A stretch of 64,000 nt of DNA from Desulforamulus ruminis DSM 2154. Its GTDB lineage: Bacteria; Bacillota; Desulfotomaculia; Desulfotomaculales; Desulfotomaculaceae. The number at the start of each line of letters is the position of its first letter. Within the stretch, counting starts at the first letter, position 1. The notes under the pieces are model-generated. The model was given only the letters and a program-made list of their open reading frames with translations, was not told the origin of the DNA and did not search any database. Below, one piece after another: positions 1 to 64,000 of the stretch. The position numbers and the translations under genes were made by a program. Location of the stretch: positions 3,546,120 to 3,610,119 of the forward strand of contig NC_015589.1 of NCBI RefSeq assembly GCF_000215085.1, written 5' to 3'.

Positions 1-663
1 TTTTACCTGAGTTACGGCCTTATCAATGCTGCGCCGCTGGGTCACATCCTTAACATTTTGCTCCGGTTCCAGCACCCATACCTCTTGATTGCCGCCCAGC
101 TTAAACAATTCCAGTCCATTGGGAGTCATGCGGGGCCGGTACATCTCCCCGCCCTTCTCCACCGTTTCTTTAAGGTCGGACATGATCATGTTATAGATGG
201 TATTATTCCGGTACCGGCTGCCGGTTTTTGCTAAAGGAACCGCAGTTTCGGGCACGTTGGCCAGGGTAATGCCCCAGTCGGCGGCATACTGCCGGAGTCT
301 CTGGCTGGCGGTCTGCCCGGCGGGAAACAAATAATCCTCGTAGGATTTGGCCAGGTAAATGGTGCGATCATAAACCGTCACCGAAAGGTGCTTAACGCCG
401 CTGTTGCTGCTCTCCACCTCCCATACCACCCCGGGCTGAAGCAGGTAAACCCGGCTGGTGCCCCCAAAGGGAACGCCGGAGACCCTGATTTCCTGGCCCG
501 GTTGAATGCCGGGGAAATCCGCGGTCACCACCATTTTAACTTCAGCGCTGTAGGCCATTTCGTCCAGGGACTCCTTCAAGGTAATGCTTTCCACAATCTC
601 CCGCAGGAAATGCTGGTTAGCCAGCACCACCTCGTAAAAATTAAGACCGGGGTTTACCATCAT
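1..663 (-). CDS. Phage tail hub/baseplate protein, XkdQ-like (3' end outside window)
   Basis: The reading frame is open from the ATG at 663 (or the ATG at 660) to the window edge, giving 221 residues without a stop. The start overlaps the stop of the LysM gene, as is usual for XkdP-XkdQ pairs. The protein starts MMVNPGLNFYEVVL and carries the beta-rich pattern of gp27/XkdQ-type tail hub proteins, with VTVYDRTIYLAKS near residue 95 and a segment near residue 140 with TGSRYRNNTIYN. Proteins of this family join the tail tube to the baseplate of contractile tails. The family call rests on pattern and on gene order after a LysM protein. Confidence 0.75.
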   Translation of the reverse strand, partial: MMVNPGLNFYEVVLANQHFLREIVESITLKESLDEMAYSAEVKMVVTADFPGIQPGQEIRVSGVPFGGTSRVYLLQPGVVWEVESSNSGVKHLSVTVYDRTIYLAKSYEDYLFPAGQTASQRLRQYAADWGITLANVPETAVPLAKTGSRYRNNTIYNMIMSDLKETVEKGGEMYRPRMTPNGLELFKLGGNQEVWVLEPEQNVKDVTQRRSIDKAVTQVK

Positions 664-1304
664 GGCATGATCAGCTCCATTCCCGGGTGAATGAGATTTT
701 TATCTTTACCGATGATTCCTTGATTGATTTCATAGATGTCATTTAGCTTTGCGGCATTGCCGTACTGCATTTGGGCAATCTTCCACAAGCTGTCTCCGGG
801 CTTTACGGTATATTTTTTAGGCACCGGTTTTTCATCGGGCCGGTTGCTTGTTGGAGCGGCTGCCCCGGAATACAAAAGGGGCCCTGCGGCGGTTTTCACT
901 TTAATGTCGCGCCAGGTGCGGCAGGTGAGATCAAAGTAAATGTCCCCCGGCTCGCCGCCCTTAAAGGTACCGTTGTAAGCCGATACCAGGACCTGGCCGT
1001 TGATGGGCGTCCCTGTAATTAACAGCCGGATGGGGCTGCCGCCGGTGGTCCAGGCCATAAGCTGGGCCATGGCCTGGCCGGGGTCCGGAATATTCGTGTA
1101 GCGGCAAAAGGATGAATCGTATTCTTTGGGAAAAAAAGAAGAGAAAGTAATTTCCTTTACCTTCTCCTGGCTGGGGAGATCAATCTCGCCCAGTTGAATA
1201 ATGTTTACTGTTTCCAACTGTTTTTCAGTTCTAATTTGTATTTCCTCCGGGTTTACCGGAAAGTGCAGTTCCCCGCCGGCGGGATCGGTCAGGAATATAT
1301 CCAT
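660..1304 (-). CDS. LysM-domain tail protein, XkdP-like
   Basis: 214 residues. The N-terminal part is the beta-rich domain found in XkdP-type proteins. The last ~50 residues form a LysM domain (YTVKPGDSLWKIAQ then a second half ending HPGMELIMP). In PBSX-type tails this protein sits between tape measure and hub and is thought to help baseplate assembly; LysM may bind peptidoglycan or serve as an assembly adaptor. A GGAGGTG ribosome binding site lies 7 nt before the ATG. It is translated directly into the next gene (overlap at 660-663). Confidence 0.85.
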   Translation of the reverse strand: MDIFLTDPAGGELHFPVNPEEIQIRTEKQLETVNIIQLGEIDLPSQEKVKEITFSSFFPKEYDSSFCRYTNIPDPGQAMAQLMAWTTGGSPIRLLITGTPINGQVLVSAYNGTFKGGEPGDIYFDLTCRTWRDIKVKTAAGPLLYSGAAAPTSNRPDEKPVPKKYTVKPGDSLWKIAQMQYGNAAKLNDIYEINQGIIGKDKNLIHPGMELIMP

Positions 1305-1327
1305 GGTGCGTCACCTCCCACGCAGTG

Positions 1328-2830
1328 CTAGCCAACCGCCTTGTTCTCCAGTGCGTTTTTAATGCTTCTGGCGATTTTCCAGCCCACCTCGTTTTTAATA
1401 TTTTCATAGTCTATATTTTCACTGCCGACCTGCAGGTTTACATTTACGGGAACGGTAATCTGAGTTTCCCCCCCGCCGGCCACGGCGGGAACCGGCATAA
1501 CCCCGGCAAAACCGCCGGCGGCATAGGGCCGCACGCCCAGATATTGCCCCGCCTGCTGCCAAAGGGCCAAGGCCCGGCCGCGCATCCGTGCAGACAGGGG
1601 AATAACGGCCTCTGGACCGGCTTCAGCCACCAGCCCCAGATGGGGTTTGCTTAAAATACCGCCGGTGGCGTGGTTCTCGTAACCCTTTATTGAATGAAAT
1701 TCCTCACGACTGTTCCCGGCGGTCCCACTGTTTGGCAGGATAGATGGTAAATACTGAACACCGGAAAAAGCGATCAGCTTGGCGCTGGCAAAATCCAAGG
1801 CTTGGGCCAGAGTGGTAAAGGCCTGCATAAGATTGTTTTGGCTGTTGACCACAAAACCATTGGAAGTAACGATATTGTTCTGACTGTCCAGATACACCTG
1901 TCCGGTAGATGCCATGCGTTTCTGCTGCTCGGAAACCGCTTTGCCGCTTTCCGCAAGCTGCGTTGTAGTTGAAGTGCTATTCTCCTCTGTTGCAGCGCTT
2001 TGCTCTTTCTTTTGAAATAAAAAGTCATAAAGTTTCCCCGCAGCCATTTGGCCACCCAGAGAACCCGCAAAACCGCCTAACGGACCACCCACTACCGTGC
2101 CGCCAATTCCTCCAATAATACTTCCAACCATCTCTGCCGCGGCTTTCCCTTTATTATCGGAATTAACAACACCCACCAGCCCTGAGGCGATACTTAAAGG
2201 TCCCAGATGGCTGGCCGCTGCCTTTCCTAATTTAGGAAGCACTTTTTTCCACAGTGAAGTTCCCCCGGAAGCGGCATTTCCATCCGGCAAAGCCGGAATA
2301 TCCGCCTTAGGGGTACGGGATTTCTTCCAGGAATCTTCCGCTAAAATAAACGGTGCCGCTCCAGCCACAACCGCCAAGGTACGGGCGGCTCTTTCAGAGC
2401 CGGAACTGCCCCCAGCCTCTTGGGTTAAATTTGCACCGTTTGCCCCTGCTTTAGTCACTCCTTGCCCTCCCGCAGGCAAAACACCGGCAGCAGGGGTAAG
2501 GAATACACCGGTTCCGGCTTCGTTCATTCTTTTTCCGGCATTGCCGACCAACTTGGCCAGTTCTTGTTCCGCTGATGACAAATTGACTGTCACCGGGATG
2601 GAAGATAAACTGTCTTTTACCCGGTTGCTTAAGGCTTCAATCTTTTTTAAGGCATCCGTTGCATTATCAATCATTTCGATCTTGGGAGTTACTTTTAATT
2701 TGTTGAGAGTCTCTACCCGTTTTTTAAAAGTATTCATATATTTATCCAGAGTCTTGGTTGTATTCTTTAAGACCGACTGGAGCTGGGAGGTATCCCCTCG
2801 GATTTTTACCAGCGTTTCCACGGTAGTCAT
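1328..2830 (-). CDS. Short tail tape measure protein
   Basis: 500 residues. An alpha-helical N-terminus (residues ~1-90) is followed by a Gly/Ala-rich hydrophobic stretch around residues 210-265, as in tape measure proteins. The C-terminal motif GGILSKPHLGLVAEAGPEAV followed by IPL is typical of this family. Tape measure length sets tail length, so 500 residues implies a short tail, shorter than that of prophage B in this window (1047 residues). Its ATG overlaps the stop codon of the frameshifted chaperone reading frame (2827-2829), the classical order chaperone-tape measure. Confidence 0.85.
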   Translation of the reverse strand: MTTVETLVKIRGDTSQLQSVLKNTTKTLDKYMNTFKKRVETLNKLKVTPKIEMIDNATDALKKIEALSNRVKDSLSSIPVTVNLSSAEQELAKLVGNAGKRMNEAGTGVFLTPAAGVLPAGGQGVTKAGANGANLTQEAGGSSGSERAARTLAVVAGAAPFILAEDSWKKSRTPKADIPALPDGNAASGGTSLWKKVLPKLGKAAASHLGPLSIASGLVGVVNSDNKGKAAAEMVGSIIGGIGGTVVGGPLGGFAGSLGGQMAAGKLYDFLFQKKEQSAATEENSTSTTTQLAESGKAVSEQQKRMASTGQVYLDSQNNIVTSNGFVVNSQNNLMQAFTTLAQALDFASAKLIAFSGVQYLPSILPNSGTAGNSREEFHSIKGYENHATGGILSKPHLGLVAEAGPEAVIPLSARMRGRALALWQQAGQYLGVRPYAAGGFAGVMPVPAVAGGGETQITVPVNVNLQVGSENIDYENIKNEVGWKIARSIKNALENKAVG

Positions 2831-3401
2831 CTTTTCGTCCCCTCTCTCCGGGCTCTTTCGGTTTGTTCCAATTCAATCTCGGTAAAAATCAGCAAAAGCA
2901 GTTGTTCCCCTCGGGGTAATTGCCAAAACAATCCGGGGCGGAGGTCATGCTGTACCCACATGGAGTACAGCATGCCGGCCAGGCCGCCGGATTTTACACG
3001 TTTTTTAGTTCTTCCAGGTCCACGTTAAAGCCGCTTAGGTCCAGAACCACATCGCCCACAGCGGCTAACTCCCCGGCCAAAAGGATTCGTCTGACCACTT
3101 CCTCGGGACCGGAGGCTTTAAATTTTGACAGTAATTTGGGATCTCCCCAATTGGGTTTTACGGTGGCGGCGGATATCAGAGCGGCGTTAAATTGTTCTTC
3201 ATCCAGCCGCTCAACCACCTTGCCGCGCTTCTCGCTGCGTTCGGTGCAGCGCTCCCGGATGTTGGACACCTGCTTGCCCGTTAATCCCTGCAGGGTTACC
3301 GGAATCCCCAAACGGGGAAGGGTAACGGTCTTTTGAGGCAGTTTGTCCGCATCCAGCAGCCTGTCCAGAACCTGTTCATCGGTCATGTTGTGGATTTCCA
3401 T
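2827..3401 (-). CDS. Frameshifted tail assembly chaperone (gpGT-like fusion)
   Basis: Reading the zero frame to the slippery site at 3000-3006 and then shifting back one base opens a frame of 57 further codons, ending at a TGA (2827-2829) that overlaps the tape measure start. The predicted fusion has 191 residues. The extension contains GGLAGMLYSMWVQHDLRPG and a charged C-terminus, like the T-part of such chaperones. There is no start codon with a ribosome binding site for the extension alone, which fits production by frameshifting only. This is inference from sequence; the product has not been observed. Confidence 0.8.
2994..3401 (-). CDS. Tail assembly chaperone, XkdN/gpG-like (zero-frame product)
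   Basis: 135 residues from the ATG at 3401. It resembles XkdN-type proteins: MTDEQVLDRLLDADKLPQKT at the N-terminus and a conserved helical core (LTGKQVSNIRERCTERSE). It lies between tube and tape measure, the place of the lambda G/T-type chaperones that coat the tape measure during assembly. The stop codon comes two codons after a slippery heptamer, so a fraction of ribosomes should make the longer product listed separately. Start is supported by an upstream GGAGG (tccctacctcc on the plus strand). Confidence 0.85.
   Translation of the reverse strand: MEIHNMTDEQVLDRLLDADKLPQKTVTLPRLGIPVTLQGLTGKQVSNIRERCTERSEKRGKVVERLDEEQFNAALISAATVKPNWGDPKLLSKFKASGPEEVVRRILLAGELAAVGDVVLDLSGFNVDLEELKNV
3000..3006 (-). 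promoter_or_regulatory. Programmed -1 frameshift site A_AAA_AAC
   Basis: On the minus strand the zero-frame codons CTA AAA AAC GTG TAA contain the heptamer A AAA AAC, one of the most efficient X_XXY_YYZ slippery sites known in bacteria. The -1 frame continues without interruption into the tape measure start. Confidence 0.85.
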
Positions 3402-3411
3402 TCCCTACCTC

Positions 3412-3822
3412 CTAATCTTCAACGATGGGGTCCAGCAGCTCATAGCCTTCAAAGGTAAAGGGGATTTCTTCCTTTACCTCTTCCCCGGAAGTCCAGTTGG
3501 CCAGTTGGAGTTCGTCCACCATTACATTCTTCAGCCGGACCCTTTCATGTCCATAGGATTCCGGATCCGCCAGCTTGCTTACCAGCTCGAATTTGTTGAA
3601 ACCCCGCTGCAGCATGCCGCTGGTAACTTTAAAACCGCTCATGGTGCCGGTTCCTTTTTTGGGTCCCTTTTTATGGCGCACCCAGTCGTCCCCGGACAGG
3701 TTTAATTCTCGTTTTTCCACGGCCACCTTGGCCTCCAAATGATTGACGTTGGTCTGCCATACGCCGTCAATAAACACCTGGCCATAGGTTCCTAAGATTA
3801 CTCTGCTTGCATCTAAAGCCAT
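3412..3822 (-). CDS. Tail tube protein, XkdM-like
   Basis: 136 residues with the XkdM-type pattern: GTYGQVFIDGVWQTNVNHLE at the N-terminus, DDWVRHKKGPKKGTGTMSG near the middle and PFTFEGYELLDPIVED at the end. It forms the inner tube of contractile tails. It lies 12 nt downstream of the sheath gene and 10 nt upstream of the chaperone, the standard sheath-tube-chaperone order. Confidence 0.9.
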   Translation of the reverse strand: MALDASRVILGTYGQVFIDGVWQTNVNHLEAKVAVEKRELNLSGDDWVRHKKGPKKGTGTMSGFKVTSGMLQRGFNKFELVSKLADPESYGHERVRLKNVMVDELQLANWTSGEEVKEEIPFTFEGYELLDPIVED

Positions 3823-3834
3823 TGTCTCTCCTCC

Positions 3835-5286
3835 TTATTTCACCATAAAGGTGCCGAAGATTTTTTCCATGCCGTCGGTAATCCGGGCTTCCCACTTGGG
3901 ATAGACCTCGTCCGGCGCAGCCAGGGCGGGATTGCCGTGGTAAACGGGATTTAAATAAACCGAATAGTCGCTTTCCACAATGCCGCCCTGAACCAGGGTA
4001 TCCATATATTGCTTGAAAGCATTGATCAAAGCCACTTTCCCGTCGTCATTGTTGTTGACCTTACCAATGTAGTTGTCGCTGGCCGCCTTCAGCAGATCAT
4101 TGTTGATGGCGTCCATGGTCCGGATGGCCCGAATTTTCTTCCATTGATTGTTCTGCCCCTGACGTAAGCTGGTCAGAGTATTAATGCCCTGCTCGATTTT
4201 AACCTTTTCCCCGTCGTGAACCAGCACCAGGGAGCCGGACTGCAGGGCTGCAATAACCTGATTGTTGGTGAGCCGGGGGGAAACATCCTCAAAGGGGCAA
4301 ACAGCGTAGGTAATGCTCTCGCTGAGCTTTTGCCCGGCGATCAAGCCCGCCACATAGGGAGCCACCTCGGAACTGGCGTAGGTTTCACCGTTCAGTACGG
4401 CGCCCACCGTTACATTCACGACGCCCTCATGATTAAAGCTAAGGGAGCGCTGATTGCCCAGGTTGGGGTCCGCATCGTCTGTGACGGAACCGCCAAAGAC
4501 CCCGATAACCCCTTTGCCTTCCTCACGCAGACGTTCAATCCAGGATTTGAAGGAAGTCTGCAGGGCGCTGCCGGTAATGCCGTCCAGGGTGAACAAATTC
4601 CAGACCCGGGCCTCAAAGACCGACTGGGCTGCAATATAATCGGCATTGGCCACTTCTGCAATGCCGTTGTTGCCGCCGGTGAAATCCTGGCTGTTGATAA
4701 GGGCCAGGGCCCCGTTACCGTCCGCCATTTTAACCGCTGTTACCCATTCGTTCCCGGCATCGCCGTTAATGGCCGCCACAGCGTTGTCCACACCGTTGGC
4801 GTTGGCGGTAAAGGTAAAGGTCCGCAGCAAGGCGCTGCCGTTGTAAAGCAGAATGTCCTGCTTGCTGGAATCCACCAGATTGGTCCGGACGGAAAGCTTA
4901 AAAGGACGGGTGGTTTCATACTTGGTTTCCAGCTTTAGCACATCCACCGGGCTGGCGGACCCGTCCTGCAGGGTGATGCCGGCTTTAGCCGCATTGCTGT
5001 CGGCCAAACGATAGGCTAATACCGTCTTGGCCCCTCCCAGCAGGGCCAGGCGCAAAGTTTTATAAGCGGTGGACCCGGCGGCAGTATCCTCGCCATAGGC
5101 GGCCAAGAGCTCCGCTTCGCTGGTGATTTCCTTGAAGTCTCTTACCGGACCCCAATCGGCTTTTACCGGGCAAGCAACAATGCCTCTGGCTCCCGGTTTA
5201 ATGGCGGCCAGTGCCGCGGCCTCAAAGTTCAAATAAAATCCAGGTCTTACTTTTTGCTCGGTAGGGCTCCATGTTCCTCCTGCCAT
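3835..5286 (-). CDS. Contractile tail sheath protein, XkdK-like
   Basis: 483 residues. The N-terminus has MAGGTWSPTEQKVRPGFYLN, typical of XkdK-type sheaths. The C-terminal domain contains LTSLRQGQNNQWKKIRAIRT and IGKVNNNDDGKVALINAFK, conserved in sheath proteins of myoviruses and R-type tailocins. A sheath gene shows that the particle is contractile. The start abuts the preceding 61-aa gene (stop and ATG share a base at 5286). Confidence 0.95.
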   Translation of the reverse strand: MAGGTWSPTEQKVRPGFYLNFEAAALAAIKPGARGIVACPVKADWGPVRDFKEITSEAELLAAYGEDTAAGSTAYKTLRLALLGGAKTVLAYRLADSNAAKAGITLQDGSASPVDVLKLETKYETTRPFKLSVRTNLVDSSKQDILLYNGSALLRTFTFTANANGVDNAVAAINGDAGNEWVTAVKMADGNGALALINSQDFTGGNNGIAEVANADYIAAQSVFEARVWNLFTLDGITGSALQTSFKSWIERLREEGKGVIGVFGGSVTDDADPNLGNQRSLSFNHEGVVNVTVGAVLNGETYASSEVAPYVAGLIAGQKLSESITYAVCPFEDVSPRLTNNQVIAALQSGSLVLVHDGEKVKIEQGINTLTSLRQGQNNQWKKIRAIRTMDAINNDLLKAASDNYIGKVNNNDDGKVALINAFKQYMDTLVQGGIVESDYSVYLNPVYHGNPALAAPDEVYPKWEARITDGMEKIFGTFMVK

Positions 5287-5471
5287 TAGTTCGCAACCTC
5301 CTCTAAAAATAATTTAACCGCCTGCTTTACTTCGCCGACGGTTAATTCCCGGGCACTGTTGTTATGCAGTGCTCCCAGGATCACCTCAGGTTTTACCTGA
5401 AAAATTGCTTCAGCATTATCCACCAGTTCCTGCCGGGGATAACGCTGTTCCTGTTTGGTTTTTCCAGCCAT
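5286..5471 (-). CDS. Small conserved tail-cluster protein, function unknown
   Basis: 61 residues, translationally coupled on both sides (shares single bases with its neighbours at 5286 and 5471). Basic N-terminus, then a helical region (PEVILGALHNNSARELTVGE). Small proteins at this place just upstream of the sheath are common in PBSX-type clusters. I do not recognise a specific family. Confidence 0.65.
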   Translation of the reverse strand: MAGKTKQEQRYPRQELVDNAEAIFQVKPEVILGALHNNSARELTVGEVKQAVKLFLEEVAN

Positions 5472-6451
5472 TATTGCCAGCTCCCTTCGGTTTTTATTTT
5501 CATCATCAAGGCTACCTCTTCTTCCGGTCTGGGGGTTTTGCGGGTTAACTCCACCGTAACCCGGGCTTCCCGCAAGGCATTGGACGGAATCTCCATTTGC
5601 GGGTTAACCACCGCCGCATATTTCTTTTCCGCAGCATTTAGGACCATTTTTACCTCCCCGCTCAGACCCTCCATGATGGATACGGCGGCCATAGCGTGCT
5701 GATGGGGCAGGCAGCCGAAAATCCTGCCGGTAAATTTCTTGCTCACTTCGAACAAAGACCCGGTGCTTTGTTTTGTGCTCAGCCCTGTCAGGTTCCACAG
5801 AACAGCCGGTCTAGCCAGGGTTTCCAGCCCGTCGCTGCAGTTTATAGTCCATCCTTCCCCCAACCGGGACCGGGTCCACAGCGTCAGGGCCTCCAGCCAC
5901 GGGTCCTGCTCCGCAGGCTCCAGGGTTGGGGCCGGTCTCCACCAGTGCACCTGATAGGTAAGAAAAATGGATTTATTGGCAGGGTCCTGGGGGTCTTCCA
6001 GGTTCTCCTCCACCGGTGAAACGGAAGGATTCACTTCAAACCATATTTCCCCGGCGGCCAAGGGGTTCCCGGGATCGCTCCAGTCATACCGCGGAATAAC
6101 CTTCCCGCCTGGTTGTGCATTCTTTAGAGCGCCGTATACTTTGTCTCTGAACTGCCGGGCGGTGTCCCACAAAAAATCACTGCCGGGTTCCGGGGACCGG
6201 GTTCTCACCTCAAATTTTACCTGGGTCAGGAATCGTTCCGCCCCCGGACCGGTGATCAAGCCATGGCCAAAGGAACTGTCGGCGGTATGATTGGGTACGG
6301 TCCGCAGGGCATGCATTACCAGCCAGCGGGCCCCGTCGGGAGGGGGTTGGTGGGTTGCTCCAATGGTCTTTAAATCCTCCGTAGAGGTTAAGCCAAATTC
6401 CGCCGCATTCTCAACAATGTGTTTGCCGATGGATGTCATTGTATTGTACAT
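5471..6451 (-). CDS. Uncharacterised tail-cluster protein (326 aa)
   Basis: 326 residues, no membrane segment. It sits immediately upstream of the sheath where head-completion or tail-terminator proteins are encoded in complete myoviruses. Two beta-rich halves are suggested (MVKFEVRTR-like strands near 75 and a C-terminal region with ALREARVTVELTRKT). I do not recognise the family. A role in tail termination or tail capping is inferred only from place: something must end the tube in a particle without a head. Confidence 0.65.
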   Translation of the reverse strand: MYNTMTSIGKHIVENAAEFGLTSTEDLKTIGATHQPPPDGARWLVMHALRTVPNHTADSSFGHGLITGPGAERFLTQVKFEVRTRSPEPGSDFLWDTARQFRDKVYGALKNAQPGGKVIPRYDWSDPGNPLAAGEIWFEVNPSVSPVEENLEDPQDPANKSIFLTYQVHWWRPAPTLEPAEQDPWLEALTLWTRSRLGEGWTINCSDGLETLARPAVLWNLTGLSTKQSTGSLFEVSKKFTGRIFGCLPHQHAMAAVSIMEGLSGEVKMVLNAAEKKYAAVVNPQMEIPSNALREARVTVELTRKTPRPEEEVALMMKIKTEGSWQ

Positions 6452-6571
6452 TTAATTCACCTCGATCAGAAGCAGGATCTTCATAAAATCCCTTTCTCCT
6501 GAAATCCCTTTTTGCGTGCCGCCGGTTCCGTCAGGGGGAGGCAAGGGCAGAATATTCATCAACGTCCTCAT
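6452..6571 (-). CDS. Leader-proximal small protein (39 aa)
   Basis: First reading frame of the late operon: ATG at 6571, 39 codons, stop TAA directly abutting the ATG of the next gene. It has a strong ribosome binding site (AAAGGAGG, 5 nt spacing). The product begins MRTLMNILPLPPPDGTGG and ends in hydrophobic MKILLLIEVN. Function unknown; it could be a structural peptide or only serve translational coupling. Confidence 0.55.
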   Translation of the reverse strand: MRTLMNILPLPPPDGTGGTQKGISGERDFMKILLLIEVN

Positions 6572-6619
6572 GAGTTCCTCCTTTCATTATCCTTTTGCAG
6601 GGCTGTTTTTCTCTTGCCG

Positions 6620-6663
6620 GGGAAAGAAAAAACCGCCTCATTGCCGGCGGTTCATTCTTTCCC
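6620..6663 (-). terminator. Hairpin with U-run in the late-operon leader
   Basis: On the minus strand, AACCGCC (6652-6646) pairs with GGCGGTT (6637-6631) and is followed by six T residues. Flanking GGGAAAGAA (6663-6655) and TTCTTTCCC (6628-6620) extend the stem. It lies between the TATAAT at 6671-6676 and the first gene of the tail operon, so it would be at the very 5' end of the late transcript and could act as an attenuator. Confidence 0.6.
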
Positions 6664-6670
6664 TAATAAC

Positions 6671-6676
6671 ATTATA
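6671..6676 (-). promoter_or_regulatory. Candidate late promoter, -10 TATAAT
   Basis: A perfect TATAAT on the minus strand about 100 nt before the first late gene. No good -35 hexamer is found 16-18 bp upstream (CTGTTT there), as expected for a promoter that needs an activator such as the product of 6762-7301. The start would fall near 6664, at the foot of the leader hairpin. Confidence 0.5.
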
Positions 6677-6721
6677 GTTCTTTGGCGGTACAAAAACAGG
6701 ACAAGAAAGGGACATCCTTTC

Positions 6722-6769
6722 CGGCTTAAATGAAAAACCGCCCGGGCAGGCGGTTTTTCATTTAAGCCG
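6722..6769. terminator. Perfect bidirectional terminator
   Basis: A 21-bp perfect inverted repeat (arms 6722-6742 and 6749-6769, loop CGGGCA) with A5 and T5 runs within the arms. It contains the stop codon of the regulator gene and separates the regulator from the late operon. It can end transcription from either side. Confidence 0.8.
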
Positions 6770-7301
6770 TATGATAATTTTCAAAGCCCAACAGGCTTTT
6801 AGCCATATAATTGATGGCCCTGTCTCTCACCCGCTTGCAATGCCTCTCTTCATACATGACTTGTTCTGCTACTTCAAACCAGCGCAGGTTATCAATATAA
6901 AAGCCTTTGATAATCACCTGCTCCTTTTCATTTAACGAGCTTAAGGCATTATCCATTTTCTGCAGCAACCGGATCAGGTGATTTCTTTCCCGCTCGGCGG
7001 CGGCCCGATCCTGCCTTCTCAATTGTTCAAATTCCCTGTTGATACCTTCATTGGCCTGGAGATAGTTGAAGGCCACCTGCGAGGTCTTATCACTGGCCCA
7101 TCCCTGGGATTGGGTTCGGCTTTCCAGGCTTCTGGCAAAATATACTCCTTCCAGGGTTTCTTCCGGCGTTTCCCGGATCATGGGCACCTGCAGCAGTTGA
7201 ATATCAATTTCAAGATTCTTTACCCGGGCTTTCATGGAATTGTAATCTCGCAGCAAAGTCTCTACCTTTTCAAACAAAGGATGTTTTCCCAAAATAATCA
7301 C
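6762..7301 (-). CDS. Sigma-70-region-4-like late transcription regulator (Xpf/ArpU type)
   Basis: 179 residues. The C-terminal ~60 residues (LNEKEQVIIKGFYIDN, then WFEVAEQVMYEERHCKRVRD) look like a sigma region 4 helix-turn-helix as in phage late activators Xpf of PBSX and ArpU-type proteins. The N-terminal half is charged and helical. In such phages it switches on the tail/lysis operon. It is placed between the repressor control region and the late operon, but a strong terminator separates it from that operon, so it should act in trans at the late promoter. Confidence 0.7.
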   Translation of the reverse strand: MIILGKHPLFEKVETLLRDYNSMKARVKNLEIDIQLLQVPMIRETPEETLEGVYFARSLESRTQSQGWASDKTSQVAFNYLQANEGINREFEQLRRQDRAAAERERNHLIRLLQKMDNALSSLNEKEQVIIKGFYIDNLRWFEVAEQVMYEERHCKRVRDRAINYMAKSLLGFENYHTA

Positions 7302-7364
7302 CTTCCTTAAACATTCATTTTCCTTGGCATATATGGCAATTTGCTTAACTTTTTAAAAAAGCAA

Positions 7365-7393
7365 TTGACTTTTATAGACTTTAAGTATATATT
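7365..7393 (+). promoter_or_regulatory. Candidate promoter P1 of the control region
   Basis: TTGACT, 17-bp spacer, TATATT, reading towards the repressor gene. The -10 box overlaps an operator-like sequence (ACTTTAAGTATAT). Confidence 0.55.
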
Positions 7394-7424
7394 ACAGGTT
7401 GGTACTTTTATTTTTGCGCCCACC

Positions 7425-7439
7425 GTGTACTTAGTACAC
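7425..7439. promoter_or_regulatory. Candidate repressor operator
   Basis: Perfect 15-bp palindrome GTGTAC-TTA-GTACAC between the divergent regulator and repressor genes. Related sequences occur near 7377-7390 and 7531-7545 (the latter ends AAGTACAC). Size and place fit an operator for the CI-like repressor. Apart from this and the two promoters I see no gene in 7302-7643. Confidence 0.6.
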
Positions 7440-7504
7440 GAAATTAGCAAAAAATAATAGAAATCACCCGGGATCAGCATTTCTAACGTAAAATACTTTA
7501 TGGT

Positions 7505-7533
7505 TTGGACAATCTTGTATTTGAAACTATATA
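7505..7533 (+). promoter_or_regulatory. Candidate promoter P2 of the repressor gene
   Basis: TTGGAC, 17-bp spacer, TATATA, reading to the repressor gene 110 bp downstream. The -10 overlaps the third operator-like site (7531-7545), which would allow autoregulation. Confidence 0.5.
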
Positions 7534-7643
7534 CTCTAAGTACACAAAGGGCAAGATGAATATTTTATGATATTGAATGATCTATTAGGATTAAACCTTT
7601 AATCCTTAAAATATCTCTTATTTTTATATGGGGAGGCTGAATC

Positions 7644-8306
7644 ATGAACAGCATCGGTAAAAAGATTGATCATATTCGGCAGGACTTAAGTTATATTGAA
7701 TTTTCCAAAGCCATTGAAAAGAAAACGGGCTATGAAATCAGCCCTTCCAGCTTGCACAAATATGTTACGGGACAGAGAAAACCCTCTTTTAAAATGCTGG
7801 AAATCATTGCTACCTATGCCAATGTCCCCATTGCTTCCTTTTTTGAAGAAAACAACGAGGTTTATTCCAAGGTTAAAAAGCTGGATCAACTGAAGCTACT
7901 GCAAAAGGAATATCATGAACTGTCTAAAATTAAAGAGATTCCTATTTTTGATATGAACAGAGTGTCCCCAACCCTTTTAGAAAATCCGCCCCAGACAACC
8001 CTTTACTATCCCCTGCCAGTAGCTGTCTATGGAGGAGAAGCTTTGGCTGTGAGAATTACCGACAACGCCATGTCCGATATGGGTATTGAACCGGGCGATC
8101 TGGTATTTGTACGTAAGGAGGAGTCCGAGCCGCAAATCGGCAAAACCATTCTGGCCAAAGTGAAAGAGGATTTAATCTGTAAAAGATATTATGTAAAAAA
8201 TAACCTTATTGTCCTTGAGCCCATGGATTTAAAATATAAAAGCCTTCATCCCCATGAACTGCAGATGATTGGCGTGGTAACCAAACTGATTCGGGATTTT
8301 GAATAA
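7644..8306 (+). CDS. CI/LexA-like phage repressor with S24 fold, catalytic Ser replaced by Ala
   Basis: 220 residues. N-terminal helix-turn-helix (residues ~15-70, with GYEISPSSLHKYVTGQRKPS) and a C-terminal S24/LexA-like domain (~95-220). The lysine of the Ser-Lys dyad is present (K180 in CKRYY) but the place of the serine reads NAMSDMGIEPGD, with Ala142 in place of Ser; the 38-residue spacing to K180 matches LexA-type enzymes. RecA-stimulated self-cleavage is therefore unlikely. It faces the late regulator across a 340-bp control region with palindromic sites. The ATG has a GGAGG ribosome binding site 8 nt upstream. Confidence 0.85.
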   Translation: MNSIGKKIDHIRQDLSYIEFSKAIEKKTGYEISPSSLHKYVTGQRKPSFKMLEIIATYANVPIASFFEENNEVYSKVKKLDQLKLLQKEYHELSKIKEIPIFDMNRVSPTLLENPPQTTLYYPLPVAVYGGEALAVRITDNAMSDMGIEPGDLVFVRKEESEPQIGKTILAKVKEDLICKRYYVKNNLIVLEPMDLKYKSLHPHELQMIGVVTKLIRDFE

Positions 8307-8490
8307 AAAGTCTCGCCCAGTGAGCAAGGCTTTGCTGCACAAACCATTCTTTCACAGGGCAAGCTCATCGGCCTTTCAGCAGAATTCTTTTTGCATACTT
8401 TTATCTTTCCATAAGCATTCCCAGGGATTACTTTACTTCAAAGTTTCTTTCTATATCTACAGTCTTTTAATAAATATGCGCCTCACAAGT

Positions 8491-8517
8491 AAATCCCCAC
8501 CACAGGGGTGGGGATTT
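8491..8517. repeat. 27-bp hairpin direct repeat, left copy (IS target duplication)
   Basis: AAATCCCCACC, loop ACAGG, then GGTGGGGATTT. An identical copy in the same orientation is at 10019-10045; the two bracket the insertion sequence exactly. Before insertion this hairpin was probably the terminator or a repeat downstream of the repressor gene. The stretch 8307-8490 holds no recognisable gene. Confidence 0.85.
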
Positions 8518-8568
8518 CAGACTGTCAAAAAAGGTCGGCCGATGGCCGGCCATTTTTGATAAAATGGA

Positions 8569-9996
8569 ATGGGTGATGGAAAGATGCTTAAAAGAGAAAA
8601 ACTAGAACGCAACGTAATGGAGATCGTGAATACAGACCTGCTGGTGCCGAACGATCATTTGTTGAGGCAAATCGACGGAAGCGTGGATTTCACAAGAATC
8701 TATGACTTGGTAGAAGAACTCTATTGCCCGGATAACGGCAGACCCAGCGTCGATCCGGTAGTGCTGTTTAAGATGGTCCTGATCCAGCATCTGTACGGGA
8801 TCCGGTCGCTGCGGCAAACCGTAAAAGACATCGAAATGAACATCGCCTACCGCTGGTTCCTGGGCTATACCCTCAATGAACCCATTCCGCACTTTGCTAC
8901 CATCAGCTACAACTTCAAGCAGCGCTACACCCCCCAGACCGTGGAACAAATCTTCACCTGGATCCTCTACGAAGCGGAGCGAGCAGGGTACCTAAAGCCG
9001 GAAGTGGTATTTATTGATGCGACCCATATCAAAGCCAATGCCAACCTCAAAAAGAAAGTAAAAAAGGCCATTCCCACCGCCGCCCGGGTCTATGAACAGC
9101 AACTGAGACAAGAGATCAATGCCGACCGGAAGGCCCATGGTAAAAAGCCCTTTGATGACGACGATTCCAGCGGCAGCCCCAAAGAAAAGATCCTTACCCA
9201 ATCCACAACCGATCCGGAAAGTGGTGTTTTCCACAAAGGAGAGCATAAGCAATGTTTTGCCTACAGTGCCCACACGGTATGCGACCGGCATAACTTTGTG
9301 CTTGAAGTGGAAGTGACGGCCGGGAATGTCCATGACAGTGTGGTCTTTGATACCGTCTATGAAAAAGTGACGCAACGTTATCCTCAAATCCAAGTGATCA
9401 CCGCCGATGCCGGATACAAAACGCCCTGGATCTGCAAAAGAATTTTTGATGATGGACGGGTGCCGTCCTTACCCTATAAACGACCGGTGACTAAAAAGGG
9501 AAACCATGAATGGTACAAATATGTCTACGATGAATATTACGATCAAATCCTCTGCCCGGAATACAAGCCTCTGAGCTATTGCACCACCAACCGTTACGGC
9601 TATCGGGAATACAAGAGCAGAAGCTACCGATGCGAAAAGTGTCCTACCTGGGAACGGTGTGTCGGGAACCGAAGCGGCCAAAAGACAGTCACCCGTCATG
9701 TGTGGCAGGATTATCTGGAACGCGCAGAGGATGTCCGGCATTCGCCGCTGGGGAAAGAGACCTATGCCTTGCGAAGTCAGACCATTGAACGGGTCTTCGC
9801 AGATGCCAAAGAGAAGTATGCCATGCGCTATACTCCCTATCGAGGCCTGGATCAGGTTAGCAATTGGGTCCGGCTTAAATTTGCTGCCATGAATCTCAAA
9901 AAACTGGCCATGTGGAAGTTTAAAGCTTCCTCTTCTTTTCTCTCTTCTCTTCACTTCTTTCTCTTTTATATCAAGAACCCCGTTTCTTTCGTTTGA
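8569..9996 (+). CDS. IS1182-family transposase
   Basis: 475 residues (471-aa form if the ATG at 8584, MLKREKLERN, is used; this matches relatives better). The N-terminal domain is DUF772-like (residues 15-110). The DDE catalytic domain shows D in VVFIDATHIKANAN, D in VITADAGYKT, and E in QTIERVFADAKEKYAMRYT with the Y-R-G signature of the IS4/IS1182 group. A Cys-rich insertion (CEKCPTWERCVG) is typical of IS1182. The frame is intact, so the element may be active. Confidence 0.92.
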   Translation: MGDGKMLKREKLERNVMEIVNTDLLVPNDHLLRQIDGSVDFTRIYDLVEELYCPDNGRPSVDPVVLFKMVLIQHLYGIRSLRQTVKDIEMNIAYRWFLGYTLNEPIPHFATISYNFKQRYTPQTVEQIFTWILYEAERAGYLKPEVVFIDATHIKANANLKKKVKKAIPTAARVYEQQLRQEINADRKAHGKKPFDDDDSSGSPKEKILTQSTTDPESGVFHKGEHKQCFAYSAHTVCDRHNFVLEVEVTAGNVHDSVVFDTVYEKVTQRYPQIQVITADAGYKTPWICKRIFDDGRVPSLPYKRPVTKKGNHEWYKYVYDEYYDQILCPEYKPLSYCTTNRYGYREYKSRSYRCEKCPTWERCVGNRSGQKTVTRHVWQDYLERAEDVRHSPLGKETYALRSQTIERVFADAKEKYAMRYTPYRGLDQVSNWVRLKFAAMNLKKLAMWKFKASSSFLSSLHFFLFYIKNPVSFV

Positions 9997-10009
9997 AACG
10001 AGGTTCTTT
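9974..10009 (+). terminator. Hairpin after the transposase gene
   Basis: AGAACCCCGTTTC pairs with GAAACGAGGTTCT, followed by TTT. It overlaps the transposase stop codon and would end its transcript inside the element. Confidence 0.6.
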
Positions 10010-10018
10010 GACAGTCTG

Positions 10019-10045
10019 AAATCCCCACCACAGGGGTGGGGATTT
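10019..10045. repeat. 27-bp hairpin direct repeat, right copy
   Basis: Identical, same orientation, to 8491-8517; directly abuts the right end of the insertion sequence. Confidence 0.85.
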
Positions 10046-10077
10046 ATCATCTCTTTTTACCTTTTCATTAAAACTGT

Positions 10078-12093
10078 TTATAACAAAATGTTTAACTTTT
10101 TTAGTTTTCTGTACAGTGAATTTCGGGAAATGCCCATTTCTCTGGCTACCTGGCTTACATTACCTTTGTTTTTAGATAATAATGTAAGGATTTCCTCCCG
10201 TTGGTTTTCTGCCAACCGTTCTTTGATCTTTTTCCTTTCTTCCGTGATGCTAATGGATTGGGGAGACCAGCCAGTCTCTCTCTGCCAAACCATAAACTGT
10301 GGTGACAATATTTCCTCCGGCAAATGGTCTGTACGAATGACCGGTCCGGTGGCGACATTCACCATTCTCTCCACCACATTCTGAAGCTCACGGACATTTC
10401 CGGGCCAGCCATACTGCTGCAGACAAGTAATCACTTTAGGGTCCACGTCCGGCGGCACCCGCCCCAGCTTTTCACAGGACTTCTTGAAAAAGGCTTTAAA
10501 CATCGGAGGAATGTCCTCCCGGTGTTCTCTCAGGGCCGGCAAAGTAATGGAGATTACGTTCAAACGGTAATAAAGATCTTGCCGGAAGTTCCCCTTGGCC
10601 ACTTCCAGGGACAGATTCTTGTTGGTCGCACAAATAATTCGGACATCAACCACCACCACTTTATCCCCGCCAATGCGGGTGATGGTTTTATCCTGGAGCA
10701 CCCGCAGCAGGGAAACCTGCTGTTCCAGCGGCATGTCGCCAATCTCGTCCAGGAACAAAGTTCCCCCGACCGCCAGTTCAAATTTGCCCGGCCGTCCTCC
10801 TTTCCGGGCCCCGGTAAAGGCGCCTTCCGCATAGCCAAATAGTTCGCTGCCGATTAATTCCCGGGGGATTGCACCGCAATTTACCGCTACGAAGGGCCCG
10901 CTGCTGCGGGTGCTCTTATTATGAATGGCTTGGGCAAACATTTCCTTGCCGGTGCCGCTTTCGCCGCAAAGCAGCACGTTGCTGTGATTGCCCGCAGCCA
11001 GGGAACCCAATTGAATGGCTTTTAACAGGAGTTTGCCGTTTCCCAAAATATCCTCGAAGGAAAATGTAGCGTGAGCGCCGCTGAAGCGGTTAATTAAATT
11101 TTTAATTCTATGAATGGGATTGATGAAAATAACGCCGCCGGTTATCTTGTCCTGATCATCCCGAATAGACTTTCCGCTGGCCAGGCATTGGACGATACCG
11201 GCAGTTGTTTTTACCGCTACTTCCAGATCACTGAAAGCTTTACCGCTGGTCAGCATGTCCCTAACCGGCGTATAACGCTCCAGATAATCCTCCAGCATGC
11301 TGTTGTTAATCCCCGCCTTCTCTTGGCCAAGGATTTTTTCCGCCACCGGATTTACCTGTTTAATGATGCCCTGCCGGTCCACAACAATCACTCCGTCGGA
11401 GACCGATAAAAATATATTGTTTAGACGATTATTAACCAAGGTTAGTTGGCGGTTCCTCTGGTGCACCCGCAACTGCTGCTTAATGGCCTCCGCAGCGGCT
11501 ACAACCATGCCGAGGGTATGAAGGTGCGTTTTTTCAACCGGACCGGACATTTCCAAAATGCCAATCAATTGGTTTTCTTCATTAAAAATTGGCGCCCCCG
11601 AGCAGGTCCAGGGGTGATGTTTTTTACAATAATGCTCCGCTCCGGAAATTTGGAAAGGCCTCTTCAACAACAGAGTCGTACCCACGCCATTGCCGCCTAT
11701 TTCCTCTTCGGTCCATAGCGCTCCCCGGTAGAAATTGAGGTCCCTGGCGTAATATTTGGTTACGTAAGTATTTCCCACGGTCTCCATGATATAGCCGCGC
11801 TCATCGCACAGTACGACAACAAAATGAGAGGAAATAACGAAATCGTATAATTTTTCCATAAAAGGTCTGGCAATATTAATCAGGCTTTTTCTTTTTTCCA
11901 GCAGTTCATTTACTTCCGGTTCGGGCAGCAGCCGTGTACTGCGGCCGGCAAAGGGATCAACGCCGGCTTTACGGCAGCGGAGCCAGGATTGCGTGATTTC
12001 CGGTCGGATTTCAGTGGTCTCAATTTTACCGGTTTCAATAAATTTTTCCCAGGCAGCCAAAACCAAGGAAGCGTAGGCGTTATGATCCAGCAA
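10078..12093 (-). CDS. Sigma-54-dependent transcriptional activator (AcoR-like: GAF-PAS-AAA-Fis)
   Basis: 671 residues. N-terminal GAF-type sensory part (~60-200), a PAS domain (~220-320), the sigma-54 interacting AAA+ domain with Walker A GESGTGKE, the sigma-54 contact motif GAFTGA and Walker B GGTLFLDEIGDM, and a Fis-type C-terminal helix-turn-helix (GNVSQVAREMGISRNSLYRK). The start is a TTG at 12093, preceded by GGAGGTG 7 nt upstream. It is divergent from an aldehyde dehydrogenase with a -24/-12 promoter, so that gene is its likely target, with an aldehyde or alcohol as likely signal. The 5' gap 12094-12704 holds its upstream region. Confidence 0.93.
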   Translation of the reverse strand: MLDHNAYASLVLAAWEKFIETGKIETTEIRPEITQSWLRCRKAGVDPFAGRSTRLLPEPEVNELLEKRKSLINIARPFMEKLYDFVISSHFVVVLCDERGYIMETVGNTYVTKYYARDLNFYRGALWTEEEIGGNGVGTTLLLKRPFQISGAEHYCKKHHPWTCSGAPIFNEENQLIGILEMSGPVEKTHLHTLGMVVAAAEAIKQQLRVHQRNRQLTLVNNRLNNIFLSVSDGVIVVDRQGIIKQVNPVAEKILGQEKAGINNSMLEDYLERYTPVRDMLTSGKAFSDLEVAVKTTAGIVQCLASGKSIRDDQDKITGGVIFINPIHRIKNLINRFSGAHATFSFEDILGNGKLLLKAIQLGSLAAGNHSNVLLCGESGTGKEMFAQAIHNKSTRSSGPFVAVNCGAIPRELIGSELFGYAEGAFTGARKGGRPGKFELAVGGTLFLDEIGDMPLEQQVSLLRVLQDKTITRIGGDKVVVVDVRIICATNKNLSLEVAKGNFRQDLYYRLNVISITLPALREHREDIPPMFKAFFKKSCEKLGRVPPDVDPKVITCLQQYGWPGNVRELQNVVERMVNVATGPVIRTDHLPEEILSPQFMVWQRETGWSPQSISITEERKKIKERLAENQREEILTLLSKNKGNVSQVAREMGISRNSLYRKLKKLNILL

Positions 12094-12428
12094 GATTTTT
12101 CACCTCCAAAATACAAGAGGAGCCCTAATCAAGAATTAAATCACCGTTTCCGATGAGTTTCAGGAGAGTAGTGATGAAATTTCAAATTTATCAATACCAA
12201 ATTTTACCTTATGATTTAAATGAATTATACCATATTTATTTCTAAAACCCTTTGTTACATTATGTATTCTCTATGACAATCATGGTTTGGTTACAAGATG
12301 CCATCCCTGTTTAAGAACCGCCAAACCCCATTGTTAATATTGTGTTTCATATCGCGAACAACAAGGTGACAGTATGATGACAATTTTAAAGGGAACTGCT
12401 TTTCGTTTCCCAGGGATGTAAATGATCG

Positions 12429-12464
12429 GCTCAAAGGCCTTTACTAAAGGGTTTTTGAGCTTTT
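12429..12464 (+). terminator. Hairpin with T-run in the activator/dehydrogenase intergenic region
   Basis: GCTCAAA pairs with TTTGAGC and inner CCTTT with AAAGG (loop ACT), followed by TTTT. It lies upstream of the -24/-12 promoter and could insulate it from upstream transcripts or end a short RNA. No gene is seen on the plus strand before it. Confidence 0.5.
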
Positions 12465-12505
12465 ATTGGTTATCAGTTAATTCATTCTAACATATTAAGC
12501 CCGGT

Positions 12506-12523
12506 TTGGTATTGGTTTTGCAT
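12506..12523 (+). promoter_or_regulatory. Sigma-54 (-24/-12) promoter of the aldehyde dehydrogenase
   Basis: TTGGTATTGGTTTTGCAT: the GG (12508-12509) and GC (12520-12521) are 12 bp apart, the obligatory sigma-54 spacing, and TTGC matches the -12 consensus (TGGCAC-N5-TTGC). The leader to the start codon is about 170 nt. Confidence 0.75.
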
Positions 12524-12704
12524 TTAACAAAAAAACATAACAGTCTTAAAATTCATTCTATATCGACTTTTGCTGTGTTTTAAGGATATTTAGAAGGGTG
12601 GTGACCACAGGAATTGATGTAAAGATGGTGCGCGCTTTGATCTTTTAAGAAGTGCCAAACCAAACTTCAACGATCAACATTTAAAAAAATTGGAGGGATG
12701 CATC

Positions 12705-14180
12705 ATGCAAAAACCAATGGATGAAAATTATCGCCTTTTTATAGGCGGCAAATGGGTTGAGGGTCAGGAAGGGAATACTTTCAAAACTTATTGCCCTGCC
12801 AACGGCGAACTTCTGGCTACTTGCGTAGATGCCGGCCAGGCAGACGTGGACATGGCGGTGGATGCGGCCTGGAAGGCCTATGCCAGTTGGAAAGATGTAA
12901 GTCCCCAGGAGCGGGCCGGCATGTTGTTAAAGATAGCGGATCTAATTGATGCCAATGCCGAAAAACTGGCTTTAGTGGAGTCTTTAGATAATGGCAAGCC
13001 GATCCGAGAAACCATGGCGGTGGATGTTCCCTTGAGTTCAGATCACTTCCGTTATTTTGCCAGTGCCGTCAGAACCGAAGTGGGCGAGGCCGTCATGATC
13101 GACAAGGACACCATGAGCCTGGTGCTCAGAGAGCCCATCGGTGTTGTTGGTCAGATTATTCCCTGGAATTTTCCGCTGTTGATGGGCGCCTGGAAAATAG
13201 CGCCGGCCTTGGCGGCAGGAGATTGCGTGGTCATCAAGCCTTCCTCCACCACGCCCCTAAGTCTTCTGGAACTGGCCAAACTGCTGGCCGAGGTGCTGCC
13301 CCCGGGAGTGGTCAACGTCATTACCGGCAGGGGATCCGTTTCCGGCAATTACATGCTGGAACATAAAGGGTTCGCCAAATTGGCCTTTACCGGTTCTACC
13401 GAAATCGGACATACCATCGCCGAAGCCGCCGCTAAGAAATTGATTCCAGCTACCCTGGAATTGGGCGGCAAGTCGGCCAATATTTATTTTCCGGACTGCC
13501 CCTGGGATAAGGCCATGGAAGGCCTGCAAATCGGCATCTTGTTCAACCAGGGACAGGTCTGCTGCGCCGGTTCACGGGTCTTTATTCACGAAGACATCTA
13601 CGATAAGTTCCTGGCCGAGGCGGTAAAGGCTTTTGAAAAAGTAAAAGTGGGCCTTCCCTGGGAGCAGGACACCCAAATGGGCTGCCAGGTCAACGAAAAC
13701 CAGTTGAAAAAAATCCTGAACTACATTGAGATTGGCCGTCAGGAAGGCGCCACCGTTGCCTGCGGGGGTTACAAGATAACGGAAAACGGGCTGGATAAAG
13801 GCAGCTTTTTGCAACCCACCATTCTGGCCAATGTAAATAATAAGATGAGAGTGGCCCAGGAAGAGATTTTTGGCCCGGTGGTCTGTTTCATCAAATTTAA
13901 GGATGAAGCGGAAGTGATTAAAATGGCCAACGACAGCGAATACGGCCTGGGGGGCGCAGTTTGGACCCGTGACATTAACAGAGCTTTCCGGGTGGCCCGA
14001 AGCATCGAGACCGGCCGGATGTGGGTTAACAATTACAACAACCTCCCGGCTCACGCGCCTTTCGGCGGATATAAAAAATCGGGCATCGGGCGGGAAACCC
14101 ACAAGATGATGCTGGATCACTATTCTCAGAAGAAAAACATTTTTATCAGCCTGACTGAAGATAAAGTTGGACTTTATTAG
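12705..14180 (+). CDS. NAD(P)-dependent aldehyde dehydrogenase
   Basis: 491 residues from the ATG at 12705, chosen because GGAGGG lies 7 nt upstream. It oxidises an aldehyde to the acid. Visible family features are the N-terminal IPWNFPLLM, the nucleotide-binding FTGSTEIG (~229-235), the general base E252 in LELGGKSANI, and the catalytic Cys286 in FNQGQVCCAGSR; C-terminal FGGYKKSGIGRE is also conserved. Length is normal. The sigma-54 promoter and adjacent activator suggest induction by the aldehyde, or by an alcohol or diol giving rise to it. Substrate cannot be read from sequence. Confidence 0.95.
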   Translation: MQKPMDENYRLFIGGKWVEGQEGNTFKTYCPANGELLATCVDAGQADVDMAVDAAWKAYASWKDVSPQERAGMLLKIADLIDANAEKLALVESLDNGKPIRETMAVDVPLSSDHFRYFASAVRTEVGEAVMIDKDTMSLVLREPIGVVGQIIPWNFPLLMGAWKIAPALAAGDCVVIKPSSTTPLSLLELAKLLAEVLPPGVVNVITGRGSVSGNYMLEHKGFAKLAFTGSTEIGHTIAEAAAKKLIPATLELGGKSANIYFPDCPWDKAMEGLQIGILFNQGQVCCAGSRVFIHEDIYDKFLAEAVKAFEKVKVGLPWEQDTQMGCQVNENQLKKILNYIEIGRQEGATVACGGYKITENGLDKGSFLQPTILANVNNKMRVAQEEIFGPVVCFIKFKDEAEVIKMANDSEYGLGGAVWTRDINRAFRVARSIETGRMWVNNYNNLPAHAPFGGYKKSGIGRETHKMMLDHYSQKKNIFISLTEDKVGLY

Positions 14181-14208
14181 AGATCAGTTTCAACGCTTTT
14201 GGAAGTAT

Positions 14209-14466
14209 TTAAATCTGTTTGGGGCGGCTTATTCGGATCAAGCCGCCCTCCTCTATTTCAACCTTTAAACCCGGATGATACTTAAAATTTATGAAAGCCC
14301 CGGCGGCATGTTTAAAGGCTCCATATTGTGAGTAAATAAAATCCCGGCCTATAGCTAGTTGGGTTTCACTTCCGGGGGAATTCGTTGTCCACCAGGGCGT
14401 AGCCACAGGATAGCCATTCCCGGCATATATCTGGCCATATTTTTCTCCCGCCACAAAGTCCTCCAA
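14209..14466 (-). pseudogene. Short ORF, probably 3' remnant of a larger gene
   Basis: 85 residues if a TTG at 14466 is used; the frame continues only about 9 codons upstream to a stop and contains no ATG. The product (AGNGYPVATPWWTTNSPGSE..., C-terminus VEIEEGGLIRISRPKQI) looks like the C-terminal part of a longer enzyme rather than a complete small protein. I do not recognise the family. It is convergent with the aldehyde dehydrogenase gene. Confidence 0.4.
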
Positions 14467-14531
14467 ATATTTTGCTGCAATGCGTCCGGCATCTTTTTAA
14501 GGGTTATGCCGGTGTCAACATGATCTTCAAT

Positions 14532-15296
14532 CTATACTTGGCCTATGTAGCTCCGTGTAAGGTTGGAAACAACCAGCATTCCCTTTTTACTGTATTTCTG
14601 AAAAAGACCAACAATGGCTTCTACAAATTGGCTATAATTTTCTTCTGTTGGTTTAGGCGCATAAGATGACGACAGATTGCGTCCCACAAATGCCTCTTGA
14701 TGATATTGCAGATCATGCCGGAATATTTCATATTCATATTTGCCGGCTCGGAAAAATTCTTTATAAAGGTGTGGCGTCTCATCCATATTTTTACTAAAAC
14801 CTTTAAATGCGAGACAAAACCTTTTGCATATTTCCGCATTCTCCTTTACTAAAGGACTGGAAGAATCTCTGCTGTTCCAAACAAGGGCTACATTTGAGTT
14901 TGCTTTTAATATTCTTTGACATTCCCTTTTAAATTTATCTTTAACAAACCAATGAAAGGCCTGGCCAACGGTTATCAGGTCCATACTGGCATTTTCTATA
15001 TTCGTTTCTTCAGCCGTACCCGGTAGGGAAGTAAAATTGGGATGGCTTTTCAGGCTTTTTTCTGCAAGGGTTCTCATATCAAAATTAGGCTCAACTGCCC
15101 ATACCTTAAACCCTCTTGCAACAAGTTGTTCAGTTAAAATACCTGTACCTGCTCCAATATCTGCAATACGACTGTTAGGAGTTAGTTTGTTGAATGAAAT
15201 TAAATAATCAATATATTCTTCCGGGTAATTGGGGCGATACTTGGAATAAATAGCTGCTTTTCCAGTAAAAGGTTTGATCGTTGTTTCCAAATCCAC
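14532..15296 (-). CDS. SAM-dependent methyltransferase (type 11)
   Basis: 254 residues. Class I Rossmann motifs: SRIADIGAGTGILTEQL (motif I), VWAVEPNFDM (motif II) and ITVGQAFHWF (motif III region). Similar to small-molecule methyltransferases annotated as Methyltransf_11; substrate unknown. Ribosome binding site AGGAGTGG precedes the ATG. It is monocistronic. Confidence 0.9.
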   Translation of the reverse strand: MDLETTIKPFTGKAAIYSKYRPNYPEEYIDYLISFNKLTPNSRIADIGAGTGILTEQLVARGFKVWAVEPNFDMRTLAEKSLKSHPNFTSLPGTAEETNIENASMDLITVGQAFHWFVKDKFKRECQRILKANSNVALVWNSRDSSSPLVKENAEICKRFCLAFKGFSKNMDETPHLYKEFFRAGKYEYEIFRHDLQYHQEAFVGRNLSSSYAPKPTEENYSQFVEAIVGLFQKYSKKGMLVVSNLTRSYIGQV

Positions 15297-15410
15297 TCCT
15301 CCTTTTGCAAATTCAAATGGTCCTAAAGAAAAGCTGCCCCATTATTGCTAATACGACAGCTTTCAATCAATTTCCCGGTGTAAAACTATTTACAATATCA
15401 TGGCCGGTCA

Positions 15411-16226
15411 TTAAGCTCCGGCAAATTGCGCCAGTTCTTTGTTAAATTTATCGCACTGATCATAAAACAATCCATGTCCGCTGTATTCAAAGGGAATCAA
15501 TTTAGAGTTTTTGATCCCTTCTTTTTGCGCCTCCGCCAACGGGAAACGGCAAACCCGGTCATGAATACCATGCAAAATTAATGTTGGAACAAATATTTTG
15601 CCTAGATCGGAAAATAAGCCTTCTTCATCCAGCCAGGTATTTGCCACCGCAGCGGTGGACCAACTTGCCGCCTCCAGACCTAATTGAAAGAACCATTCTG
15701 AGAAAGGCTGGGTCACATACTGGAAGAAAAACATGTCTCCAAATCCCTGCAGCATTTTAGGACGATCGCTATAGGTATCCTGGATAATGTTTATAACATC
15801 TTCCCGGTTTAAGCCGTAGGGAAAATAGGGACGTTTAATAAGGCTGGGCGCCGCCGCGGCAAAAAGGGCTAATTTGGCTACGCCAAATGCGTTATGCCGG
15901 GCCACGTAGCGGATGGCAACCGCTCCACCGGTAGAATGCCCTCCCAGTGTAATCCCTTCTAATTTGAGCGCTTCCACCACACATCGCACATCATCCGCCA
16001 GCCGGTTGTAATCGTAGCCGCTCCAGGGCTTATCGGATTTTCCGAATCCTCTCATATCCATGCCGATACACCGGTATCCCATTTTAGGGAGCTGGTTAAA
16101 CTGATATTCAAACATTTTATGACTTGCCGGCCAACCGTGTATAAAGAAAATGGTCTTGCCGCCCCCCGGGTTAATATCTTCTACATAAATATTCACGCCG
16201 GGTTCTACTCCAATATAGTATCCCAC
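15411..16226 (-). CDS. Alpha/beta hydrolase
   Basis: 271 residues. Oxyanion-hole HGWPASH (~30-36), nucleophile elbow GHSTGG (Ser98), acid in LHGIHDRVC and catalytic His in YSGHGLF near the end. Resembles non-haem chloroperoxidase/esterase-type hydrolases. No signal peptide, so cytosolic. GGGGGG ribosome binding site before the ATG. Substrate unknown. Confidence 0.92.
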   Translation of the reverse strand: MGYYIGVEPGVNIYVEDINPGGGKTIFFIHGWPASHKMFEYQFNQLPKMGYRCIGMDMRGFGKSDKPWSGYDYNRLADDVRCVVEALKLEGITLGGHSTGGAVAIRYVARHNAFGVAKLALFAAAAPSLIKRPYFPYGLNREDVINIIQDTYSDRPKMLQGFGDMFFFQYVTQPFSEWFFQLGLEAASWSTAAVANTWLDEEGLFSDLGKIFVPTLILHGIHDRVCRFPLAEAQKEGIKNSKLIPFEYSGHGLFYDQCDKFNKELAQFAGA

Positions 16227-16395
16227 GCGGATTCCCCCCCTTAGTAAAAATTACCTCAGGATAGGTTATTCCGTTGGAAATAAATGGGTGTCCATAATTT
16301 TGTTTGCACGGAGTAAATCACCATAATTTTCACTGACACATAATAGTTTGCTGATACTATTATTAGCGTCCTTACTCTTTGTGTTAAATATTGAG

Positions 16396-17205
16396 TTATT
16401 CTTTGGGTTCAATTTTGGGATCCGCTGCCTGATCCTTCACAACCGCATTTGGCAGTCCCGATGCCGGTTCAGCATAAGCACGGTTAATGATATAGCGGTG
16501 GGCAAACATACCAACAGAGTGAAGCAGCTTGCTAAAGGGGAAAACAATTAGCAGAATCTGGACCAACAGCAGGTGAATGATGAACATTGGCTTATGCATA
16601 ACTTCCATATCGGGAGTTATGGAAGTAAAGGTTATTAAGTGTTGTATATAGTCACGAACCGGCTCGTAATGGATGCCCCATTCAGGAACAAAACGCATAA
16701 AGTTGCCGGCTGCAACAATACCAATCAAAAGTAGTAACATTACATAGTCACTGGGTGCTGAAATCACCCTAACTTCATTGATGCGAATTCTGCGATAAAG
16801 CAGATAAAAAAGCGCCAGCAAAAGAACAATCCCAAAGAACGTGCCCAGTAGGGTTGACAGCAATTCACTGGTTTCCACAGAAGTAAGCCCCACGTAAGCA
16901 AACTGCCTTCCCAGCAGACCGATACCCAAAACATGTCCGGCTAAGATGAAGAAAAGAGCAACGTGCATGATCCAGGCTCCTGCCCAAAGGGCTTTGTCAC
17001 TCTTAAAAAGGCTGCGGAAAAAAGTTGCCTCTTTCGCAATATCCAGCATGGCCCCTGCCTTGGTGGTTGGCGCCGGAGTCAAGGTTATATTATGAATAAT
17101 ACGTGCGTTAGCCCATCTGCCCAGTCTGTAAAGTAAGCCGATGATGAATACCGCCACAGAAATATAAGGCAATATCTGTAAAATAAAATAATTTATCATT
17201 GTCAA
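16396..17205 (-). CDS. NarI/DsrM-like membrane cytochrome b subunit
   Basis: 269 residues with about five or six transmembrane segments (e.g. VAVFIIGLLYRLGRWA, IMHVALFFILAGHVLGIGLL, YVMLLLLIGIVAAGNFM). Candidate haem ligands are His in MHVALFF, GHVLG, HKPMFIIH and LLHSVGMFAH. It belongs to the nitrate reductase gamma family, whose members in sulfate reducers pass electrons from menaquinone to an HdrD-like iron-sulfur protein. No such partner is next to it. Its ATG overlaps the stop of the TetR gene by 4 nt, so both are co-transcribed. Confidence 0.85.
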   Translation of the reverse strand: MTMINYFILQILPYISVAVFIIGLLYRLGRWANARIIHNITLTPAPTTKAGAMLDIAKEATFFRSLFKSDKALWAGAWIMHVALFFILAGHVLGIGLLGRQFAYVGLTSVETSELLSTLLGTFFGIVLLLALFYLLYRRIRINEVRVISAPSDYVMLLLLIGIVAAGNFMRFVPEWGIHYEPVRDYIQHLITFTSITPDMEVMHKPMFIIHLLLVQILLIVFPFSKLLHSVGMFAHRYIINRAYAEPASGLPNAVVKDQAADPKIEPKE

Positions 17206-17810
17206 TCTGTCTCCTTATTTAGAATAACTCCCTCAAAGAAGAGATTCAGTTTGTATTTCAAATTCTCTAAGAAGGGAATCCCTGTTTTGCTGGTCATAGA
17301 GGTTTTCAGAATCCCTTTAAACAATTCAACCATGATTTCTAAAGGAATATCCTTTCTAAACTCCCCCTTCTCCTGTCCTTCTTTGATAATTGATGAAATA
17401 ATCTCCTGAAACTCAATCATGTGTGGCGGATGTCTGTGAGTATGTTTGTTACTGCGGTAAAAGTGCATGTACATCATAAGTAACTTTCGGTTCTCTTCAT
17501 AGGTTTTTCCGATGGTCATAAGTAAATTGGATAACTTAGAGGCCGCATTCATATTTGCCTCTTTGGTATTTTCAAAAGTTTGTTGTGCCCCATTAATCTT
17601 TTCTGCTAAACAATATTTTAAGATATCTTCTTTGGATTCAAAATAATTATAAAAAGTACCCACACCCAGATCGGCTTTATCCATGATTTCGGCTATGGTG
17701 GTTTCAGCAAAACCCTTGTCCAAAAACATTTCCAAAGCAATTTCCGAAATGCTTTTCTTGGCACGTAACTTTTTTCTATCTCGTCTGCTCAGATCCTCAC
17801 TCATCACCAT
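17202..17810 (-). CDS. TetR/AcrR family regulator
   Basis: 202 residues. N-terminal TetR helix-turn-helix: AKKSISEIALEMFLDKGF, then ETTIAEIMDKADLGVGTFYN and YFESKEDIL. The C-terminal helical part would bind a ligand; family unknown. First gene of a two-gene operon with the cytochrome b. Palindromes in its upstream region suggest autoregulation. Start at ATG 17810; an alternative ATG lies two codons in. Confidence 0.92.
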   Translation of the reverse strand: MVMSEDLSRRDRKKLRAKKSISEIALEMFLDKGFAETTIAEIMDKADLGVGTFYNYFESKEDILKYCLAEKINGAQQTFENTKEANMNAASKLSNLLMTIGKTYEENRKLLMMYMHFYRSNKHTHRHPPHMIEFQEIISSIIKEGQEKGEFRKDIPLEIMVELFKGILKTSMTSKTGIPFLENLKYKLNLFFEGVILNKETD

Positions 17811-17832
17811 ATAACCTCCAAAAAATGATCAT

Positions 17833-17847
17833 ATTCATAATATGAAT
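17833..17847. promoter_or_regulatory. Candidate TetR operator
   Basis: Perfect palindrome ATTCATA-A-TATGAAT just upstream of the TetR gene. The adjoining GAATTAGTTCATAT is repeated in similar form (GAATTAGTTTTATGA) at 17901-17915, and TCATATTCCGTCATATGA occurs near 17922-17939. The rest of 17811-18131 holds no recognisable gene. Confidence 0.55.
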
Positions 17848-18131
17848 TAGTTCATATTTAATTGTAGCGAATAATGATGGATCCGTCAACAACAGTTCCT
17901 GAATTAGTTTTATGAACCAAATCATATTCCGTCATATGATCGTTGGTATTGAAGGAAGCATTCTTAATATTATCTTTATTTTTAGCACTTTTGTTTTTAT
18001 TAACAGGGCAATATTACCTAAATTTTATTTATAACTAAATACGGAGTAATCCGGTGATTTCAGATGACAAAGTTACAAATATTAATATATAAAACAGACT
18101 TACAGAAAATTGCAGACTTTTTGCGACGAAA

Positions 18132-18154
18132 AAACCCACCTGGCAGGCGGGTTT
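18132..18154 (-). terminator. Rho-independent terminator
   Basis: On the minus strand AAACCCGCC-TGCCA-GGTGGGTTT followed by TTT: strong stem with one mismatch, about 60 nt after the stop of the beta-propeller-like gene. Confidence 0.75.
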
Positions 18155-18212
18155 AGGTCTTTAGTTACAGATTTGTTATTCTCTTTGAGCCCATCACTTT
18201 TAAAGCCTAAAC

Positions 18213-19037
18213 TTATTTTACTAAAATTGCATATACTTCCTTAGAAGGCAATGTTATAAATTTACTTACCTTTTCACGAGCATTAAACACATTAACACCA
18301 CAATCTAATGAAATATTTAACCTGTTTTGTCTTGAAACTTCAATATTTCTACTTTCACTCTGTCCAATATATATAAAATCATTATTAACTGCCAGTCCTC
18401 TAGTATAACCTAACCCCTGAAAAATTGTGTTGCCATTTTCCATCACCTCAAAATCTGCTGAATTACAATATAAAATCCTCTCATCCTTTGTAATCACACT
18501 ATGAGGATGCTTTAAATCGCAGAACACAGTATTGACGTATGATAAATTTAATAAAGAATACTCTTTTATCAGGCCAAAATAAGCAGAGCTTTTTCTCCAT
18601 TCATCTGAGCCTGAAAACATGGAAACGTAAATACTTTCTTTATCTATACATATATCATTCAAGTGATTGACATCGTAGTCTTCCTGTGACATTTTTATCT
18701 CTTCTATTTTTACTAAATCCGGCAATCTATAAACGCCCACAGCATTTCTTCTGCTCTCAACAATATATGCTTTTTCATCTCGAACAGCTACTCCATGAAG
18801 GTCTAATATTTCTTCTGTTTTGTAATTTTTAATTGTTTGATAGTTAGAATCCAATAATAAAATTTCACTTGAATTAGCAACTAACACATAATTATCTGCA
18901 TATTTAGCAATTCCCCTGCAATTTGCCTCTAAGACTTTTTTAATATGATAGGTTTGTTCATCAAAAGATATTTCATATAACCCACCCATTAAGTTGCAAC
19001 AAGTAACAAGAACTTTACATGAGTCAAATTTAAACAA
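18213..19037 (-). CDS. Beta-propeller-like protein (DUF4915/TIGR03032-like)
   Basis: 274 residues with repeated beta-strand units of about 40-45 residues (VLVTCCNLMGGLYEISFD, NYVLVANSSEILLLDS, LHGVAVRDEKAYIVESRRN, LNDICIDKESIYVSMFSGS, RGLAVNNDFIYIGQSESRN). This fits a six-bladed propeller of the TIGR03032/DUF4915 type. No signal peptide. Role unknown; relatives are often found near surface-glycan genes, but nothing of that sort is adjacent. Its own terminator lies downstream. Confidence 0.6.
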   Translation of the reverse strand: MFKFDSCKVLVTCCNLMGGLYEISFDEQTYHIKKVLEANCRGIAKYADNYVLVANSSEILLLDSNYQTIKNYKTEEILDLHGVAVRDEKAYIVESRRNAVGVYRLPDLVKIEEIKMSQEDYDVNHLNDICIDKESIYVSMFSGSDEWRKSSAYFGLIKEYSLLNLSYVNTVFCDLKHPHSVITKDERILYCNSADFEVMENGNTIFQGLGYTRGLAVNNDFIYIGQSESRNIEVSRQNRLNISLDCGVNVFNAREKVSKFITLPSKEVYAILVK

Positions 19038-19436
19038 GGAAGTTCCCCCTTTAATCCGATAAATCAGATTAAGACCCTAAGAAGATAAATTTTTGCAAAA
19101 TTGTTCTGTTATCATCAATTTTATATGAGTTGATTTACCATATTTTGAAAATCTATAGGCCACAACTTTTTTGCTCTAAAATATTCAAGGACTTCTGTAA
19201 ATGCCCCTCATTGTCAAGACACAAATTTTGGCCATATGTCTTTATAACTATAATTAAAGGAAAATGGAGAATGAGTGACCCACATTATCTAGACGACCAT
19301 GCAGAAGATAACGTACAATAAAGTGCACAAAAAGAAAAAGACAAGCTTGAGGTCATTTGGTAGAATAAATTCGCCAAAGGAGCCCACAAACAAGTCTAAG
19401 GAAGCTGTACAGCTGCGGGAAAGATTTTAATTGTTA
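19038..19436. other. Intergenic stretch without supported gene
   Basis: AT-rich. Short reading frames on the plus strand lack ribosome binding sites and resemble degraded sequence. No direct repeats, so no CRISPR array here although the stretch borders the cas operon. Confidence 0.6.
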
Positions 19437-21659
19437 TTAGTCATTTTTTCCTGTGTTAACCATATTCATTAACTTCACTTTCCAAGCGGGTAAATCCTTG
19501 ACCTGCAGTTCATTATGATTATCCGTTGCAGATATTTCGCAGCCCGTTACGGTCTTTGACCGGGAACTTTTACTTTTTCCCCCATTTTCTGTAATACCGG
19601 ACGAACCAGAAGATTTATTGCTTCTCCTCACTGTGGCCCGTCTGACTACTTTTCCTTCGACGACATCCTTCACCGAACTTAGTGGATGAAGTCCTTTGTA
19701 TTCATTATTTTTTTCTCCGTTAGCTTGTCGTTCAATTTCCATGTACCTTACCTGCTCATTACGCAGCACTTGCTTTGCCATCATTAAAAAGGACTGCACA
19801 TGAGGCTCCTGTCTAATGTCAATTTGATATTTTTCTTGCATATATTTCCAATAGGCTTGAATGTATTTTTCCGGACAGCCGGGTTTCAAATAATCTGAAG
19901 CAAAAGTAAGGCGGCTCCCATATTTTATCGCCAAATCCTCAAGCTGCAATATGACCTCCTCTCGTTTCAGCTTCATGCGGCCATAACCGTAAGGTTTTCC
20001 CTTTCCGATTTGCACTTTGCTTTCCGCTTCCAGCATAATAGCCCATAAAAGCAGACCCAATTCATCCTGGGCAAGGTTGGAAAAACGTATCCGGCCTTGA
20101 AAGTATGTATCCTTTGGTAAGGGTCGCAAATAGGATAAAATTCTGTCGTTTTTCTTATGGTTTTTTTCAAGGCGCTCTTCCTCTTTAAACCAGTAGCGCT
20201 TCATGCCACGGATGGTAAAGTTAGGTTCATTGTATGTTGCCAATTCTCCGGTGCTAGGGGCATCCGGCTGCTTTAAATACAGGGGATAAGCCGTCGCCTT
20301 CGGCTCGGCAAGGATCAAAGGAATGGGGTCCATCTCACACGGGTTGCCAACGGCCTGCATATCCTCAAAGGAAATACGGCTTTTGTAAGCCTGAACGGCG
20401 TCCGGCTCTGCCAATTCTCCATCGTTAGAAGAAGGATACGCGCTGAAACCAAACAGGCTCTTGCAGTAATCCAGTTGATCCCCCGCACGAAAGGCTTGAG
20501 GGATGCCTTGATGCACGCTATAATCGTAGAAAATACGCAAATACGGTGTAAAACCAAAATACGTGATCTTTCCGGCAGTCTCCACATAGAAAATGGGTTT
20601 GCGCCTGCCCGCTTCCTCGGGCAAATGGTAAAATTCATATTCCTTGTCCAGTCTTTCGTTGCCTTTATATTTCTTACGTATCAAATCGGTATTATAGGCA
20701 TCGACATAGGTCTTGTCAATGGCCCGTCCGGGGATATTCTCTTCAGCCGCTCGAATAATATAGTGCGTTAATTTGCCCGATTTCCCCGCGTACATATACC
20801 CCGATGAAAGAAGATAGCCCTCTTCCATCTGACCTTCTGCTGAAACGGCATCTTTTATTACAATCTTGCCAACCTTTCCCTTGGCAGCATCCATGGTGTA
20901 GCAGACCGGTACATAATAAGGCCTATACCCGTGCTTATCGTAGTATTCTTTATTTATGTCTTGCGGTGTCAATTTGTTTATGTCCTGCTCCCAAAACTCT
21001 TTTTTATACATCAATTTAACCTTGTCTGGAGGAAGCTTCATTCTTCTCAGATGCCTTTCAGAAATCCGGTACATTTGGACCCCTTTTTTATCCTGCTGAG
21101 CCGGAAAGATGTAGTATTTCCCATCCTCTCCTTTTTCCACATAGCCCGCCTTCAATTTATCCGGTAATGCTCCCCGTTCCTGCTGCTGGGCGCTTTGTAT
21201 ATTGTGCGAAACAATACCAAGGTTGGCTCGATACTGTGCTTTAAGCCTTTGATTTCGACTGGCCATATCCCGGTACAGAAACCATTGGTTTTCGATATCA
21301 TCACGATAATTGCACATGCCCAATATCTGGATATGACTGCGAATCATCCCCCGCATACTGCTGCCCGGAATTGCAAAACCTTGGTGGTTACGAAAAAACC
21401 CTTCTTCCTTATGCCCGATAAATACCGGCGTTTCCGCCTTCCATTTCAAGTCAATGCTGCCGCTTAGCAATCCGTCCCCATAACGATCATGGGGAGGCAG
21501 TTGCTCAAAACCGTCATACCGGGCAACCCAGCGCCGGGGAAAATCAATAAAATTGTACGGCGCGCCCACATATTCGAAATTCCCCTTACTTTGCCTGGCG
21601 TCATGGGAGGAGTTGGAAGATTTATCTGACGGATGCTGATCCCGATTAAATTTAGCCAT
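19437..21659 (-). CDS. Type III-D RAMP protein, TIGR03986/All1473-like
   Basis: 740 residues. A Cas7-type RAMP domain begins near residue 65 (PVFIGHKEEGFFRNHQG, then AIPGSSMRGMIRSHI, the glycine-rich IPGSS signature). A second RAMP-like half follows, ending with GKGKPYGYGRMKLK around residue 560. The last ~170 residues are charged and partly low in complexity. Large RAMPs of this kind are an identifying part of type III-D modules. At the position where Csm3-like proteins have the RNA-cleaving Asp, this protein has no Asp (HKEEGFFRNHQG). It starts 1 nt after the csx19 stop and is the last gene of the operon. Confidence 0.8.
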   Translation of the reverse strand: MAKFNRDQHPSDKSSNSSHDARQSKGNFEYVGAPYNFIDFPRRWVARYDGFEQLPPHDRYGDGLLSGSIDLKWKAETPVFIGHKEEGFFRNHQGFAIPGSSMRGMIRSHIQILGMCNYRDDIENQWFLYRDMASRNQRLKAQYRANLGIVSHNIQSAQQQERGALPDKLKAGYVEKGEDGKYYIFPAQQDKKGVQMYRISERHLRRMKLPPDKVKLMYKKEFWEQDINKLTPQDINKEYYDKHGYRPYYVPVCYTMDAAKGKVGKIVIKDAVSAEGQMEEGYLLSSGYMYAGKSGKLTHYIIRAAEENIPGRAIDKTYVDAYNTDLIRKKYKGNERLDKEYEFYHLPEEAGRRKPIFYVETAGKITYFGFTPYLRIFYDYSVHQGIPQAFRAGDQLDYCKSLFGFSAYPSSNDGELAEPDAVQAYKSRISFEDMQAVGNPCEMDPIPLILAEPKATAYPLYLKQPDAPSTGELATYNEPNFTIRGMKRYWFKEEERLEKNHKKNDRILSYLRPLPKDTYFQGRIRFSNLAQDELGLLLWAIMLEAESKVQIGKGKPYGYGRMKLKREEVILQLEDLAIKYGSRLTFASDYLKPGCPEKYIQAYWKYMQEKYQIDIRQEPHVQSFLMMAKQVLRNEQVRYMEIERQANGEKNNEYKGLHPLSSVKDVVEGKVVRRATVRRSNKSSGSSGITENGGKSKSSRSKTVTGCEISATDNHNELQVKDLPAWKVKLMNMVNTGKND

Positions 21660-21660
21660 G

Positions 21661-22089
21661 TCACTCGCCTCCCTTTGATGATCCCAAATTCGCTTCCAGT
21701 TTCAACGGTCTTGTGTACACAACATGAAACTGTCCATCCTCATCCGCTTCCAAATAGTTGCGAATACAAAGCGTTTTCCCAAAATCGTCCATCCTCTGAA
21801 TAAATTGGCGTTCATCCAAACATTCCTCAGTCCCCGTTTCAGTACACCAAATGACCTGCCAGCCATGATCCAGCCGGTAGAAATGCACGGCTACCGTTTC
21901 GCCGAACCAATAGGCTTCAAACAACTGCTCCATCTCAATTTCCCGGGGAGACGGCGCATGATAAGGATATGCTTCTATATGGTCCCAATAATAGAGTAGC
22001 GCCTGGGTCATTCCTTGATCCGCAAGCCATTCCTTACTCACTTCGGACGGGGCGACCGGCGTCAATTTAACTCCTTGGGTCTTGTCCAT
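21661..22089 (-). CDS. csx19: Csx19-like type III-D protein
   Basis: 142 residues from the ATG at 22089 (MDKTQGVKLTPV), which follows the preceding stop by two bases and has GGAGTG upstream. It has the TIGR03984/Csx19 pattern of a central LFEAYWFGETVAVHFYRLDHGW followed by short strands and a C-terminal YLEADEDGQFHVVYTRPLKL. Function unknown; found only in type III-D modules, probably a complex subunit. Identification rests on pattern and context. Confidence 0.6.
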   Translation of the reverse strand: MDKTQGVKLTPVAPSEVSKEWLADQGMTQALLYYWDHIEAYPYHAPSPREIEMEQLFEAYWFGETVAVHFYRLDHGWQVIWCTETGTEECLDERQFIQRMDDFGKTLCIRNYLEADEDGQFHVVYTRPLKLEANLGSSKGGE

Positions 22090-22091
22090 GT

Positions 22092-23429
22092 TTAACTCAC
22101 TCCTTTTAACGCACAAATCCAATGATTGGCCAAATTTTCATTATCCACCCGGCGGTCGCCGAAATGAACCGTCACCTTCCCCTCCGGCGTGGCAATCTGC
22201 AAATTTTCCCCACACAGATAGCCCCGCCCGTTGGCAGAGCCGCTTCCCAATGCGAAGCCCTTTTCAGCCAAATCCCGCAGCGCCAATAACAGCGCTCCGG
22301 CAATCGCTTCATAATCCTTCCCTTGTTTACCGGGCTGCAAAAACAAATCAAAAGTAACTTTTCCCCGAACTGTTCTTTCCTGTTTTAATGCCCCGTTTAT
22401 CACACCGCCGGTAAATTTATCAATGTGAATTCCAAAATAGTCTACCCATTGCCGCTCCAATTGTTGATCTTCTTCAATCATGGCGTCCATTACCTGGACA
22501 ATACCCCCATACCGGTCGCCATTGGCTTTTTTATCTCCTGGCGACGGCTCCGCATCGCTCCCAAAAGCTTGTTCTTCCAATTCGGGACGACCGTAATAAT
22601 GCACAATGCGGCATAATTGGTGGCGAAGGGCCCCTTTCCAACTGGTTCCCGGGATATACCACTTGCCATCTGCCGTACGAATAGGAGCTGCGTCCGGTTC
22701 TCCCGGCCAGGAAAATTCATCCCCGCGAATCAATAATGGAGAAACGATTTTAGCCTTCAAGGTGTACCTATAACCGGGCAGGGAAACATTCTCATCCATA
22801 ATCCTTTTCATCCACCGCCCCTTGAGCGTGGTTGTTTGCTCCCCGTCCTCCTGCAAAAAATCAAAGTAATCGTCCAGCTGATTTAAATTATAAGTATTCC
22901 TATAGATATGGTTAATGGACAGCCGTCCACCGCCGGCATTCTTGAAAGCTCCCAGGCGAACAATGCCTTGATGTAAGGCTTGCAAGCACTTTTCTATGGC
23001 CTGAGCATAGGCTTGGTTCTGTTCTTCATGGGCCGCAGTCCACACCAGTCTACCTCGAAATACGGCTCCCGGAGCAATATATATCCGTTCCAATTTGTCT
23101 ACAGCCGCACCGGCGGCTCCATGAATACGCACACCCGGGCGCTCTTCCCTAAGGGCTATTTTTTCACTAACCAGATCGTGAACATACAAATTCGATGGGC
23201 GTCTTCCATCCGGCTTAGGACTGCCAAACAAGGAGAGCCATACCTGGCGTTCCACTGCACCGCTTTGTTTCAACCAGGCTCGCAACGCTCCCCCCAAAGA
23301 ACTGCCCGGGATCATAGCGCAACCGCTTTCCCCATCCATGAGCAGTTCTCCATCCTGGTCTCCCACATGCAAAGGTCCGACATTTGTTGCTTCAAAAAGC
23401 AGTACGGTCACATACTGTTTCCAACTCAT
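22092..23429 (-). CDS. Tandem-RAMP (double Cas7/Csm3-like) protein, type III-D
   Basis: 445 residues made of two Cas7-like domains. The first has MIPGSSLGGALR (~39-50) with Asp32 just before and a Gly-rich loop FKNAGGGRL (~162). The second has YIPGTSWKGALRH (~258-270) preceded by Asp246 and ends with the loop LGSGSANGRGYL. Both domains keep an acidic residue where Csm3 uses Asp for cutting target RNA every 6 nt. Fused Cas7 domains are found in types III-D and III-E. The ATG overlaps the csx10 stop by 4 nt. Confidence 0.8.
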   Translation of the reverse strand: MSWKQYVTVLLFEATNVGPLHVGDQDGELLMDGESGCAMIPGSSLGGALRAWLKQSGAVERQVWLSLFGSPKPDGRRPSNLYVHDLVSEKIALREERPGVRIHGAAGAAVDKLERIYIAPGAVFRGRLVWTAAHEEQNQAYAQAIEKCLQALHQGIVRLGAFKNAGGGRLSINHIYRNTYNLNQLDDYFDFLQEDGEQTTTLKGRWMKRIMDENVSLPGYRYTLKAKIVSPLLIRGDEFSWPGEPDAAPIRTADGKWYIPGTSWKGALRHQLCRIVHYYGRPELEEQAFGSDAEPSPGDKKANGDRYGGIVQVMDAMIEEDQQLERQWVDYFGIHIDKFTGGVINGALKQERTVRGKVTFDLFLQPGKQGKDYEAIAGALLLALRDLAEKGFALGSGSANGRGYLCGENLQIATPEGKVTVHFGDRRVDNENLANHWICALKGVS

Positions 23430-25066
23430 ACTTTCTGCCTCCTTTGCTTCTTAAAATTAGCTAATCTTCGACGTTCCCGCACGTATTGATATAACATTTC
23501 CATGTTGAGGCAATACACCTCTTCTTTAGACAACAAGACCTTGGCCTCCTGTCCCGCAATACTCAACTCCGGCAACTGTAAGGAATGGATCAGTTCATCC
23601 ACGTCATCCGCCTGCCGTATATAGCTGTGGATTTGCTCCAACCACGGTTTTTTGCCAATTCGTGCGTCCCTTAGCGAATGCAATACCCTTTGATTGGCTC
23701 TTTCGGTTTCTTCGCTTTTCCCTTTTTGCTCCTTCCCCCGCTTCTCCAAATACAGGATATATTGTTCAATTTCCGCCTTACCCGCATCCGGCGCCAGCCC
23801 TTTCGCACGATTAAAAAGATCCATCCATTGTGCCAGTTGTGATGATGAAATCGCTTTGTCATCGCTATCCTGGGACCATTCCAAAATCCGGTTTTCCAAA
23901 CCAGCACGAATTCGCTGCATCATCACGCGCTTGAGCATCTGCTGTACTTGCCTGAGTTCTTCCTGATTAAGCCGGAAGTCCGAAACCTGCCGGGACATGG
24001 GCAGAGCCTCTCCTTTGCCCACCAACTCCACTTTCATGTCCGGTAATAAGGCAATCCGTCCAAACCCGTCAACACGTCTTTCCCCAATCCCCTGGTGCAA
24101 AAACTGCTCCGCTTTTGATTGATCTATGTTGCCTTCATAACGAAATTTAAAGATACTTCCTTTCCGGATTGCCTGCTGCTTCGGCAGCCGCGCACCCCAT
24201 TTCTGATTAAATCCATCCGTAGTAATGGTTTGTACGGCAGCAGACTCCAGAAAAGCCTTATCCACACCTAGACCTGCCGCCAAAATGTGCTCCGGTATTC
24301 GTGAACTTAAACGTCCTTTTTCATCCCGGACGATAATATCGGATAGACAATAGACATAAAGCGTCTGGGAAAAAACCGGCCAATTATCTCCATATTCAGG
24401 ATTTTCTGTCCGTCTGGTTACACTGATCACCCGGCATTTGCCGTAGCCATTACTTTTGGAACCGCCTAAATAAATGATTTTATTGGTAAATGACTGCAGA
24501 AATGTCTTGATCTCGTCATCTTCATGGTCCACAGCCACTACAGCAATAAAGGTTTGCCCTGCGGCAATGGCTTCATAGCGATACAAGCGGGTTTGTTCCC
24601 CCTGCAAGTTAATGTGCAGTTTAGCCGTCATTTTCGTTTGATGCCAGGTAATTTGTTCCGCAGTCCAATCCGAAATAAAACCGGCGGCAGGCAACCGTTC
24701 CATCTGTTCGCCAATCAAGTGGTCCAGTGAGTTAACTACAGGCGCCGGCTGATTCTGCTCGCTAAAAAGCTTCCGGTTATTCTTGGTCATACAAAGGCAG
24801 GCCGGGAATGGCCGGCTTCTTTGTCCGTCAATACTTATATAACCATTGAGAAACCTTAAATCCCCTTCCAGCCATCGCTTGCGCATTAGACTGTCTCTAC
24901 ACAATTGAATTTCAGGTTTTTCCCGCACATAAGCTCCAATAAATGCACCCCGTAAAGCAGAACCCGCGATATAATCAAGGGCTGTCTCATTATCTGCCTG
25001 AGACCCCGTTCCCCCCATCTTAAGAGGCTGGAGCGTCTTCAACTCATAGTAATAATAAACGGTCAT
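23426..25066 (-). CDS. csx10: Csx10 (Cas5-like RAMP) with long helical C-terminus
   Basis: 546 residues from the ATG at 25066, which overlaps the preceding stop (ATGA). The N-terminal RAMP fold (LKTLQPLKMGGTGSQADN, then YIAGSALRGAFIGAYV) is typical of Csx10, the Cas5-group subunit that holds the crRNA 5' handle in III-D complexes. A second RAMP-like half ends in GERRVDGFGRIALLPD (~330). Residues ~370-546 are nearly all helical and charged (LRQVQQMLKRVMMQRIRAG and following) and may replace a separate Cas11/Csm2 small subunit, which I do not find in the operon. Confidence 0.82.
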   Translation of the reverse strand: MTVYYYYELKTLQPLKMGGTGSQADNETALDYIAGSALRGAFIGAYVREKPEIQLCRDSLMRKRWLEGDLRFLNGYISIDGQRSRPFPACLCMTKNNRKLFSEQNQPAPVVNSLDHLIGEQMERLPAAGFISDWTAEQITWHQTKMTAKLHINLQGEQTRLYRYEAIAAGQTFIAVVAVDHEDDEIKTFLQSFTNKIIYLGGSKSNGYGKCRVISVTRRTENPEYGDNWPVFSQTLYVYCLSDIIVRDEKGRLSSRIPEHILAAGLGVDKAFLESAAVQTITTDGFNQKWGARLPKQQAIRKGSIFKFRYEGNIDQSKAEQFLHQGIGERRVDGFGRIALLPDMKVELVGKGEALPMSRQVSDFRLNQEELRQVQQMLKRVMMQRIRAGLENRILEWSQDSDDKAISSSQLAQWMDLFNRAKGLAPDAGKAEIEQYILYLEKRGKEQKGKSEETERANQRVLHSLRDARIGKKPWLEQIHSYIRQADDVDELIHSLQLPELSIAGQEAKVLLSKEEVYCLNMEMLYQYVRERRRLANFKKQRRQKV

Positions 25067-25737
25067 GATGTAGTCACCCACTCCCGTAATTCCTGAATAT
25101 ACTTTGCTGTGACATCCGTTCCTTTATGGATTAAGGCACAACGAACCCATCCCTTGCCGCGGTGTTTCATTGTTCCCAAATAGCGGAGACTGCTTAATCC
25201 CGCAGCCAATAGTCCAATTTCATGTCCACGCAAGCAATCCAAACCGTCAATCTCCGCCTCCAGCACAAGATCCTTCCGAATTATTCGAAATTTACGCAAA
25301 GACCTTTTTTCTACCGTGCCCGTCTCGTCATTGATCGCTGTAAACCTGCGTATATCTGTCATGGAATTGAACACTTCGGAAGAAGTAAGCTGTTGTTTTT
25401 GAATTGCCGTAGCAAACAAAGCACGGATGGCCGGCGCTACTTGCGCATCGTTCAAATGAATTGCACCCGGCAGAGCATTAGTTATACCTCCCTGCCCGAA
25501 ACAACGGTCAACAACAGCAGCCAGTTCAGCAGCCTTTGCCCTTGACGCCGCCCCTTGACCCAACACCTTGGCCGCCAGTTTTGTTTGCTCCAGCCAATGG
25601 CCTTTCAGCGTTCTCGATCCATAGTAAGGAAAACCATAGTCATCATGCAAAACCTCCAGATCCACTTCCCCCGGCGTAGATTGCCCGCTGCCGAATATGG
25701 CCTCCGATTTCAAATGAATTCGTGCTGACCAACTCAT
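25063..25737 (-). CDS. Csm3-like RAMP (Cas7 group), type III-D
   Basis: 224 residues. Single RAMP domain: RIHLKSEAIFGSGQSTPGEV, then Asp26 and Asp32/33 in EVDLEVLHDDYG before GSRTLKGHW, and the C-terminal Gly-rich loop YLGTMKHRGKGWVRC. It is a backbone subunit that binds crRNA, with the acidic residues as candidates for target RNA cleavage. Overlaps cas10 stop by 4 nt and csx10 start by 4 nt. Confidence 0.8.
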   Translation of the reverse strand: MSWSARIHLKSEAIFGSGQSTPGEVDLEVLHDDYGFPYYGSRTLKGHWLEQTKLAAKVLGQGAASRAKAAELAAVVDRCFGQGGITNALPGAIHLNDAQVAPAIRALFATAIQKQQLTSSEVFNSMTDIRRFTAINDETGTVEKRSLRKFRIIRKDLVLEAEIDGLDCLRGHEIGLLAAGLSSLRYLGTMKHRGKGWVRCALIHKGTDVTAKYIQELREWVTTS

Positions 25738-27365
25738 AACTCCCGCTCCTCTCGTGGAAATAAAAGCACATCATCCATCGCTTCGATGGCATCATAATAT
25801 GGACAGCAGCGCTCATAAGTAAAGATCTCCCCTTGTTCCAGCGGCGTATCTTTAAAGCCCATCAAATAATCCTCCAATTGATTCAATTGGATAAATCGTT
25901 TCGTTTCCGCCGGTCCCCGTTTAATACATTCCCGCAGTTTTTTAATCTTGCTTCTGGCTATCTTCTCTTTATCGGTCATCCGCTCCCAAGCAACCTGAAA
26001 AGTTGCCAACTGGTTGAATAAACCGCTGACGGACTGACGGGCTGAAGGGCTCATCACATAATAGGGCTTCAATGTCAGGGAATAGGCTTGATTATTCGCA
26101 TCTTTCATCAGGTAATCTTCCTCCCGCTGCTGCCTGATTGAGCCCGACCAATCTCCATGCAAAATATGAAAATCGAGCGCCGAGGCATCGCCTTCCTCAA
26201 GCCGTTCAAAACCATCCTGCAGCACTCTGGTCTTCGCCATCCGGCAAAGCTGTTCAGCCATCTCATGAGCCCGGGCAAAGGGATAGCCGGACTTGACAAT
26301 GGCCACACCGGCACAAGCATGCAAGGTCATGGATACTTTGCGGGAACCTGGGCCGCCGTCAATTTCCAGCTTATCCTGTTGTAGTTTTTCCAGCATCATT
26401 CGCGCGGCCTCTACGCCAAGGGGTCCCGGAACAATAAAAGAAATATCATCCCCTGCAAAAATAATCGGCCGGACCGGAATCCCATTTTCGTTATAAGTAT
26501 TTAATGCTATCGGCTCGTCAGACACCTGAACCCGACTATATAGGTCTACCATCGCCGCTTTAAAAGCTGCTTTATACTTGGTGTCAATGTCATTGCTGAA
26601 CTGCCGAAAGGCCTCCCGGTATCTTTGATTATAGTCCCTTACTGATTCACCCTCCTTGATTTGATACAACTCTCGAAATTTAGCAATTTTCTCCCCCATC
26701 CGGTTGCCATCCAAATGGATAACAGCTACCTTACTCCTCTCCCCATCCTCCAGCACATCCGTATCACTGGTCATTTGCACCGGCAAGCCGCTTAATTGTA
26801 AATCCGCAAAGTATTCCTCCAGCTTATTGTCCTGAGCAAATTTAAGTTTGGCATAGATTTCGGCGGACACAAATCGGACTTCATCTTTAATAGTAACTAT
26901 CTCCGTTGCCGGCAGTCGGGTAGATTCGCACAACTTTTCAATCCCATAGGAATATTGCCTCAGCGACCCGGCATGTCCGCTCTTCTTTTGTGCCAACGCT
27001 TCAGATAATTCTGTAATCTTATCGGACAGAAGATCCGCCTCCGGGTTAAAATCTACCATTACGCAATAAAACTGAAGCCCGGGAAACTGTTTTAGCACCG
27101 TCCGGGACAGCATGCGATTAAATTCGTACCCTTCATGCCTGGTGTTGAACTGGTAAATACTATGTCCTCCGCCTTCCATAATCACGTTGTTTTTCCCGAA
27201 ATACGGTAAGGACAGTTCTTTGGGCAACCGCTCACTGACATGACGAATAATCATGGAAGCACCTTCAATTTCCTTTAAACGGTTGCTGGCAAAGATATAA
27301 GCCTGCTTCCTGCCGATCTCTACAATATCCAGTACAGCCACGCCATTCACCCCTTTGCATTTCAT
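25734..27365 (-). CDS. cas10: Cas10 of type III-D, without HD domain, AGDD motif
   Basis: 543 residues from the ATG at 27365; a GTG at 27341 with AAAGGGGTG upstream is an alternative start. The protein begins at once with the first palm domain (LDIVEIGRKQAYIFASNRLK, EGGGHS at ~64-69), so the HD nuclease is absent, as reported for III-D. The second palm has IIFAGDDISFIV at 302-312: the GGDD motif reads AGDD with both metal-binding Asp present. This may still make cyclic oligoadenylate. No zinc-finger cysteine cluster is seen between the palms. Large subunit of the effector complex. Confidence 0.85.
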   Translation of the reverse strand: MKCKGVNGVAVLDIVEIGRKQAYIFASNRLKEIEGASMIIRHVSERLPKELSLPYFGKNNVIMEGGGHSIYQFNTRHEGYEFNRMLSRTVLKQFPGLQFYCVMVDFNPEADLLSDKITELSEALAQKKSGHAGSLRQYSYGIEKLCESTRLPATEIVTIKDEVRFVSAEIYAKLKFAQDNKLEEYFADLQLSGLPVQMTSDTDVLEDGERSKVAVIHLDGNRMGEKIAKFRELYQIKEGESVRDYNQRYREAFRQFSNDIDTKYKAAFKAAMVDLYSRVQVSDEPIALNTYNENGIPVRPIIFAGDDISFIVPGPLGVEAARMMLEKLQQDKLEIDGGPGSRKVSMTLHACAGVAIVKSGYPFARAHEMAEQLCRMAKTRVLQDGFERLEEGDASALDFHILHGDWSGSIRQQREEDYLMKDANNQAYSLTLKPYYVMSPSARQSVSGLFNQLATFQVAWERMTDKEKIARSKIKKLRECIKRGPAETKRFIQLNQLEDYLMGFKDTPLEQGEIFTYERCCPYYDAIEAMDDVLLFPREEREL

Positions 27366-27375
27366 TTAGGTGGTT

Positions 27376-28293
27376 CTACTTGTCCGGTAATTCATTCCCT
27401 ACCGTCTTAAATTGCTCCGCATAGGCTTCATGTGGAAACAACATGGGATTATTAATAAGCATCAGCATTTGATTGAGCTGAAAGATAAGAGACAATATAA
27501 CATTTTCTTGCCCGTCTTTTTCAGTTATTTTTAAAACCTCAAAAGATTTATTAACCGGAGGATTACTTTCTTTAATAAAATCCTTATGGTATTTCTTATC
27601 GTCACCAAAACGCTCTAAGCCATAATGATTTAATTCTTGATACCACCATTCATAATTGTTTTTTTCCTGAGGCATTGTTTTCTTAAGGGTATTATCCTTA
27701 TCATTAATACTTAATGAAATATCGAATAAATTTGATATTTTTTTTGGAATATTCTTATTGGTAGTAGAACAAAGAATTCTTATGGGCCTTGTTGAAGTTT
27801 GGGATTTCTTCTCTTTTGAAGATGGTGTCTTCTCAGGATTGTTATTTACTAAACCCGTAATTATTCTGGCAACCGATGCCAGAGAAGTTTTAAGTTTTAC
27901 AATGCTATCCACCCATTTTTCTAAATTAGCAGCCTTAGAATCTAATTCCCGACTTTTGCACTGGATAACCACCGCTACAGCCTCAATTGGAATAAACTTT
28001 ATCTTTCCATAGTTAAAAATATACGGGGTATACTGTTCATCGAATATAGCCAAATCTACTTCAGCGGAAATCTTGCCGTAAGAATCAATAATAAATACAC
28101 CCTGGTCGATACAGAATTTACGGGGAATAATTTGTTCAAACATGCTTTTCCAGACGGCTTCTCGGTAGGTCCCGGTGGTAGGATGATGCCCAGGGGTCTC
28201 CAGACATAGTTGACTAACTAAAGATTTTTCTAGGTTTTTGTAATTCTCAATAATTTTACGTATGGTCTTCTTATCAGCCTCATCTTGTGACAT
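27376..28293 (-). CDS. PD-(D/E)XK nuclease-like protein (DUF6602-like), heads the III-D operon
   Basis: 305 residues. The central part has GVFIIDSYGKISAEVDLAIF followed by EAVAVVIQCKSREL: the EVD...E...QCK arrangement is a PD-(D/E)XK nuclease core with Gln in the (D/E)XK position, as in Mrr-type enzymes. N-terminus is helical. It lies 10 nt before cas10 on the same strand and is the first gene of the operon, with GGAGG before its ATG. It has no CARF or SAVED sensor domain that I can see. Role in the CRISPR module is inferred from position only. Confidence 0.75.
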   Translation of the reverse strand: MSQDEADKKTIRKIIENYKNLEKSLVSQLCLETPGHHPTTGTYREAVWKSMFEQIIPRKFCIDQGVFIIDSYGKISAEVDLAIFDEQYTPYIFNYGKIKFIPIEAVAVVIQCKSRELDSKAANLEKWVDSIVKLKTSLASVARIITGLVNNNPEKTPSSKEKKSQTSTRPIRILCSTTNKNIPKKISNLFDISLSINDKDNTLKKTMPQEKNNYEWWYQELNHYGLERFGDDKKYHKDFIKESNPPVNKSFEVLKITEKDGQENVILSLIFQLNQMLMLINNPMLFPHEAYAEQFKTVGNELPDK

Positions 28294-28737
28294 TGCAAAC
28301 GCCTCCTTTGGGGAAGTTTCAAAAAAACTCTTAATTTTATTTCCCGTTAGTTAGAAATTAATTGGAACACTAAAAACCCCCATATAATAATACTTAATAT
28401 ATACCTTATAACAAAATATACTCTAATTATATCAAGGTCCACATATTATTACAATTATTTTCCAATATCGATCGGCTGTCTCTTAAAGATATTAATGATG
28501 CAAAAATTTAACCCACAATTACGTTGAGAAAGTAATGGTGGGTTAAAGTGATATTACTATTCATTTGCACTTTAAATACTGTGGATATGTATACGAAGTT
28601 AGGTAAAAAGATGCCAGCTTCAGTTAGTTTATCAAAATTATAGAGAATCTTATCTTAATTAAAAAGCCAAAAAGTAGTAGTTTATATAGTCGTAACAATA
28701 TCCCGACCTGGGGGGGAAACTTCAATTATGTGTTCCC
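28294..28737. other. AT-rich intergenic region upstream of the CRISPR operon
   Basis: No supported gene, no repeat-spacer pattern. The promoter of the III-D operon should lie here on the minus strand; I could not fix one hexamer pair with confidence. Confidence 0.5.
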
Positions 28738-30285
28738 TTATACCCTTGACAACTCATCTCTGAACGCAGGTCTATTGACATATTTGTTAAAAAGCTTCTG
28801 TTTAATTTCTGAAGCCTGCTCTTGCCCACCTGCTTTTTTCAGATTACGGATAATAGCACATACTCCCTTATAATCTTTCCTGTTGCCCGCACTGGCAGCA
28901 GTCTGCTCAATATGTTGCAGAAACAGAGTGTATACCTCTTCCTTAAATTCAGGAATAAGCTGCTTATAAAAAAGCTCTATCATTGACGACCTCGTTCTAA
29001 CATAGGCAAGCAGCTTTTGTTTTTCTCCTTCTTCTATGAGAATACGGTTATATATATCATGATATGTTTTTTTCTGATTTTCCAGCAGAAGAATTATCTT
29101 GGGATAAACAGAAAGCCACTCACCGGAATCATAGCTCTTTTTTAATTCCTCGTAATATTCAAAACTACCATCCAGAATAAATTCCATGGCAATCCCGCGC
29201 AAATCATCAAGGTTGCCGGAAAGCTGAAACGCCTTGTACCGGTATTTCTTCCACTGATCTACCAGCCCGCGCCTGTCTTTATCCTTCTTTTCTCCATCAA
29301 GTGTAAGCTTAATCACCGCGTCATAGTCTTTTTTCCTCATAGCATTTTCTATCGCCATTTTCCTGAATTCCAGATAGTGAAGATTCTGTCTTATAAATTC
29401 CTGCGCTGCTTTCTGCCCGTCATACTGTTCAATCATACGGTACCTGATTAGAACAACTCTTTCTGCAAAGTAACTGCCGCTCCACGAATCCTCTCTTTCG
29501 TTTTTTATGATTAATACCAAATGATTTTCCAATTTATTTCGTAAAACCAGGGTGCCTGCAAGCTCCGAACAACTGCCAAGAAGATCCAGCCTCCAGTCGG
29601 TCCAACCTTCATATCGCCCATGCGCCGCTTCTTCTATCAGCTTCTGAAAATTGCTTTCTTTATCAACTGGGCTTAATGCTTCATCTTTAACCACTTCACG
29701 AACAAAAGTCAAGCTTTCTTCAATTTCCCCTCCGACTACCCCGTCGGAATCATCTGCGCCCTCAAGCAAATCCATAATTTCATGGATAACACAAAGAGCC
29801 AGCTCTAAAGCATGCATGGGTTTATTCTTTGCCAAAGCAGATCGGGCTTTTTCCAACACCAGATCAGCGCCCTTGACCGCCTCCCAGGTATCTCCGCAGG
29901 CAACAAACCCATGCCGATCCGAATTGTTTCTGATAAAGGTGCGCATAAGCATCATGGATTTGCGTATTTCATCCTCATCGTTTCCATCGTTAAAATCCAG
30001 TTCTATACGCTGCTTAATTTCTTCATACTCGGCTGCAATCGCCAGGAGAAATTTAACAAGTTCATCTTTCGTTCTCTCAGAAAGTATTTTCTTCATATCG
30101 GGCGCTTTTCTTTTCTTTGGAACGGATTGATGAACCGCTTCCGCGTCCGTATTGTTCGAACCTATCTTATTCTTGATATCCCGTAAAGCAAAAAATACCG
30201 CCGCTTGGTGCTTGCAATACTCTCCCCAATCATAAGGGCAGTCGCATTGATTATCTACGAGGTTTGCACCCGCCTCACTTCTAAA
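28738..30285 (-). pseudogene. SWIM zinc-finger protein lacking its start
   Basis: The open frame runs from a stop at 30286-30288 to 28738 (about 515 codons). Its first part carries CDCPYDWGEYCKHQAAV (about 30190-30245), the CxCx7CxH SWIM zinc finger, followed by a long helical region of TPR-like type. No ATG, GTG or TTG precedes the finger in frame, and the first ATG (30096) lies after it with no ribosome binding site. The usual N-terminal ~50 residues of SWIM proteins are missing, so the gene has lost its start. The rest of the frame is intact, which suggests a recent loss or use of a rare start. Confidence 0.7.
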
Positions 30286-30659
30286 TTATAGCAAAAGGCT
30301 GAAGGACACGGTATTTGTTTTAACTGCTGGTTTCCGTTTAACAGCATTTATATTTTGGCAAAGACGGTTATGTAAGACACCAAAAAACCTCTGAATATCA
30401 ATATGAAAAGCTGCCATAAATCGCGGAAGGAACATCTGGTCTATTATGTTCTACGGAATCACTTCGGCGGTACTTTCACCCTCCGGATTACTACCACCAA
30501 AAAGTTGATTCCTCTTGCATGAATTGGCGGATCATATTAAAAAGGGAACTATCTGTTGCCCGTTGGCCAAGTGCTTTTGTTCGCCATTTCGCACTTCCCT
30601 TCTATGTTCTGAATGAAACATTTGCCATAATCCTAATAATCTCTCTTGGTACTCCAGAC

Positions 30660-30895
30660 CTTAAAATTATACACCGGTTTCCTCATCTCCATCATAAAAA
30701 AGCGATGACCACTCATAGACGTATTGTCCTCTTGCTTTATCCAGTAATCCTTATAGATTGCTCACGACTTCAAAGTAATCGGATAAATAGAAATAACAAT
30801 CATGGCTCTCGTCCATAACCAGATAATCAAAATCCGAGAATTGCTTAGTAATCTTCACGATTGCCGACAAACCTTACTTTGGCAGGATGCTTCAT
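30660..30895 (-). pseudogene. Degraded gene with intact ribosome binding site
   Basis: ATG at 30895 has GAGGAGGG 6 nt upstream. The frame MKHPAKVRFVGNRED stops after 16 codons, but the next frame continues with DFDYLVMDESHDCYFYLSDY and FEVVSNL, then stops again and continues as DKARGQYVYEWSS. At least one frameshift and several stops mark it as a remnant. Family not recognised. The remainder of 30286-31010 contains only short broken frames. Confidence 0.45.
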
Positions 30896-31010
30896 GCACT
30901 ACCCTCCTCTGTAAAGTAAAGTATTCTTTATAGTACCATACTTGAGTCCGAATGCAGTGCAGTACTCAACTCACCCATGCTTGAGGAAAAATTGCAGAGC
31001 AAGCAACTTT

Positions 31011-31598
31011 TCAATATTTTTTCCTTCCCTTGAAATGGCGTACTTCTATCACTTGATCAAGCCGAAGTTCCCAAAAGGTTGCCTGAATATATTTTCCATG
31101 ACTTTCCCATTCATTCTCCCACGGCGGTGAGACGTCAAATATCTTCTCCCATGATTTTTGTTTTATCCTCAATTGCTCAGCGGGAAGTAAACTGTTGTAC
31201 CAATTATCCTCCGCTTCATATTCCCGTTCGTTTGAATAGTCTCCATAATAGCCATCATTCAATACAAGATGCCACATGTCCTCGTTGCTGAGCAGTACGT
31301 CTTTATCCGGCACTTCAAGTTCAATACAGACCTGATTTTCACTATAGCTGCGAAACTCCGTGCGACGTAGATCAGGCTTCCGATGTTTCCACTCCATGGT
31401 ATGCCACGCCCAAAACGGATACTTCACACCCACAGGCGGTCGCCCAACACGTAAAACCATTTGCCCTGCAAGCCAAACATAAGCGGGGCCAAAGCTATAT
31501 TCAGAAATTAGTTCAGATTGCGCCGGATCACAATAAAGAACCTTTTCCTCTTTTAACTTCATATATAGGCTTTCCGGCTGAATTGACCATAAGCGCAT
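31011..31598 (-). CDS. DUF3841 domain protein
   Basis: 195 residues, complete. N-terminal MRLWSIQPESLYMKLKEEK, then YVWLAGQMVLRVGRPPVGVK and PFWAWHTMEW, typical of DUF3841 proteins. Acidic, cytosolic, no catalytic motif obvious. Function unknown; such genes occur scattered in Firmicutes, often among mobile genes. Ribosome binding site AAGGAGTAG before the ATG. Confidence 0.7.
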   Translation of the reverse strand: MRLWSIQPESLYMKLKEEKVLYCDPAQSELISEYSFGPAYVWLAGQMVLRVGRPPVGVKYPFWAWHTMEWKHRKPDLRRTEFRSYSENQVCIELEVPDKDVLLSNEDMWHLVLNDGYYGDYSNEREYEAEDNWYNSLLPAEQLRIKQKSWEKIFDVSPPWENEWESHGKYIQATFWELRLDQVIEVRHFKGRKKY

Positions 31599-31715
31599 AG
31601 ACTACTCCTTATAACTCTATAATGTTATATTCATTGTTGCTGGGATATCAATAAAATAGTCTGAATTCCAATTGTCAAAATTTAAGTCCGACTCTAATTG
31701 ATTTGGAATCCTTAG

Positions 31716-31913
31716 GACACAACAAAAGGTGAATTTCAAGTTCGCTACTACACAGTTCAAACAAATGATAGCAAAGAGAAAATACGTTACAAGATATGGG
31801 GTGGTCCCGTTAAGGGAAATATTACTTCAGCAGAAACATTTGAGGCTATTCGAGTAGCATACTTAGGGGCGCTCAGAGATGTGGAAAATGAAACCGGGGT
31901 ACGTGTTCTTTAA
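31716..31913 (+). pseudogene. 3' fragment of a lost gene
   Basis: An open frame of 65 codons without start, on the plus strand, with protein-like composition (GEFQVRYYTVQTNDSKEK, ending LGALRDVENETGVRVL). It opens after a TAG and has no start codon at its beginning. Probably the C-terminal remnant of a deleted gene. The rest of 31599-32252 shows nothing I can support, apart from an imperfect inverted repeat near 32129-32175. Confidence 0.4.
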
Positions 31914-32252
31914 CGATTAATTACCCATGCCAAGCCAAGAAAAATGTAGAGGTTATATCTTGTCACGGCCAAAATAACCTACCGCAAAACAGCAAAAGCC
32001 GCTCCGCTAAAATGCAAAAACGGCTTAATTACTGGACTTTCATGCAAAACAAAAACCACCTGTGGATAAAATTATTCTTTTTATCAATAGATGGTAGATA
32101 ATCTGGCTACCCTACTATAAAATGATACAAATGCACACCCCTGGTCAATCTTTCAACGATCTAAGGATAGGGGGGTGCATTTTCGTCAGGGGGTGTGCAT
32201 AGGCTGAATGTATTCAAGCATTTCCAGTTCCTTCACTTCACGAAACAACACA

Positions 32253-33674
32253 TCATATCTTCTCAAAGTTATTGAGAGCTTCTTTAGAAAATCCAAAGAC
32301 TGCATGCTTAAGGATCACCTTTGTGACCAACGCATAGAACCTATCAATATCTACTGATATTTCATTTTGAAGCTTCGTTTCATCAATTGTTGGATACATT
32401 CTTTTTACTTCTTCGATGTTCCTTTTGATAATACTGTCTTTGTATTCATGAAACATATAAATATAGTCAGCTAAACACTCAATTTGGTGAAGTAATACTT
32501 CATTCAAATTATTACCATTTATGATCGAGTTATATGTCATGTAGACATTCTCACAAATATCTACCAATTTAAGCTTATATCCACAATAGTAGGTATCACT
32601 GACCATTTTCATCCAAAGTTCATTTTTGTAATCATTGATATCATGAAGATGCTGCTGATATTTTTTGAAATCTTCGTTAACGTCTAAATATGCTATATCT
32701 GATACAGCTATTTTCGATGTCAGGCTTTCACAAAGGCCATCATCCCTAAATTTTTTTACTGGAAGTGCAATATTAACTGCTCCCATCCCTTGGACTAATG
32801 TTGTATTTAGGGATGATTTATATCTAATCCCGTCATATCCCCCGTTCTCTCTTATCCAGTTCATGAACATTTGAGGAATAACGTATTCTTCAACAAACCT
32901 GTCGCCTCTATCTTTCACTTTTATTGAGCAAGCCGCTGCTAAGGGATAGGTAATAATATAGTTCAGCAAATATTCTTTTATATTCTGCTGCTTATTGAGG
33001 TCCTCTTTTGCATTTAAAATCCATACGTAAATGTCCGATAATAGATCTACCGGACGGTTAGATATATCAATAAGCCTCAGTGCATTTTCGCCGCTCTCCT
33101 CAATATGCATCCTACAATAACTAAACATTTTTGGCATTCCAGATTCAAACCACCCAAGTTCGAATCCGCTAGTTAAATACAGACAAGGAAAACCAGGGAT
33201 GCTAAAGCGGTAAGCCCCAATGAGATTGCGTTTACTATCTTTTATATGAAACATTTTTGCTTTTTTCTTTTTGCTATCTTCCCCAGGTTTTATCCGAAAA
33301 TCACCACTTCTAATTCTATAGTAATCCCCATCCCGGCCTGCCCAAGAAAATCTTTCAAGATAATAAGGTTCCATTGAAGCAAAGAGCGTGTATGCATTTT
33401 CGTATGCATCCTTAATTCGCCCATTTCGATTTATGTGCGCAATTTCCACTATTCCATCACAAATGCACTGGATAACTGAGATGTTATCCAAAACTCGGGA
33501 ACAAAAATCACTGCCGAGAAAAGGATTACTCCCGGCAGCAGCTTCCTCAATATCTTGAATATATTTATTAAAATGGTCTTCGAGGTACGAAGGTACATCT
33601 AATTCACTACGGTATAGATTAAAATCGTATTTTAGTAAACTTTGAAACAACATATCGCCTTTGTACATTATCAT
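32253..33674 (-). CDS. RES-domain protein (putative NAD-consuming toxin), third gene of an operon
   Basis: 473 residues. Residues ~118-185 match the RES core: YYRIRSGDFRI, then MFHIKDSKRNLIGAYRFSIP and FPCLYLTSGFELGWFESGMP, with the conserved Arg, Ser and Glu after which the fold is named. Known small RES toxins degrade NAD+ and are held by a Xre-like antitoxin. Here the RES core sits inside a large protein with N-terminal ~100 and C-terminal ~280 residues of mostly helical sequence. It follows the HTH gene by 15 nt. NADase activity is inferred. Confidence 0.7.
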   Translation of the reverse strand: MIMYKGDMLFQSLLKYDFNLYRSELDVPSYLEDHFNKYIQDIEEAAAGSNPFLGSDFCSRVLDNISVIQCICDGIVEIAHINRNGRIKDAYENAYTLFASMEPYYLERFSWAGRDGDYYRIRSGDFRIKPGEDSKKKKAKMFHIKDSKRNLIGAYRFSIPGFPCLYLTSGFELGWFESGMPKMFSYCRMHIEESGENALRLIDISNRPVDLLSDIYVWILNAKEDLNKQQNIKEYLLNYIITYPLAAACSIKVKDRGDRFVEEYVIPQMFMNWIRENGGYDGIRYKSSLNTTLVQGMGAVNIALPVKKFRDDGLCESLTSKIAVSDIAYLDVNEDFKKYQQHLHDINDYKNELWMKMVSDTYYCGYKLKLVDICENVYMTYNSIINGNNLNEVLLHQIECLADYIYMFHEYKDSIIKRNIEEVKRMYPTIDETKLQNEISVDIDRFYALVTKVILKHAVFGFSKEALNNFEKI

Positions 33675-33689
33675 TATCCTTTCATTTAA

Positions 33690-35012
33690 TTAACTACTTT
33701 CCAGCAGTTCAATGGTCCGCATTTTATCGAGTATATTACTTAGAGGATTGTATATATCTGCATTCTCCCGAACCAACTGGATATATATTTGCAGTAATTG
33801 GATTGTCTCTTGCTCTTGGCATGTAACAAGAAAATTCTCTAGTTCATCAGCGTATCTCAAAAGCTGATTGCGCTTAAACCAATTATTTGCATGATTCGGT
33901 AGTTCATTGATCAGGGAATCTATTTGTGCTTGTCTCTTTTCCTCTAAGTTCCGCTGTCTTTCAATATTTTCCTTCTCGATCCGTTTTTTTCTTTCAATTT
34001 CAAATTGAATCGCCCGTTTTTTCTGCTCGACTCTGTTAATTATTTCATTATTGAAACATAGTTTGCATACCTCAAGAACCACGGAAGGAATCTGATCCTC
34101 CAGCCGTTCTTCATCCGAATCGCTATACGACAAGATAGTAGAAGCAGATTTGTCGGTTGAATAATACCCTGCTTTATGAACTGTCCAATTGATTTGAAGC
34201 CTTCCATCGTAAACCTCTTCATATATCGGCCTTAAGTCTTGTAGGACACCCTGCTCACTTAGGTATCGCCGCTTTGTTTTGTGCTCAAATATTTCAAAAG
34301 ACAAGTCGCTACTTAACAGCGTAATGGTTATGTTATCCTGATTACCACGTTCAACCGAAAACCTAGCTTCTAATTCCTGAAAGGACTTTAGAATAGTATC
34401 GGCAATTCTGCAGGCACGGTTGTATTGCCTGCTTGATACACTAATGGGGATTACGGCTTCATTGTCGCGGTACTTTACTTTTTCAACCGGACTCCATATT
34501 TTGATACCTTTATCTCTGAAAGGATGTTCCTTATCTCTTGCTTCCCGATATTCCCTTTCTGATTGATGTTTTGAAACTAAAGCATGGTAGTCCTGTATCC
34601 GGCCTGGCACTTTAATATTGCTGTACCAATTTGAGAAATCTTCAAACGAGCCGGGCAAAAGCAAGTCAAAATCCTGCATGTTACTTAACTGTTCAAGGGA
34701 GAATTCTTCAGTATCGACGAAACGTAAAATGCTATCCTTCTTTTGGGCCTGCGGCTTTGACCCGTCAGATTTGTCTGCGTTATTACTATTATATATAGTA
34801 GGGGGCAAGGGAACCTGTTCCGGTACAGGCTTCCCGGCCTTTACTTTTGCCCAGTACCCCACTGGTGGCAGCGGTATATTCAGTGCTTTACACCTTTTAC
34901 GCAAGCCGTTATCTGAAATCCCATATCTTACAGCAACAGTTGTCATGGGCTCGGACCATACTTCTTCATACAATTTTAGTCTCATCTGCTGAATATCTTG
35001 TGGCTCATACAT
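33690..35012 (-). CDS. HTH/coiled-coil protein, second gene of the RES operon
   Basis: 440 residues from the ATG at 35012, which shares its A with the previous stop (TAATG) and follows GGGGGG. Residues ~10-60 form a helix-turn-helix of a widespread type (LYEEVWSEPMTTVAVRYGIS, then RCKALNIPLPPVGYWAKVKA). The middle is beta-rich. Residues ~330-380 are a charged coiled coil (KKRIEKENIERQRNLEEKRQ). It could sense, bind DNA, or neutralise the RES protein; none is shown. Confidence 0.65.
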   Translation of the reverse strand: MYEPQDIQQMRLKLYEEVWSEPMTTVAVRYGISDNGLRKRCKALNIPLPPVGYWAKVKAGKPVPEQVPLPPTIYNSNNADKSDGSKPQAQKKDSILRFVDTEEFSLEQLSNMQDFDLLLPGSFEDFSNWYSNIKVPGRIQDYHALVSKHQSEREYREARDKEHPFRDKGIKIWSPVEKVKYRDNEAVIPISVSSRQYNRACRIADTILKSFQELEARFSVERGNQDNITITLLSSDLSFEIFEHKTKRRYLSEQGVLQDLRPIYEEVYDGRLQINWTVHKAGYYSTDKSASTILSYSDSDEERLEDQIPSVVLEVCKLCFNNEIINRVEQKKRAIQFEIERKKRIEKENIERQRNLEEKRQAQIDSLINELPNHANNWFKRNQLLRYADELENFLVTCQEQETIQLLQIYIQLVRENADIYNPLSNILDKMRTIELLESS

Positions 35013-36679
35013 TACTGATTCCCCCCACAACAAAACGCAAATCCCGCGCGCAGCAAATTGTCAACCAATTCTTCCAGTTGGGCATCATTAGCGACGTTTT
35101 TAGGAATCATGTACCGCCGCTGATTGTCGTTAAAAACTGTTCTGAGCATAGTATAGAAATCGTCATAGGATGGATATTTAAATTTATGCAGGTACTCAGC
35201 GGTCGAATCATCGCCGATTTTTCTAAGTTTTGAGTGGAAAGAAGGCTGATTTTGGGTATTGGTGATATGTATGCTCACGATTGAATTTTTCATTTTTGTA
35301 AGCGCCCCTAATATCTCGCCTTGGCTATAGCTGTTCCTTTTACCTGCCAATAGAGCGGGAAAATCAATTGAGAATTGCAGGCGCATCTTCCTTTCCCGTA
35401 GCTGAACCTTCAATTTCATTATGTCTTCAATTGTTGAGATGTAGCTGTTCGGCCTTGACCTCTGATTACCCAGCCCATTTACAATCGCTACTTTCATACC
35501 CGTATGCTTTTTCATCTTCTTTTCAATAATGCTGCAACAGGTAAGAAACAGTTCTTCGTCAAATGAATTCGTTTTCATCGGAGCAGCTAATTCTAGTACC
35601 TTCGGTGTACCATATATTTTAAATATTTCGTTTAAACTTTTTGTCAATGATGTTATTGCTTCCGTGTCTTGCCACACACTAGAATTATTTAAGGTTTCAT
35701 CTGCTCTTAGAATATAAGCTCCCTTAGGCGGATTCTTTAGTTCGCCATTCATTAACACAATGTATTCAGTCTCACATTGTACATCATCAGGGTATTTTAG
35801 CCCGGCCTGTGTAACTGGCAATAGGGCGTTTATGTGCTGGACTATTTTCACTCTCCCTCTATCCACGCATAGGTTAACGTATTCAGGCCAGTAATCATCA
35901 TCATACACCATGCCAAACAGCCATTCGTGCATGACCAGCATTTCCAGTTCCCCCCGCTTGTCTTGCAGGAACGGCCGGTGTTTGTTATCTTCATAGATCC
36001 GGTCAAGATCAAAAGGATTGCTATTATAACGGTGATTATAATTGTTCACATAATAAGATCCTTCACCCCACTGGCCACGTTCATATTTCACATATCGCTG
36101 ATAATAAGAATAGGCATGATCATACGCAAAAGAAAATAAGTTAACGCCATACTGTCGGTAAGTGTCCCGAACCCATGCAACCAGGCTGCTGTCCAGGTGA
36201 ATCATCTCCGAAGGCCCAGGTTCTTCAGTATCACATTGTTTAATCTCCGCCATTAATACTTGTATGTTACTGCGGTATTCATTCATATTTCCATTCTTGA
36301 GCTTATAGCCTGAACAGAAGTCCACGGCTGCCGACGAAAAATCGTCTTCTGAATAGAAAAACGGGTAGTAGGACAGATCTTCAAGCCACTTTTTTACCTC
36401 TTTGTGAATGCCAATCCTCTGCTGCATATAAAAATCAAGTATGAACTCCTTGCTCTTTGGGTATTTGTTTTCGATCTCTTGTTCCAGCTTGTCCCTCTTG
36501 TGCTTCATTTTGATAGCTTCTGCATCACAAGTCTCCAGGGTCAGGTATTCATTAAAGTAGGTCATAACATATTTAATTACTGCGGCCATATTCTCGGACT
36601 GCTTTAAATAATCGAATTCATCCATTTTGTCGGTTCTCTTCATCTTGGCAATATACTCATCGATGGTTAGCATGCTCAT
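35012..36679 (-). CDS. Uncharacterised 555-aa protein, first gene of the RES operon
   Basis: 555 residues, no membrane segments or signal peptide. N-terminal half is helical, with an aromatic-rich middle (AYDHAYSYYQRYVKYERG). The C-terminal half alternates strands and helices (KVAIVNGLGNQRSRPNSYIS, LQFSIDFPALLAGKRNSYSQ, SIVSIHITNTQNQP), reminiscent of a TIM barrel of the xylose isomerase-like group. C-terminus has FAFCCGGNQ. I do not recognise a family. ATG preceded by GGGGGG. Confidence 0.6.
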   Translation of the reverse strand: MSMLTIDEYIAKMKRTDKMDEFDYLKQSENMAAVIKYVMTYFNEYLTLETCDAEAIKMKHKRDKLEQEIENKYPKSKEFILDFYMQQRIGIHKEVKKWLEDLSYYPFFYSEDDFSSAAVDFCSGYKLKNGNMNEYRSNIQVLMAEIKQCDTEEPGPSEMIHLDSSLVAWVRDTYRQYGVNLFSFAYDHAYSYYQRYVKYERGQWGEGSYYVNNYNHRYNSNPFDLDRIYEDNKHRPFLQDKRGELEMLVMHEWLFGMVYDDDYWPEYVNLCVDRGRVKIVQHINALLPVTQAGLKYPDDVQCETEYIVLMNGELKNPPKGAYILRADETLNNSSVWQDTEAITSLTKSLNEIFKIYGTPKVLELAAPMKTNSFDEELFLTCCSIIEKKMKKHTGMKVAIVNGLGNQRSRPNSYISTIEDIMKLKVQLRERKMRLQFSIDFPALLAGKRNSYSQGEILGALTKMKNSIVSIHITNTQNQPSFHSKLRKIGDDSTAEYLHKFKYPSYDDFYTMLRTVFNDNQRRYMIPKNVANDAQLEELVDNLLRAGFAFCCGGNQ

Positions 36680-36747
36680 CCCCCCTCTGGAAATAAAATG
36701 AATTTCACTCTATGCAAATATTATAGATTATTTATCCTGCCCAAAAT

Positions 36748-36784
36748 AAAAAACCGCAGGACCGGAATTGCAGCCAGCCTGCGG
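36748..36784 (-). terminator. Terminator of the serine recombinase operon
   Basis: On the minus strand CCGCAGG (36784-36778) and CCTGCGG (36760-36754) pair around a 17-nt loop and are followed by TTTTTT. About 16 nt after the recombinase stop; marks the prophage edge. Confidence 0.8.
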
Positions 36785-36800
36785 ATAGTTGTTTATATTA

Positions 36801-38384
36801 TTAAACTTTAATTACCGTACCGTCTCTGAACGTAAAATGGATGGCATTAGCATCATGGATTATGACTTTATCAATGACTGCCAACCACAGCTTCTCATCA
36901 AACTCATCAATCACAAGCGGGCGGGTCTCGATTTCCTGTATAAACCCGTCCAGTACCAATGATTTATTTTGGCGGTTTCGCCGCTGATCCTCTAATTCGG
37001 CAATCCGGTCTGTTGCAATCCGGTGCCGCTCCATGTATCCCTGGTGCCGTTCGTTAAATTCATCCTGATTAATGGCAAAGCGGGCGTTTTCATAAATGGA
37101 TTTCCGCGTGAGTTCGGAAACAACCTCAATTTCGCGGTGCAGTTCCGCAAGTTCCATTTCAATTGCCGAGCAATCACATAAGACTTCTTGGGCTAGGTGG
37201 CAGTTGCTAAGAACCTCATCCCGATCACCCATCAATATGTTAAATGCTTTCAGAAAGCGCTGCTTAATCTCATCTTCTGTAAGATGAGGCGTGGAACAAG
37301 GTTTATCGTTTTTGTACTTATCATTGCACCGCCATACCGTGCGCCGATACTTGGTGTTGGAACCCCAAACCTTGGAGCCGTAAAAACCGCCGCAGTCACC
37401 GCAAACGATTTTAGCTGAAAATGGGCTGTGGCAACTGACTGGCCTACCGAGTTTTTTACGCCGTTCCATTTCAAGCTGCACCGCATCAAATTCGTCCGGC
37501 TCAATAATGGCGGGATGGCTATTCTGCACATAGTATTGAGGAACCTCACCCTCGTTGACTTTGGTGGTTTTGGTGAGAAAATCTACCGTGAAGCTTTTTT
37601 GCAGCAGAGCGTCACCCTTGTATTTCTCGTTAGTCAGAATGCTTATCACTGTCGCCACTTGCCAGGTTTTTTTTCCGGCCGGAGATGGGATGCCCAGATT
37701 GCCAAGATGCTTGGCGATGGCTGAAGGCGTTTTACCCTCAAGAAACATTCTGTAAATCAGCCGGACTGTTTCCGCTTCCTTTTCAACGATTTTAGGTAAA
37801 CCATCCTCACCCTTTTCGTAGCCAAGGAAATGACGATAAGGCATGCTTACTTTCCCATCAGCCATACGTTTGCGTTGGCCCCAGGTTACATTTTCAGAAA
37901 TTGAACGGCTTTCTTCCTGTGCCAGGCTGGACATAATAGTGATTAAAAGCTCCCCCTTACTGTCCAGCGTGTAAATGTTCTCCTTTTCGAAATAAACCTC
38001 AACGCCTTTTTCTTTTAGCTGGCGAACCGTAACCAGAGAGTCAACTGTGTTTCTCGCAAAGCGGCTAACTGATTTGGTAACAATCAGATCGATTTTCCCG
38101 TTCAGTGCATCGGCAACCATCTGCTTAAACCCATCGCGCTTTTTGGTATTGGTGGCACTGATACCTTCGTCGGTGTAGATTCCGGCAAATATCCAATCAG
38201 CACGTTCGTTGATGTACTTAGTGTAGTAGTCTACCTGGGCTTCGTAGCTGGTAAGCTGTTCCTCAGAATCTGTTGAAACACGGGCATATGCAGCTACTCT
38301 TTTTCTTGCGGCCACACCAATCGTTTCCGGCGCAAAGCGGTTTATGGTTGGTGGTATAACAGTAACGGCTCGAGCTGGTTTCAC
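36801..38384 (-). CDS. Large serine recombinase, second of a tandem pair
   Basis: 527 residues from a GTG at 38384 that overlaps the upstream stop (GTGA) and has GGGGAG 7 nt upstream. Resolvase domain with catalytic Ser in VAAYARVSTDSEEQLTSYEA and conserved DLIVTKSVSRFARN. Recombinase domain and zinc ribbon follow (CGDCGGFYGSK ... CNDKYKNDKPCSTP), then a coiled coil (~420-480). Performs site-specific integration and excision of the prophage or related element. Confidence 0.92.
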   Translation of the reverse strand: MKPARAVTVIPPTINRFAPETIGVAARKRVAAYARVSTDSEEQLTSYEAQVDYYTKYINERADWIFAGIYTDEGISATNTKKRDGFKQMVADALNGKIDLIVTKSVSRFARNTVDSLVTVRQLKEKGVEVYFEKENIYTLDSKGELLITIMSSLAQEESRSISENVTWGQRKRMADGKVSMPYRHFLGYEKGEDGLPKIVEKEAETVRLIYRMFLEGKTPSAIAKHLGNLGIPSPAGKKTWQVATVISILTNEKYKGDALLQKSFTVDFLTKTTKVNEGEVPQYYVQNSHPAIIEPDEFDAVQLEMERRKKLGRPVSCHSPFSAKIVCGDCGGFYGSKVWGSNTKYRRTVWRCNDKYKNDKPCSTPHLTEDEIKQRFLKAFNILMGDRDEVLSNCHLAQEVLCDCSAIEMELAELHREIEVVSELTRKSIYENARFAINQDEFNERHQGYMERHRIATDRIAELEDQRRNRQNKSLVLDGFIQEIETRPLVIDEFDEKLWLAVIDKVIIHDANAIHFTFRDGTVIKV

Positions 38385-39691
38385 TTCAAATCTCCCCTTT
38401 GGTAGGCAAGCGCCCTTTCCCGCGCCTGCTGTTTCTTTTTGTCGTCCCAGCTTGATTTGCGTGACCGGTCTTGCCAAGTGGCTTCAACTTCATGACCGTC
38501 TTGAAAAATATAAATTACCTTGTTTGCTTGCGGCACCTGCATCTGCTTAATCTTGGATAGGAAAACCCCCTCATCAAATTCCGGTAGGCCCAACACTTCA
38601 GCGGTCAGCGACAATAAGATTGGTTCTGGAATCTGTTTGGCTGGGCAGACATCCTTGCCGTAATTGACGAAGGTGGAACAGTTCCAGGCTGCATGCCCCT
38701 TGTAGGTTACCCGCCGATAGTTCTTGCCGCAGCGAGGGCAGAAGATTAAGCCTGAAAATGGGTAACGGTTGACCGGGTTTTGCCTGACATTTCTGTTCTC
38801 CCGGCGTAGAGCCATGATTTCCTGCGCCTTTTGAAAGGTGAGAGGGTCTATAATCGGCGGATGGGTTCCTTCGGCATAGTACTTTGGCAGGATTCCCCGG
38901 TTATAAACCAGCTTCTTTGACAAGTGGTCGGCTACATACTTTTTCTGAAGCAGCGCGTTGCCAGAATACTTCTCGTTATTTAGGATGGCTAGGACTCGCT
39001 TTGCTGTCCACTGTCTGCCGCTGAACGTTCGCGCACCCATTTCCCGCAGTCTGGCAGCAATCCGATCGCAACCCAGGCCGTTTATGTAATCGGCGTAGAT
39101 CATTCGAACGATTTCGGCCTGTTCCTGATCGATTTCAATTTGACCATGGTTGATTCGATACCCGTACATGAAACGCAGGTTTACAATCTCACCTTGCTGG
39201 AACCGCTTGCGAATCCTCCACTTACAGTTCTCACTAACCGAACGGCTTTCCTCCTGAGCATAGGATGCCAGGATGGTTAGCATAAGTTCGCCATCCCCGC
39301 TCATGGAATGAATATTCTGCTCCTCAAAATAAACGTCAACACCGAGCAGTTTTAGTTCCCGCACTGTTTCAAGAAGTGTTACCGTGTTGCGGGCAAAACG
39401 TGATATCGATTTTGTAATGATCAGGTCAATCTTGCCATCCTTGCAGTCAGCAATTAGACACTGAAATTCCGGGCGAGTGTCTTTGGTTCCTGTCAGTGCC
39501 TCGTCGGCGTATACACCAGCATATTCCCAATAAAGTCGCTGCTGAATGAGGTTGCTGTAATAGCTGACTTGAGCTGCCAGAGATTGTAACATAGCATCTT
39601 TTCCGGATGATACGCGGGCATAAGCGGCAACCCGTAATCTAGCAGGGATTGGTGGCACCGAAGGGGATATTTTCGTAACTATCTTTTCCAT
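38381..39691 (-). CDS. Large serine recombinase, first of a tandem pair
   Basis: 436 residues. Resolvase domain with VAAYARVSSGKDAMLQSLAA, DLIITKSISRFARNTVTLLE and QEESRSVSENCKWRIRKRF; recombinase domain; zinc ribbon FCPRCGKNYRRVTYKGHAAW. It lacks the long coiled coil of its partner, ending in a short basic tail. It is translationally coupled to the following recombinase, so the two proteins are made together and may act as a heteromer. GGAGG before the ATG. Confidence 0.92.
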   Translation of the reverse strand: MEKIVTKISPSVPPIPARLRVAAYARVSSGKDAMLQSLAAQVSYYSNLIQQRLYWEYAGVYADEALTGTKDTRPEFQCLIADCKDGKIDLIITKSISRFARNTVTLLETVRELKLLGVDVYFEEQNIHSMSGDGELMLTILASYAQEESRSVSENCKWRIRKRFQQGEIVNLRFMYGYRINHGQIEIDQEQAEIVRMIYADYINGLGCDRIAARLREMGARTFSGRQWTAKRVLAILNNEKYSGNALLQKKYVADHLSKKLVYNRGILPKYYAEGTHPPIIDPLTFQKAQEIMALRRENRNVRQNPVNRYPFSGLIFCPRCGKNYRRVTYKGHAAWNCSTFVNYGKDVCPAKQIPEPILLSLTAEVLGLPEFDEGVFLSKIKQMQVPQANKVIYIFQDGHEVEATWQDRSRKSSWDDKKKQQARERALAYQRGDLK

Positions 39692-39738
39692 AATGACCTC
39701 CTTTCGCTATGACATATTCGCTCCAAAAGCCTATATTA

Positions 39739-39906
39739 TCAAGCGTTTTGGCGATATATGCTGCGCTCGGAAAGCCCATATTTTTGAGCGATAGTTGCCT
39801 CAATTTTTATCAATTCATCTTCTCGTATAATGCCTGCTGCAAGCCATCTATTGAAAACTGCCATGGTAGCTGTATAGTAGATGACTGCTAATGCCTTACT
39901 ACTCAT
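39739..39906 (-). CDS. Small SHOCT-like protein of the recombinase cassette
   Basis: 55 residues from the ATG at 39906, overlapping the stop of the preceding gene. Pattern TMAVFNRWLAAGIIREDELI then IEATIAQKYGLSERSIYR resembles short SHOCT-like helix pairs (a leader helix, GxI/L, ExE, KYG). Such small proteins commonly precede large serine recombinases in clostridial mobile elements. Function unknown, possibly a recombination directionality or regulatory factor. Confidence 0.6.
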   Translation of the reverse strand: MSSKALAVIYYTATMAVFNRWLAAGIIREDELIKIEATIAQKYGLSERSIYRQNA

Positions 39907-40306
39907 GCCGCACCGCCTTCGACCTGCCGTAGCAAGCGCGGGAGCAGTATTTGCGCTTCTTATTTCCATAGCTTTCAAAATCACGGCCACATATAGGGCA
40001 AGTAAAAGCATAAATGGCTTTACGGTTGACGGCTTCCGGGTGGTCGTTCCACCAGGCCATGCGGCATTTGTCCGAACAGAACCGTTTTTGCTTCACTCCA
40101 GCGGTCTGGATAAGGGGGGTTCTGCACTGTCGGCAAAGAATTCCGTCCCTCTGAAAGAAGAATTCTTTATTAGCACTACCAAGATTGTTCCTACGGCAGA
40201 AAGACTTCACCGTATTTTCCGAAATACCAAGAGCTGTCGATATTTTTGAATAGCTTAAACCGTCCCGTCGCATTTTAATGATTTTCTCTTTTTGCTGTTG
40301 ATTCAT
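39899..40306 (-). CDS. HTH plus zinc-ribbon protein of the recombinase cassette
   Basis: 135 residues from the ATG at 40306 (MNQQQKEKIIKMRRDGLSYS), chosen for its AGGAGGT. N-terminal helix-turn-helix (GLSYSKISTALGISENTVKS) followed by two Cys-rich motifs (CRQCRTPL...KRFCSDKCRMAWW and CPICGRDFESYGNKKRKYCS). Probably DNA-binding. First gene of the recombinase operon. A hairpin CCGAAGGC/GCCTTCGG (40320-40346) ends right before its ribosome binding site. Confidence 0.75.
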   Translation of the reverse strand: MNQQQKEKIIKMRRDGLSYSKISTALGISENTVKSFCRRNNLGSANKEFFFQRDGILCRQCRTPLIQTAGVKQKRFCSDKCRMAWWNDHPEAVNRKAIYAFTCPICGRDFESYGNKKRKYCSRACYGRSKAVRHE

Positions 40307-40446
40307 TACAATACCTCCTCCGAAGGCAAACCTTAAAAGCCTTCGGTATAAGCCGCAGGAGGAGCAACAATCGGACGGTATCAAAATATTTCACCGTCAT
40401 TACCTCCCACCGATATGCGAAAAACTAGCGGGAGTCGAACCCCAAC

Positions 40447-40489
40447 AAAAAGAAAAGGCCCGCAGAGCAGGATGATTTGCTCCACGGGC
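40447..40489 (-). terminator. Late-operon terminator of prophage B
   Basis: On the minus strand GCCCGTGGAGCA (40489-40478) pairs with TGCTCTGCGGGC (40469-40458) apart from a central mismatch, then CTTTTCTTTTT. Lies 23 nt after the amidase stop, at the end of the long late operon. Confidence 0.8.
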
Positions 40490-40511
40490 GGTTGCTTCAG
40501 AATAATAGTAT

Positions 40512-41219
40512 TCAATGTTGTTGAGACGAAATATATTCAGCCATTCGTTCAATAAGTAGTCCGGCATATTCTCCCTTAATGGTTTTACCCGGCCGGGCAT
40601 TTTCCAGCCAATATTCGGGGGATTTAAGTATACCGTTTCTTACCAACACCTCCAAAGCTTCTTCCAGACCATTCTGGCTCTCTTCTATGTATGCTAACCC
40701 CAGTTGGGAAAGGATAGCGCCAGCAACTGCTTTGATAATTTCATCTCTCTTGGCATAAAACAGTGCATTGTCCTGGCTGTTATCAATAAAGCCGATTTCG
40801 ATTAGTACTGCAGGGGCCTTTGTTTCTCTTAAGACTTGATAATTAGCAGTTTTCACCCCCCGGTTTGCAAAACCGACCCCCACCAGGGAGCTTTGAATTT
40901 TTTCGGCCAGCCCCTTTGACTTGGCTCCCGGATTTAAATAAGTGTAAGTTTCTACACCAGCAGCCGTTTCCGGCTTAAAAGCATTACGGTGAAATGATAT
41001 GAAGTAATCAAAGCTACCCTTGTTTTCAAAATCACATCTAGCTTTCAGGCTTACACTAACATCAGCCGTCCTGGTCTCATCGATGATTACTCCATGGCGT
41101 CTCAACACTGCTGCTACGGCCCGACCCAGGCTCAGCACATCATCGGCTTCTTTTCTTCCTTTATATACTGCGCCCGGGTCATTGCCGCCATGTCCGTAGT
41201 CAAAACATAATCTAGCCAT
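40512..41219 (-). CDS. Endolysin, N-acetylmuramoyl-L-alanine amidase (Amidase_3)
   Basis: 235 residues. Amidase_3 domain over residues 1-175: CFDYGHGGNDPGAVYKGRKE (zinc His and Glu), FISFHRNAF (second His) and AVLIEIGFIDN (catalytic Glu). The C-terminal ~55 residues form a small helical domain (LEEALEVLVRNGILKSPEYW), likely the SPOR-like or cell-wall binding tail of clostridial prophage lysins. No signal peptide, so it needs the holin. Overlaps the holin stop by 8 nt. Confidence 0.93.
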   Translation of the reverse strand: MARLCFDYGHGGNDPGAVYKGRKEADDVLSLGRAVAAVLRRHGVIIDETRTADVSVSLKARCDFENKGSFDYFISFHRNAFKPETAAGVETYTYLNPGAKSKGLAEKIQSSLVGVGFANRGVKTANYQVLRETKAPAVLIEIGFIDNSQDNALFYAKRDEIIKAVAGAILSQLGLAYIEESQNGLEEALEVLVRNGILKSPEYWLENARPGKTIKGEYAGLLIERMAEYISSQQH

Positions 41220-41613
41220 TAATCTTTTCCTCCTTATTGAGTTGGTCCAAAACCAGTTTGAGTTTCTCCGGAATAGGTAGGCCGATCTTGGCTGCGTTTT
41301 CCAGAATACTGATCCCTTCGTTGGATAAGTAGAAGAAGATGACGGCGGTACGGACAGCGCTACCGTTTGTTATAACCTGGGTATCTATAATGTGGCCCAC
41401 TGCCACCAGGGCAAAAATCAGCACCTTCTTAAAGATGCCCCTTGCACCGACCTCGCTGGAAAGGCGTTTTTCCAGTATGGCCGACATGACGCCGGTCAGG
41501 TAATCGATAACCACAAAGGTAATCAGCGCGTATAAAAAGCCGTCCCAGCCTCCCAAGACCCAGCCCAGCCAGCCGCCAAAGGCTGTTAAGGCGATTTGAA
41601 ATGAGCTTTTCAT
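41212..41613 (-). CDS. Phage holin (TcdE/BlyA-type)
   Basis: 133 residues with at least three membrane segments: FGGWLGWVLGGWDGFLYALI, ITFVVIDYLTGVMSAIL and FALVAVGHIIDTQVI. The DYLTG motif and the sequence SNEGISILENAAKIG are typical of the Phage_holin_4 family. It makes the membrane pore that releases the amidase at lysis. Confidence 0.92.
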   Translation of the reverse strand: MKSSFQIALTAFGGWLGWVLGGWDGFLYALITFVVIDYLTGVMSAILEKRLSSEVGARGIFKKVLIFALVAVGHIIDTQVITNGSAVRTAVIFFYLSNEGISILENAAKIGLPIPEKLKLVLDQLNKEEKING

Positions 41614-41686
41614 TGTTAGTCCTCCTTAAAATTGGCAATAAAAAAGAGCCCCATGGCCCATTCTGAAAAATAACTTAAGCTGCCGA

Positions 41687-42109
41687 TTATTCGATAGCTG
41701 ATGCAATCCTGCCTGACACTTCCTTTTGTATATCAGTTGGCACCTGATCAATGGTTCTCCTTCCTGCAAGCACCAATTCAGCCATCAATTCAGTGCTGAC
41801 CGTGCCGGGATTTGCTTCCGAAAGTTTGGCTACAGCCTCCATCAGTACTAAACTATACTTTTCAAGCTTGGCTACTTTTTCGTCCAGCGTTATATTTCTG
41901 CCGCCGCTTACTTTGTTATTCCATTCAGCAGTCGGTATCAGTTCCAGATGGCATCCTTCTTTATTTACAACCTTTATAGCTTCATAATTGGATAAATTAA
42001 GTTCAGGGTCATGGGCAAAGACATAGTCCTGTCCCGGAGCCAGTACCGGTTCAGTCTCAGATGCTTGCACTACTAAACCGTCGTTCTTGTTATATACTAA
42101 AAACAACAA
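41687..42109 (-). CDS. Uncharacterised phage protein near the lysis module
   Basis: 140 residues. N-terminal beta-rich part (MLFLVYNKNDGLVVQASETE, DYVFAHDPELNLSNYE) and a helical C-terminus (LDEKVAKLEKYSLVLMEAVA). Such proteins lie between fibre and holin genes in many clostridial prophages; they may be fibre-associated or chaperone-like. Family not recognised. Confidence 0.7.
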   Translation of the reverse strand: MLFLVYNKNDGLVVQASETEPVLAPGQDYVFAHDPELNLSNYEAIKVVNKEGCHLELIPTAEWNNKVSGGRNITLDEKVAKLEKYSLVLMEAVAKLSEANPGTVSTELMAELVLAGRRTIDQVPTDIQKEVSGRIASAIE

Positions 42110-42124
42110 GTCTGCCTCCCTTCG

Positions 42125-42652
42125 TTAATACCTGTAGATTTCCAGCTTGCCTACCATAGATCCGCCGCCCCCGCTGGAAACAGAAAAATATATGGTGACG
42201 GATAGGGAAGAGCGAAAGGGGATAGCTAAATTGGCTCTGCTGTCAATTACATTGAGTTTCCCCGCTGAATCAGCAAACAAAATAACATCAGATGCTCCCC
42301 AGGCTACACTACCATTCACAGAACCAAAGGCAGGTAGGGCCATTCCGTCAACTGTTACGGTAGCCCGGCATCTACTGGTCCATGAGGACGAACCACTGGC
42401 TTGTATATATATGTTTTGCAATATACCTGTGCCATTATAGGAGATGGTTACACTTTGTTCAGTACTGTTCCAGCCGCTAGTGTTTGATGATATAGTGCTT
42501 AACTGCATGATGGTGTAGTTCTTTATATAATTTTGCATAACATCTTTCAGGTTGCCGATTTTGGCATGTAGACTACCCGCCGGATCAGCGGCATCGTTCC
42601 TTACTCCGACCTGTCTGCGGATAAAAGCCAGAATTTCTTCTGAGCCAAACAT
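42125..42652 (-). CDS. Putative tail fibre/receptor-associated protein
   Basis: 175 residues from the ATG at 42652, which shares a base with the upstream stop (TAATG) and has GGGGGGTGG upstream. Short helical N-terminus, then a Ser/Gly/Thr-rich beta region (SSNTSGWNSTEQSVTISYNG, ending in VYFSVSSGGGG-like turns). Typical of fibre-tip domains. Specific function unknown. Confidence 0.65.
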   Translation of the reverse strand: MFGSEEILAFIRRQVGVRNDAADPAGSLHAKIGNLKDVMQNYIKNYTIMQLSTISSNTSGWNSTEQSVTISYNGTGILQNIYIQASGSSSWTSRCRATVTVDGMALPAFGSVNGSVAWGASDVILFADSAGKLNVIDSRANLAIPFRSSLSVTIYFSVSSGGGGSMVGKLEIYRY

Positions 42653-43392
42653 TACACCACCCCCCGTTTTAATATCTCGCCTGACCATTGATAGGTTTTG
42701 ATCTGCCTGACCCCGCCTATAAAACCGGAAGCAGGGGGCAGGTACCGGTAGGCTTTGGAGATTAGATCACCGTCCCATATAAGCCAGGTAACGGCGTTGT
42801 AGCCATAGATGCCATGCAAAAGGTTGCCCGTTTCCCCGTTATATACCTCAAAGTGGATGGCGTTCTCTGCTGTCCAGGCTCCGCTGTTTCCCGCTCTTCT
42901 GTAAGTAGGATATAAGGAGTCTTGTATGGTTTCACCATGCAGGTGAAAGTGGTTATCGGCATCCCCGGCTTTTTTAATGATCAGCCAGTAGTAAGCGCCG
43001 CTCACTAAGTCAGATATATCTATAGGGATGCTGAAATATCCCTTGCTGGTGGGAATAAACTCTTTGGGCAGCACCATGAATCTGAGCAACGAACCCGCTG
43101 TCGAACCATCCGGATTAAAGCCGTCCCGCAGTTCGACCAAGAGATCAGCACCCTGACCATGCCTGATAATTTCAAAGGTTACTCTCGCGATAGCGGCGGC
43201 GGTATCGGCTTTAAACCGCACCGCATGGTCATAACCGGCACAGTCAAATTCAGCTATGCCCGCTCCGGTTTTGCCACCAAAAACGGTGCCTTCATAAATA
43301 TGCGAAAATTCCTGCATCATCATAGCAGCATTAGCCAGGTTCTCATCGATTACTGTTCGGCCGCTTTCAGCTGCAAACAACACAAAAATCAC
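42652..43392 (-). CDS. Putative tail fibre / baseplate wedge protein
   Basis: 246 residues, beta-rich, with jelly-roll-like carbohydrate-binding features (YYWLIIKKAGDADNHFHLHG, YNAVTWLIWDGDLISKAYRY). It lies in the distal-tail block of the late operon. Likely part of the receptor-binding apparatus, by position. Confidence 0.6.
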   Translation of the reverse strand: MIFVLFAAESGRTVIDENLANAAMMMQEFSHIYEGTVFGGKTGAGIAEFDCAGYDHAVRFKADTAAAIARVTFEIIRHGQGADLLVELRDGFNPDGSTAGSLLRFMVLPKEFIPTSKGYFSIPIDISDLVSGAYYWLIIKKAGDADNHFHLHGETIQDSLYPTYRRAGNSGAWTAENAIHFEVYNGETGNLLHGIYGYNAVTWLIWDGDLISKAYRYLPPASGFIGGVRQIKTYQWSGEILKRGVV

Positions 43393-43395
43393 CCC

Positions 43396-43806
43396 CTACT
43401 GCAGAGTAAGCCTGCATTCCACTGTCAAAATCATCTGGTTTTCCTTGCCCCAGGGTACTTTTAAGAGGTTAAACATAATGCCTGAACCGGGGGCATCGCT
43501 GGCGTCGGTGAAGATACAGGTCTTTTGGTGCTGCCCGTTGCCTTCTCCAGCCAAGAGCACCGTCCTGAAGCGGATCATGTTTCCGGACTGGGTCACCACC
43601 GATACTGCCTTGCGGTAAACTTCGGATATGGTATCCCCTTCGGTCGTATCATCACCAATAACAAGATAGGGGCTGGATAGCCCGGCCAGCTTCTGAGCGG
43701 CTATACTTAAGCCTGCGCTGGTAACATAGTTTTTTAAGGGGCCGATAACTTTGCCATCCCCGTATTCCAAATACCATTCTGATTTAAAGCTGATAGTATC
43801 TTTCAT
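43396..43806 (-). CDS. Distal tail protein, unknown
   Basis: 136 residues from the ATG at 43806, one base after the preceding stop and with GGAGTGG upstream. Beta-rich (YLVIGDDTTEGDTISEVYRK, NMIRFRTVLLAGEGNG), similar in pattern to baseplate-like proteins of siphophages that infect Firmicutes. Family not recognised. Confidence 0.65.
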   Translation of the reverse strand: MKDTISFKSEWYLEYGDGKVIGPLKNYVTSAGLSIAAQKLAGLSSPYLVIGDDTTEGDTISEVYRKAVSVVTQSGNMIRFRTVLLAGEGNGQHQKTCIFTDASDAPGSGIMFNLLKVPWGKENQMILTVECRLTLQ

Positions 43807-43807
43807 G

Positions 43808-44155
43808 TCACACCACTCCATACTGGCCTAATACCACCGTCAGGCCAACCAGCGAGTCGGCTTCATCTGGCGATTTGTAGTTAAAGACCTGCACGTTGGC
43901 TTTTTGATAGGTCCTGAATTTGATAAAGCCCGGGAAAGGTACTGTTACAGCTTCGGAAAAGTCCACATCCGCCCATGGGCTCCACTGGCTGCCATCAATA
44001 CTTGTTGATATCTGCAACCCCCTAGGCAATGACATAGCTTGGGTCTGGGGATAGATGCGGGCCAGGCTGCCAATAGTGGGTACAGGTTGGCTTTCCGGTT
44101 GCGGGATGTGTTCAAGACCCCACTTGTGCATTTCCCATATCATAGACATAGCCAA
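43808..44155 (-). CDS. Distal tail protein, unknown
   Basis: 115 residues, short helical start then strands (IYPQTQAMSLPRGLQISTSI, VPFPGFIKFRTYQKANVQVF). Tightly packed between two other distal tail genes. Family not recognised. Confidence 0.65.
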   Translation of the reverse strand: MAMSMIWEMHKWGLEHIPQPESQPVPTIGSLARIYPQTQAMSLPRGLQISTSIDGSQWSPWADVDFSEAVTVPFPGFIKFRTYQKANVQVFNYKSPDEADSLVGLTVVLGQYGVV

Positions 44156-44160
44156 ACCTC

Positions 44161-44772
44161 CTATGCGACATCCTCAGCTGTAATCACCGCCAATATTGAC
44201 CATAGGCCGACACTGGTGTTGGTTATCTGTTTGATGCTGAAACCTTCCCCCGGTCGTATACACAAAGGCTTGACATCCATTCCCCGGGGGATCATATTGA
44301 AATCCAACAAAGGAGTGGCATTAAGGGTCAGGGGTATCTCATCGTTATTAAGGGTCACCGGCCACAGCAAGGCACCTTCAGCGATGGTGGCCCCGGTAGC
44401 AATGTGAATTGCCGCTGTCAGATTAACATCCGCAGTGTCAGCTTTTTGCGGGGTTATAACCGTACCGCCGCTCTGGCTGGTGGTACGCATAAAATCCAGT
44501 TCCACCCCTACGCCGGTAACCGATGTCAGGGACATATTGACAATAGATAGTCTGGGTATCCTGATCAGATAGCCGCTGCCTGCATCGTTATATATGGAAA
44601 ACAAGTGTTTGTTTTGCGCCAGAGAAACGCTGGGCGCTAAACAATAAAAGGTAGGAAGCCCCTGCCAGGCCACATACTGCTCATAGCCCGCCGTGCCTTC
44701 AATCGCCCGGTAGCGCGCGTTTAACTTTTTCCCGGTGCTGTCGGGCGGGACTTGAATATATCCGCCAGCCAT
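44161..44772 (-). CDS. Distal tail / baseplate protein, unknown
   Basis: 203 residues, beta-rich throughout (SGYLIRIPRLSIVNMSLTSV, ATIAEGALLWPVTLNNDEIP). Position directly after the tip protein suggests a baseplate subunit. Family not recognised. Confidence 0.65.
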   Translation of the reverse strand: MAGGYIQVPPDSTGKKLNARYRAIEGTAGYEQYVAWQGLPTFYCLAPSVSLAQNKHLFSIYNDAGSGYLIRIPRLSIVNMSLTSVTGVGVELDFMRTTSQSGGTVITPQKADTADVNLTAAIHIATGATIAEGALLWPVTLNNDEIPLTLNATPLLDFNMIPRGMDVKPLCIRPGEGFSIKQITNTSVGLWSILAVITAEDVA

Positions 44773-44776
44773 TATA

Positions 44777-46189
44777 TCAACCTCCTATCATTACTGTACT
44801 GCTTGCACAGCTTTCGACCAGCCAGGGCTGGTTTCTGCCTGCTGTAAGCAGCGCATCTTTTATCGCTATGGCTTCGGTTCCATAAACGAACTTATGGATC
44901 AGTTTGGTGTCGTTCATTTTTTTCTTCTGCCGGGCGGAGACCAGGGCTTTAAGAAAATCGGCTATCCCTAAGAGGCGTCCGCCGTATTCTATGGTGTATA
45001 TCCAAAGACCGACTTCACTTAAGGAGATGGTCACCTTTTGTACCAGGAAAACTGCGTTTACACCGCGTTCGGGAAGCTCAACGCTTACTAACTGTCCCGG
45101 TTCCCATCCCGGCACTGCGGTGATGAAACTGCCTCTGGTCTTAGGATTAGCCCATTCCCTAAGGTCGGCATTTCCGGCCGCTTCAGCTGCTTCAATGGTG
45201 GTCAGGGTATCATCTTTGATATAGTGCTCATACACCCCATCGCCGCCTTCCAGGGCGGCAATGGAAGCCTGGCTAGCCAAATCATCTACCACGGTAATGA
45301 CATCAATGCTTTGCCGGGCGGTAAGTGAAATGGTCACGCCACTCTCGGGCGTATCAGTATCAGCTGAACAGCGCAGGTAGCCGTCGCCCAGATTTACCAG
45401 ATAATCCTTGGCATCTTCTTCATCCACACCCTCAACCCCGACGTTTTGCACTGTACCGCCCACCTGCAAACTACATTCGTTAGGAACCCAGGGGAGCACC
45501 CAGATGCGAGCCGCACCGTCTGCTTTCCACTCGATAGTCTGTGGGTCGGACAGCATGCTGCCGCCCAAAACATATACGCGGTTGCGCAGTCCCTGGTGGT
45601 CGATACTTACCTTGAAATTGCTAAAACGACCCCCGGGCTGCAAGGTCATGGGGGCAGAAGTTCCCATTTGGGCAGGATCAAAAAAGTGGACCACCTTGTA
45701 GTAGTCCACATACCACTGCCAGCCGATATAATCGCACAGCCATTTCATACATTCCGACGGCATTTTGTAGTTGAATTCGGTGCCGGTAGACTCGATTACC
45801 GGTGCGCCGCTGGCTACCTCTGTTGCCGAAAAACCCGGACAATATTTAAGCAGGATGTCGCGTACAATGGCGTCAGCGCTTAAGCCCAGATAAGTTTCCA
45901 CCACCAGCTTTTTATCCATCTGCAGGGTATAGTCCTGGCAGTCCACCTTCCACACCAGCGGAGCCTTATAGTTCACCAGTTCCACCCGGTCGATAGTTCC
46001 GGCAAAGAGCCGGGGTTCCGTAAGGTCGCTATCCTCGATGATGACTTCACTGCCCTCAAGGGGTTTTGCTCCTTTAACCGCAAATGAGCAGTTGTCTACC
46101 TGACTGGTAAGGATTTGGCTGATAGTAAGGCTCCCCCGACGATAGTCCGGCCAGCGCTCCATCCCGGCAATCTTAAGACTTTTAGCCAC
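44777..46189 (-). CDS. Tail tip/hub protein
   Basis: 470 residues from a GTG at 46189 that overlaps the tape measure stop; GGGGGTG lies 8 nt upstream. Sequence VWKVDCQDYTLQMDKKLVVE, then SADAIVRDILLKYCPGF and KMPSECMKWLCDYIGWQWYV, are typical of gp27-like hub proteins of siphophages. Follows the tape measure gene, as expected. It is a beta-rich ring that closes the tube and carries the fibres. Confidence 0.75.
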   Translation of the reverse strand: MAKSLKIAGMERWPDYRRGSLTISQILTSQVDNCSFAVKGAKPLEGSEVIIEDSDLTEPRLFAGTIDRVELVNYKAPLVWKVDCQDYTLQMDKKLVVETYLGLSADAIVRDILLKYCPGFSATEVASGAPVIESTGTEFNYKMPSECMKWLCDYIGWQWYVDYYKVVHFFDPAQMGTSAPMTLQPGGRFSNFKVSIDHQGLRNRVYVLGGSMLSDPQTIEWKADGAARIWVLPWVPNECSLQVGGTVQNVGVEGVDEEDAKDYLVNLGDGYLRCSADTDTPESGVTISLTARQSIDVITVVDDLASQASIAALEGGDGVYEHYIKDDTLTTIEAAEAAGNADLREWANPKTRGSFITAVPGWEPGQLVSVELPERGVNAVFLVQKVTISLSEVGLWIYTIEYGGRLLGIADFLKALVSARQKKKMNDTKLIHKFVYGTEAIAIKDALLTAGRNQPWLVESCASSTVMIGG

Positions 46190-49100
46190 TGAAACGCACC
46201 CCCTTGGCCAGGAGCGTCCGGTAAATCTGCTCGCCCGCGTCAGCGGTGCCGCCATTGACCGTTATGCTGATCTGGTTGATGGTGGTCGAGCTGTTACTGG
46301 TTGCATTTGTGGCAACCGTACCCAAGGCTAAAGGAGCAATTCCTGCTAAAGCGCTCTTTAAGTCAAGGCCACTTAAATTGTTTTTTAAGCTGCTGTAGGC
46401 AGCCGTTATATCAGCCACCCCGATTTTTATCTTGTCTACTAGAGAGGGGGAATTGCGCTGATTGGGGTCCATACCGGAACCCATTATGCTTCGCACTTCG
46501 TCCATGACACTTTGCAAGGCGCTCATCCTCGACCTTATGCCCCGGATTAACTCACTCATAGCCTGGATGCCGTACCCGGCCGATTTCTGGACTATTTCTT
46601 CATATTTCTTTTCGATGGTGGCGATGGTTTCAGCGGCGTTCTTTTTAATTTCACCGTTCTTTTCCTCCCAAGCCTTTTTGTACTTGGCCAGCTCCTCATC
46701 GGCCTTGGCTTTCATTTCCATGAGTTTGTTCTGCATTTCGATAGTCTGCTGGGTAAGTTGATTCTGGGTTTCCTGCCTAATCTCGCTTAAGCGCTGGCCT
46801 AGATCAACCCGGGCCTGGCGCATCTCGATATTGGCTTCCGCCCGGGCCTGGGCGTTTTTGGTTTTCCAAAGGCTTACATATTTATTCAGCTCATCAGTTG
46901 TCAAGGTATTTAACGCCGCGACCTGAGGAGCCGCCTTGACCCCCATCTGCCGAAGCTCGTCAATAAGTCCTTCGTCGACTCCCTTGGCGGCCAGTGACTT
47001 TAAGTTGGCCTGCCAGCTGTCGAACTGACTAACCTGGTCCTCCAGATTACCAAGCAAGGACTTGCCTGATACTTTTTGTGGCTTCACTTCATCAAAAAGC
47101 CCGATCTGGTTTTTGATGGACTCCACCTTGGCTGCATAGCTCTGCTCAAAAGCTTCGATGGCCTGGGCTTCTTTCTCTAAGCCTGCTGCCGTAATAGCGG
47201 CTAATTTATCGGACAGTTCCTGCTGCAAGGCGATTTCATCCTGGGCCAGTTTGCTTTTGACTTCCCGGCACTGGTCAGCGTACTCTTTTTCCGCTTCCAG
47301 CAGCTTGGCATTGGTTTCAGCCGTTATCTTTTCCAGGCTGTTCTTCATATCGACCAAGGTGGCAATAATGTCGGATACCGATCCTTCTATAAAGGACATT
47401 CCTTCTTGCATGCCGGTGCTCAAGCCTTCGCTGATATTAAGGCCATATTCGCGCATCACCTGGGAGGGGGAGCGGATGGATAGGGCTTCTTTGATTTTGT
47501 TTTTTACCGTCTCGGCAATTTCCCCGGCGATTTCCCTGACTTTCTCAATCCGGCCTTTAATCCCGTCGATCAAACCCTGAATAATATGAGTACCTATTTC
47601 CAGCAGAGTGTTGTGCAGGGTTCTTAGACCCTCGAAAGCGTTGACCACCACTGTCTTAATCCCATTCCACAGGGTGATGAAAATGTTTTTGATATGCTCC
47701 CAGGCCCCTTGCCAGTCTCCCTGCAAGACATCCAGGAAAAAGCCGAAGGCGTTTACAATCACTTCCGCCGCAGTCTGAAATACCGCCTTAATAATGTTCC
47801 AGATATTGGTGAATACCGCAGTGATATCTTTACCCCAATTGTCCCAGAACACTTTAATGGCGGTTCCGGCTTTGGCGATAACGCTCCCAATATCCGCCCA
47901 GATCTCCTTGACCGTGTTACGAAAGCCTTCATTGTTTTGCCAAAGCTCCTTGATAGCCAAAACCAAACCAGCGATAACGGCTACAGCGATACCAATAGGA
48001 CCGGTTAAGGCGGAAAAAGCCGCCCCCAAAGCTGCGGTAACCCCGCCGGCGCTGGCGATAGCGGCTGCAGCTGTACCAACTACCCCGGAGATGGCCCCGG
48101 CGGCGGTGACCAGCTGACCGATAATGAGGACAACCGGGCCTATGGCGGCAGCCACCCCCGCCACGACTAGAATGGTTTTTTGGGCGCTGGGACTTAAAGC
48201 GCCGAATCTTTGAACCAGTTCATTTAATCTCTGGATTAATGGGGTTATAACCGGCAGGATATGCTGTCCCATGGTAGCCCCTAGCTCTTTTATGCTTTCG
48301 GAGAAAACCCGCATCTGGTTAGCCGTTCCCGCCCCGGTTCTCTCGAAATCCCCCTGGGCGTTCTTGGTCATGGCCAGGACATAGTTGTACCTGAGTTGGG
48401 TCTGCTCCGCCTGATTCATATCCTGGATCTTCTTTTTAATCCCCTGGCTGTAGGCGTATTCCTGCAGGTTGGCTTGGGTCATAACAATGCCTAATTCTTT
48501 CAAAGATTCGGTCTCGCCGGTAAATACCGACTTTAAGGCGGTATCCGCTATGTCGATGCTGATGTTCTTAAAACTGGACAGATCTCCGGCCAAACCCACC
48601 AGGGTTTTGCTCATTTCTTCTGCCTGCGCAGTGTTAAGCCCCAAGCTGGTAGCCATGTCCCCGTAGGTAGCAGCCATATCCAGGGCTGTGCCCCTAGCGA
48701 TGCCATAGCGTTCCAGGGTGGTATCGCTCCAGTTCTTAACGCCTTCAGCGTTATCCTGAAAGGCTACTTCCACCTTGTTTAGAGCTTCATTGGTATCTGA
48801 GGCTAGTTTCACCGCTGCGGTTCCGGCGGCTGCAAGCGGTGCGGTAACCGCTAGGGACATTCCCTGACCGGCACTGGTGATGCTGCTGCCCGCTGCTTTT
48901 AATTTCTGGCTTGCTTCTTCGGCCTTTTTAGAGAGCTTGGTCCAGGCGGAAGCTTGCAGTTCCAGTTCCTTGACCGTATTTTTTAGGGAGTGTTCCATAT
49001 TGGCCAGAACCTTTTCGGCCTGCAGCATTTTGATCCGCAGTTTTTCCACCGCCACCGTATCCTGCTCAGTGCTGCCCGCCGCTTTGTCATAAGCATCTTT

Positions 49101-49325
49101 TAAGGCGGCAACTTTCTGCCTTTGCACCTCAGCCTGCTTGTTTAAGTATTCAACTTTTAATTTAAGTTGGTCGGCGGCGCTACCCATATCACCCATCTTG
49201 GCGGCCGCTGCCTGAAATTCAGCCCTAGCCAGCTTAAGCGACTGATCCAATTCTTTCATGCCCTGATTAAAGCCGGTGTTGTCCAGGCCGACTTTGACCA
49301 GCAGTTCACCGATGGTTTCTGCCAA
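46182..49325 (-). CDS. Tail tape measure protein (1047 aa)
   Basis: 1047 residues from a TTG at 49325 with GGGGGTGA upstream. N-terminal coiled coil (~1-140), a TP901-type TMP core with the signature KLASDTNEALNKVEVAFQ, hydrophobic Ala/Gly membrane-like stretch (~385-465), further coiled coil (~640-900, Lys/Glu-rich with many KAEEE-type repeats). The protein sets the length of a long non-contractile tail. About twice the length of the tape measure in the first cluster. Confidence 0.95.
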   Translation of the reverse strand: MAETIGELLVKVGLDNTGFNQGMKELDQSLKLARAEFQAAAAKMGDMGSAADQLKLKVEYLNKQAEVQRQKVAALKDAYDKAAGSTEQDTVAVEKLRIKMLQAEKVLANMEHSLKNTVKELELQASAWTKLSKKAEEASQKLKAAGSSITSAGQGMSLAVTAPLAAAGTAAVKLASDTNEALNKVEVAFQDNAEGVKNWSDTTLERYGIARGTALDMAATYGDMATSLGLNTAQAEEMSKTLVGLAGDLSSFKNISIDIADTALKSVFTGETESLKELGIVMTQANLQEYAYSQGIKKKIQDMNQAEQTQLRYNYVLAMTKNAQGDFERTGAGTANQMRVFSESIKELGATMGQHILPVITPLIQRLNELVQRFGALSPSAQKTILVVAGVAAAIGPVVLIIGQLVTAAGAISGVVGTAAAAIASAGGVTAALGAAFSALTGPIGIAVAVIAGLVLAIKELWQNNEGFRNTVKEIWADIGSVIAKAGTAIKVFWDNWGKDITAVFTNIWNIIKAVFQTAAEVIVNAFGFFLDVLQGDWQGAWEHIKNIFITLWNGIKTVVVNAFEGLRTLHNTLLEIGTHIIQGLIDGIKGRIEKVREIAGEIAETVKNKIKEALSIRSPSQVMREYGLNISEGLSTGMQEGMSFIEGSVSDIIATLVDMKNSLEKITAETNAKLLEAEKEYADQCREVKSKLAQDEIALQQELSDKLAAITAAGLEKEAQAIEAFEQSYAAKVESIKNQIGLFDEVKPQKVSGKSLLGNLEDQVSQFDSWQANLKSLAAKGVDEGLIDELRQMGVKAAPQVAALNTLTTDELNKYVSLWKTKNAQARAEANIEMRQARVDLGQRLSEIRQETQNQLTQQTIEMQNKLMEMKAKADEELAKYKKAWEEKNGEIKKNAAETIATIEKKYEEIVQKSAGYGIQAMSELIRGIRSRMSALQSVMDEVRSIMGSGMDPNQRNSPSLVDKIKIGVADITAAYSSLKNNLSGLDLKSALAGIAPLALGTVATNATSNSSTTINQISITVNGGTADAGEQIYRTLLAKGVRFSG

Positions 49326-49339
49326 TTGTTCTCACCCCC

Positions 49340-49842
49340 TTACCAAATATCATCAATGTACCCGCCAGGATTGTTTTCAGCTTCGTTAACTACAGAGCCG
49401 ACAATGAGCAGATCCCAGAACATATCGAGCGTCATGGCGTCAATTTGCTCCGGGAGCCAGTGGTAGCTTTGGGCCAGGCTCAAATAGAAATACACCACCA
49501 TTTGATAAGCCGACAGATGGCTTAGGTCAGGTCCGTCGGCGGGATTTACTTTGGGAGTTCTGTCATCTTGCGGCTTACGGCCTCGGCCACCCAGCTGGCA
49601 ATCTGGTAAAAGAGGGGGACAAACTCATCCAGGTCCAGTTCATCTTCAATAACCTCAGCGCTTATTTCCGGGTGATTAAAGGCAGCAGCGATCAGGCGTT
49701 CCATCTCGCTTAGAGCTTCCTCATCGCCTTGCTCTTTATCGCCGAATTTATCTTTGAATTTGGTTACTTCGCGCCACAGTTTGACCTTGGGCGGGGGTGC
49801 GGTGTATGTCTTTCCTTTAAGAGTAATCTTGGGGTTCTCCAT
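49340..49842 (-). CDS. Frameshifted tail assembly chaperone (gpGT-like)
   Basis: A -1 shift at 49549-49555 opens 69 further codons (DLSHLSAYQMVVYFYLSLAQ, then PEQIDAMTLDMFWDLLIVG) to a TAA at 49340-49342, 15 nt before the tape measure start. The fusion has 167 residues. The extension has no start codon or ribosome binding site suited to independent expression at its beginning. Inference from sequence. Confidence 0.8.
49546..49842 (-). CDS. Tail assembly chaperone, zero-frame product (gpG-like)
   Basis: 98 residues, MENPKITLKGKTYTAPPPKV followed by an acidic helical part (ELDLDEFVPLFYQIASWVAE). It lies between major tail protein and tape measure and matches small gpG-type chaperones of siphophages. 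Stop follows a slippery heptamer at 49549-49555. Confidence 0.85.
   Translation of the reverse strand: MENPKITLKGKTYTAPPPKVKLWREVTKFKDKFGDKEQGDEEALSEMERLIAAAFNHPEISAEVIEDELDLDEFVPLFYQIASWVAEAVSRKMTELPK
49549..49555 (-). promoter_or_regulatory. Programmed -1 frameshift site C_CCA_AAG
   Basis: Zero-frame codons CTC CCA AAG TAA contain C CCA AAG, of the X_XXY_YYZ type (compare lambda G GGA AAG). The stop comes directly after. Confidence 0.8.
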
Positions 49843-49890
49843 CGATATCCCTCCCTGTGTGATAGCGGTACAAAAACCGCCCCGATTGAC

Positions 49891-50775
49891 TTAAACAGCA
49901 GTGGTGAAGCTGCCGATTGAGGCAACAGCCAGGTTTTGGCCGCAAATATCCCTGACCCCCTGCGTGCATACCATGATGTAATCCGCGCCCGGGGCCAAAT
50001 TGCTGGCCGGATTGAAAGTAACCACCTTGTGTTCCGAATCGGTACTAAGGACTCCGGCAACTAAGGACCCATCATCAGCCTTTAATAAGATAAAATTAGC
50101 GGCGGTTACATCGGTAGCCTGGATGGCGTTGGCAAAGGTCCAGGTCAGGTTAGCGTCTGCCGCCACTCCGCTGGAACCATCCACCGGACTTATTGTCACC
50201 GTCAGAGGGTCGGGGGCCGCTCCGTCTACCGCCGTAAACCAATTTGTGCCGGTTGAAGCTGTCCAATCGGGATGATCCTCATCGCCGATCTTCTGCCAGG
50301 CGTTGTCAAAAGTGCGTTTAATAAATGTCCCCTTGATTTTGGGGGTCTGAAATTTGGGCTTATCCTCCGCGGTCTGGTACTCCTGCTCCTGCAGGGCGAA
50401 TTTTCCTTTATACAGCCATACATAGCGGTAGCTGCCGTTGCTCTTTTTGGACTTGAATCCTAAGGCCACATAGGGCGCAGTATCGGTTGACTTCTTGATC
50501 AGCACCCCGCCAGTGATACTGTGTCCCAAAAGGACCGCCTGGGTGTTGAGGTCAATATCTTTAGTCTCAAACTCCACATCGATTTCCCCCAGCGAGGTGA
50601 CGGTTTCATCAGGCCCGTCGTCGCAGTACAGGGTTTCTGTGTTGCTCTTGGGACTTATTTTGGCGTTGATAGCCCCGGCTATGGCCACCGGGCTGTTATA
50701 TGTCGCTGCTAAAGGCGTATCGCTAGTAAGAACCGCGTAATACAGGCTGTTTAAGCCTACTTGTACTCCTGCCAT
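49891..50775 (-). CDS. Major tail protein with C-terminal Ig-like domain
   Basis: 294 residues. Residues 1-175 match siphophage tail tube proteins (MAGVQVGLNSLYYAVLTSDT, then ETLYCDDGPDETVTSLGEID and FKSKKSNGSYRYVWLYKGKF). Residues ~195-294 form an Ig-like domain of the Big_5 type (ADANLTWTFANAIQATDVTA, ending in VRDICGQNLAVASIGSF), which would decorate the tail surface. Non-contractile tail: no sheath gene accompanies it. Confidence 0.9.
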   Translation of the reverse strand: MAGVQVGLNSLYYAVLTSDTPLAATYNSPVAIAGAINAKISPKSNTETLYCDDGPDETVTSLGEIDVEFETKDIDLNTQAVLLGHSITGGVLIKKSTDTAPYVALGFKSKKSNGSYRYVWLYKGKFALQEQEYQTAEDKPKFQTPKIKGTFIKRTFDNAWQKIGDEDHPDWTASTGTNWFTAVDGAAPDPLTVTISPVDGSSGVAADANLTWTFANAIQATDVTAANFILLKADDGSLVAGVLSTDSEHKVVTFNPASNLAPGADYIMVCTQGVRDICGQNLAVASIGSFTTAV

Positions 50776-50778
50776 TTT

Positions 50779-51147
50779 CTAACCTCCTTCAACTTCCCGC
50801 TCAGTCACATACCTGAGCGCTTTGTGAAATATTTTGGTATCGTCTTCATAAAGATCGGCGCTGCTAGTTCTTTTAAAGCCTAAAGATTTCATGGTTTTGT
50901 CCACCTCGGCGGCAATAGGGGAGGTGCTGGCTGCTTTTACCCACACATCCACTTGCACGTGCACCTCAGCCATAAAGGCAGTGCCGTCTGCCCAGGCGGA
51001 ATCGAAATTGGTTAACTCAAACAAAGTAATGTATTTATCTAAACCCTCCGGCGCTTTCAGCTGGTAGATATAAGGCCCGCCCAATAAAGCCAGCAGATCA
51101 GTGTTTCCCTCCAAAGCCGCCAGGACTTCCGGTTTGACATTGATCAT
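50779..51147 (-). CDS. Tail completion/terminator protein (DUF3168-like)
   Basis: 122 residues, mixed alpha/beta (YITLFELTNFDSAWADGTAF, AEVHVQVDVWVKAASTSP). Place between the HK97 gp10-like gene and the major tail gene is that of the tail terminator. Overlaps the upstream stop by 4 nt. Confidence 0.75.
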   Translation of the reverse strand: MINVKPEVLAALEGNTDLLALLGGPYIYQLKAPEGLDKYITLFELTNFDSAWADGTAFMAEVHVQVDVWVKAASTSPIAAEVDKTMKSLGFKRTSSADLYEDDTKIFHKALRYVTEREVEGG

Positions 51148-51527
51148 ATGTCAAGCCCCGCTTTCAAGGTCTGCCTGATGGTTTCCAGCACCTGTTTTTT
51201 ACTTTCGGCTTGAGCCGGACCCATAAAAGGGCGGGCGGTCATCTTGGAGGTGCCGTACTCCAGAAATTTGCCATAAAAAAAGGGAGCCGTTGGCCCCACC
51301 TCAACGTATTTGCCGTTTTCATCCTGCTTTGGTTCGCAAATCACGATATTGTCTGCCAGATGCTCCTTGGCCTCTAAACTGCGCGGCGCTTTTTGGCCGG
51401 CGTTTTCCTGGACGATCTTGGCCCCGGCATAGAGGGCTTGGTTCTCTACCGGAGCGGCTCTTTGCCCCAGTTCCTTTAGCCTATCTAAAATTTCATCCAT
51501 ACCTTCCAGGGTCAGATTACCCGCCAC
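51144..51527 (-). CDS. Head-tail joining protein, HK97 gp10-like
   Basis: 127 residues: ILDRLKELGQRAAPVENQAL, then AKIVQENAGQKAPRS and a C-terminal FYGKFLEYGTSKMTARPFMG, the conserved motif of the HK97-gp10 family. Joins head completion to tail. Confidence 0.88.
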   Translation of the reverse strand: MAGNLTLEGMDEILDRLKELGQRAAPVENQALYAGAKIVQENAGQKAPRSLEAKEHLADNIVICEPKQDENGKYVEVGPTAPFFYGKFLEYGTSKMTARPFMGPAQAESKKQVLETIRQTLKAGLDI

Positions 51528-51855
51528 TGGGGATCACCTCCTTGCACATCAGTTCTATTACGTAGTGCCGCTCATCCTTATCGATTACCGACAGAATTTG
51601 AAATACCCGGGAGCCATATAATACCCGCATGGAAGTAGTTATCCCGGTTCGGTAGCGAATTTTAATCCGGGTGGTGACTTCCGACTGCAAGGCCCCCGCC
51701 TGGAAATATTCTTTACCCGATATGTCCGACACTGCTGCCCACACTGTGGCTACTGTAGTCCAGTTTTCTAGGGGGATGCCTTCTGATTTGGTGATGGTCT
51801 TGGCCTGCAAGGCAATACGCTGTCGCATCTGACCCATTAAATCGCGCTTCTTCAT
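51517..51855 (-). CDS. Head-tail adaptor (phage closure protein)
   Basis: 112 residues from the ATG at 51855 (AAGGGTGG upstream); a GTG at 51864 is an alternative. Pattern MGQMRQRIALQAKT, WTTVATVWAAVSDISGKEYF and RYRTGITTSMRVLYGSRVFQ is that of SPP1 gp16-type head-tail adaptors. Confidence 0.88.
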   Translation of the reverse strand: MKKRDLMGQMRQRIALQAKTITKSEGIPLENWTTVATVWAAVSDISGKEYFQAGALQSEVTTRIKIRYRTGITTSMRVLYGSRVFQILSVIDKDERHYVIELMCKEVIPSGG

Positions 51856-51857
51856 AA

Positions 51858-52142
51858 TTACCACCCTTCTCGGCGGTAGGCGAATAAGAGCCTGGTCATA
51901 AACTCAATTAATGCTTTCATGTCGACTGCTTCCCGTAGTTCATAAAGATTGCCGATAGCATAGAGTAGGGCTTGTTTAACTGTTTCTGGCACCTCGGTAA
52001 ATTCGGTCAGGGGAAAGCGCAGAATGTCCTGGCATAGCTCCTCGGCGGCACCTATGAGATCGGTGATGAGCGTATTGTCTTCATCACCGTCTACTTTTAG
52101 ATACAGTTTTACTTCCTCCAAAGAAAGCACCAATACGCCCAC
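51858..52142 (-). CDS. Head-tail connector, HK97 gp6-like
   Basis: 94 residues: LSLEEVKLYLKVDGDEDNTL and ITDLIGAAEELCQDIL then VKQALLYAIGNLYELREAVD. Typical of the QLRG/gp6-like family of connector proteins. Start has GGCGG-type weak ribosome binding site. Confidence 0.88.
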   Translation of the reverse strand: MGVLVLSLEEVKLYLKVDGDEDNTLITDLIGAAEELCQDILRFPLTEFTEVPETVKQALLYAIGNLYELREAVDMKALIEFMTRLLFAYRREGW

Positions 52143-52151
52143 CGCCTTTCA

Positions 52152-52481
52152 TTACTCGGCTGCCATAAGTCCCGCGGCTTTAAGCTTAGCGAGGAGGGCA
52201 TTGAAGTCGGTCACCAGTTCGGCCACCTCGGCTGCAATACTGTCGGCCTGATTGGCAGCGGTCTTGGCAGCTATAGCATCATTTAAAACCTTGCCCTGTT
52301 TAGCCGACAGGGCGCTGGTAGCTGAGGTTGAGTCAAGGGCATCAACCACCGGGACGGATAAGATCCCTTCAATTGTTGCACCTTCCGTAATTGTCAGCTT
52401 GCCGCTGGCCGCAATCTCAAGCGATCCGCCAATGACAGTCTTCTCGCCGCCTTGCTCAGTGTAGTTTTTTACATTGCTCAT
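52152..52481 (-). CDS. Head fibre-like protein
   Basis: 109 residues. N-terminus MSNVKNYTEQGGEKTVIGGS is shared with proteins annotated as head fibre (Phage_fiber_2). A short beta-helix-like repeat follows (LEIAASGKLTITEGATIEGI) and a coiled-coil Ala-rich C-terminus. Likely a capsid decoration, encoded directly after the capsid gene. Confidence 0.7.
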   Translation of the reverse strand: MSNVKNYTEQGGEKTVIGGSLEIAASGKLTITEGATIEGILSVPVVDALDSTSATSALSAKQGKVLNDAIAAKTAANQADSIAAEVAELVTDFNALLAKLKAAGLMAAE

Positions 52482-52490
52482 AACTCACAC

Positions 52491-53690
52491 CTACGCTTTC
52501 ATCTGCAGTACCTTAATGGCTTCAGAGAGAATCAGCTTGCCGTCCACCCGCTGGGTTGCCTTAAATCCTACCTGACCGGTTGCCGCATAAAGCTCGTTCA
52601 GCCTTTGGAAGGAACGGCCTTGCCGATCAGCAATCCAGTAGTAGCCGAAATCGCCGAAAGCGATAGTCTTAGCCCCTGCCGCAATTGTCGGTACATAGGC
52701 TGAAGTCTTGACCGGACGATTTAAAATCGTATCCGGTTGTCCGGCAGTAATGGAGGGCTGCCACAGGTACTGGCCGTTGCCGTCCTTTAATTTTCTGATG
52801 GCTTTGACAGTGGAATCGTTCATCACGAATACGGCATTTTTGCGGTAAGGAGACTTAAGGCTGTAGAACAGATCCATGATCTCATCCACCGTAATAGCCG
52901 TTGCTGAAGCGGCAGTTACACCCAGTTCCGCTCCGCCGGTAGCATTGAAAATCCCGGTTGGCTTGCCGGTTCCGTTACCGATGAAGAAGGATTCCTCTTC
53001 CTTGGCACCGATTCTACGGGCAAATTCCCGGGCGATATATGACTCCAGATTAAAGACGCTGTCATTTAACAATTCCTCGGATACCTTGATCATGGTCGCC
53101 AGCTTGTAGGCTCCTATGGAAACCTGCCCAAAGGCATCGTCTGATTCCGGGATAGCACCTTCTTCATCCACCCAAGAGGCGGTGCCCTTTGTGGCTACGA
53201 CTGGTATTTTGCGATCGCCGCTGGCGGTTTGGATGATCTTGGCCATGGTGCGGAAGATGTTTTCTTCTTGCAGGGCTTCGACCAAGGTACGCTCGAACTC
53301 GTCCGGCACCAGGTAGCCTCCCTCGGAATCGGTCCCCACCTGCAGCGCGTTCAGGACTTCGTATCCCGCTGCCTTGCTGCGCATGGCGTTCCAGAAGGCT
53401 CGTTTGTACTCGTCGCTGGCCCGGCCGGTTTTATTCTCAGGGTTTGGCTGGCCGGGCTTGCCGGTAATGGGTGTATTGACGGGCTTGTTAAGCTCCGCGT
53501 CCAATGCCTGCTGACGCTCCAGCCGATCGATTTCTTTGCCGAGATTCACCACATCGGCTTCCATCTTTTCATAGGTGGCAACATCCTCGGCGGAAAGGAG
53601 CCCGTCAGCGCCGCGCTTGCTGTCCAGAAAGGCTTTAGCGGCATCCCAGGCTTTGGCTCTTTTCTCACGCAGTTCTAAGATTTTGCTCAT
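52491..53690 (-). CDS. Major capsid protein, HK97 fold
   Basis: 399 residues from the ATG at 53690 (GGGAGG 6 nt upstream). N-terminal ~105 residues are a coiled-coil delta/scaffold domain (MSKILELREKRAKAWDAAKA). The mature part begins near ALQVGTDSEGGYLVPDEFER, with IFRTMAKIIQTASGDRKIPV and NTxGKPTGIF-like FFIGNGTGKPTGIF, all HK97-family hallmarks. Processing is probably done by the ClpP-like protease encoded upstream. Confidence 0.95.
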   Translation of the reverse strand: MSKILELREKRAKAWDAAKAFLDSKRGADGLLSAEDVATYEKMEADVVNLGKEIDRLERQQALDAELNKPVNTPITGKPGQPNPENKTGRASDEYKRAFWNAMRSKAAGYEVLNALQVGTDSEGGYLVPDEFERTLVEALQEENIFRTMAKIIQTASGDRKIPVVATKGTASWVDEEGAIPESDDAFGQVSIGAYKLATMIKVSEELLNDSVFNLESYIAREFARRIGAKEEESFFIGNGTGKPTGIFNATGGAELGVTAASATAITVDEIMDLFYSLKSPYRKNAVFVMNDSTVKAIRKLKDGNGQYLWQPSITAGQPDTILNRPVKTSAYVPTIAAGAKTIAFGDFGYYWIADRQGRSFQRLNELYAATGQVGFKATQRVDGKLILSEAIKVLQMKA

Positions 53691-53706
53691 GGTTATTCCT
53701 CCCATT

Positions 53707-54414
53707 CTAATGTTTTAATAGGCTGAGCCGCTTTTCCAGGTAGCTGAGCGGGGTGCCGGTCGGCGGTTTAGGGTTATTAACCTGGGGCAGCGGAAACTTT
53801 TTTACCAGCGCGTTGGTGACCGTCATTTTGTCAAAAAGATAAGCCGCGCTGGGCGGCTCGGTTAGGTGTTCTTCGGTTGTGTATAGGACTTTGTCGGCAA
53901 AGCCCAGCTCCACTGCTTTCCAGGCGTTAAACCAGCTTTCGGCATCCATCATGTGCGAAATTTTGGTTCTTGATAAACCGGTTTTCTGCTCGTAGGCATT
54001 GATAATGCTTTCTTTAACCTCGGACAGCATGGCAATACCGCTTTTAAGGTCAGATATTTCCCCGAATATGACGGTGGTGGGGTTATGGATCATCATCATG
54101 GCTACCGGAGACATGTGAACCTCGTCCGCCGCCATGGCGATTACCGAAGCCGCGCTGGCAGCAAGCCCCTCGATTTTGACGGTAATGTGTCCCGGATACT
54201 CTTTTAACATGGTGTAGATTTGACTGGCGGCAAATACATCGCCACCCGGGGAGTTGAGCATCACTACCACATCCCCATCCTCAGCGTAGAGCTCGTTTTT
54301 AAACTGCTTGGGGGTAATATCGTCCTCGAACCAGCTGTCCTCAGCGATATACCCATCTAAAAAGAGGGTTCGATCCTGCTCGTTTTTGAGCCAGTTCCAA
54401 AACTTTCTGCTCAT
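53707..54414 (-). CDS. Head maturation protease, ClpP-like
   Basis: 235 residues. ClpP fold with LNSPGGDVFAASQIYTMLKE (oxyanion loop), catalytic Ser in GLAASAASVIAMAADEVHM and catalytic His in MMIHNPTTVIFG. Cleaves the capsid scaffold domain during head maturation. Overlaps the portal stop by 4 nt. Confidence 0.95.
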   Translation of the reverse strand: MSRKFWNWLKNEQDRTLFLDGYIAEDSWFEDDITPKQFKNELYAEDGDVVVMLNSPGGDVFAASQIYTMLKEYPGHITVKIEGLAASAASVIAMAADEVHMSPVAMMMIHNPTTVIFGEISDLKSGIAMLSEVKESIINAYEQKTGLSRTKISHMMDAESWFNAWKAVELGFADKVLYTTEEHLTEPPSAAYLFDKMTVTNALVKKFPLPQVNNPKPPTGTPLSYLEKRLSLLKH

Positions 54415-55634
54415 TGGCTGACCTCCTTTCTTTTGGTATTGGCATACGCGCCCACATCTTCAAGCTTCAGCATGTTACCGTTCATGGCATAAATATCGCC
54501 ATGCTCGATGGTGTTCATGTTTTCTAAGGTTCTTACATCGTTGGGGCTTAAGAAACCGTTTTGAATACCTATGGCGTAGCCTTGCATCCTCGATGCATAA
54601 TCGCCCCGCAATAGTCCGTCCACCACAAAACCCACAAAATACTGGCCCTTTTCGGATGGCCTGAGCAGAGCTTTATTCATTCCTTGCTCGAGCCTTACCA
54701 GCCAGGGCCGGATGGTATGGACTACAAAACTGATAGATTGATGCTCGATGTTGCTGAAAGTGGCTTTGTCCAAATTAGCCACCAGATGGGGCGGCACCCG
54801 AAAGATTCTACATATCTCCTCCGTCTGAAACTTTCTGGTTTCAAGAAACTGCGCCTGCTCCGGCGGTATACCGATGGACTGGAACTTCATACCTTCTTCC
54901 AGCACAGCTATCCGGTGGGCGTTGCCGCTGCCCTGGTAGACCGCGTTCCAGCTTTCCCGGATTCGGGCCGGGTCTTTGACTACCCCGGGATGCTCTAAAA
55001 CTCCGCCTGGACTGGCTCCATTGGCAAAGAATTTACCCCCGTATTCTTCGGTGGCGATTGCCATGCCGATGGCATTCTTGGCCATAGCGATAGGAGAGTA
55101 GCCCACCAGTCCGTCAAAACCAAGCCCGGGAATATGCAGGATATCTTCCGGCCTTAAGATCACATATCCGGTGTCCTTGCGGTATTCGTAATAGAGCTGT
55201 CCATCAGTTGTCCGATCCACTGTCATGCGGTCGGGCAGCAGGGGATAAAGAGCTAAGATTTGGCCCCTAGCGTCTCTAATTATCTGGGCATAGGCGTTGC
55301 CCCATAATAAAAGATGACTCATCAGTGTTTCCCGAAACACAAATGAAGTCATCTCCGGATTAGGCTCATCATGGAGCAGATAATATAGCTGGTGGTCTAT
55401 GGCTTTCTCCTTGCCCATGTCCGTGTATTTATATAGATTCAATGGCAGACTGGCTATGGTTTCCGCCAGGATTCGAACACAGGCATATACGGCGGTGGTC
55501 TGCATGGCCGTTCTTTCATTGACGGTTTTGCCGCTGGCGGTTCCGCCGAAAAAGAAGGTGTACGTGCTGCCATACAGACGATTTTTAGGACTGGCTCGGG
55601 ATTTTAATAATCTTGATAATACGGGTATTTTCAT
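54411..55634 (-). CDS. Portal protein, HK97 family
   Basis: 407 residues: VNERTAMQTTAVYACVRILA, PLNLYKYTDMGKEKAIDHQL, then LLWGNAYAQIIRDARGQILA and ICRIFRVPPHLVANLDKATF. All are family signatures. It forms the ring at the capsid vertex through which DNA passes. Confidence 0.95.
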   Translation of the reverse strand: MKIPVLSRLLKSRASPKNRLYGSTYTFFFGGTASGKTVNERTAMQTTAVYACVRILAETIASLPLNLYKYTDMGKEKAIDHQLYYLLHDEPNPEMTSFVFRETLMSHLLLWGNAYAQIIRDARGQILALYPLLPDRMTVDRTTDGQLYYEYRKDTGYVILRPEDILHIPGLGFDGLVGYSPIAMAKNAIGMAIATEEYGGKFFANGASPGGVLEHPGVVKDPARIRESWNAVYQGSGNAHRIAVLEEGMKFQSIGIPPEQAQFLETRKFQTEEICRIFRVPPHLVANLDKATFSNIEHQSISFVVHTIRPWLVRLEQGMNKALLRPSEKGQYFVGFVVDGLLRGDYASRMQGYAIGIQNGFLSPNDVRTLENMNTIEHGDIYAMNGNMLKLEDVGAYANTKRKEVSQ

Positions 55635-55661
55635 AAAACGCTCCTCCTGAAAATGGGCATG

Positions 55662-55687
55662 AAAAAAGACAACTCCGAAGAATTGCC
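55662..55687 (-). terminator. Terminator with UUCG tetraloop after the cargo gene
   Basis: On the minus strand GGCAATTC-TTCG-GAGTTGTC (55687-55668), all paired with wobble pairs, then TTTTTT. Lies between the stalk-domain gene and the portal gene. Confidence 0.8.
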
Positions 55688-55717
55688 TTTGTAAGTATTG
55701 TCTTAGCGGTTGTTTTA

Positions 55718-56689
55718 TTACCGGGAATAGATTCCCTTAGCTTTCAAATCAGCATAATTAAAAAACAAAGTCCCGCTTTCTTTTTTCATACGAATACCAT
55801 TGAAAGTACCTGTTGCATCAGTTGCATTAATAAATTTGTCAGTCATTTCATCAACACAGTATATGATTTTATCTCCAGATATTCCTTGCTCATAAAAAGC
55901 ATAAACATATGAATATCCTGGAATATCACTCCGCTTTCCTGCAATGCCAAACTCCGCTAACTGGCTATCTTGAACTAAAATATAGTCAAAAGTAATTCCT
56001 GAAACCCATTCGATCTGACTCTCATCAAATTCAGCTAAGTCATATCGGCTTGCTTGAGGATATATTGCCGTGTTGAGATCGTTACCGTAATAGTGAACCT
56101 GTACATTTGTCATCATTTTCACATATTCTGGGGTAGCATAATACTGACCTTGATAATAGATAACATTACCTTTCAATATATTTTCAAGAAGCGTTGAAAG
56201 GCTGGATGTGCTATATGGTACAAATTCCTTTGCGTCGTAGTTAAAGGTATATGCGTTAACCGTATTGGTGTCGCCTGCCCATTCAACCGTATAACCTGCA
56301 TTTTCCAAAACAGCCCGGATAGGAAGGTAAGTTCGGCCATTTTTAACAACAGCTACTGTATCGTTTTCTGTAAGTTGATTGTTTGTATAAATTTTATTTG
56401 TTCCAATCGGCACTTCTATTCGGTTATGCTCGGTTATCACAATAGCAGTACGTGCATTCGTATCATAACCGACAACAAATCCAGCAGACTCCATTGTTAC
56501 ACGAAGCGGAACCATCGTTCTGTTATTCTCATCCACAAACGGGTAACCGGAATCATTTGTAAATTCAACTGCTTTACCATTAAGTAAAATATTAATGCCG
56601 CTATGACTTGCTGCGCTAGCCGGGACAGTAAATATAAAGAAGCAACATCCAATGAATACCAACGTAGTTATTAATAAGTTTTTTCTCAT
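55718..56689 (-). CDS. Secreted stalk-domain protein (copper amine oxidase N-like), prophage cargo
   Basis: 323 residues. Signal peptide at residues 1-27 (LLITTLVFIGCCFFIFTV then PASAAS). Two copies of the stalk domain follow: NRTMVPLRVTMESAGFVVGY and NGRTYLPIRAVLENAGYTVE, each with the VPLR/LPIR signature of the Cu_amine_oxidN1 fold. The C-terminal half (~150-323) is unrelated and unrecognised. It is AT-richer than its neighbours, has its own GGAG start signal and terminator, and splits terminase from portal. Likely a lysogenic-conversion gene acting at the cell surface. Confidence 0.85.
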   Translation of the reverse strand: MRKNLLITTLVFIGCCFFIFTVPASAASHSGINILLNGKAVEFTNDSGYPFVDENNRTMVPLRVTMESAGFVVGYDTNARTAIVITEHNRIEVPIGTNKIYTNNQLTENDTVAVVKNGRTYLPIRAVLENAGYTVEWAGDTNTVNAYTFNYDAKEFVPYSTSSLSTLLENILKGNVIYYQGQYYATPEYVKMMTNVQVHYYGNDLNTAIYPQASRYDLAEFDESQIEWVSGITFDYILVQDSQLAEFGIAGKRSDIPGYSYVYAFYEQGISGDKIIYCVDEMTDKFINATDATGTFNGIRMKKESGTLFFNYADLKAKGIYSR

Positions 56690-56774
56690 ATCATCACTCT
56701 CCTTATGACACTAGAGTAACAGAAATTTATTACAAAAGCTAAACAATGTTGGATTTATGGCATAGATCAGGTAA

Positions 56775-58340
56775 CTATAAGAATAAAAGTCCTCTGACAT
56801 CATAAACCGAAGAACCGGCATTTCCTCCGCATCGTATTGCTCTATCCAGTGCCATAATCAGCGCTATCGCGCCGTCAATCCGCTCGGTGCTTTTCTCCTT
56901 GTCGGGTTTGATATTGCCAGCCGGGTCAGTACGGATAAAGATATTATCCATCATCCAGCGCAGAACCGGATGGCCGCCATGGGCGATCTTTTCTTCCAGG
57001 GTCAGTTTCATTAGTTCCTTGGTAGGAGGGGACATATCCTTAAAACCCTGGCCAAACGGCACCACCGTAAAACCAAGCCCTTCCAGGTTCTGTGTCATCT
57101 GGACCGCGCCCCAGCGGTCAAAGGCGATTTCTTTGATGTTGTATTGGGTACCCAACTCCTCAATAAAGGCTTCGATAAATCCGTAGTGGACCACGTTGCC
57201 CTCGGTGGTTAACAGAAAACCTTGCTTTTGCCACAGGTCGTAGTTTACGTGATCACGCCTAACCCTGAGGTCGAGGTTTTCTTCCGGTATCCAGAAGTAG
57301 GGGAGAATATGAAATTTATCGTCCTCATCAACCGGGGGGAAAACCAGCACAAAAGCTGTTATATCGGTAGTGCTGGACAAGTCTAACCCACCATAGCAAA
57401 CCCGGCCTTTTAATTTTTCCGGGTTTACCTTGAAAGCACACTTATCCCATTTCTCCATGGGCATCCAGCGCACTGACTGTTTGACCCATTGGTTAAGCCT
57501 AAGCTGCCGGAAGCTGTTTTCCTCAGCAGGGTTTTGTTTCGCACTTTCACAGGCAGCTTTAATCTTGTCGATACTTACGGTTATACCCAGCGACGGATTA
57601 ACTTTTTTCCACACTTTAGGGTCAGTCCAGTCGTCATCTTCCTCTGCTCCATAGATTACAGGATAAAACGTCGCATCATGCTTACGACCAGCCAGCAGGT
57701 CTTTGGCTTTCTGATGCACCTCATAGCAAATACTGTTGACGTTATCGCCCGCTGTCGTGATAAGGAAGTAGAGCGGCTGCATCCTGGCATCCCCGGAGCC
57801 TTTGGTCATGACGTCAAACAATTTCCGATTAGGCTGGGTATGCAGCTCGTCAAATACCACGCCGTGGATGTTGAAACCATGCTTCGAATAGGCTTCAGCC
57901 GACAGCACTTGATAAAAGCTATTGGTCGGCAGGTAAATAAGCCGCTTGGTGGAGGCCAGGATCTTAACACGTTTGTTCAGTGCGGGACACATCCGCACCA
58001 TATCGGCGGCAACCTCAAACACGATGGATGCCTGCTGGCGGTCGGCGGCACAGCCGTAAACCTCGGCACGCTCCTCGTTGTCCCCGCAGGTGAGAAGCAA
58101 GGCAATGGCGGCCGCCAGTTCAGACTTACCCATTTTCTTTGGAATCTCCACATAAGCCGTATTGAATTGCCTGTAGCCATTGGGTTTCAGTATCCCAAAA
58201 ATATCGCGTATAATCTGTTCCTGCCAGTCGATAAGTTCAAAGGGCTTGCCAGCCCAAGAGCCTTTGGTGTGGCACAGGGCTTGGATAAACGCCACAGCAT
58301 AGTCGGCGGCATCTTTGCTGTATTTTGAATCTGGTGCCAT
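56775..58340 (-). CDS. Terminase large subunit
   Basis: 521 residues from the ATG at 58340. Walker A region AYVEIPKKMGKSELAAAIAL, Walker B GVVFDELHTQ, and nuclease domain YGGLDLSSTTDITAFVLVFP with further DRWGAVQMTQNLEG. P-loop is of the GKS type. Packages DNA into the prohead. The reading frame extends upstream (IRKLKKYKPTQF) to a strong AGGAGG at 58385-58390, but only ATC (58377-58379) or ATA (58374-58376) stand at the start site; ATG 58340 has no ribosome binding site. A non-standard start is therefore likely. Confidence 0.93.
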   Translation of the reverse strand: MAPDSKYSKDAADYAVAFIQALCHTKGSWAGKPFELIDWQEQIIRDIFGILKPNGYRQFNTAYVEIPKKMGKSELAAAIALLLTCGDNEERAEVYGCAADRQQASIVFEVAADMVRMCPALNKRVKILASTKRLIYLPTNSFYQVLSAEAYSKHGFNIHGVVFDELHTQPNRKLFDVMTKGSGDARMQPLYFLITTAGDNVNSICYEVHQKAKDLLAGRKHDATFYPVIYGAEEDDDWTDPKVWKKVNPSLGITVSIDKIKAACESAKQNPAEENSFRQLRLNQWVKQSVRWMPMEKWDKCAFKVNPEKLKGRVCYGGLDLSSTTDITAFVLVFPPVDEDDKFHILPYFWIPEENLDLRVRRDHVNYDLWQKQGFLLTTEGNVVHYGFIEAFIEELGTQYNIKEIAFDRWGAVQMTQNLEGLGFTVVPFGQGFKDMSPPTKELMKLTLEEKIAHGGHPVLRWMMDNIFIRTDPAGNIKPDKEKSTERIDGAIALIMALDRAIRCGGNAGSSVYDVRGLLFL

Positions 58341-58403
58341 AAACTGTGTCGGTTTATATTTCTTGAGTTTGCGTATGATTGCCGCCTCCTTTCTTAAAGC
58401 GAA

Positions 58404-58433
58404 TAAAAGAAAAGAGCCTCATTAAGAAGCTCT
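58404..58433 (-). terminator. Terminator upstream of the terminase large subunit
   Basis: On the minus strand AGAGCTTC-TTAAT-GAGGCTCT (58433-58413) then TTTTCTTTT: 8-bp stem with one GU pair. Follows the 62-aa gene and divides early from late genes. Confidence 0.65.
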
Positions 58434-58460
58434 GTTAACCGCATATTTATTGGCCTTCAG

Positions 58461-58649
58461 TTATTTGCTCTCATCTTCCTCGCCCGTCAGGATAAAGCGC
58501 GCGTACTCGGTCTTGTGGTCATTAAGGTAATTAACCAGTTCGTGAAAATCTCGGGAGTATGCTTCCTGAGTAACACGGGGAATGTCAAACATATTCGTGA
58601 CGCCGCTTTCCCTGATGGCTAAAATCTGCATCCGTATGTTCTCGTTCAT
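58461..58649 (-). CDS. Small phage protein, unknown (62 aa)
   Basis: 62 residues: MNENIRMQILAIRESGVTNM, then VTQEAYSRDFHELVNYLNDH and an acidic end. This is the pattern of DUF5049 proteins in clostridial mobile elements. Six bases after the cyclotransferase gene. Confidence 0.7.
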   Translation of the reverse strand: MNENIRMQILAIRESGVTNMFDIPRVTQEAYSRDFHELVNYLNDHKTEYARFILTGEEDESK

Positions 58650-58654
58650 TTGGC

Positions 58655-59104
58655 TTACTCCATTTCTACAGATTCGGCGGCTGCCCGGCGCAGGATATCC
58701 ATATTAAAGCCCGCGTCCTGGTAACCCTCCAGTATTGTTGAATAGTAGTAGCAGCTGGGCTGGCCCGGCGGCCTGCCTTCGTTCATGATGTACACCATGG
58801 CCTTGACGGTCTTGCCGTTTATCTTCACCTTGACCGTTTCCTTACAGTAGAGGAACGGCCAGCCTTCATAGCGGTCGAGCGCCGCCTCGTCGGCGGGTGT
58901 TATCTCCCAAACCAGAACCGGGACGCTGCTTCCTTTTTTAGGCTCCACCGTTGCTACCGCGCCCGTACGCGAACCCCTAAACAGGAGCCGCCAGTCTTTC
59001 ATCTTACTTTTGCCGATTACCCTGGCGGTTGGGCATCGGCCAGCCATCTGCGCAAGATTCAGGTTGGAGCCGTAGGCAATGTACAGTTTGTTATTCTTAT
59101 CCAT
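58655..59104 (-). CDS. Gamma-glutamylcyclotransferase-like protein (AIG2 family)
   Basis: 149 residues from the ATG at 59104 with GGAGG upstream. Begins MDKNNKLYIAYGSNLNLAQM, the YGSN signature of the GGCT/AIG2 fold, with FRGSRTGAVATVEPKKGSSV and the catalytic Glu in RYEGWPFLYCKE. Such enzymes remove gamma-glutamyl groups by cyclisation or reverse amide links. Directly follows an amidoligase gene (38-nt gap), a pairing known from phages and mobile elements. Confidence 0.85.
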   Translation of the reverse strand: MDKNNKLYIAYGSNLNLAQMAGRCPTARVIGKSKMKDWRLLFRGSRTGAVATVEPKKGSSVPVLVWEITPADEAALDRYEGWPFLYCKETVKVKINGKTVKAMVYIMNEGRPPGQPSCYYYSTILEGYQDAGFNMDILRRAAAESVEME

Positions 59105-59142
59105 AAAGGGTATCCTCCTTTTTAACTGGCTTCGGCGGCGGC

Positions 59143-60039
59143 TTAAGCCGCCCGAAACCTCCATGCCGCTGAGCCTTCCAGGTGTTTGCAAAGGTGCTCG
59201 CGGCAGTTTTTGAACTCGTCGCCAATGAAGCCGATGCGGTTCAAGTAAGTCCGCATGGCGAACTTTTCGTTTTCAACCTGGGGCTTCCTGGCGCTGGCGC
59301 TTTTTTGGGTCAATGCCTGGTGGTTTATGGCCAGGGCTAAAACTATGTAGCTCCTGATTTTGCCCGCGTGCAGTTCGCTGTTAAAGCCCCTTAGCTCGAC
59401 CGTATGGTTGCCGTTAAAAAAGCTGTGCAGGTTCAAAAAGTGGTAGCGGCTCTCATGGTAGTGACGGCTGCGGCTTTCCAAGTAGCCTTCGTACCAGAGC
59501 TCCTCAAGTTCCCGCATGGTTTTCGGCTTTCTGGCGTTTATCTTTTCCACCAAAGCATTATCCATCTTCTTGCAAAATCTCATCCGTTCCGGCTCTATCT
59601 GCAGGGCCTTGTAAAAAAGGTCGTTCTTGCTGGCGATGATGTTGATGAAGTTTTTAATGCTTCTTGGTGTATGGTTTGAGCCATCCAAGTGGATATGTAT
59701 CCCGCAGGAGGGGTTGGTTAAGGCGCCCGCTTTGCGCAGTTTCCTGACCAGTTCCTGCAGGGTAGTAATGTCTTCACGGTAGGTAAGCACTGGGCTTACC
59801 AGTTCAACGCTGTATTCGTGCTCGGCGCTGATCCTTCTGCCGTTCACCTTTACTTCCCGGTGAATGCTCCCGTCGCTCATAAACTTCCAGGCTCGCCCGT
59901 CCGGTGTGTGTACCTTTTTGGTGTCGTAGCTGTCCCGGCAGTTTTCAATCCTTCCGTTTAAAAACTGCGCCGCAACCTCAGCGGCTTGGCTTCTGGTAAT
60001 CCCGGTGAATTCAATCTCGATCCCAAATTTGGCGTTAAA
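59143..60039 (-). CDS. Amidoligase family protein
   Basis: 298 residues from the ATG at 60039 (AAAGGAG upstream), MFNAKFGIEIEFTGITRSQA. Amidoligase (COOH-NH2 ligase, glutamine-synthetase-like fold) features: GIEIEF, CGIHIHLDGS, TVELRGFNSELH. Predicted to form amide or isopeptide bonds on proteins or peptides. The C-terminal ~45 residues (NEKFAMRTYLNRIGFIGDEF...) match the C-terminus of the protein at 60409-61068. Confidence 0.85.
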   Translation of the reverse strand, partial: FNAKFGIEIEFTGITRSQAAEVAAQFLNGRIENCRDSYDTKKVHTPDGRAWKFMSDGSIHREVKVNGRRISAEHEYSVELVSPVLTYREDITTLQELVRKLRKAGALTNPSCGIHIHLDGSNHTPRSIKNFINIIASKNDLFYKALQIEPERMRFCKKMDNALVEKINARKPKTMRELEELWYEGYLESRSRHYHESRYHFLNLHSFFNGNHTVELRGFNSELHAGKIRSYIVLALAINHQALTQKSASARKPQVENEKFAMRTYLNRIGFIGDEFKNCREHLCKHLEGSAAWRFRAA

Positions 60040-60184
60040 CATGCTATCCAAGCTCCTTTCAGGTGTGTTTTTCTTTGGTGTGTACATATATCACTCTGAA
60101 AGGGCTATATAGCAAGGGATTTAAGCAAAATAAATGGCTGAAACCCGCATAAATATTGGCTTTAATCTTGGCGGTTACCCCCGG

Positions 60185-60412
60185 TTATTCTTCGAGTTTT
60201 CTGATTTCATCTTCACCGAAAACTGCCCCCAGCCTGCTGCCCGAGTCCCAGTCAACAAACACCGTGCCGGTATCGTCGATAAAGGATACGCTGCCCCGGT
60301 CGCCGGGCTTTAACCTGGTGTACGGGTCGTCCATGCGGACCAGTTCGACTCGCGTACCCGGGGGATAATATGACCTGAGCGCCTTTAACATTTCAGGATG
60401 AATCTGCTTCAT
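60185..60412 (-). CDS. DUF4314 protein
   Basis: 75 residues: YYPPGTRVELVRMDDPYTRL, then GDRGSVSFIDDTGTVFVDWD and GSRLGAVFGEDEI, characteristic of DUF4314. SH3-like beta barrel expected. Overlaps the upstream gene by 4 nt. Found in clusters with amidoligases in Firmicutes mobile elements; function unknown. The 97-nt gap 60088-60184 holds no gene. Confidence 0.85.
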   Translation of the reverse strand: MKQIHPEMLKALRSYYPPGTRVELVRMDDPYTRLKPGDRGSVSFIDDTGTVFVDWDSGSRLGAVFGEDEIRKLEE

Positions 60413-61068
60413 GCTTCAGTCTCCTCCTCCGAATTGCGCTGGCCGTTTTTGAAAGCGGCGCTGCCGGGCAGCCTGGAGAGCAGGATTTTCCGTTCCGTTT
60501 TGTACTCCGGCCCGATAAAGCCCAGGCGCAGCAGGAAGCAGCGAAAAGTGTATTTTTCGTTGTCATAAGCCTTTTCGGTGGCAGTTACCCGATGCTGGTT
60601 CTTGGCCATGGCGCAGAGCGCACCGATGAAGCGGGCATAGGCGTTGACTTCTTCCGCTGCAAGGCTCCTGGAGAACCAAGGGAAACGCAGCCTGTCCTCG
60701 GTCAGTTCAATTGGCAACCTGTCTGTGTCCAGGGCTTTCTTAATAAGAGTTTCCTTGCTCTTAACCAGCCGCTCCAGATTGGCAATGGCGGCTTCGGTAA
60801 AACCTTCCCTGGGCATCTCAATAACCAGTTCGCTCGGCGCTTCAAATTGAAATCCGCGTTGGTCAAGCTCGTTTAATAGTTGCTCAAGATCTTCCTCACT
60901 GTTGTTTTCACTGGCGCTGAGAGTGCCTTCTTTGTTGACGGTAAATCCGCCTATGACATAAGCAAATGTGGGAGCGCCTTTGTATTCCGGTGCAGTACTC
61001 AGGATTTCGCTGATCACCTGAACCAGTTCTTTACGCCTAGCGCCGGTAACGTTAAACTTAAATTCCAT
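60409..61068 (-). CDS. 'Virulence-related' phage accessory protein sharing the amidoligase C-terminal tail
   Basis: 219 residues from the ATG at 61068 (AAGGTGG upstream). N-terminal MEFKFNVTGARRKELVQVIS and a beta-rich middle. The C-terminal NEKYTFRCFLLRLGFIGPEY, followed by KTERKILLSRLPGSAA, aligns with the end of the amidoligase. Relatives are annotated as virulence protein in databases, with no known function. Belongs to the same accessory block as DUF4314, amidoligase and cyclotransferase. Confidence 0.7.
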   Translation of the reverse strand: MEFKFNVTGARRKELVQVISEILSTAPEYKGAPTFAYVIGGFTVNKEGTLSASENNSEEDLEQLLNELDQRGFQFEAPSELVIEMPREGFTEAAIANLERLVKSKETLIKKALDTDRLPIELTEDRLRFPWFSRSLAAEEVNAYARFIGALCAMAKNQHRVTATEKAYDNEKYTFRCFLLRLGFIGPEYKTERKILLSRLPGSAAFKNGQRNSEEETEA

Positions 61069-61133
61069 GAGATCGACCACCTTTCTTTTTGGTAGTCATA
61101 TACATCACTCTTAAGCTGTGGAATAGCAAGCCT

Positions 61134-62369
61134 TTATACCAGTTTTGGCACACTGTTAAAGGGTATTTTCTGACCATCGCGCATAAGAAAAACATCAATG
61201 TCGGAACCCTTAAACTCAATGTACCTATTCACAATAACATCGCAAAACTTCTCGTCCAGCTCCACGGTGTAGCAAATCCGGCCGGTCTGCTCACAGGCGA
61301 TCAGGGTACTGCCCGAACCACCGAACGGATCAAGAACAATACAGCCCGTCATGCTGGAGTTGAGTATCGGGTGAGCTACCAGCGGCACAGGCTTCATGGT
61401 CGGGTGGTCAGCGTTCTTCCTGGGCTTGTCAAACTCCCAGATGGTAGATTGCTTACGGTCGGAGTACCAGGCGTGTTTGCCCGTTTTCTTCCAGCCAAAC
61501 AGGATCGGCTCGTGCTGCCACTGGTAAGGCGAGCGCCCCAGTACCAGCGACTGCTTTTTCCAGATGCAGGTCCCCGAGAGATAGAATCCCGCTTCCAAAA
61601 AGGCTTTGCGGAAATTTAGTCCCTCGGTATCGGCGTGGAACACATAGATACTTGCGTCCTGGGCCATCGCTTTTTCGGTCAGGGTGAAAGCTTCCAGCAG
61701 GAACTGATAGAACTTTTGGTCAGCCATGTTGTCGTTTTTTATTTTGCCTGCTGTACCCTCATAGTTGACGTTATAGGGAGGGTCTGTCACCACCAGGTTG
61801 GCAAGTTTACCGTCCATAAGCAAGGAAAAGGTCTCCGCTTTGGTACTGTCACCGCAGGCCAAGCGGTGCGATCCCAGCAACCAGAGGTCACCCGCCTTAG
61901 ATATAGCGGGCTTGGCCAGTTCGCCTTCTACATCAAAGTCGTCTTCTTTAACGTCCTCGGCAACGCTCAGTAGTTTGTTCAGTTCCGCATCGTTAAAGCC
62001 GAGAAGAGATACGTCAAAATCGGCCGCCTGCAAATCAGCAAGCTCTACCGAGAGCATCTCCGCGTCCCAGCCAGCGTTCAGGGCGAGACGGTTGTCAGCT
62101 ATAATGTAGGCCCGCTTCTGGGCTTCGGTCAGGTGTTCCGCAAACACGCAAGGTACTTCAGTAATACCTTCCTCCTTGGCAGCGAGGATACGCCCGTGTC
62201 CCGCGATGACATTGAGGTCTTTGTCTACGATGACCGGGTTGACGAAACCGAACTCCCTTAGTGATGCTCGAAGCTGAAGTATTTGTTCCTTGCTATGGGT
62301 GCGGGCATTACGAGCATAAGGTACTAACCGGTCAATATTAACTTTTTTAAAACGCTCGGTTGTGTTCAT
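61134..62369 (-). CDS. ParB-domain DNA methyltransferase (adenine/cytosine N-type)
   Basis: 411 residues. N-terminal ParB/Srx-like domain (ARTHSKEQILQLRASLREFG, ILAAKEEGITEVPC; ~1-100), then a beta-class methyltransferase with DPPYNVNYEG (motif IV) before VLDPFGGSGSTLIACEQTG (motif I). Methylates DNA at an amino group, probably to protect phage DNA or mark packaging. It lies 6 nt after the terminase small subunit gene. Confidence 0.93.
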   Translation of the reverse strand: MNTTERFKKVNIDRLVPYARNARTHSKEQILQLRASLREFGFVNPVIVDKDLNVIAGHGRILAAKEEGITEVPCVFAEHLTEAQKRAYIIADNRLALNAGWDAEMLSVELADLQAADFDVSLLGFNDAELNKLLSVAEDVKEDDFDVEGELAKPAISKAGDLWLLGSHRLACGDSTKAETFSLLMDGKLANLVVTDPPYNVNYEGTAGKIKNDNMADQKFYQFLLEAFTLTEKAMAQDASIYVFHADTEGLNFRKAFLEAGFYLSGTCIWKKQSLVLGRSPYQWQHEPILFGWKKTGKHAWYSDRKQSTIWEFDKPRKNADHPTMKPVPLVAHPILNSSMTGCIVLDPFGGSGSTLIACEQTGRICYTVELDEKFCDVIVNRYIEFKGSDIDVFLMRDGQKIPFNSVPKLV

Positions 62370-62375
62370 CTATAC

Positions 62376-62954
62376 CTACCGTCCTTTCCTGCCTGACAGC
62401 AGGGCTTCCATAATATCATCCTGCGGGTTGCCGACGAAGGCTGTAGTGCAATTCTGTTTTACGATGTCAAAAATCTCGTACCAGATGAGGTTGGCCTGCT
62501 TCTGAAAAGATTGGCTCATCTGTACGAAGGGGCTGGCTATAGCGCCACCCGTGGTCGGATGTTTGCCCAAAAGCCCGTAGGTGCTGATAGCTTCCTCACA
62601 CTGGATGTAACGAGTGAAAGCCTGGGCATAGGCTTCAATCAATCTTGGGTTAACGAATTTTTCGCACCCGCGCTCTTTAAGCCATTTCCAGGTTTCTTTG
62701 AACAGATCGTCAGCGCCCAGCGGCTTACCATCTCTCTGTCTCGCGCTGAGGTAATCGCTGGGCGTTGGCATATCTTCTCCGTATAAATCGGCTGCATCAT
62801 CAAGGTCGTCCGCTTCAAGCATCGACTCGGGATGCAGTTCCGGGGCTGTTAAGACTTTTGCGGCCTTTCCGGCCGAGATTTTGTCAGCCAGGGGCAGCGG
62901 CTTGTCACCGGCGCGGACCCTGCGGCCGCCCCTATTGGTTCCGTCTTTTGCCAC
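62376..62954 (-). CDS. Terminase small subunit, P27 family
   Basis: 192 residues: MAKDGTNRGGRRVRAGDKPL at the basic N-terminus, central FKETWKWLKERGCEKFVNPR and C-terminal helices GAIASPFVQMSQSFQKQANL. Binds the packaging site and loads the large subunit. It is separated from the large subunit by about 4 kb of accessory genes. GGAGG upstream of the ATG. Confidence 0.85.
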   Translation of the reverse strand: MAKDGTNRGGRRVRAGDKPLPLADKISAGKAAKVLTAPELHPESMLEADDLDDAADLYGEDMPTPSDYLSARQRDGKPLGADDLFKETWKWLKERGCEKFVNPRLIEAYAQAFTRYIQCEEAISTYGLLGKHPTTGGAIASPFVQMSQSFQKQANLIWYEIFDIVKQNCTTAFVGNPQDDIMEALLSGRKGR

Positions 62955-63090
62955 AAGCCTTCACCTCCTTGCTGTGGCAGGGTTTAATTCCCCGTTTGAA
63001 CCGTGATTTTTACGCGCGAAGGGGGCCGCCCGTTCTCCTGATCAGGGCTGCAGAGATTTAGATCCCCCTCCCCTTGAGGTTTCTTTGTTT

Positions 63091-63112
63091 CTTTGATAAT
63101 ATTTAATCAAAG
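63091..63112. promoter_or_regulatory. Candidate operator of the toxin-antitoxin pair
   Basis: Inverted repeat CTTTGAT-N8-ATCAAAG about 90 bp upstream of the antitoxin ATG. The place fits an autoregulatory site for an AbrB-type antitoxin. Confidence 0.45.
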
Positions 63113-63199
63113 ATTCTTTGTATGTTTACAGTTGGATCAGCATATACTACCAAAGGAGGAATACTAGTGCCGCAAGTTAAAACCAAAGGAGAAAATCCT

Positions 63200-63541
63200 A
63201 TGATAAAAAAACGTATCTCGGTATCTCAGAAACGCCAGATAACCATACCGATTGAGTTCTATAACAGCCTCGGCATTGACAAGGAAGTAGAATGCTATGT
63301 CCAAAACAATGCCATCGTCATCCGTCCCGTTCGGGAAAGCAGCGGCGAATTTGACGAACAGATCCTGGCCGATTTAATAGCTCAAGGGCTGTCAGGACAA
63401 GAACTGCTTGATAAGTTTAGGGAAACCCGCCGCCAAATCCGTCCCGCTGTGGAACGCTTGCTTGATGAAGCCCGTCTTGCTGCTCAGGGCCAAGCATCGA
63501 GCAAAACTTATGAAGATGTTTTTGGCCCGGAGGCAGACTGA
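63200..63541 (+). CDS. SpoVT/AbrB-type antitoxin
   Basis: 113 residues from the ATG at 63200 (AAAGGAG 8 nt upstream). N-terminal swapped-hairpin AbrB domain: MIKKRISVSQKRQITIPIEF, then VECYVQNNAIVIRPV. The helical C-terminus (LLDKFRETRRQIRPAVERLL) would cover the toxin. Its stop overlaps the toxin start (TGATG). Opposite strand to all surrounding prophage genes. Confidence 0.85.
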   Translation: MIKKRISVSQKRQITIPIEFYNSLGIDKEVECYVQNNAIVIRPVRESSGEFDEQILADLIAQGLSGQELLDKFRETRRQIRPAVERLLDEARLAAQGQASSKTYEDVFGPEAD

Positions 63542-63831
63542 TGACCAAATTAGTCATTCTGCCTCCCGCAGCACGCTATTTCAAAAAGCTAAAAGAGAAA
63601 CCGCTGAAAGACAAATTTCAAGCCGTCATTGACCAGCTTCTGCTAGATCCCTATTTTGGTGAACCTAAAACCGGTGATCTTAGCGGCGTATATTGCTGTG
63701 ATGTCTTCCACAATAAAACCAACTACGAGTTGGCCTATACCATTGTTGAAGAAGATGACGAAACCGTAGTCGTGATACTTGCGGGTACCCGCGAAAACTT
63801 CTATGAAGAACTGAAGCGGTACATGAAGTAA
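63541..63831 (+). CDS. RelE/ParE-superfamily toxin
   Basis: 96 residues: KLVILPPAARYFKKLKEKPL, a central LDPYFGEPKTGDLSGVYCCD and C-terminal YELAYTIVEEDDETVVVILA with GTRENFYEEL. This is the RelE/ParE fold pattern. Probably an mRNA interferase or gyrase inhibitor, neutralised by the product of the gene before it. Confidence 0.85.
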   Translation: MTKLVILPPAARYFKKLKEKPLKDKFQAVIDQLLLDPYFGEPKTGDLSGVYCCDVFHNKTNYELAYTIVEEDDETVVVILAGTRENFYEELKRYMK

Positions 63832-63870
63832 TGATGCCAATTCTTAACCATAGCTTTGTGATATATCTCT

Positions 63871-64000
63871 TTACCCCCAGCGGCCGCCTTCCTTAGCTGT
63901 TATGGTTGAGTGGCAGCTAGTGCATAACGCCATGAGATTATCCGCTGCATGGGTTCCACCCCTTGAAAGCGGTACAACATGGTGCACCTCCTCAGCTGGT
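63871..64000 (-). CDS. HNH endonuclease (5' part outside window)
   Basis: 43 codons to the stop at 63871, open to the window edge. The sequence EEVHHVVPLSRGGTHAADNL followed by MALCTSCHSTITA is the HNH core (HH...N...H with the CxxC zinc knuckle). HNH enzymes next to terminase small subunit genes are needed for DNA packaging in HK97-like phages. Confidence 0.88.
   Translation of the reverse strand, partial: PAEEVHHVVPLSRGGTHAADNLMALCTSCHSTITAKEGGRWG

What the first reader, a model, noticed from the sequence alone, without database searches (positions are those of the whole stretch)
27376..28293. PD-(D/E)XK nuclease-like gene heading the III-D operon
A DUF6602-like protein with EVD...QCK motif is 10 nt upstream of cas10 and has no sensor domain. 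Since Cas10 lacks its HD nuclease, this protein could supply DNA cutting to the complex, an association I do not know as described.
Basis: inference. Interest (0 to 1): 0.7.

Follow-up and report, generated by a model that had tools for sequence, protein, structure and literature searches.

The report
CRISPR-linked NucC nuclease, altered active site
A gene at the head of a bacterial type III CRISPR operon encodes a relative of NucC, a DNA-cutting suicide enzyme switched on by a small ring-shaped RNA signal; the pairing is already known, but this lineage has swapped one catalytic residue in a way that deserves a bench test.

Summary
The gene is real: minus strand, 27376-28293, 305 aa, first in a seven-gene III-D operon, 10 nt before an HD-less cas10. 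It is not an unassigned nuclease: sequence (Serratia NucC, E 1.2e-13; PADLOC NucC model, E 1.9e-100) and predicted fold (pLDDT 82.6; all 14 PDB chains at E<=0.001 are NucC) place it in the NucC family. NucC has no separate sensor domain because the cA3 pocket is built into its trimer, so the likely mechanism is activation by a cyclic oligoadenylate made by Cas10. NucC beside a Cas10 without a working HD domain is published, as is a III-D NucC-Cas10 fusion. In a sample of 398 genomes of the phylum, 3 of 21 genomes with a strong Cas10d have the gene next door, the window's own included. The unusual part is the active site: the Glu of ExK, needed for interference by Serratia NucC, is Gln (EVD...QCK) in 11 of 18 long NucC-like sequences collected here, from several Bacillota families. 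Asp80, Lys113 and Glu78 are invariant and selection is purifying, so a rewired but active nuclease is likelier than a dead one. New variant of a known kind.

The parts
27376..28293 (-). NucC-like nuclease, 305 aa; E78-V-D80 ... Q111-C-K113
25734..27365 (-). Cas10d, 543 aa, no HD domain, AGDD cyclase motif and HLDGN palm motif
25063..25737 (-). Cas7 (III-D RAMP), 224 aa
   Evidence: PDLC02113, E 1.4e-74
23426..25081 (-). Cas5/Csx10, 551 aa
   Evidence: PDLC02090, E 1.2e-65; Csx10 model E 8.4e-24, below its cut-off
22092..23429 (-). Cas7 (two RAMP stretches), 445 aa
   Evidence: PDLC02111, E 5.5e-52
21661..22122 (-). Csx19-like (presumed small subunit), 153 aa
   Evidence: PDLC01528, E 4.9e-10; Csx19 model E 1.5e-5, below its cut-off
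19437..21659 (-). Cas7 (TIGR03986 type), 740 aa
   Evidence: PDLC02116, E 2.4e-259; E 3.3e-96
28492..28552 (-). Terminator-like hairpin between the upstream 452-aa gene and nucC
   Evidence: -16.7 kcal/mol, z -6.5, followed by UUUUU; the consensus scan listed no terminator here
28426..28454 (-). Promoter-like site TTGTAA-17-TATAAT with TG before the second hexamer
   Evidence: 10 of 12; consensus match only, 9 sites found against 6.7 expected in shuffles

Best explanation
It is the effector nuclease of the III-D system and a variant of the NucC family. Proposed steps: the Csx10/Cas7/Cas10 complex binds phage RNA; Cas10, which has no HD nuclease but keeps the acidic cyclase residues, makes a cyclic oligoadenylate, most likely cA3; this binds a pocket formed by a NucC-like homotrimer; trimers pair into hexamers and cut double-stranded DNA, which aborts the infection. 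The active site is rewired: Gln111 replaces the usual Glu of ExK, and Glu78, two residues before the catalytic Asp80, is proposed to supply the missing carboxylate. Shown here: gene, operon, homology, predicted fold, conservation, kept cyclase motif. Inferred: cA3 as ligand, oligomer, DNA cutting, abortive infection, role of Glu78.
For: Homology: PADLOC NucC PDLC01051 E 1.9e-100 over residues 2-298; five solved NucC sequences, E 1.2e-13 to 1.1e-11, and nothing else at E<=1. Fold: pLDDT 82.6; the only PDB chains at E<=0.001 are 14 of NucC; Z 14.2-16.0 to NucC, next NgoMIV at 8.8. Signal source: Cas10 keeps GDD and DGN in 10 of 10 III-D loci with the gene; no SMODS-type CD-NTase match in the genome (PF18144). 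Coupling: nucC is immediately upstream of cas10 on the same strand in 10 of 10 such loci, gap -26 to +33 nt (start codons uncertain). Active site: in 18 long sequences E78, D80, E104, C112 and K113 are invariant and position 111 is Q in 11 and E in 7; 5 CBASS-type sequences have Q, D, E, K at 71, 73, 104, 106. Constraint: dN/dS 0.16 for a Q pair, 0.24 for an E pair. PD-QxK sites occur in MspJI-family enzymes that cleave in vitro (PMC12707154, passages). Precedent: an HD-less Cas10 making cA3 that activates NucC in V. metoecus III-B (PMC8682760, abstract).
Against: In Serratia NucC, E114A (the equivalent Glu by its 31-residue spacing from the Asp) loses interference (PMC13060164, passages), so a natural Gln there could mean loss of activity. 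Positions that I recall as cA3 contacts in E. coli NucC differ: Arg53 is Lys59 and Thr226 is Asn282 (aligned; Tyr81 is kept as Tyr88), so the ligand may not be cA3. The first Gly of the Cas10 GGDD motif is Ala here. Foldseek TM-scores to NucC are only 0.36-0.45 by query length with rmsd 6.8-11.4. The model is a monomer; trimer, pocket and hexamer were not modelled, and the distance of Glu78 from the metal site was not measured. No CRISPR array was found in the window or the 20 kb beyond its right end (exact 23-base repeats only), so the system needs guides made elsewhere and could be inactive.
Confidence: 0.75

Rival explanations
1. Catalytically dead NucC (pseudo-nuclease): Gln111 has removed cleavage and the protein now works as a cyclic-oligoadenylate sensor, sink or scaffold for Cas10.
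For: E114A of Serratia NucC, the equivalent residue, loses interference (PMC13060164, passages). Gln is present in 11 of 18 long sequences.
Against: D80, K113 and C112 are invariant in 18 of 18, which a dead site would not need. The tree puts one Q row (L009) with E rows and needs two changes; 4% of 200 bootstrap trees need only one, and a single Q clade is not quite rejected (p-AU 0.059). A return from Q to E would argue against death; two separate losses would not. No other nuclease was recognised in the operon and Cas10 has no HD domain.
Confidence: 0.2
2. One reading: the nuclease docks on Cas10 and cuts DNA as part of the complex, without a diffusible signal.
For: Overlapping or adjacent genes in 10 of 10 III-D loci. 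A published NucC-Cas10 fusion in a III-D locus, which its authors suggest may let NucC hexamerise while associated with the complex (PMC11229360, passages).
Against: NucC has an in-built cA3 switch; GDD and DGN of Cas10 are kept in 10 of 10; the same protein family also sits in III-B and III-A-like clusters, and in L009 it lies at the far end of the cluster, about 3.3 kb after cas10, so it is not tied to III-D Cas10.
Confidence: 0.12
3. It responds to another messenger (cA4, cA5, cA6 or SAM-AMP) rather than cA3.
For: Positions recalled as pocket contacts differ from CBASS-type NucC (R53 to K59, T226 to N282), each fixed in 18 of 18 long sequences; Cas10 motif variants AGDD, DGDD and SGDD.
Against: The NucC proteins whose activator is named in the passages and PDB titles seen respond to or bind cA3. 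Lys and Asn can replace Arg and Thr in hydrogen bonding.
Confidence: 0.15

Closest known systems
NucC of Serratia type III-A (PDB 7zgv, 7zgw) and V. metoecus type III-B (6uxf, 6uxg)
   Same: Fold (Z 14.4-15.5), place in a type III locus, Cas10 with no HD domain or a degenerate one (PMC8682760, PMC13060164, passages), D and K of the active site.
   Different: 305 aa against about 245-255; QCK in place of ExK; E78 before the Asp; III-D; sequence matches end by residue 135.
CBASS NucC (E. coli MS115-1, 6p7o, 6p7p)
   Same: Fold, Tyr81 kept as Tyr88, D and K of the active site, no separate sensor domain.
   Different: Here Cas10 is the presumed signal maker (no SMODS match in the genome); QID...ExK has become EVD...QCK; K59 and N282 at the places of R53 and T226.
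NucC and NucC-Cas10 fusion of Virgibacillus pantothenticus III-D (PMC11229360, passages)
   Same: NucC tied to a III-D Cas10.
   Different: There one copy is fused and one stands alone; here one free copy. Its active site was not seen here.
Mrr/MspJI-type PD-QxK restriction enzymes
   Same: Gln in place of Glu in the ExK position of a PD-(D/E)XK fold (PMC12707154, PMC4926085, passages).
   Different: Other families; no cyclic-nucleotide switch.

Membership tests
NucC | Sequence homology to solved NucC | tested here: met
NucC | NucC fold | tested here: met
   (predicted monomer)
NucC | D...ExK catalytic residues of the characterised enzymes | tested here: not met
   D80 and K113 met, Glu replaced by Gln111. 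It is therefore filed as a variant of the NucC-like family, not as a canonical NucC.
NucC | Homotrimer binding cA3, then hexamer | not testable with these tools
   needs protein; contact positions partly changed (the contact list is recalled)
NucC | Encoded with a cyclic-oligonucleotide maker | tested here: met
   Cas10 10 nt downstream with AGDD and DGN motifs; its activity is inferred
Type III-D CRISPR-Cas | Cas10d, Csx10/Cas5, Cas7 and Csx19 genes together | tested here: met
   (Csx19 weak; Csx10 and Csx19 under the NCBIfam cut-offs)
Type III-D CRISPR-Cas | Cas10 without HD nuclease (usual in III-D: HD in 3% by PMC11229360, passages) | tested here: met
Type III-D CRISPR-Cas | CRISPR array in cis (common, not obligatory) | tested here: not met
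   none in the window or the 20 kb beyond its right end; arrays lie elsewhere in the genome
DUF6602 (PF20247) | Match above the curated cut-off | tested here: met
   74.9 bits, cut-off 27

The most novel reading that the evidence does not exclude
A type III CRISPR-associated lineage of NucC in which the catalytic carboxylate has moved from the ExK motif to the residue two before the catalytic Asp (QID...ExK to EVD...ECK to EVD...QCK), with altered messenger-pocket residues, so that it may answer to a different cyclic oligoadenylate or cut DNA differently, and which is translationally coupled to, and perhaps acts at, the III-D complex.
Probability: 0.35. Interest if true: 0.6.

Novelty: new variant of a known kind. 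Interest (0 to 1): 0.4.

Why it matters
It turns an apparently new nuclease into a relative of a known effector and explains how an HD-less III-D system could still attack DNA. If the Q variant is active, it shows that a residue needed in one NucC can be replaced when a second carboxylate is at hand, a clear test of active-site plasticity in the PD-(D/E)XK fold. If it is dead, it would be a signal sensor or sink in type III immunity. Searches that demand the ExK motif would miss this lineage.

Tried and rejected
Considered and rejected: an unrelated DUF6602 enzyme of restriction type (the 14 PDB chains at E<=0.001 are all NucC); a CBASS cargo (no SMODS match in the genome; other CD-NTase families were not searched); transcription from the upstream gene (terminator-like hairpin between them). 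A NCBIfam hit to a fimbrial protein (E 0.0063, 16 bits, cut-off 210) was taken as chance.

Led nowhere: scans of viral contigs with the long alignments confirmed no relative; the phage records gave none; other viral scans gave CBASS-type or distant DUF6602 relatives or nothing. The first structure model, with 10 rows, was poor (pLDDT 59.9); the second, with 14 rows, was good. Trees could not settle whether Q arose once. dS of window against L002 was saturated.

Limits of the counts: of 90 plasmid records matched only 3 were opened (H1, H13, H28). Rows dropped: L029 and L039 from the residue table and the second tree, CBASS-type rows from the second tree; L030-L032 and L052-L055 were in neither tree. 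G069 (locus L058, a match with stops inside) counts among the 8 of 398 genomes but gave no ORF and is in no other count. L008 has a stop before about residue 20, so its first residues are missing. Nine loci were found by likeness to the query, so 11 of 18 with Q is no population estimate; and the Q and E groups are named by that very site. Cas labels of L004-L008, L010, L040 and L056 rest on BLAST or profile matches to window or relative genes, not on PADLOC. Only one literature search asked for glutamine; it listed two papers, of which I saw the listing only; the other searches and the passages read did not mention a Q variant. All cover open-licence papers; Lau et al. 2020 is not held and was not read.

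Full report
Observation. The ORF lies on the minus strand at 27376-28293 and encodes 305 residues. It is followed after 10 nt by cas10 (25734-27365) and then, with gaps of -4, -19, -4, -31 and +1 nt, by cas7, csx10/cas5, cas7, csx19-like and cas7 genes. Upstream, a 452-aa gene without any Pfam, PADLOC or NCBIfam match is separated by 444 nt that hold a terminator-like hairpin (z -6.5 against 200 shuffles), a promoter-like site (weak) and a ribosome site AAAGGAGG.

Identity. Pfam gives DUF6602 (E 5.3e-21). PADLOC gives NucC over residues 2-298 (E 1.9e-100), a CRISPR-associated PD_DExK model (1.3e-25) and a second NucC model (7.8e-24). Among solved structures only NucC sequences match at E<=1: Serratia 7zgv 1.2e-13, 6q1h 1.7e-12, E. 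coli 6p7o 2.1e-12, V. metoecus 6uxf 4.5e-12, E. coli 6p7p 1.1e-11; these alignments end by residue 135. The AlphaFold2 model from 14 rows has pLDDT 82.6 and pTM 0.85. Foldseek finds 14 PDB chains at E<=0.001, all NucC, with TM-scores of 0.36 to 0.45 by query length and rmsd 6.8 to 11.4. VIA-align gives Z 14.2 to 16.0 to seven NucC entries over 189 to 204 residues (rmsd 3.5 to 4.7), then NgoMIV at 8.8.

Neighbour test. In 398 genomes of the same phylum, 8 match the NucC model at E<=1e-10. Four of them match at E<=1e-80, and all four have a type III cas10 in the same cluster: own, G156 and G189 III-D, directly next door; G367 III-B, with cmr1 between. In the same sample 38 genomes match Cas10d at E<=1e-20 and 21 at E<=1e-60; 3 of these 21 (own, G156, G189) have the NucC-like gene next to it. 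As a control, 9 loci with more distant DUF6602 genes and 4 with short CBASS-type NucC had no cas10 hit in the stretches fetched, some cut short by contig ends; 3 of the 4 short ones have a CD-NTase or CD-NTase-like neighbour. So the long form goes with type III, and NucC is one minor effector among III-D systems. None of the 8 other genomes of the own genus searched has a match at E<=1e-10, which suggests horizontal gain.

Published context. PMC11229360 (passages) finds NucC in 35 loci of a set of 1113 type III loci, describes a NucC-Cas10 fusion in a III-D locus of V. pantothenticus, and finds HD domains in only 3% of III-D. PMC8682760 (abstract and passages) reports an HD-less Cas10 making cA3 that activates NucC. 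PMC9704534 (passages) describes NucC as a non-CARF, non-SAVED effector and gives 31 type III loci. PMC12669027 (passages) names NucC with the III-A2 variant. The pairing is thus known.

Active site. The spacing from Asp to the position of the catalytic Glu is 31 residues here (80 to 111), as in CBASS-type rows (73 to 104) and Serratia (83 to 114, numbers from PMC13060164, passages). In a joint alignment 18 long sequences have E78, D80, E104, C112 and K113 without exception, and Q111 in 11, E111 in 7. Five CBASS-type sequences have Q71, D73, E97, E104, K106. The Glu/Gln pair is thus exchanged between the two ends of the series, with ECK as the form that has both. DSSP puts 79-84 and 106-113 on strands, so 78 and 80 should point to the same side (inference). 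In Serratia, E114A and D83Q each lose interference, so Gln here matters. PD-QxK sites are found in MspJI-family enzymes, which cleave in vitro (PMC12707154). dN/dS is 0.16 for the Q pair L006/L007, 0.24 for the E pair L028/L056 and 0.24 for two tandem Q copies in L002. The tree of the 18 rows needs two changes; 4% of 200 bootstrap trees need one; one Q clade is not quite rejected (p-AU 0.059).

Signal. Cas10 in all 10 III-D loci keeps GDD (GGDD 1, AGDD 2, SGDD 1, DGDD 6) and the DGN motif. Positions that I recall as cA3 contacts of E. coli NucC (Arg53, Tyr81, Thr226; from memory, no call) are Lys59, Tyr88 and Asn282, each fixed in 18 of 18. cA3 is the best guess, not shown.

Guides. No array lies in the window or in the 20 kb beyond its right end (exact repeats only; for 14-34 kb). 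The genome has a cas1 with two arrays at 1.43 Mb (repeats GTCGCTCTCT...GTGGATTGAAAT and ...GTGGATTTAAAC) and a cas6b/cas1 locus at 3.06 Mb with a 47-copy array beside it. Arrays near relatives L004, L005 and L010 share GTGGATTGAAAT with one of the 1.43 Mb arrays, so guides from there are a reasonable guess.

Verdict. It is a NucC-like effector with a variant active site, most likely switched on by a Cas10-made cyclic oligoadenylate; the Gln111/Glu78 swap is the part worth testing.

Noticed in passing
window 40512-58340 with 36801-39691: A siphovirus-type prophage (terminase, portal, major head, major tail, tape measure, holin, endolysin) with two serine recombinase genes side by side lies upstream of the III-D operon.
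   Followed up: partly
G000:C1 1.43 Mb (L033) and 3.06 Mb (L025, L096): Two further CRISPR loci in the genome, one with arrays of 57 and at least 17 repeats (the second is cut by the end of the stretch), one with cas6b/cas1 and a 47-repeat array; the III-D operon has none and may borrow guides.
   Followed up: partly
L002 2640-4824: Two tandem NucC-like genes, both with QCK, ahead of one III-D cas10; they could form mixed trimers.
   Followed up: partly
L003 9923-10981: A QCK NucC-like gene with no hit to my cas profiles within about 10 kb; neighbours look like transporter genes (by eye): an orphan or a remnant.
   Followed up: no
window 28738-30096: A 452-aa gene without any Pfam, PADLOC or NCBIfam match directly upstream of the operon, on the same strand but behind a hairpin.
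   Followed up: partly
window 10078-12093: A 671-aa protein whose second half matches the AAA-HTH part of PADLOC RtcR/PspF CARF models (E 6e-104); its first half was not matched, so a CARF domain is not shown.
   Followed up: no
L004, L005, L006, L007, L008, L010 (about 9.0-10.0 kb): A gene of 302-304 aa precedes nucC in these six III-D loci; the L004 copy is Cas6 by PADLOC, the others look alike by eye, as does a 351-aa gene in L002. The window's operon lacks it.
   Followed up: partly
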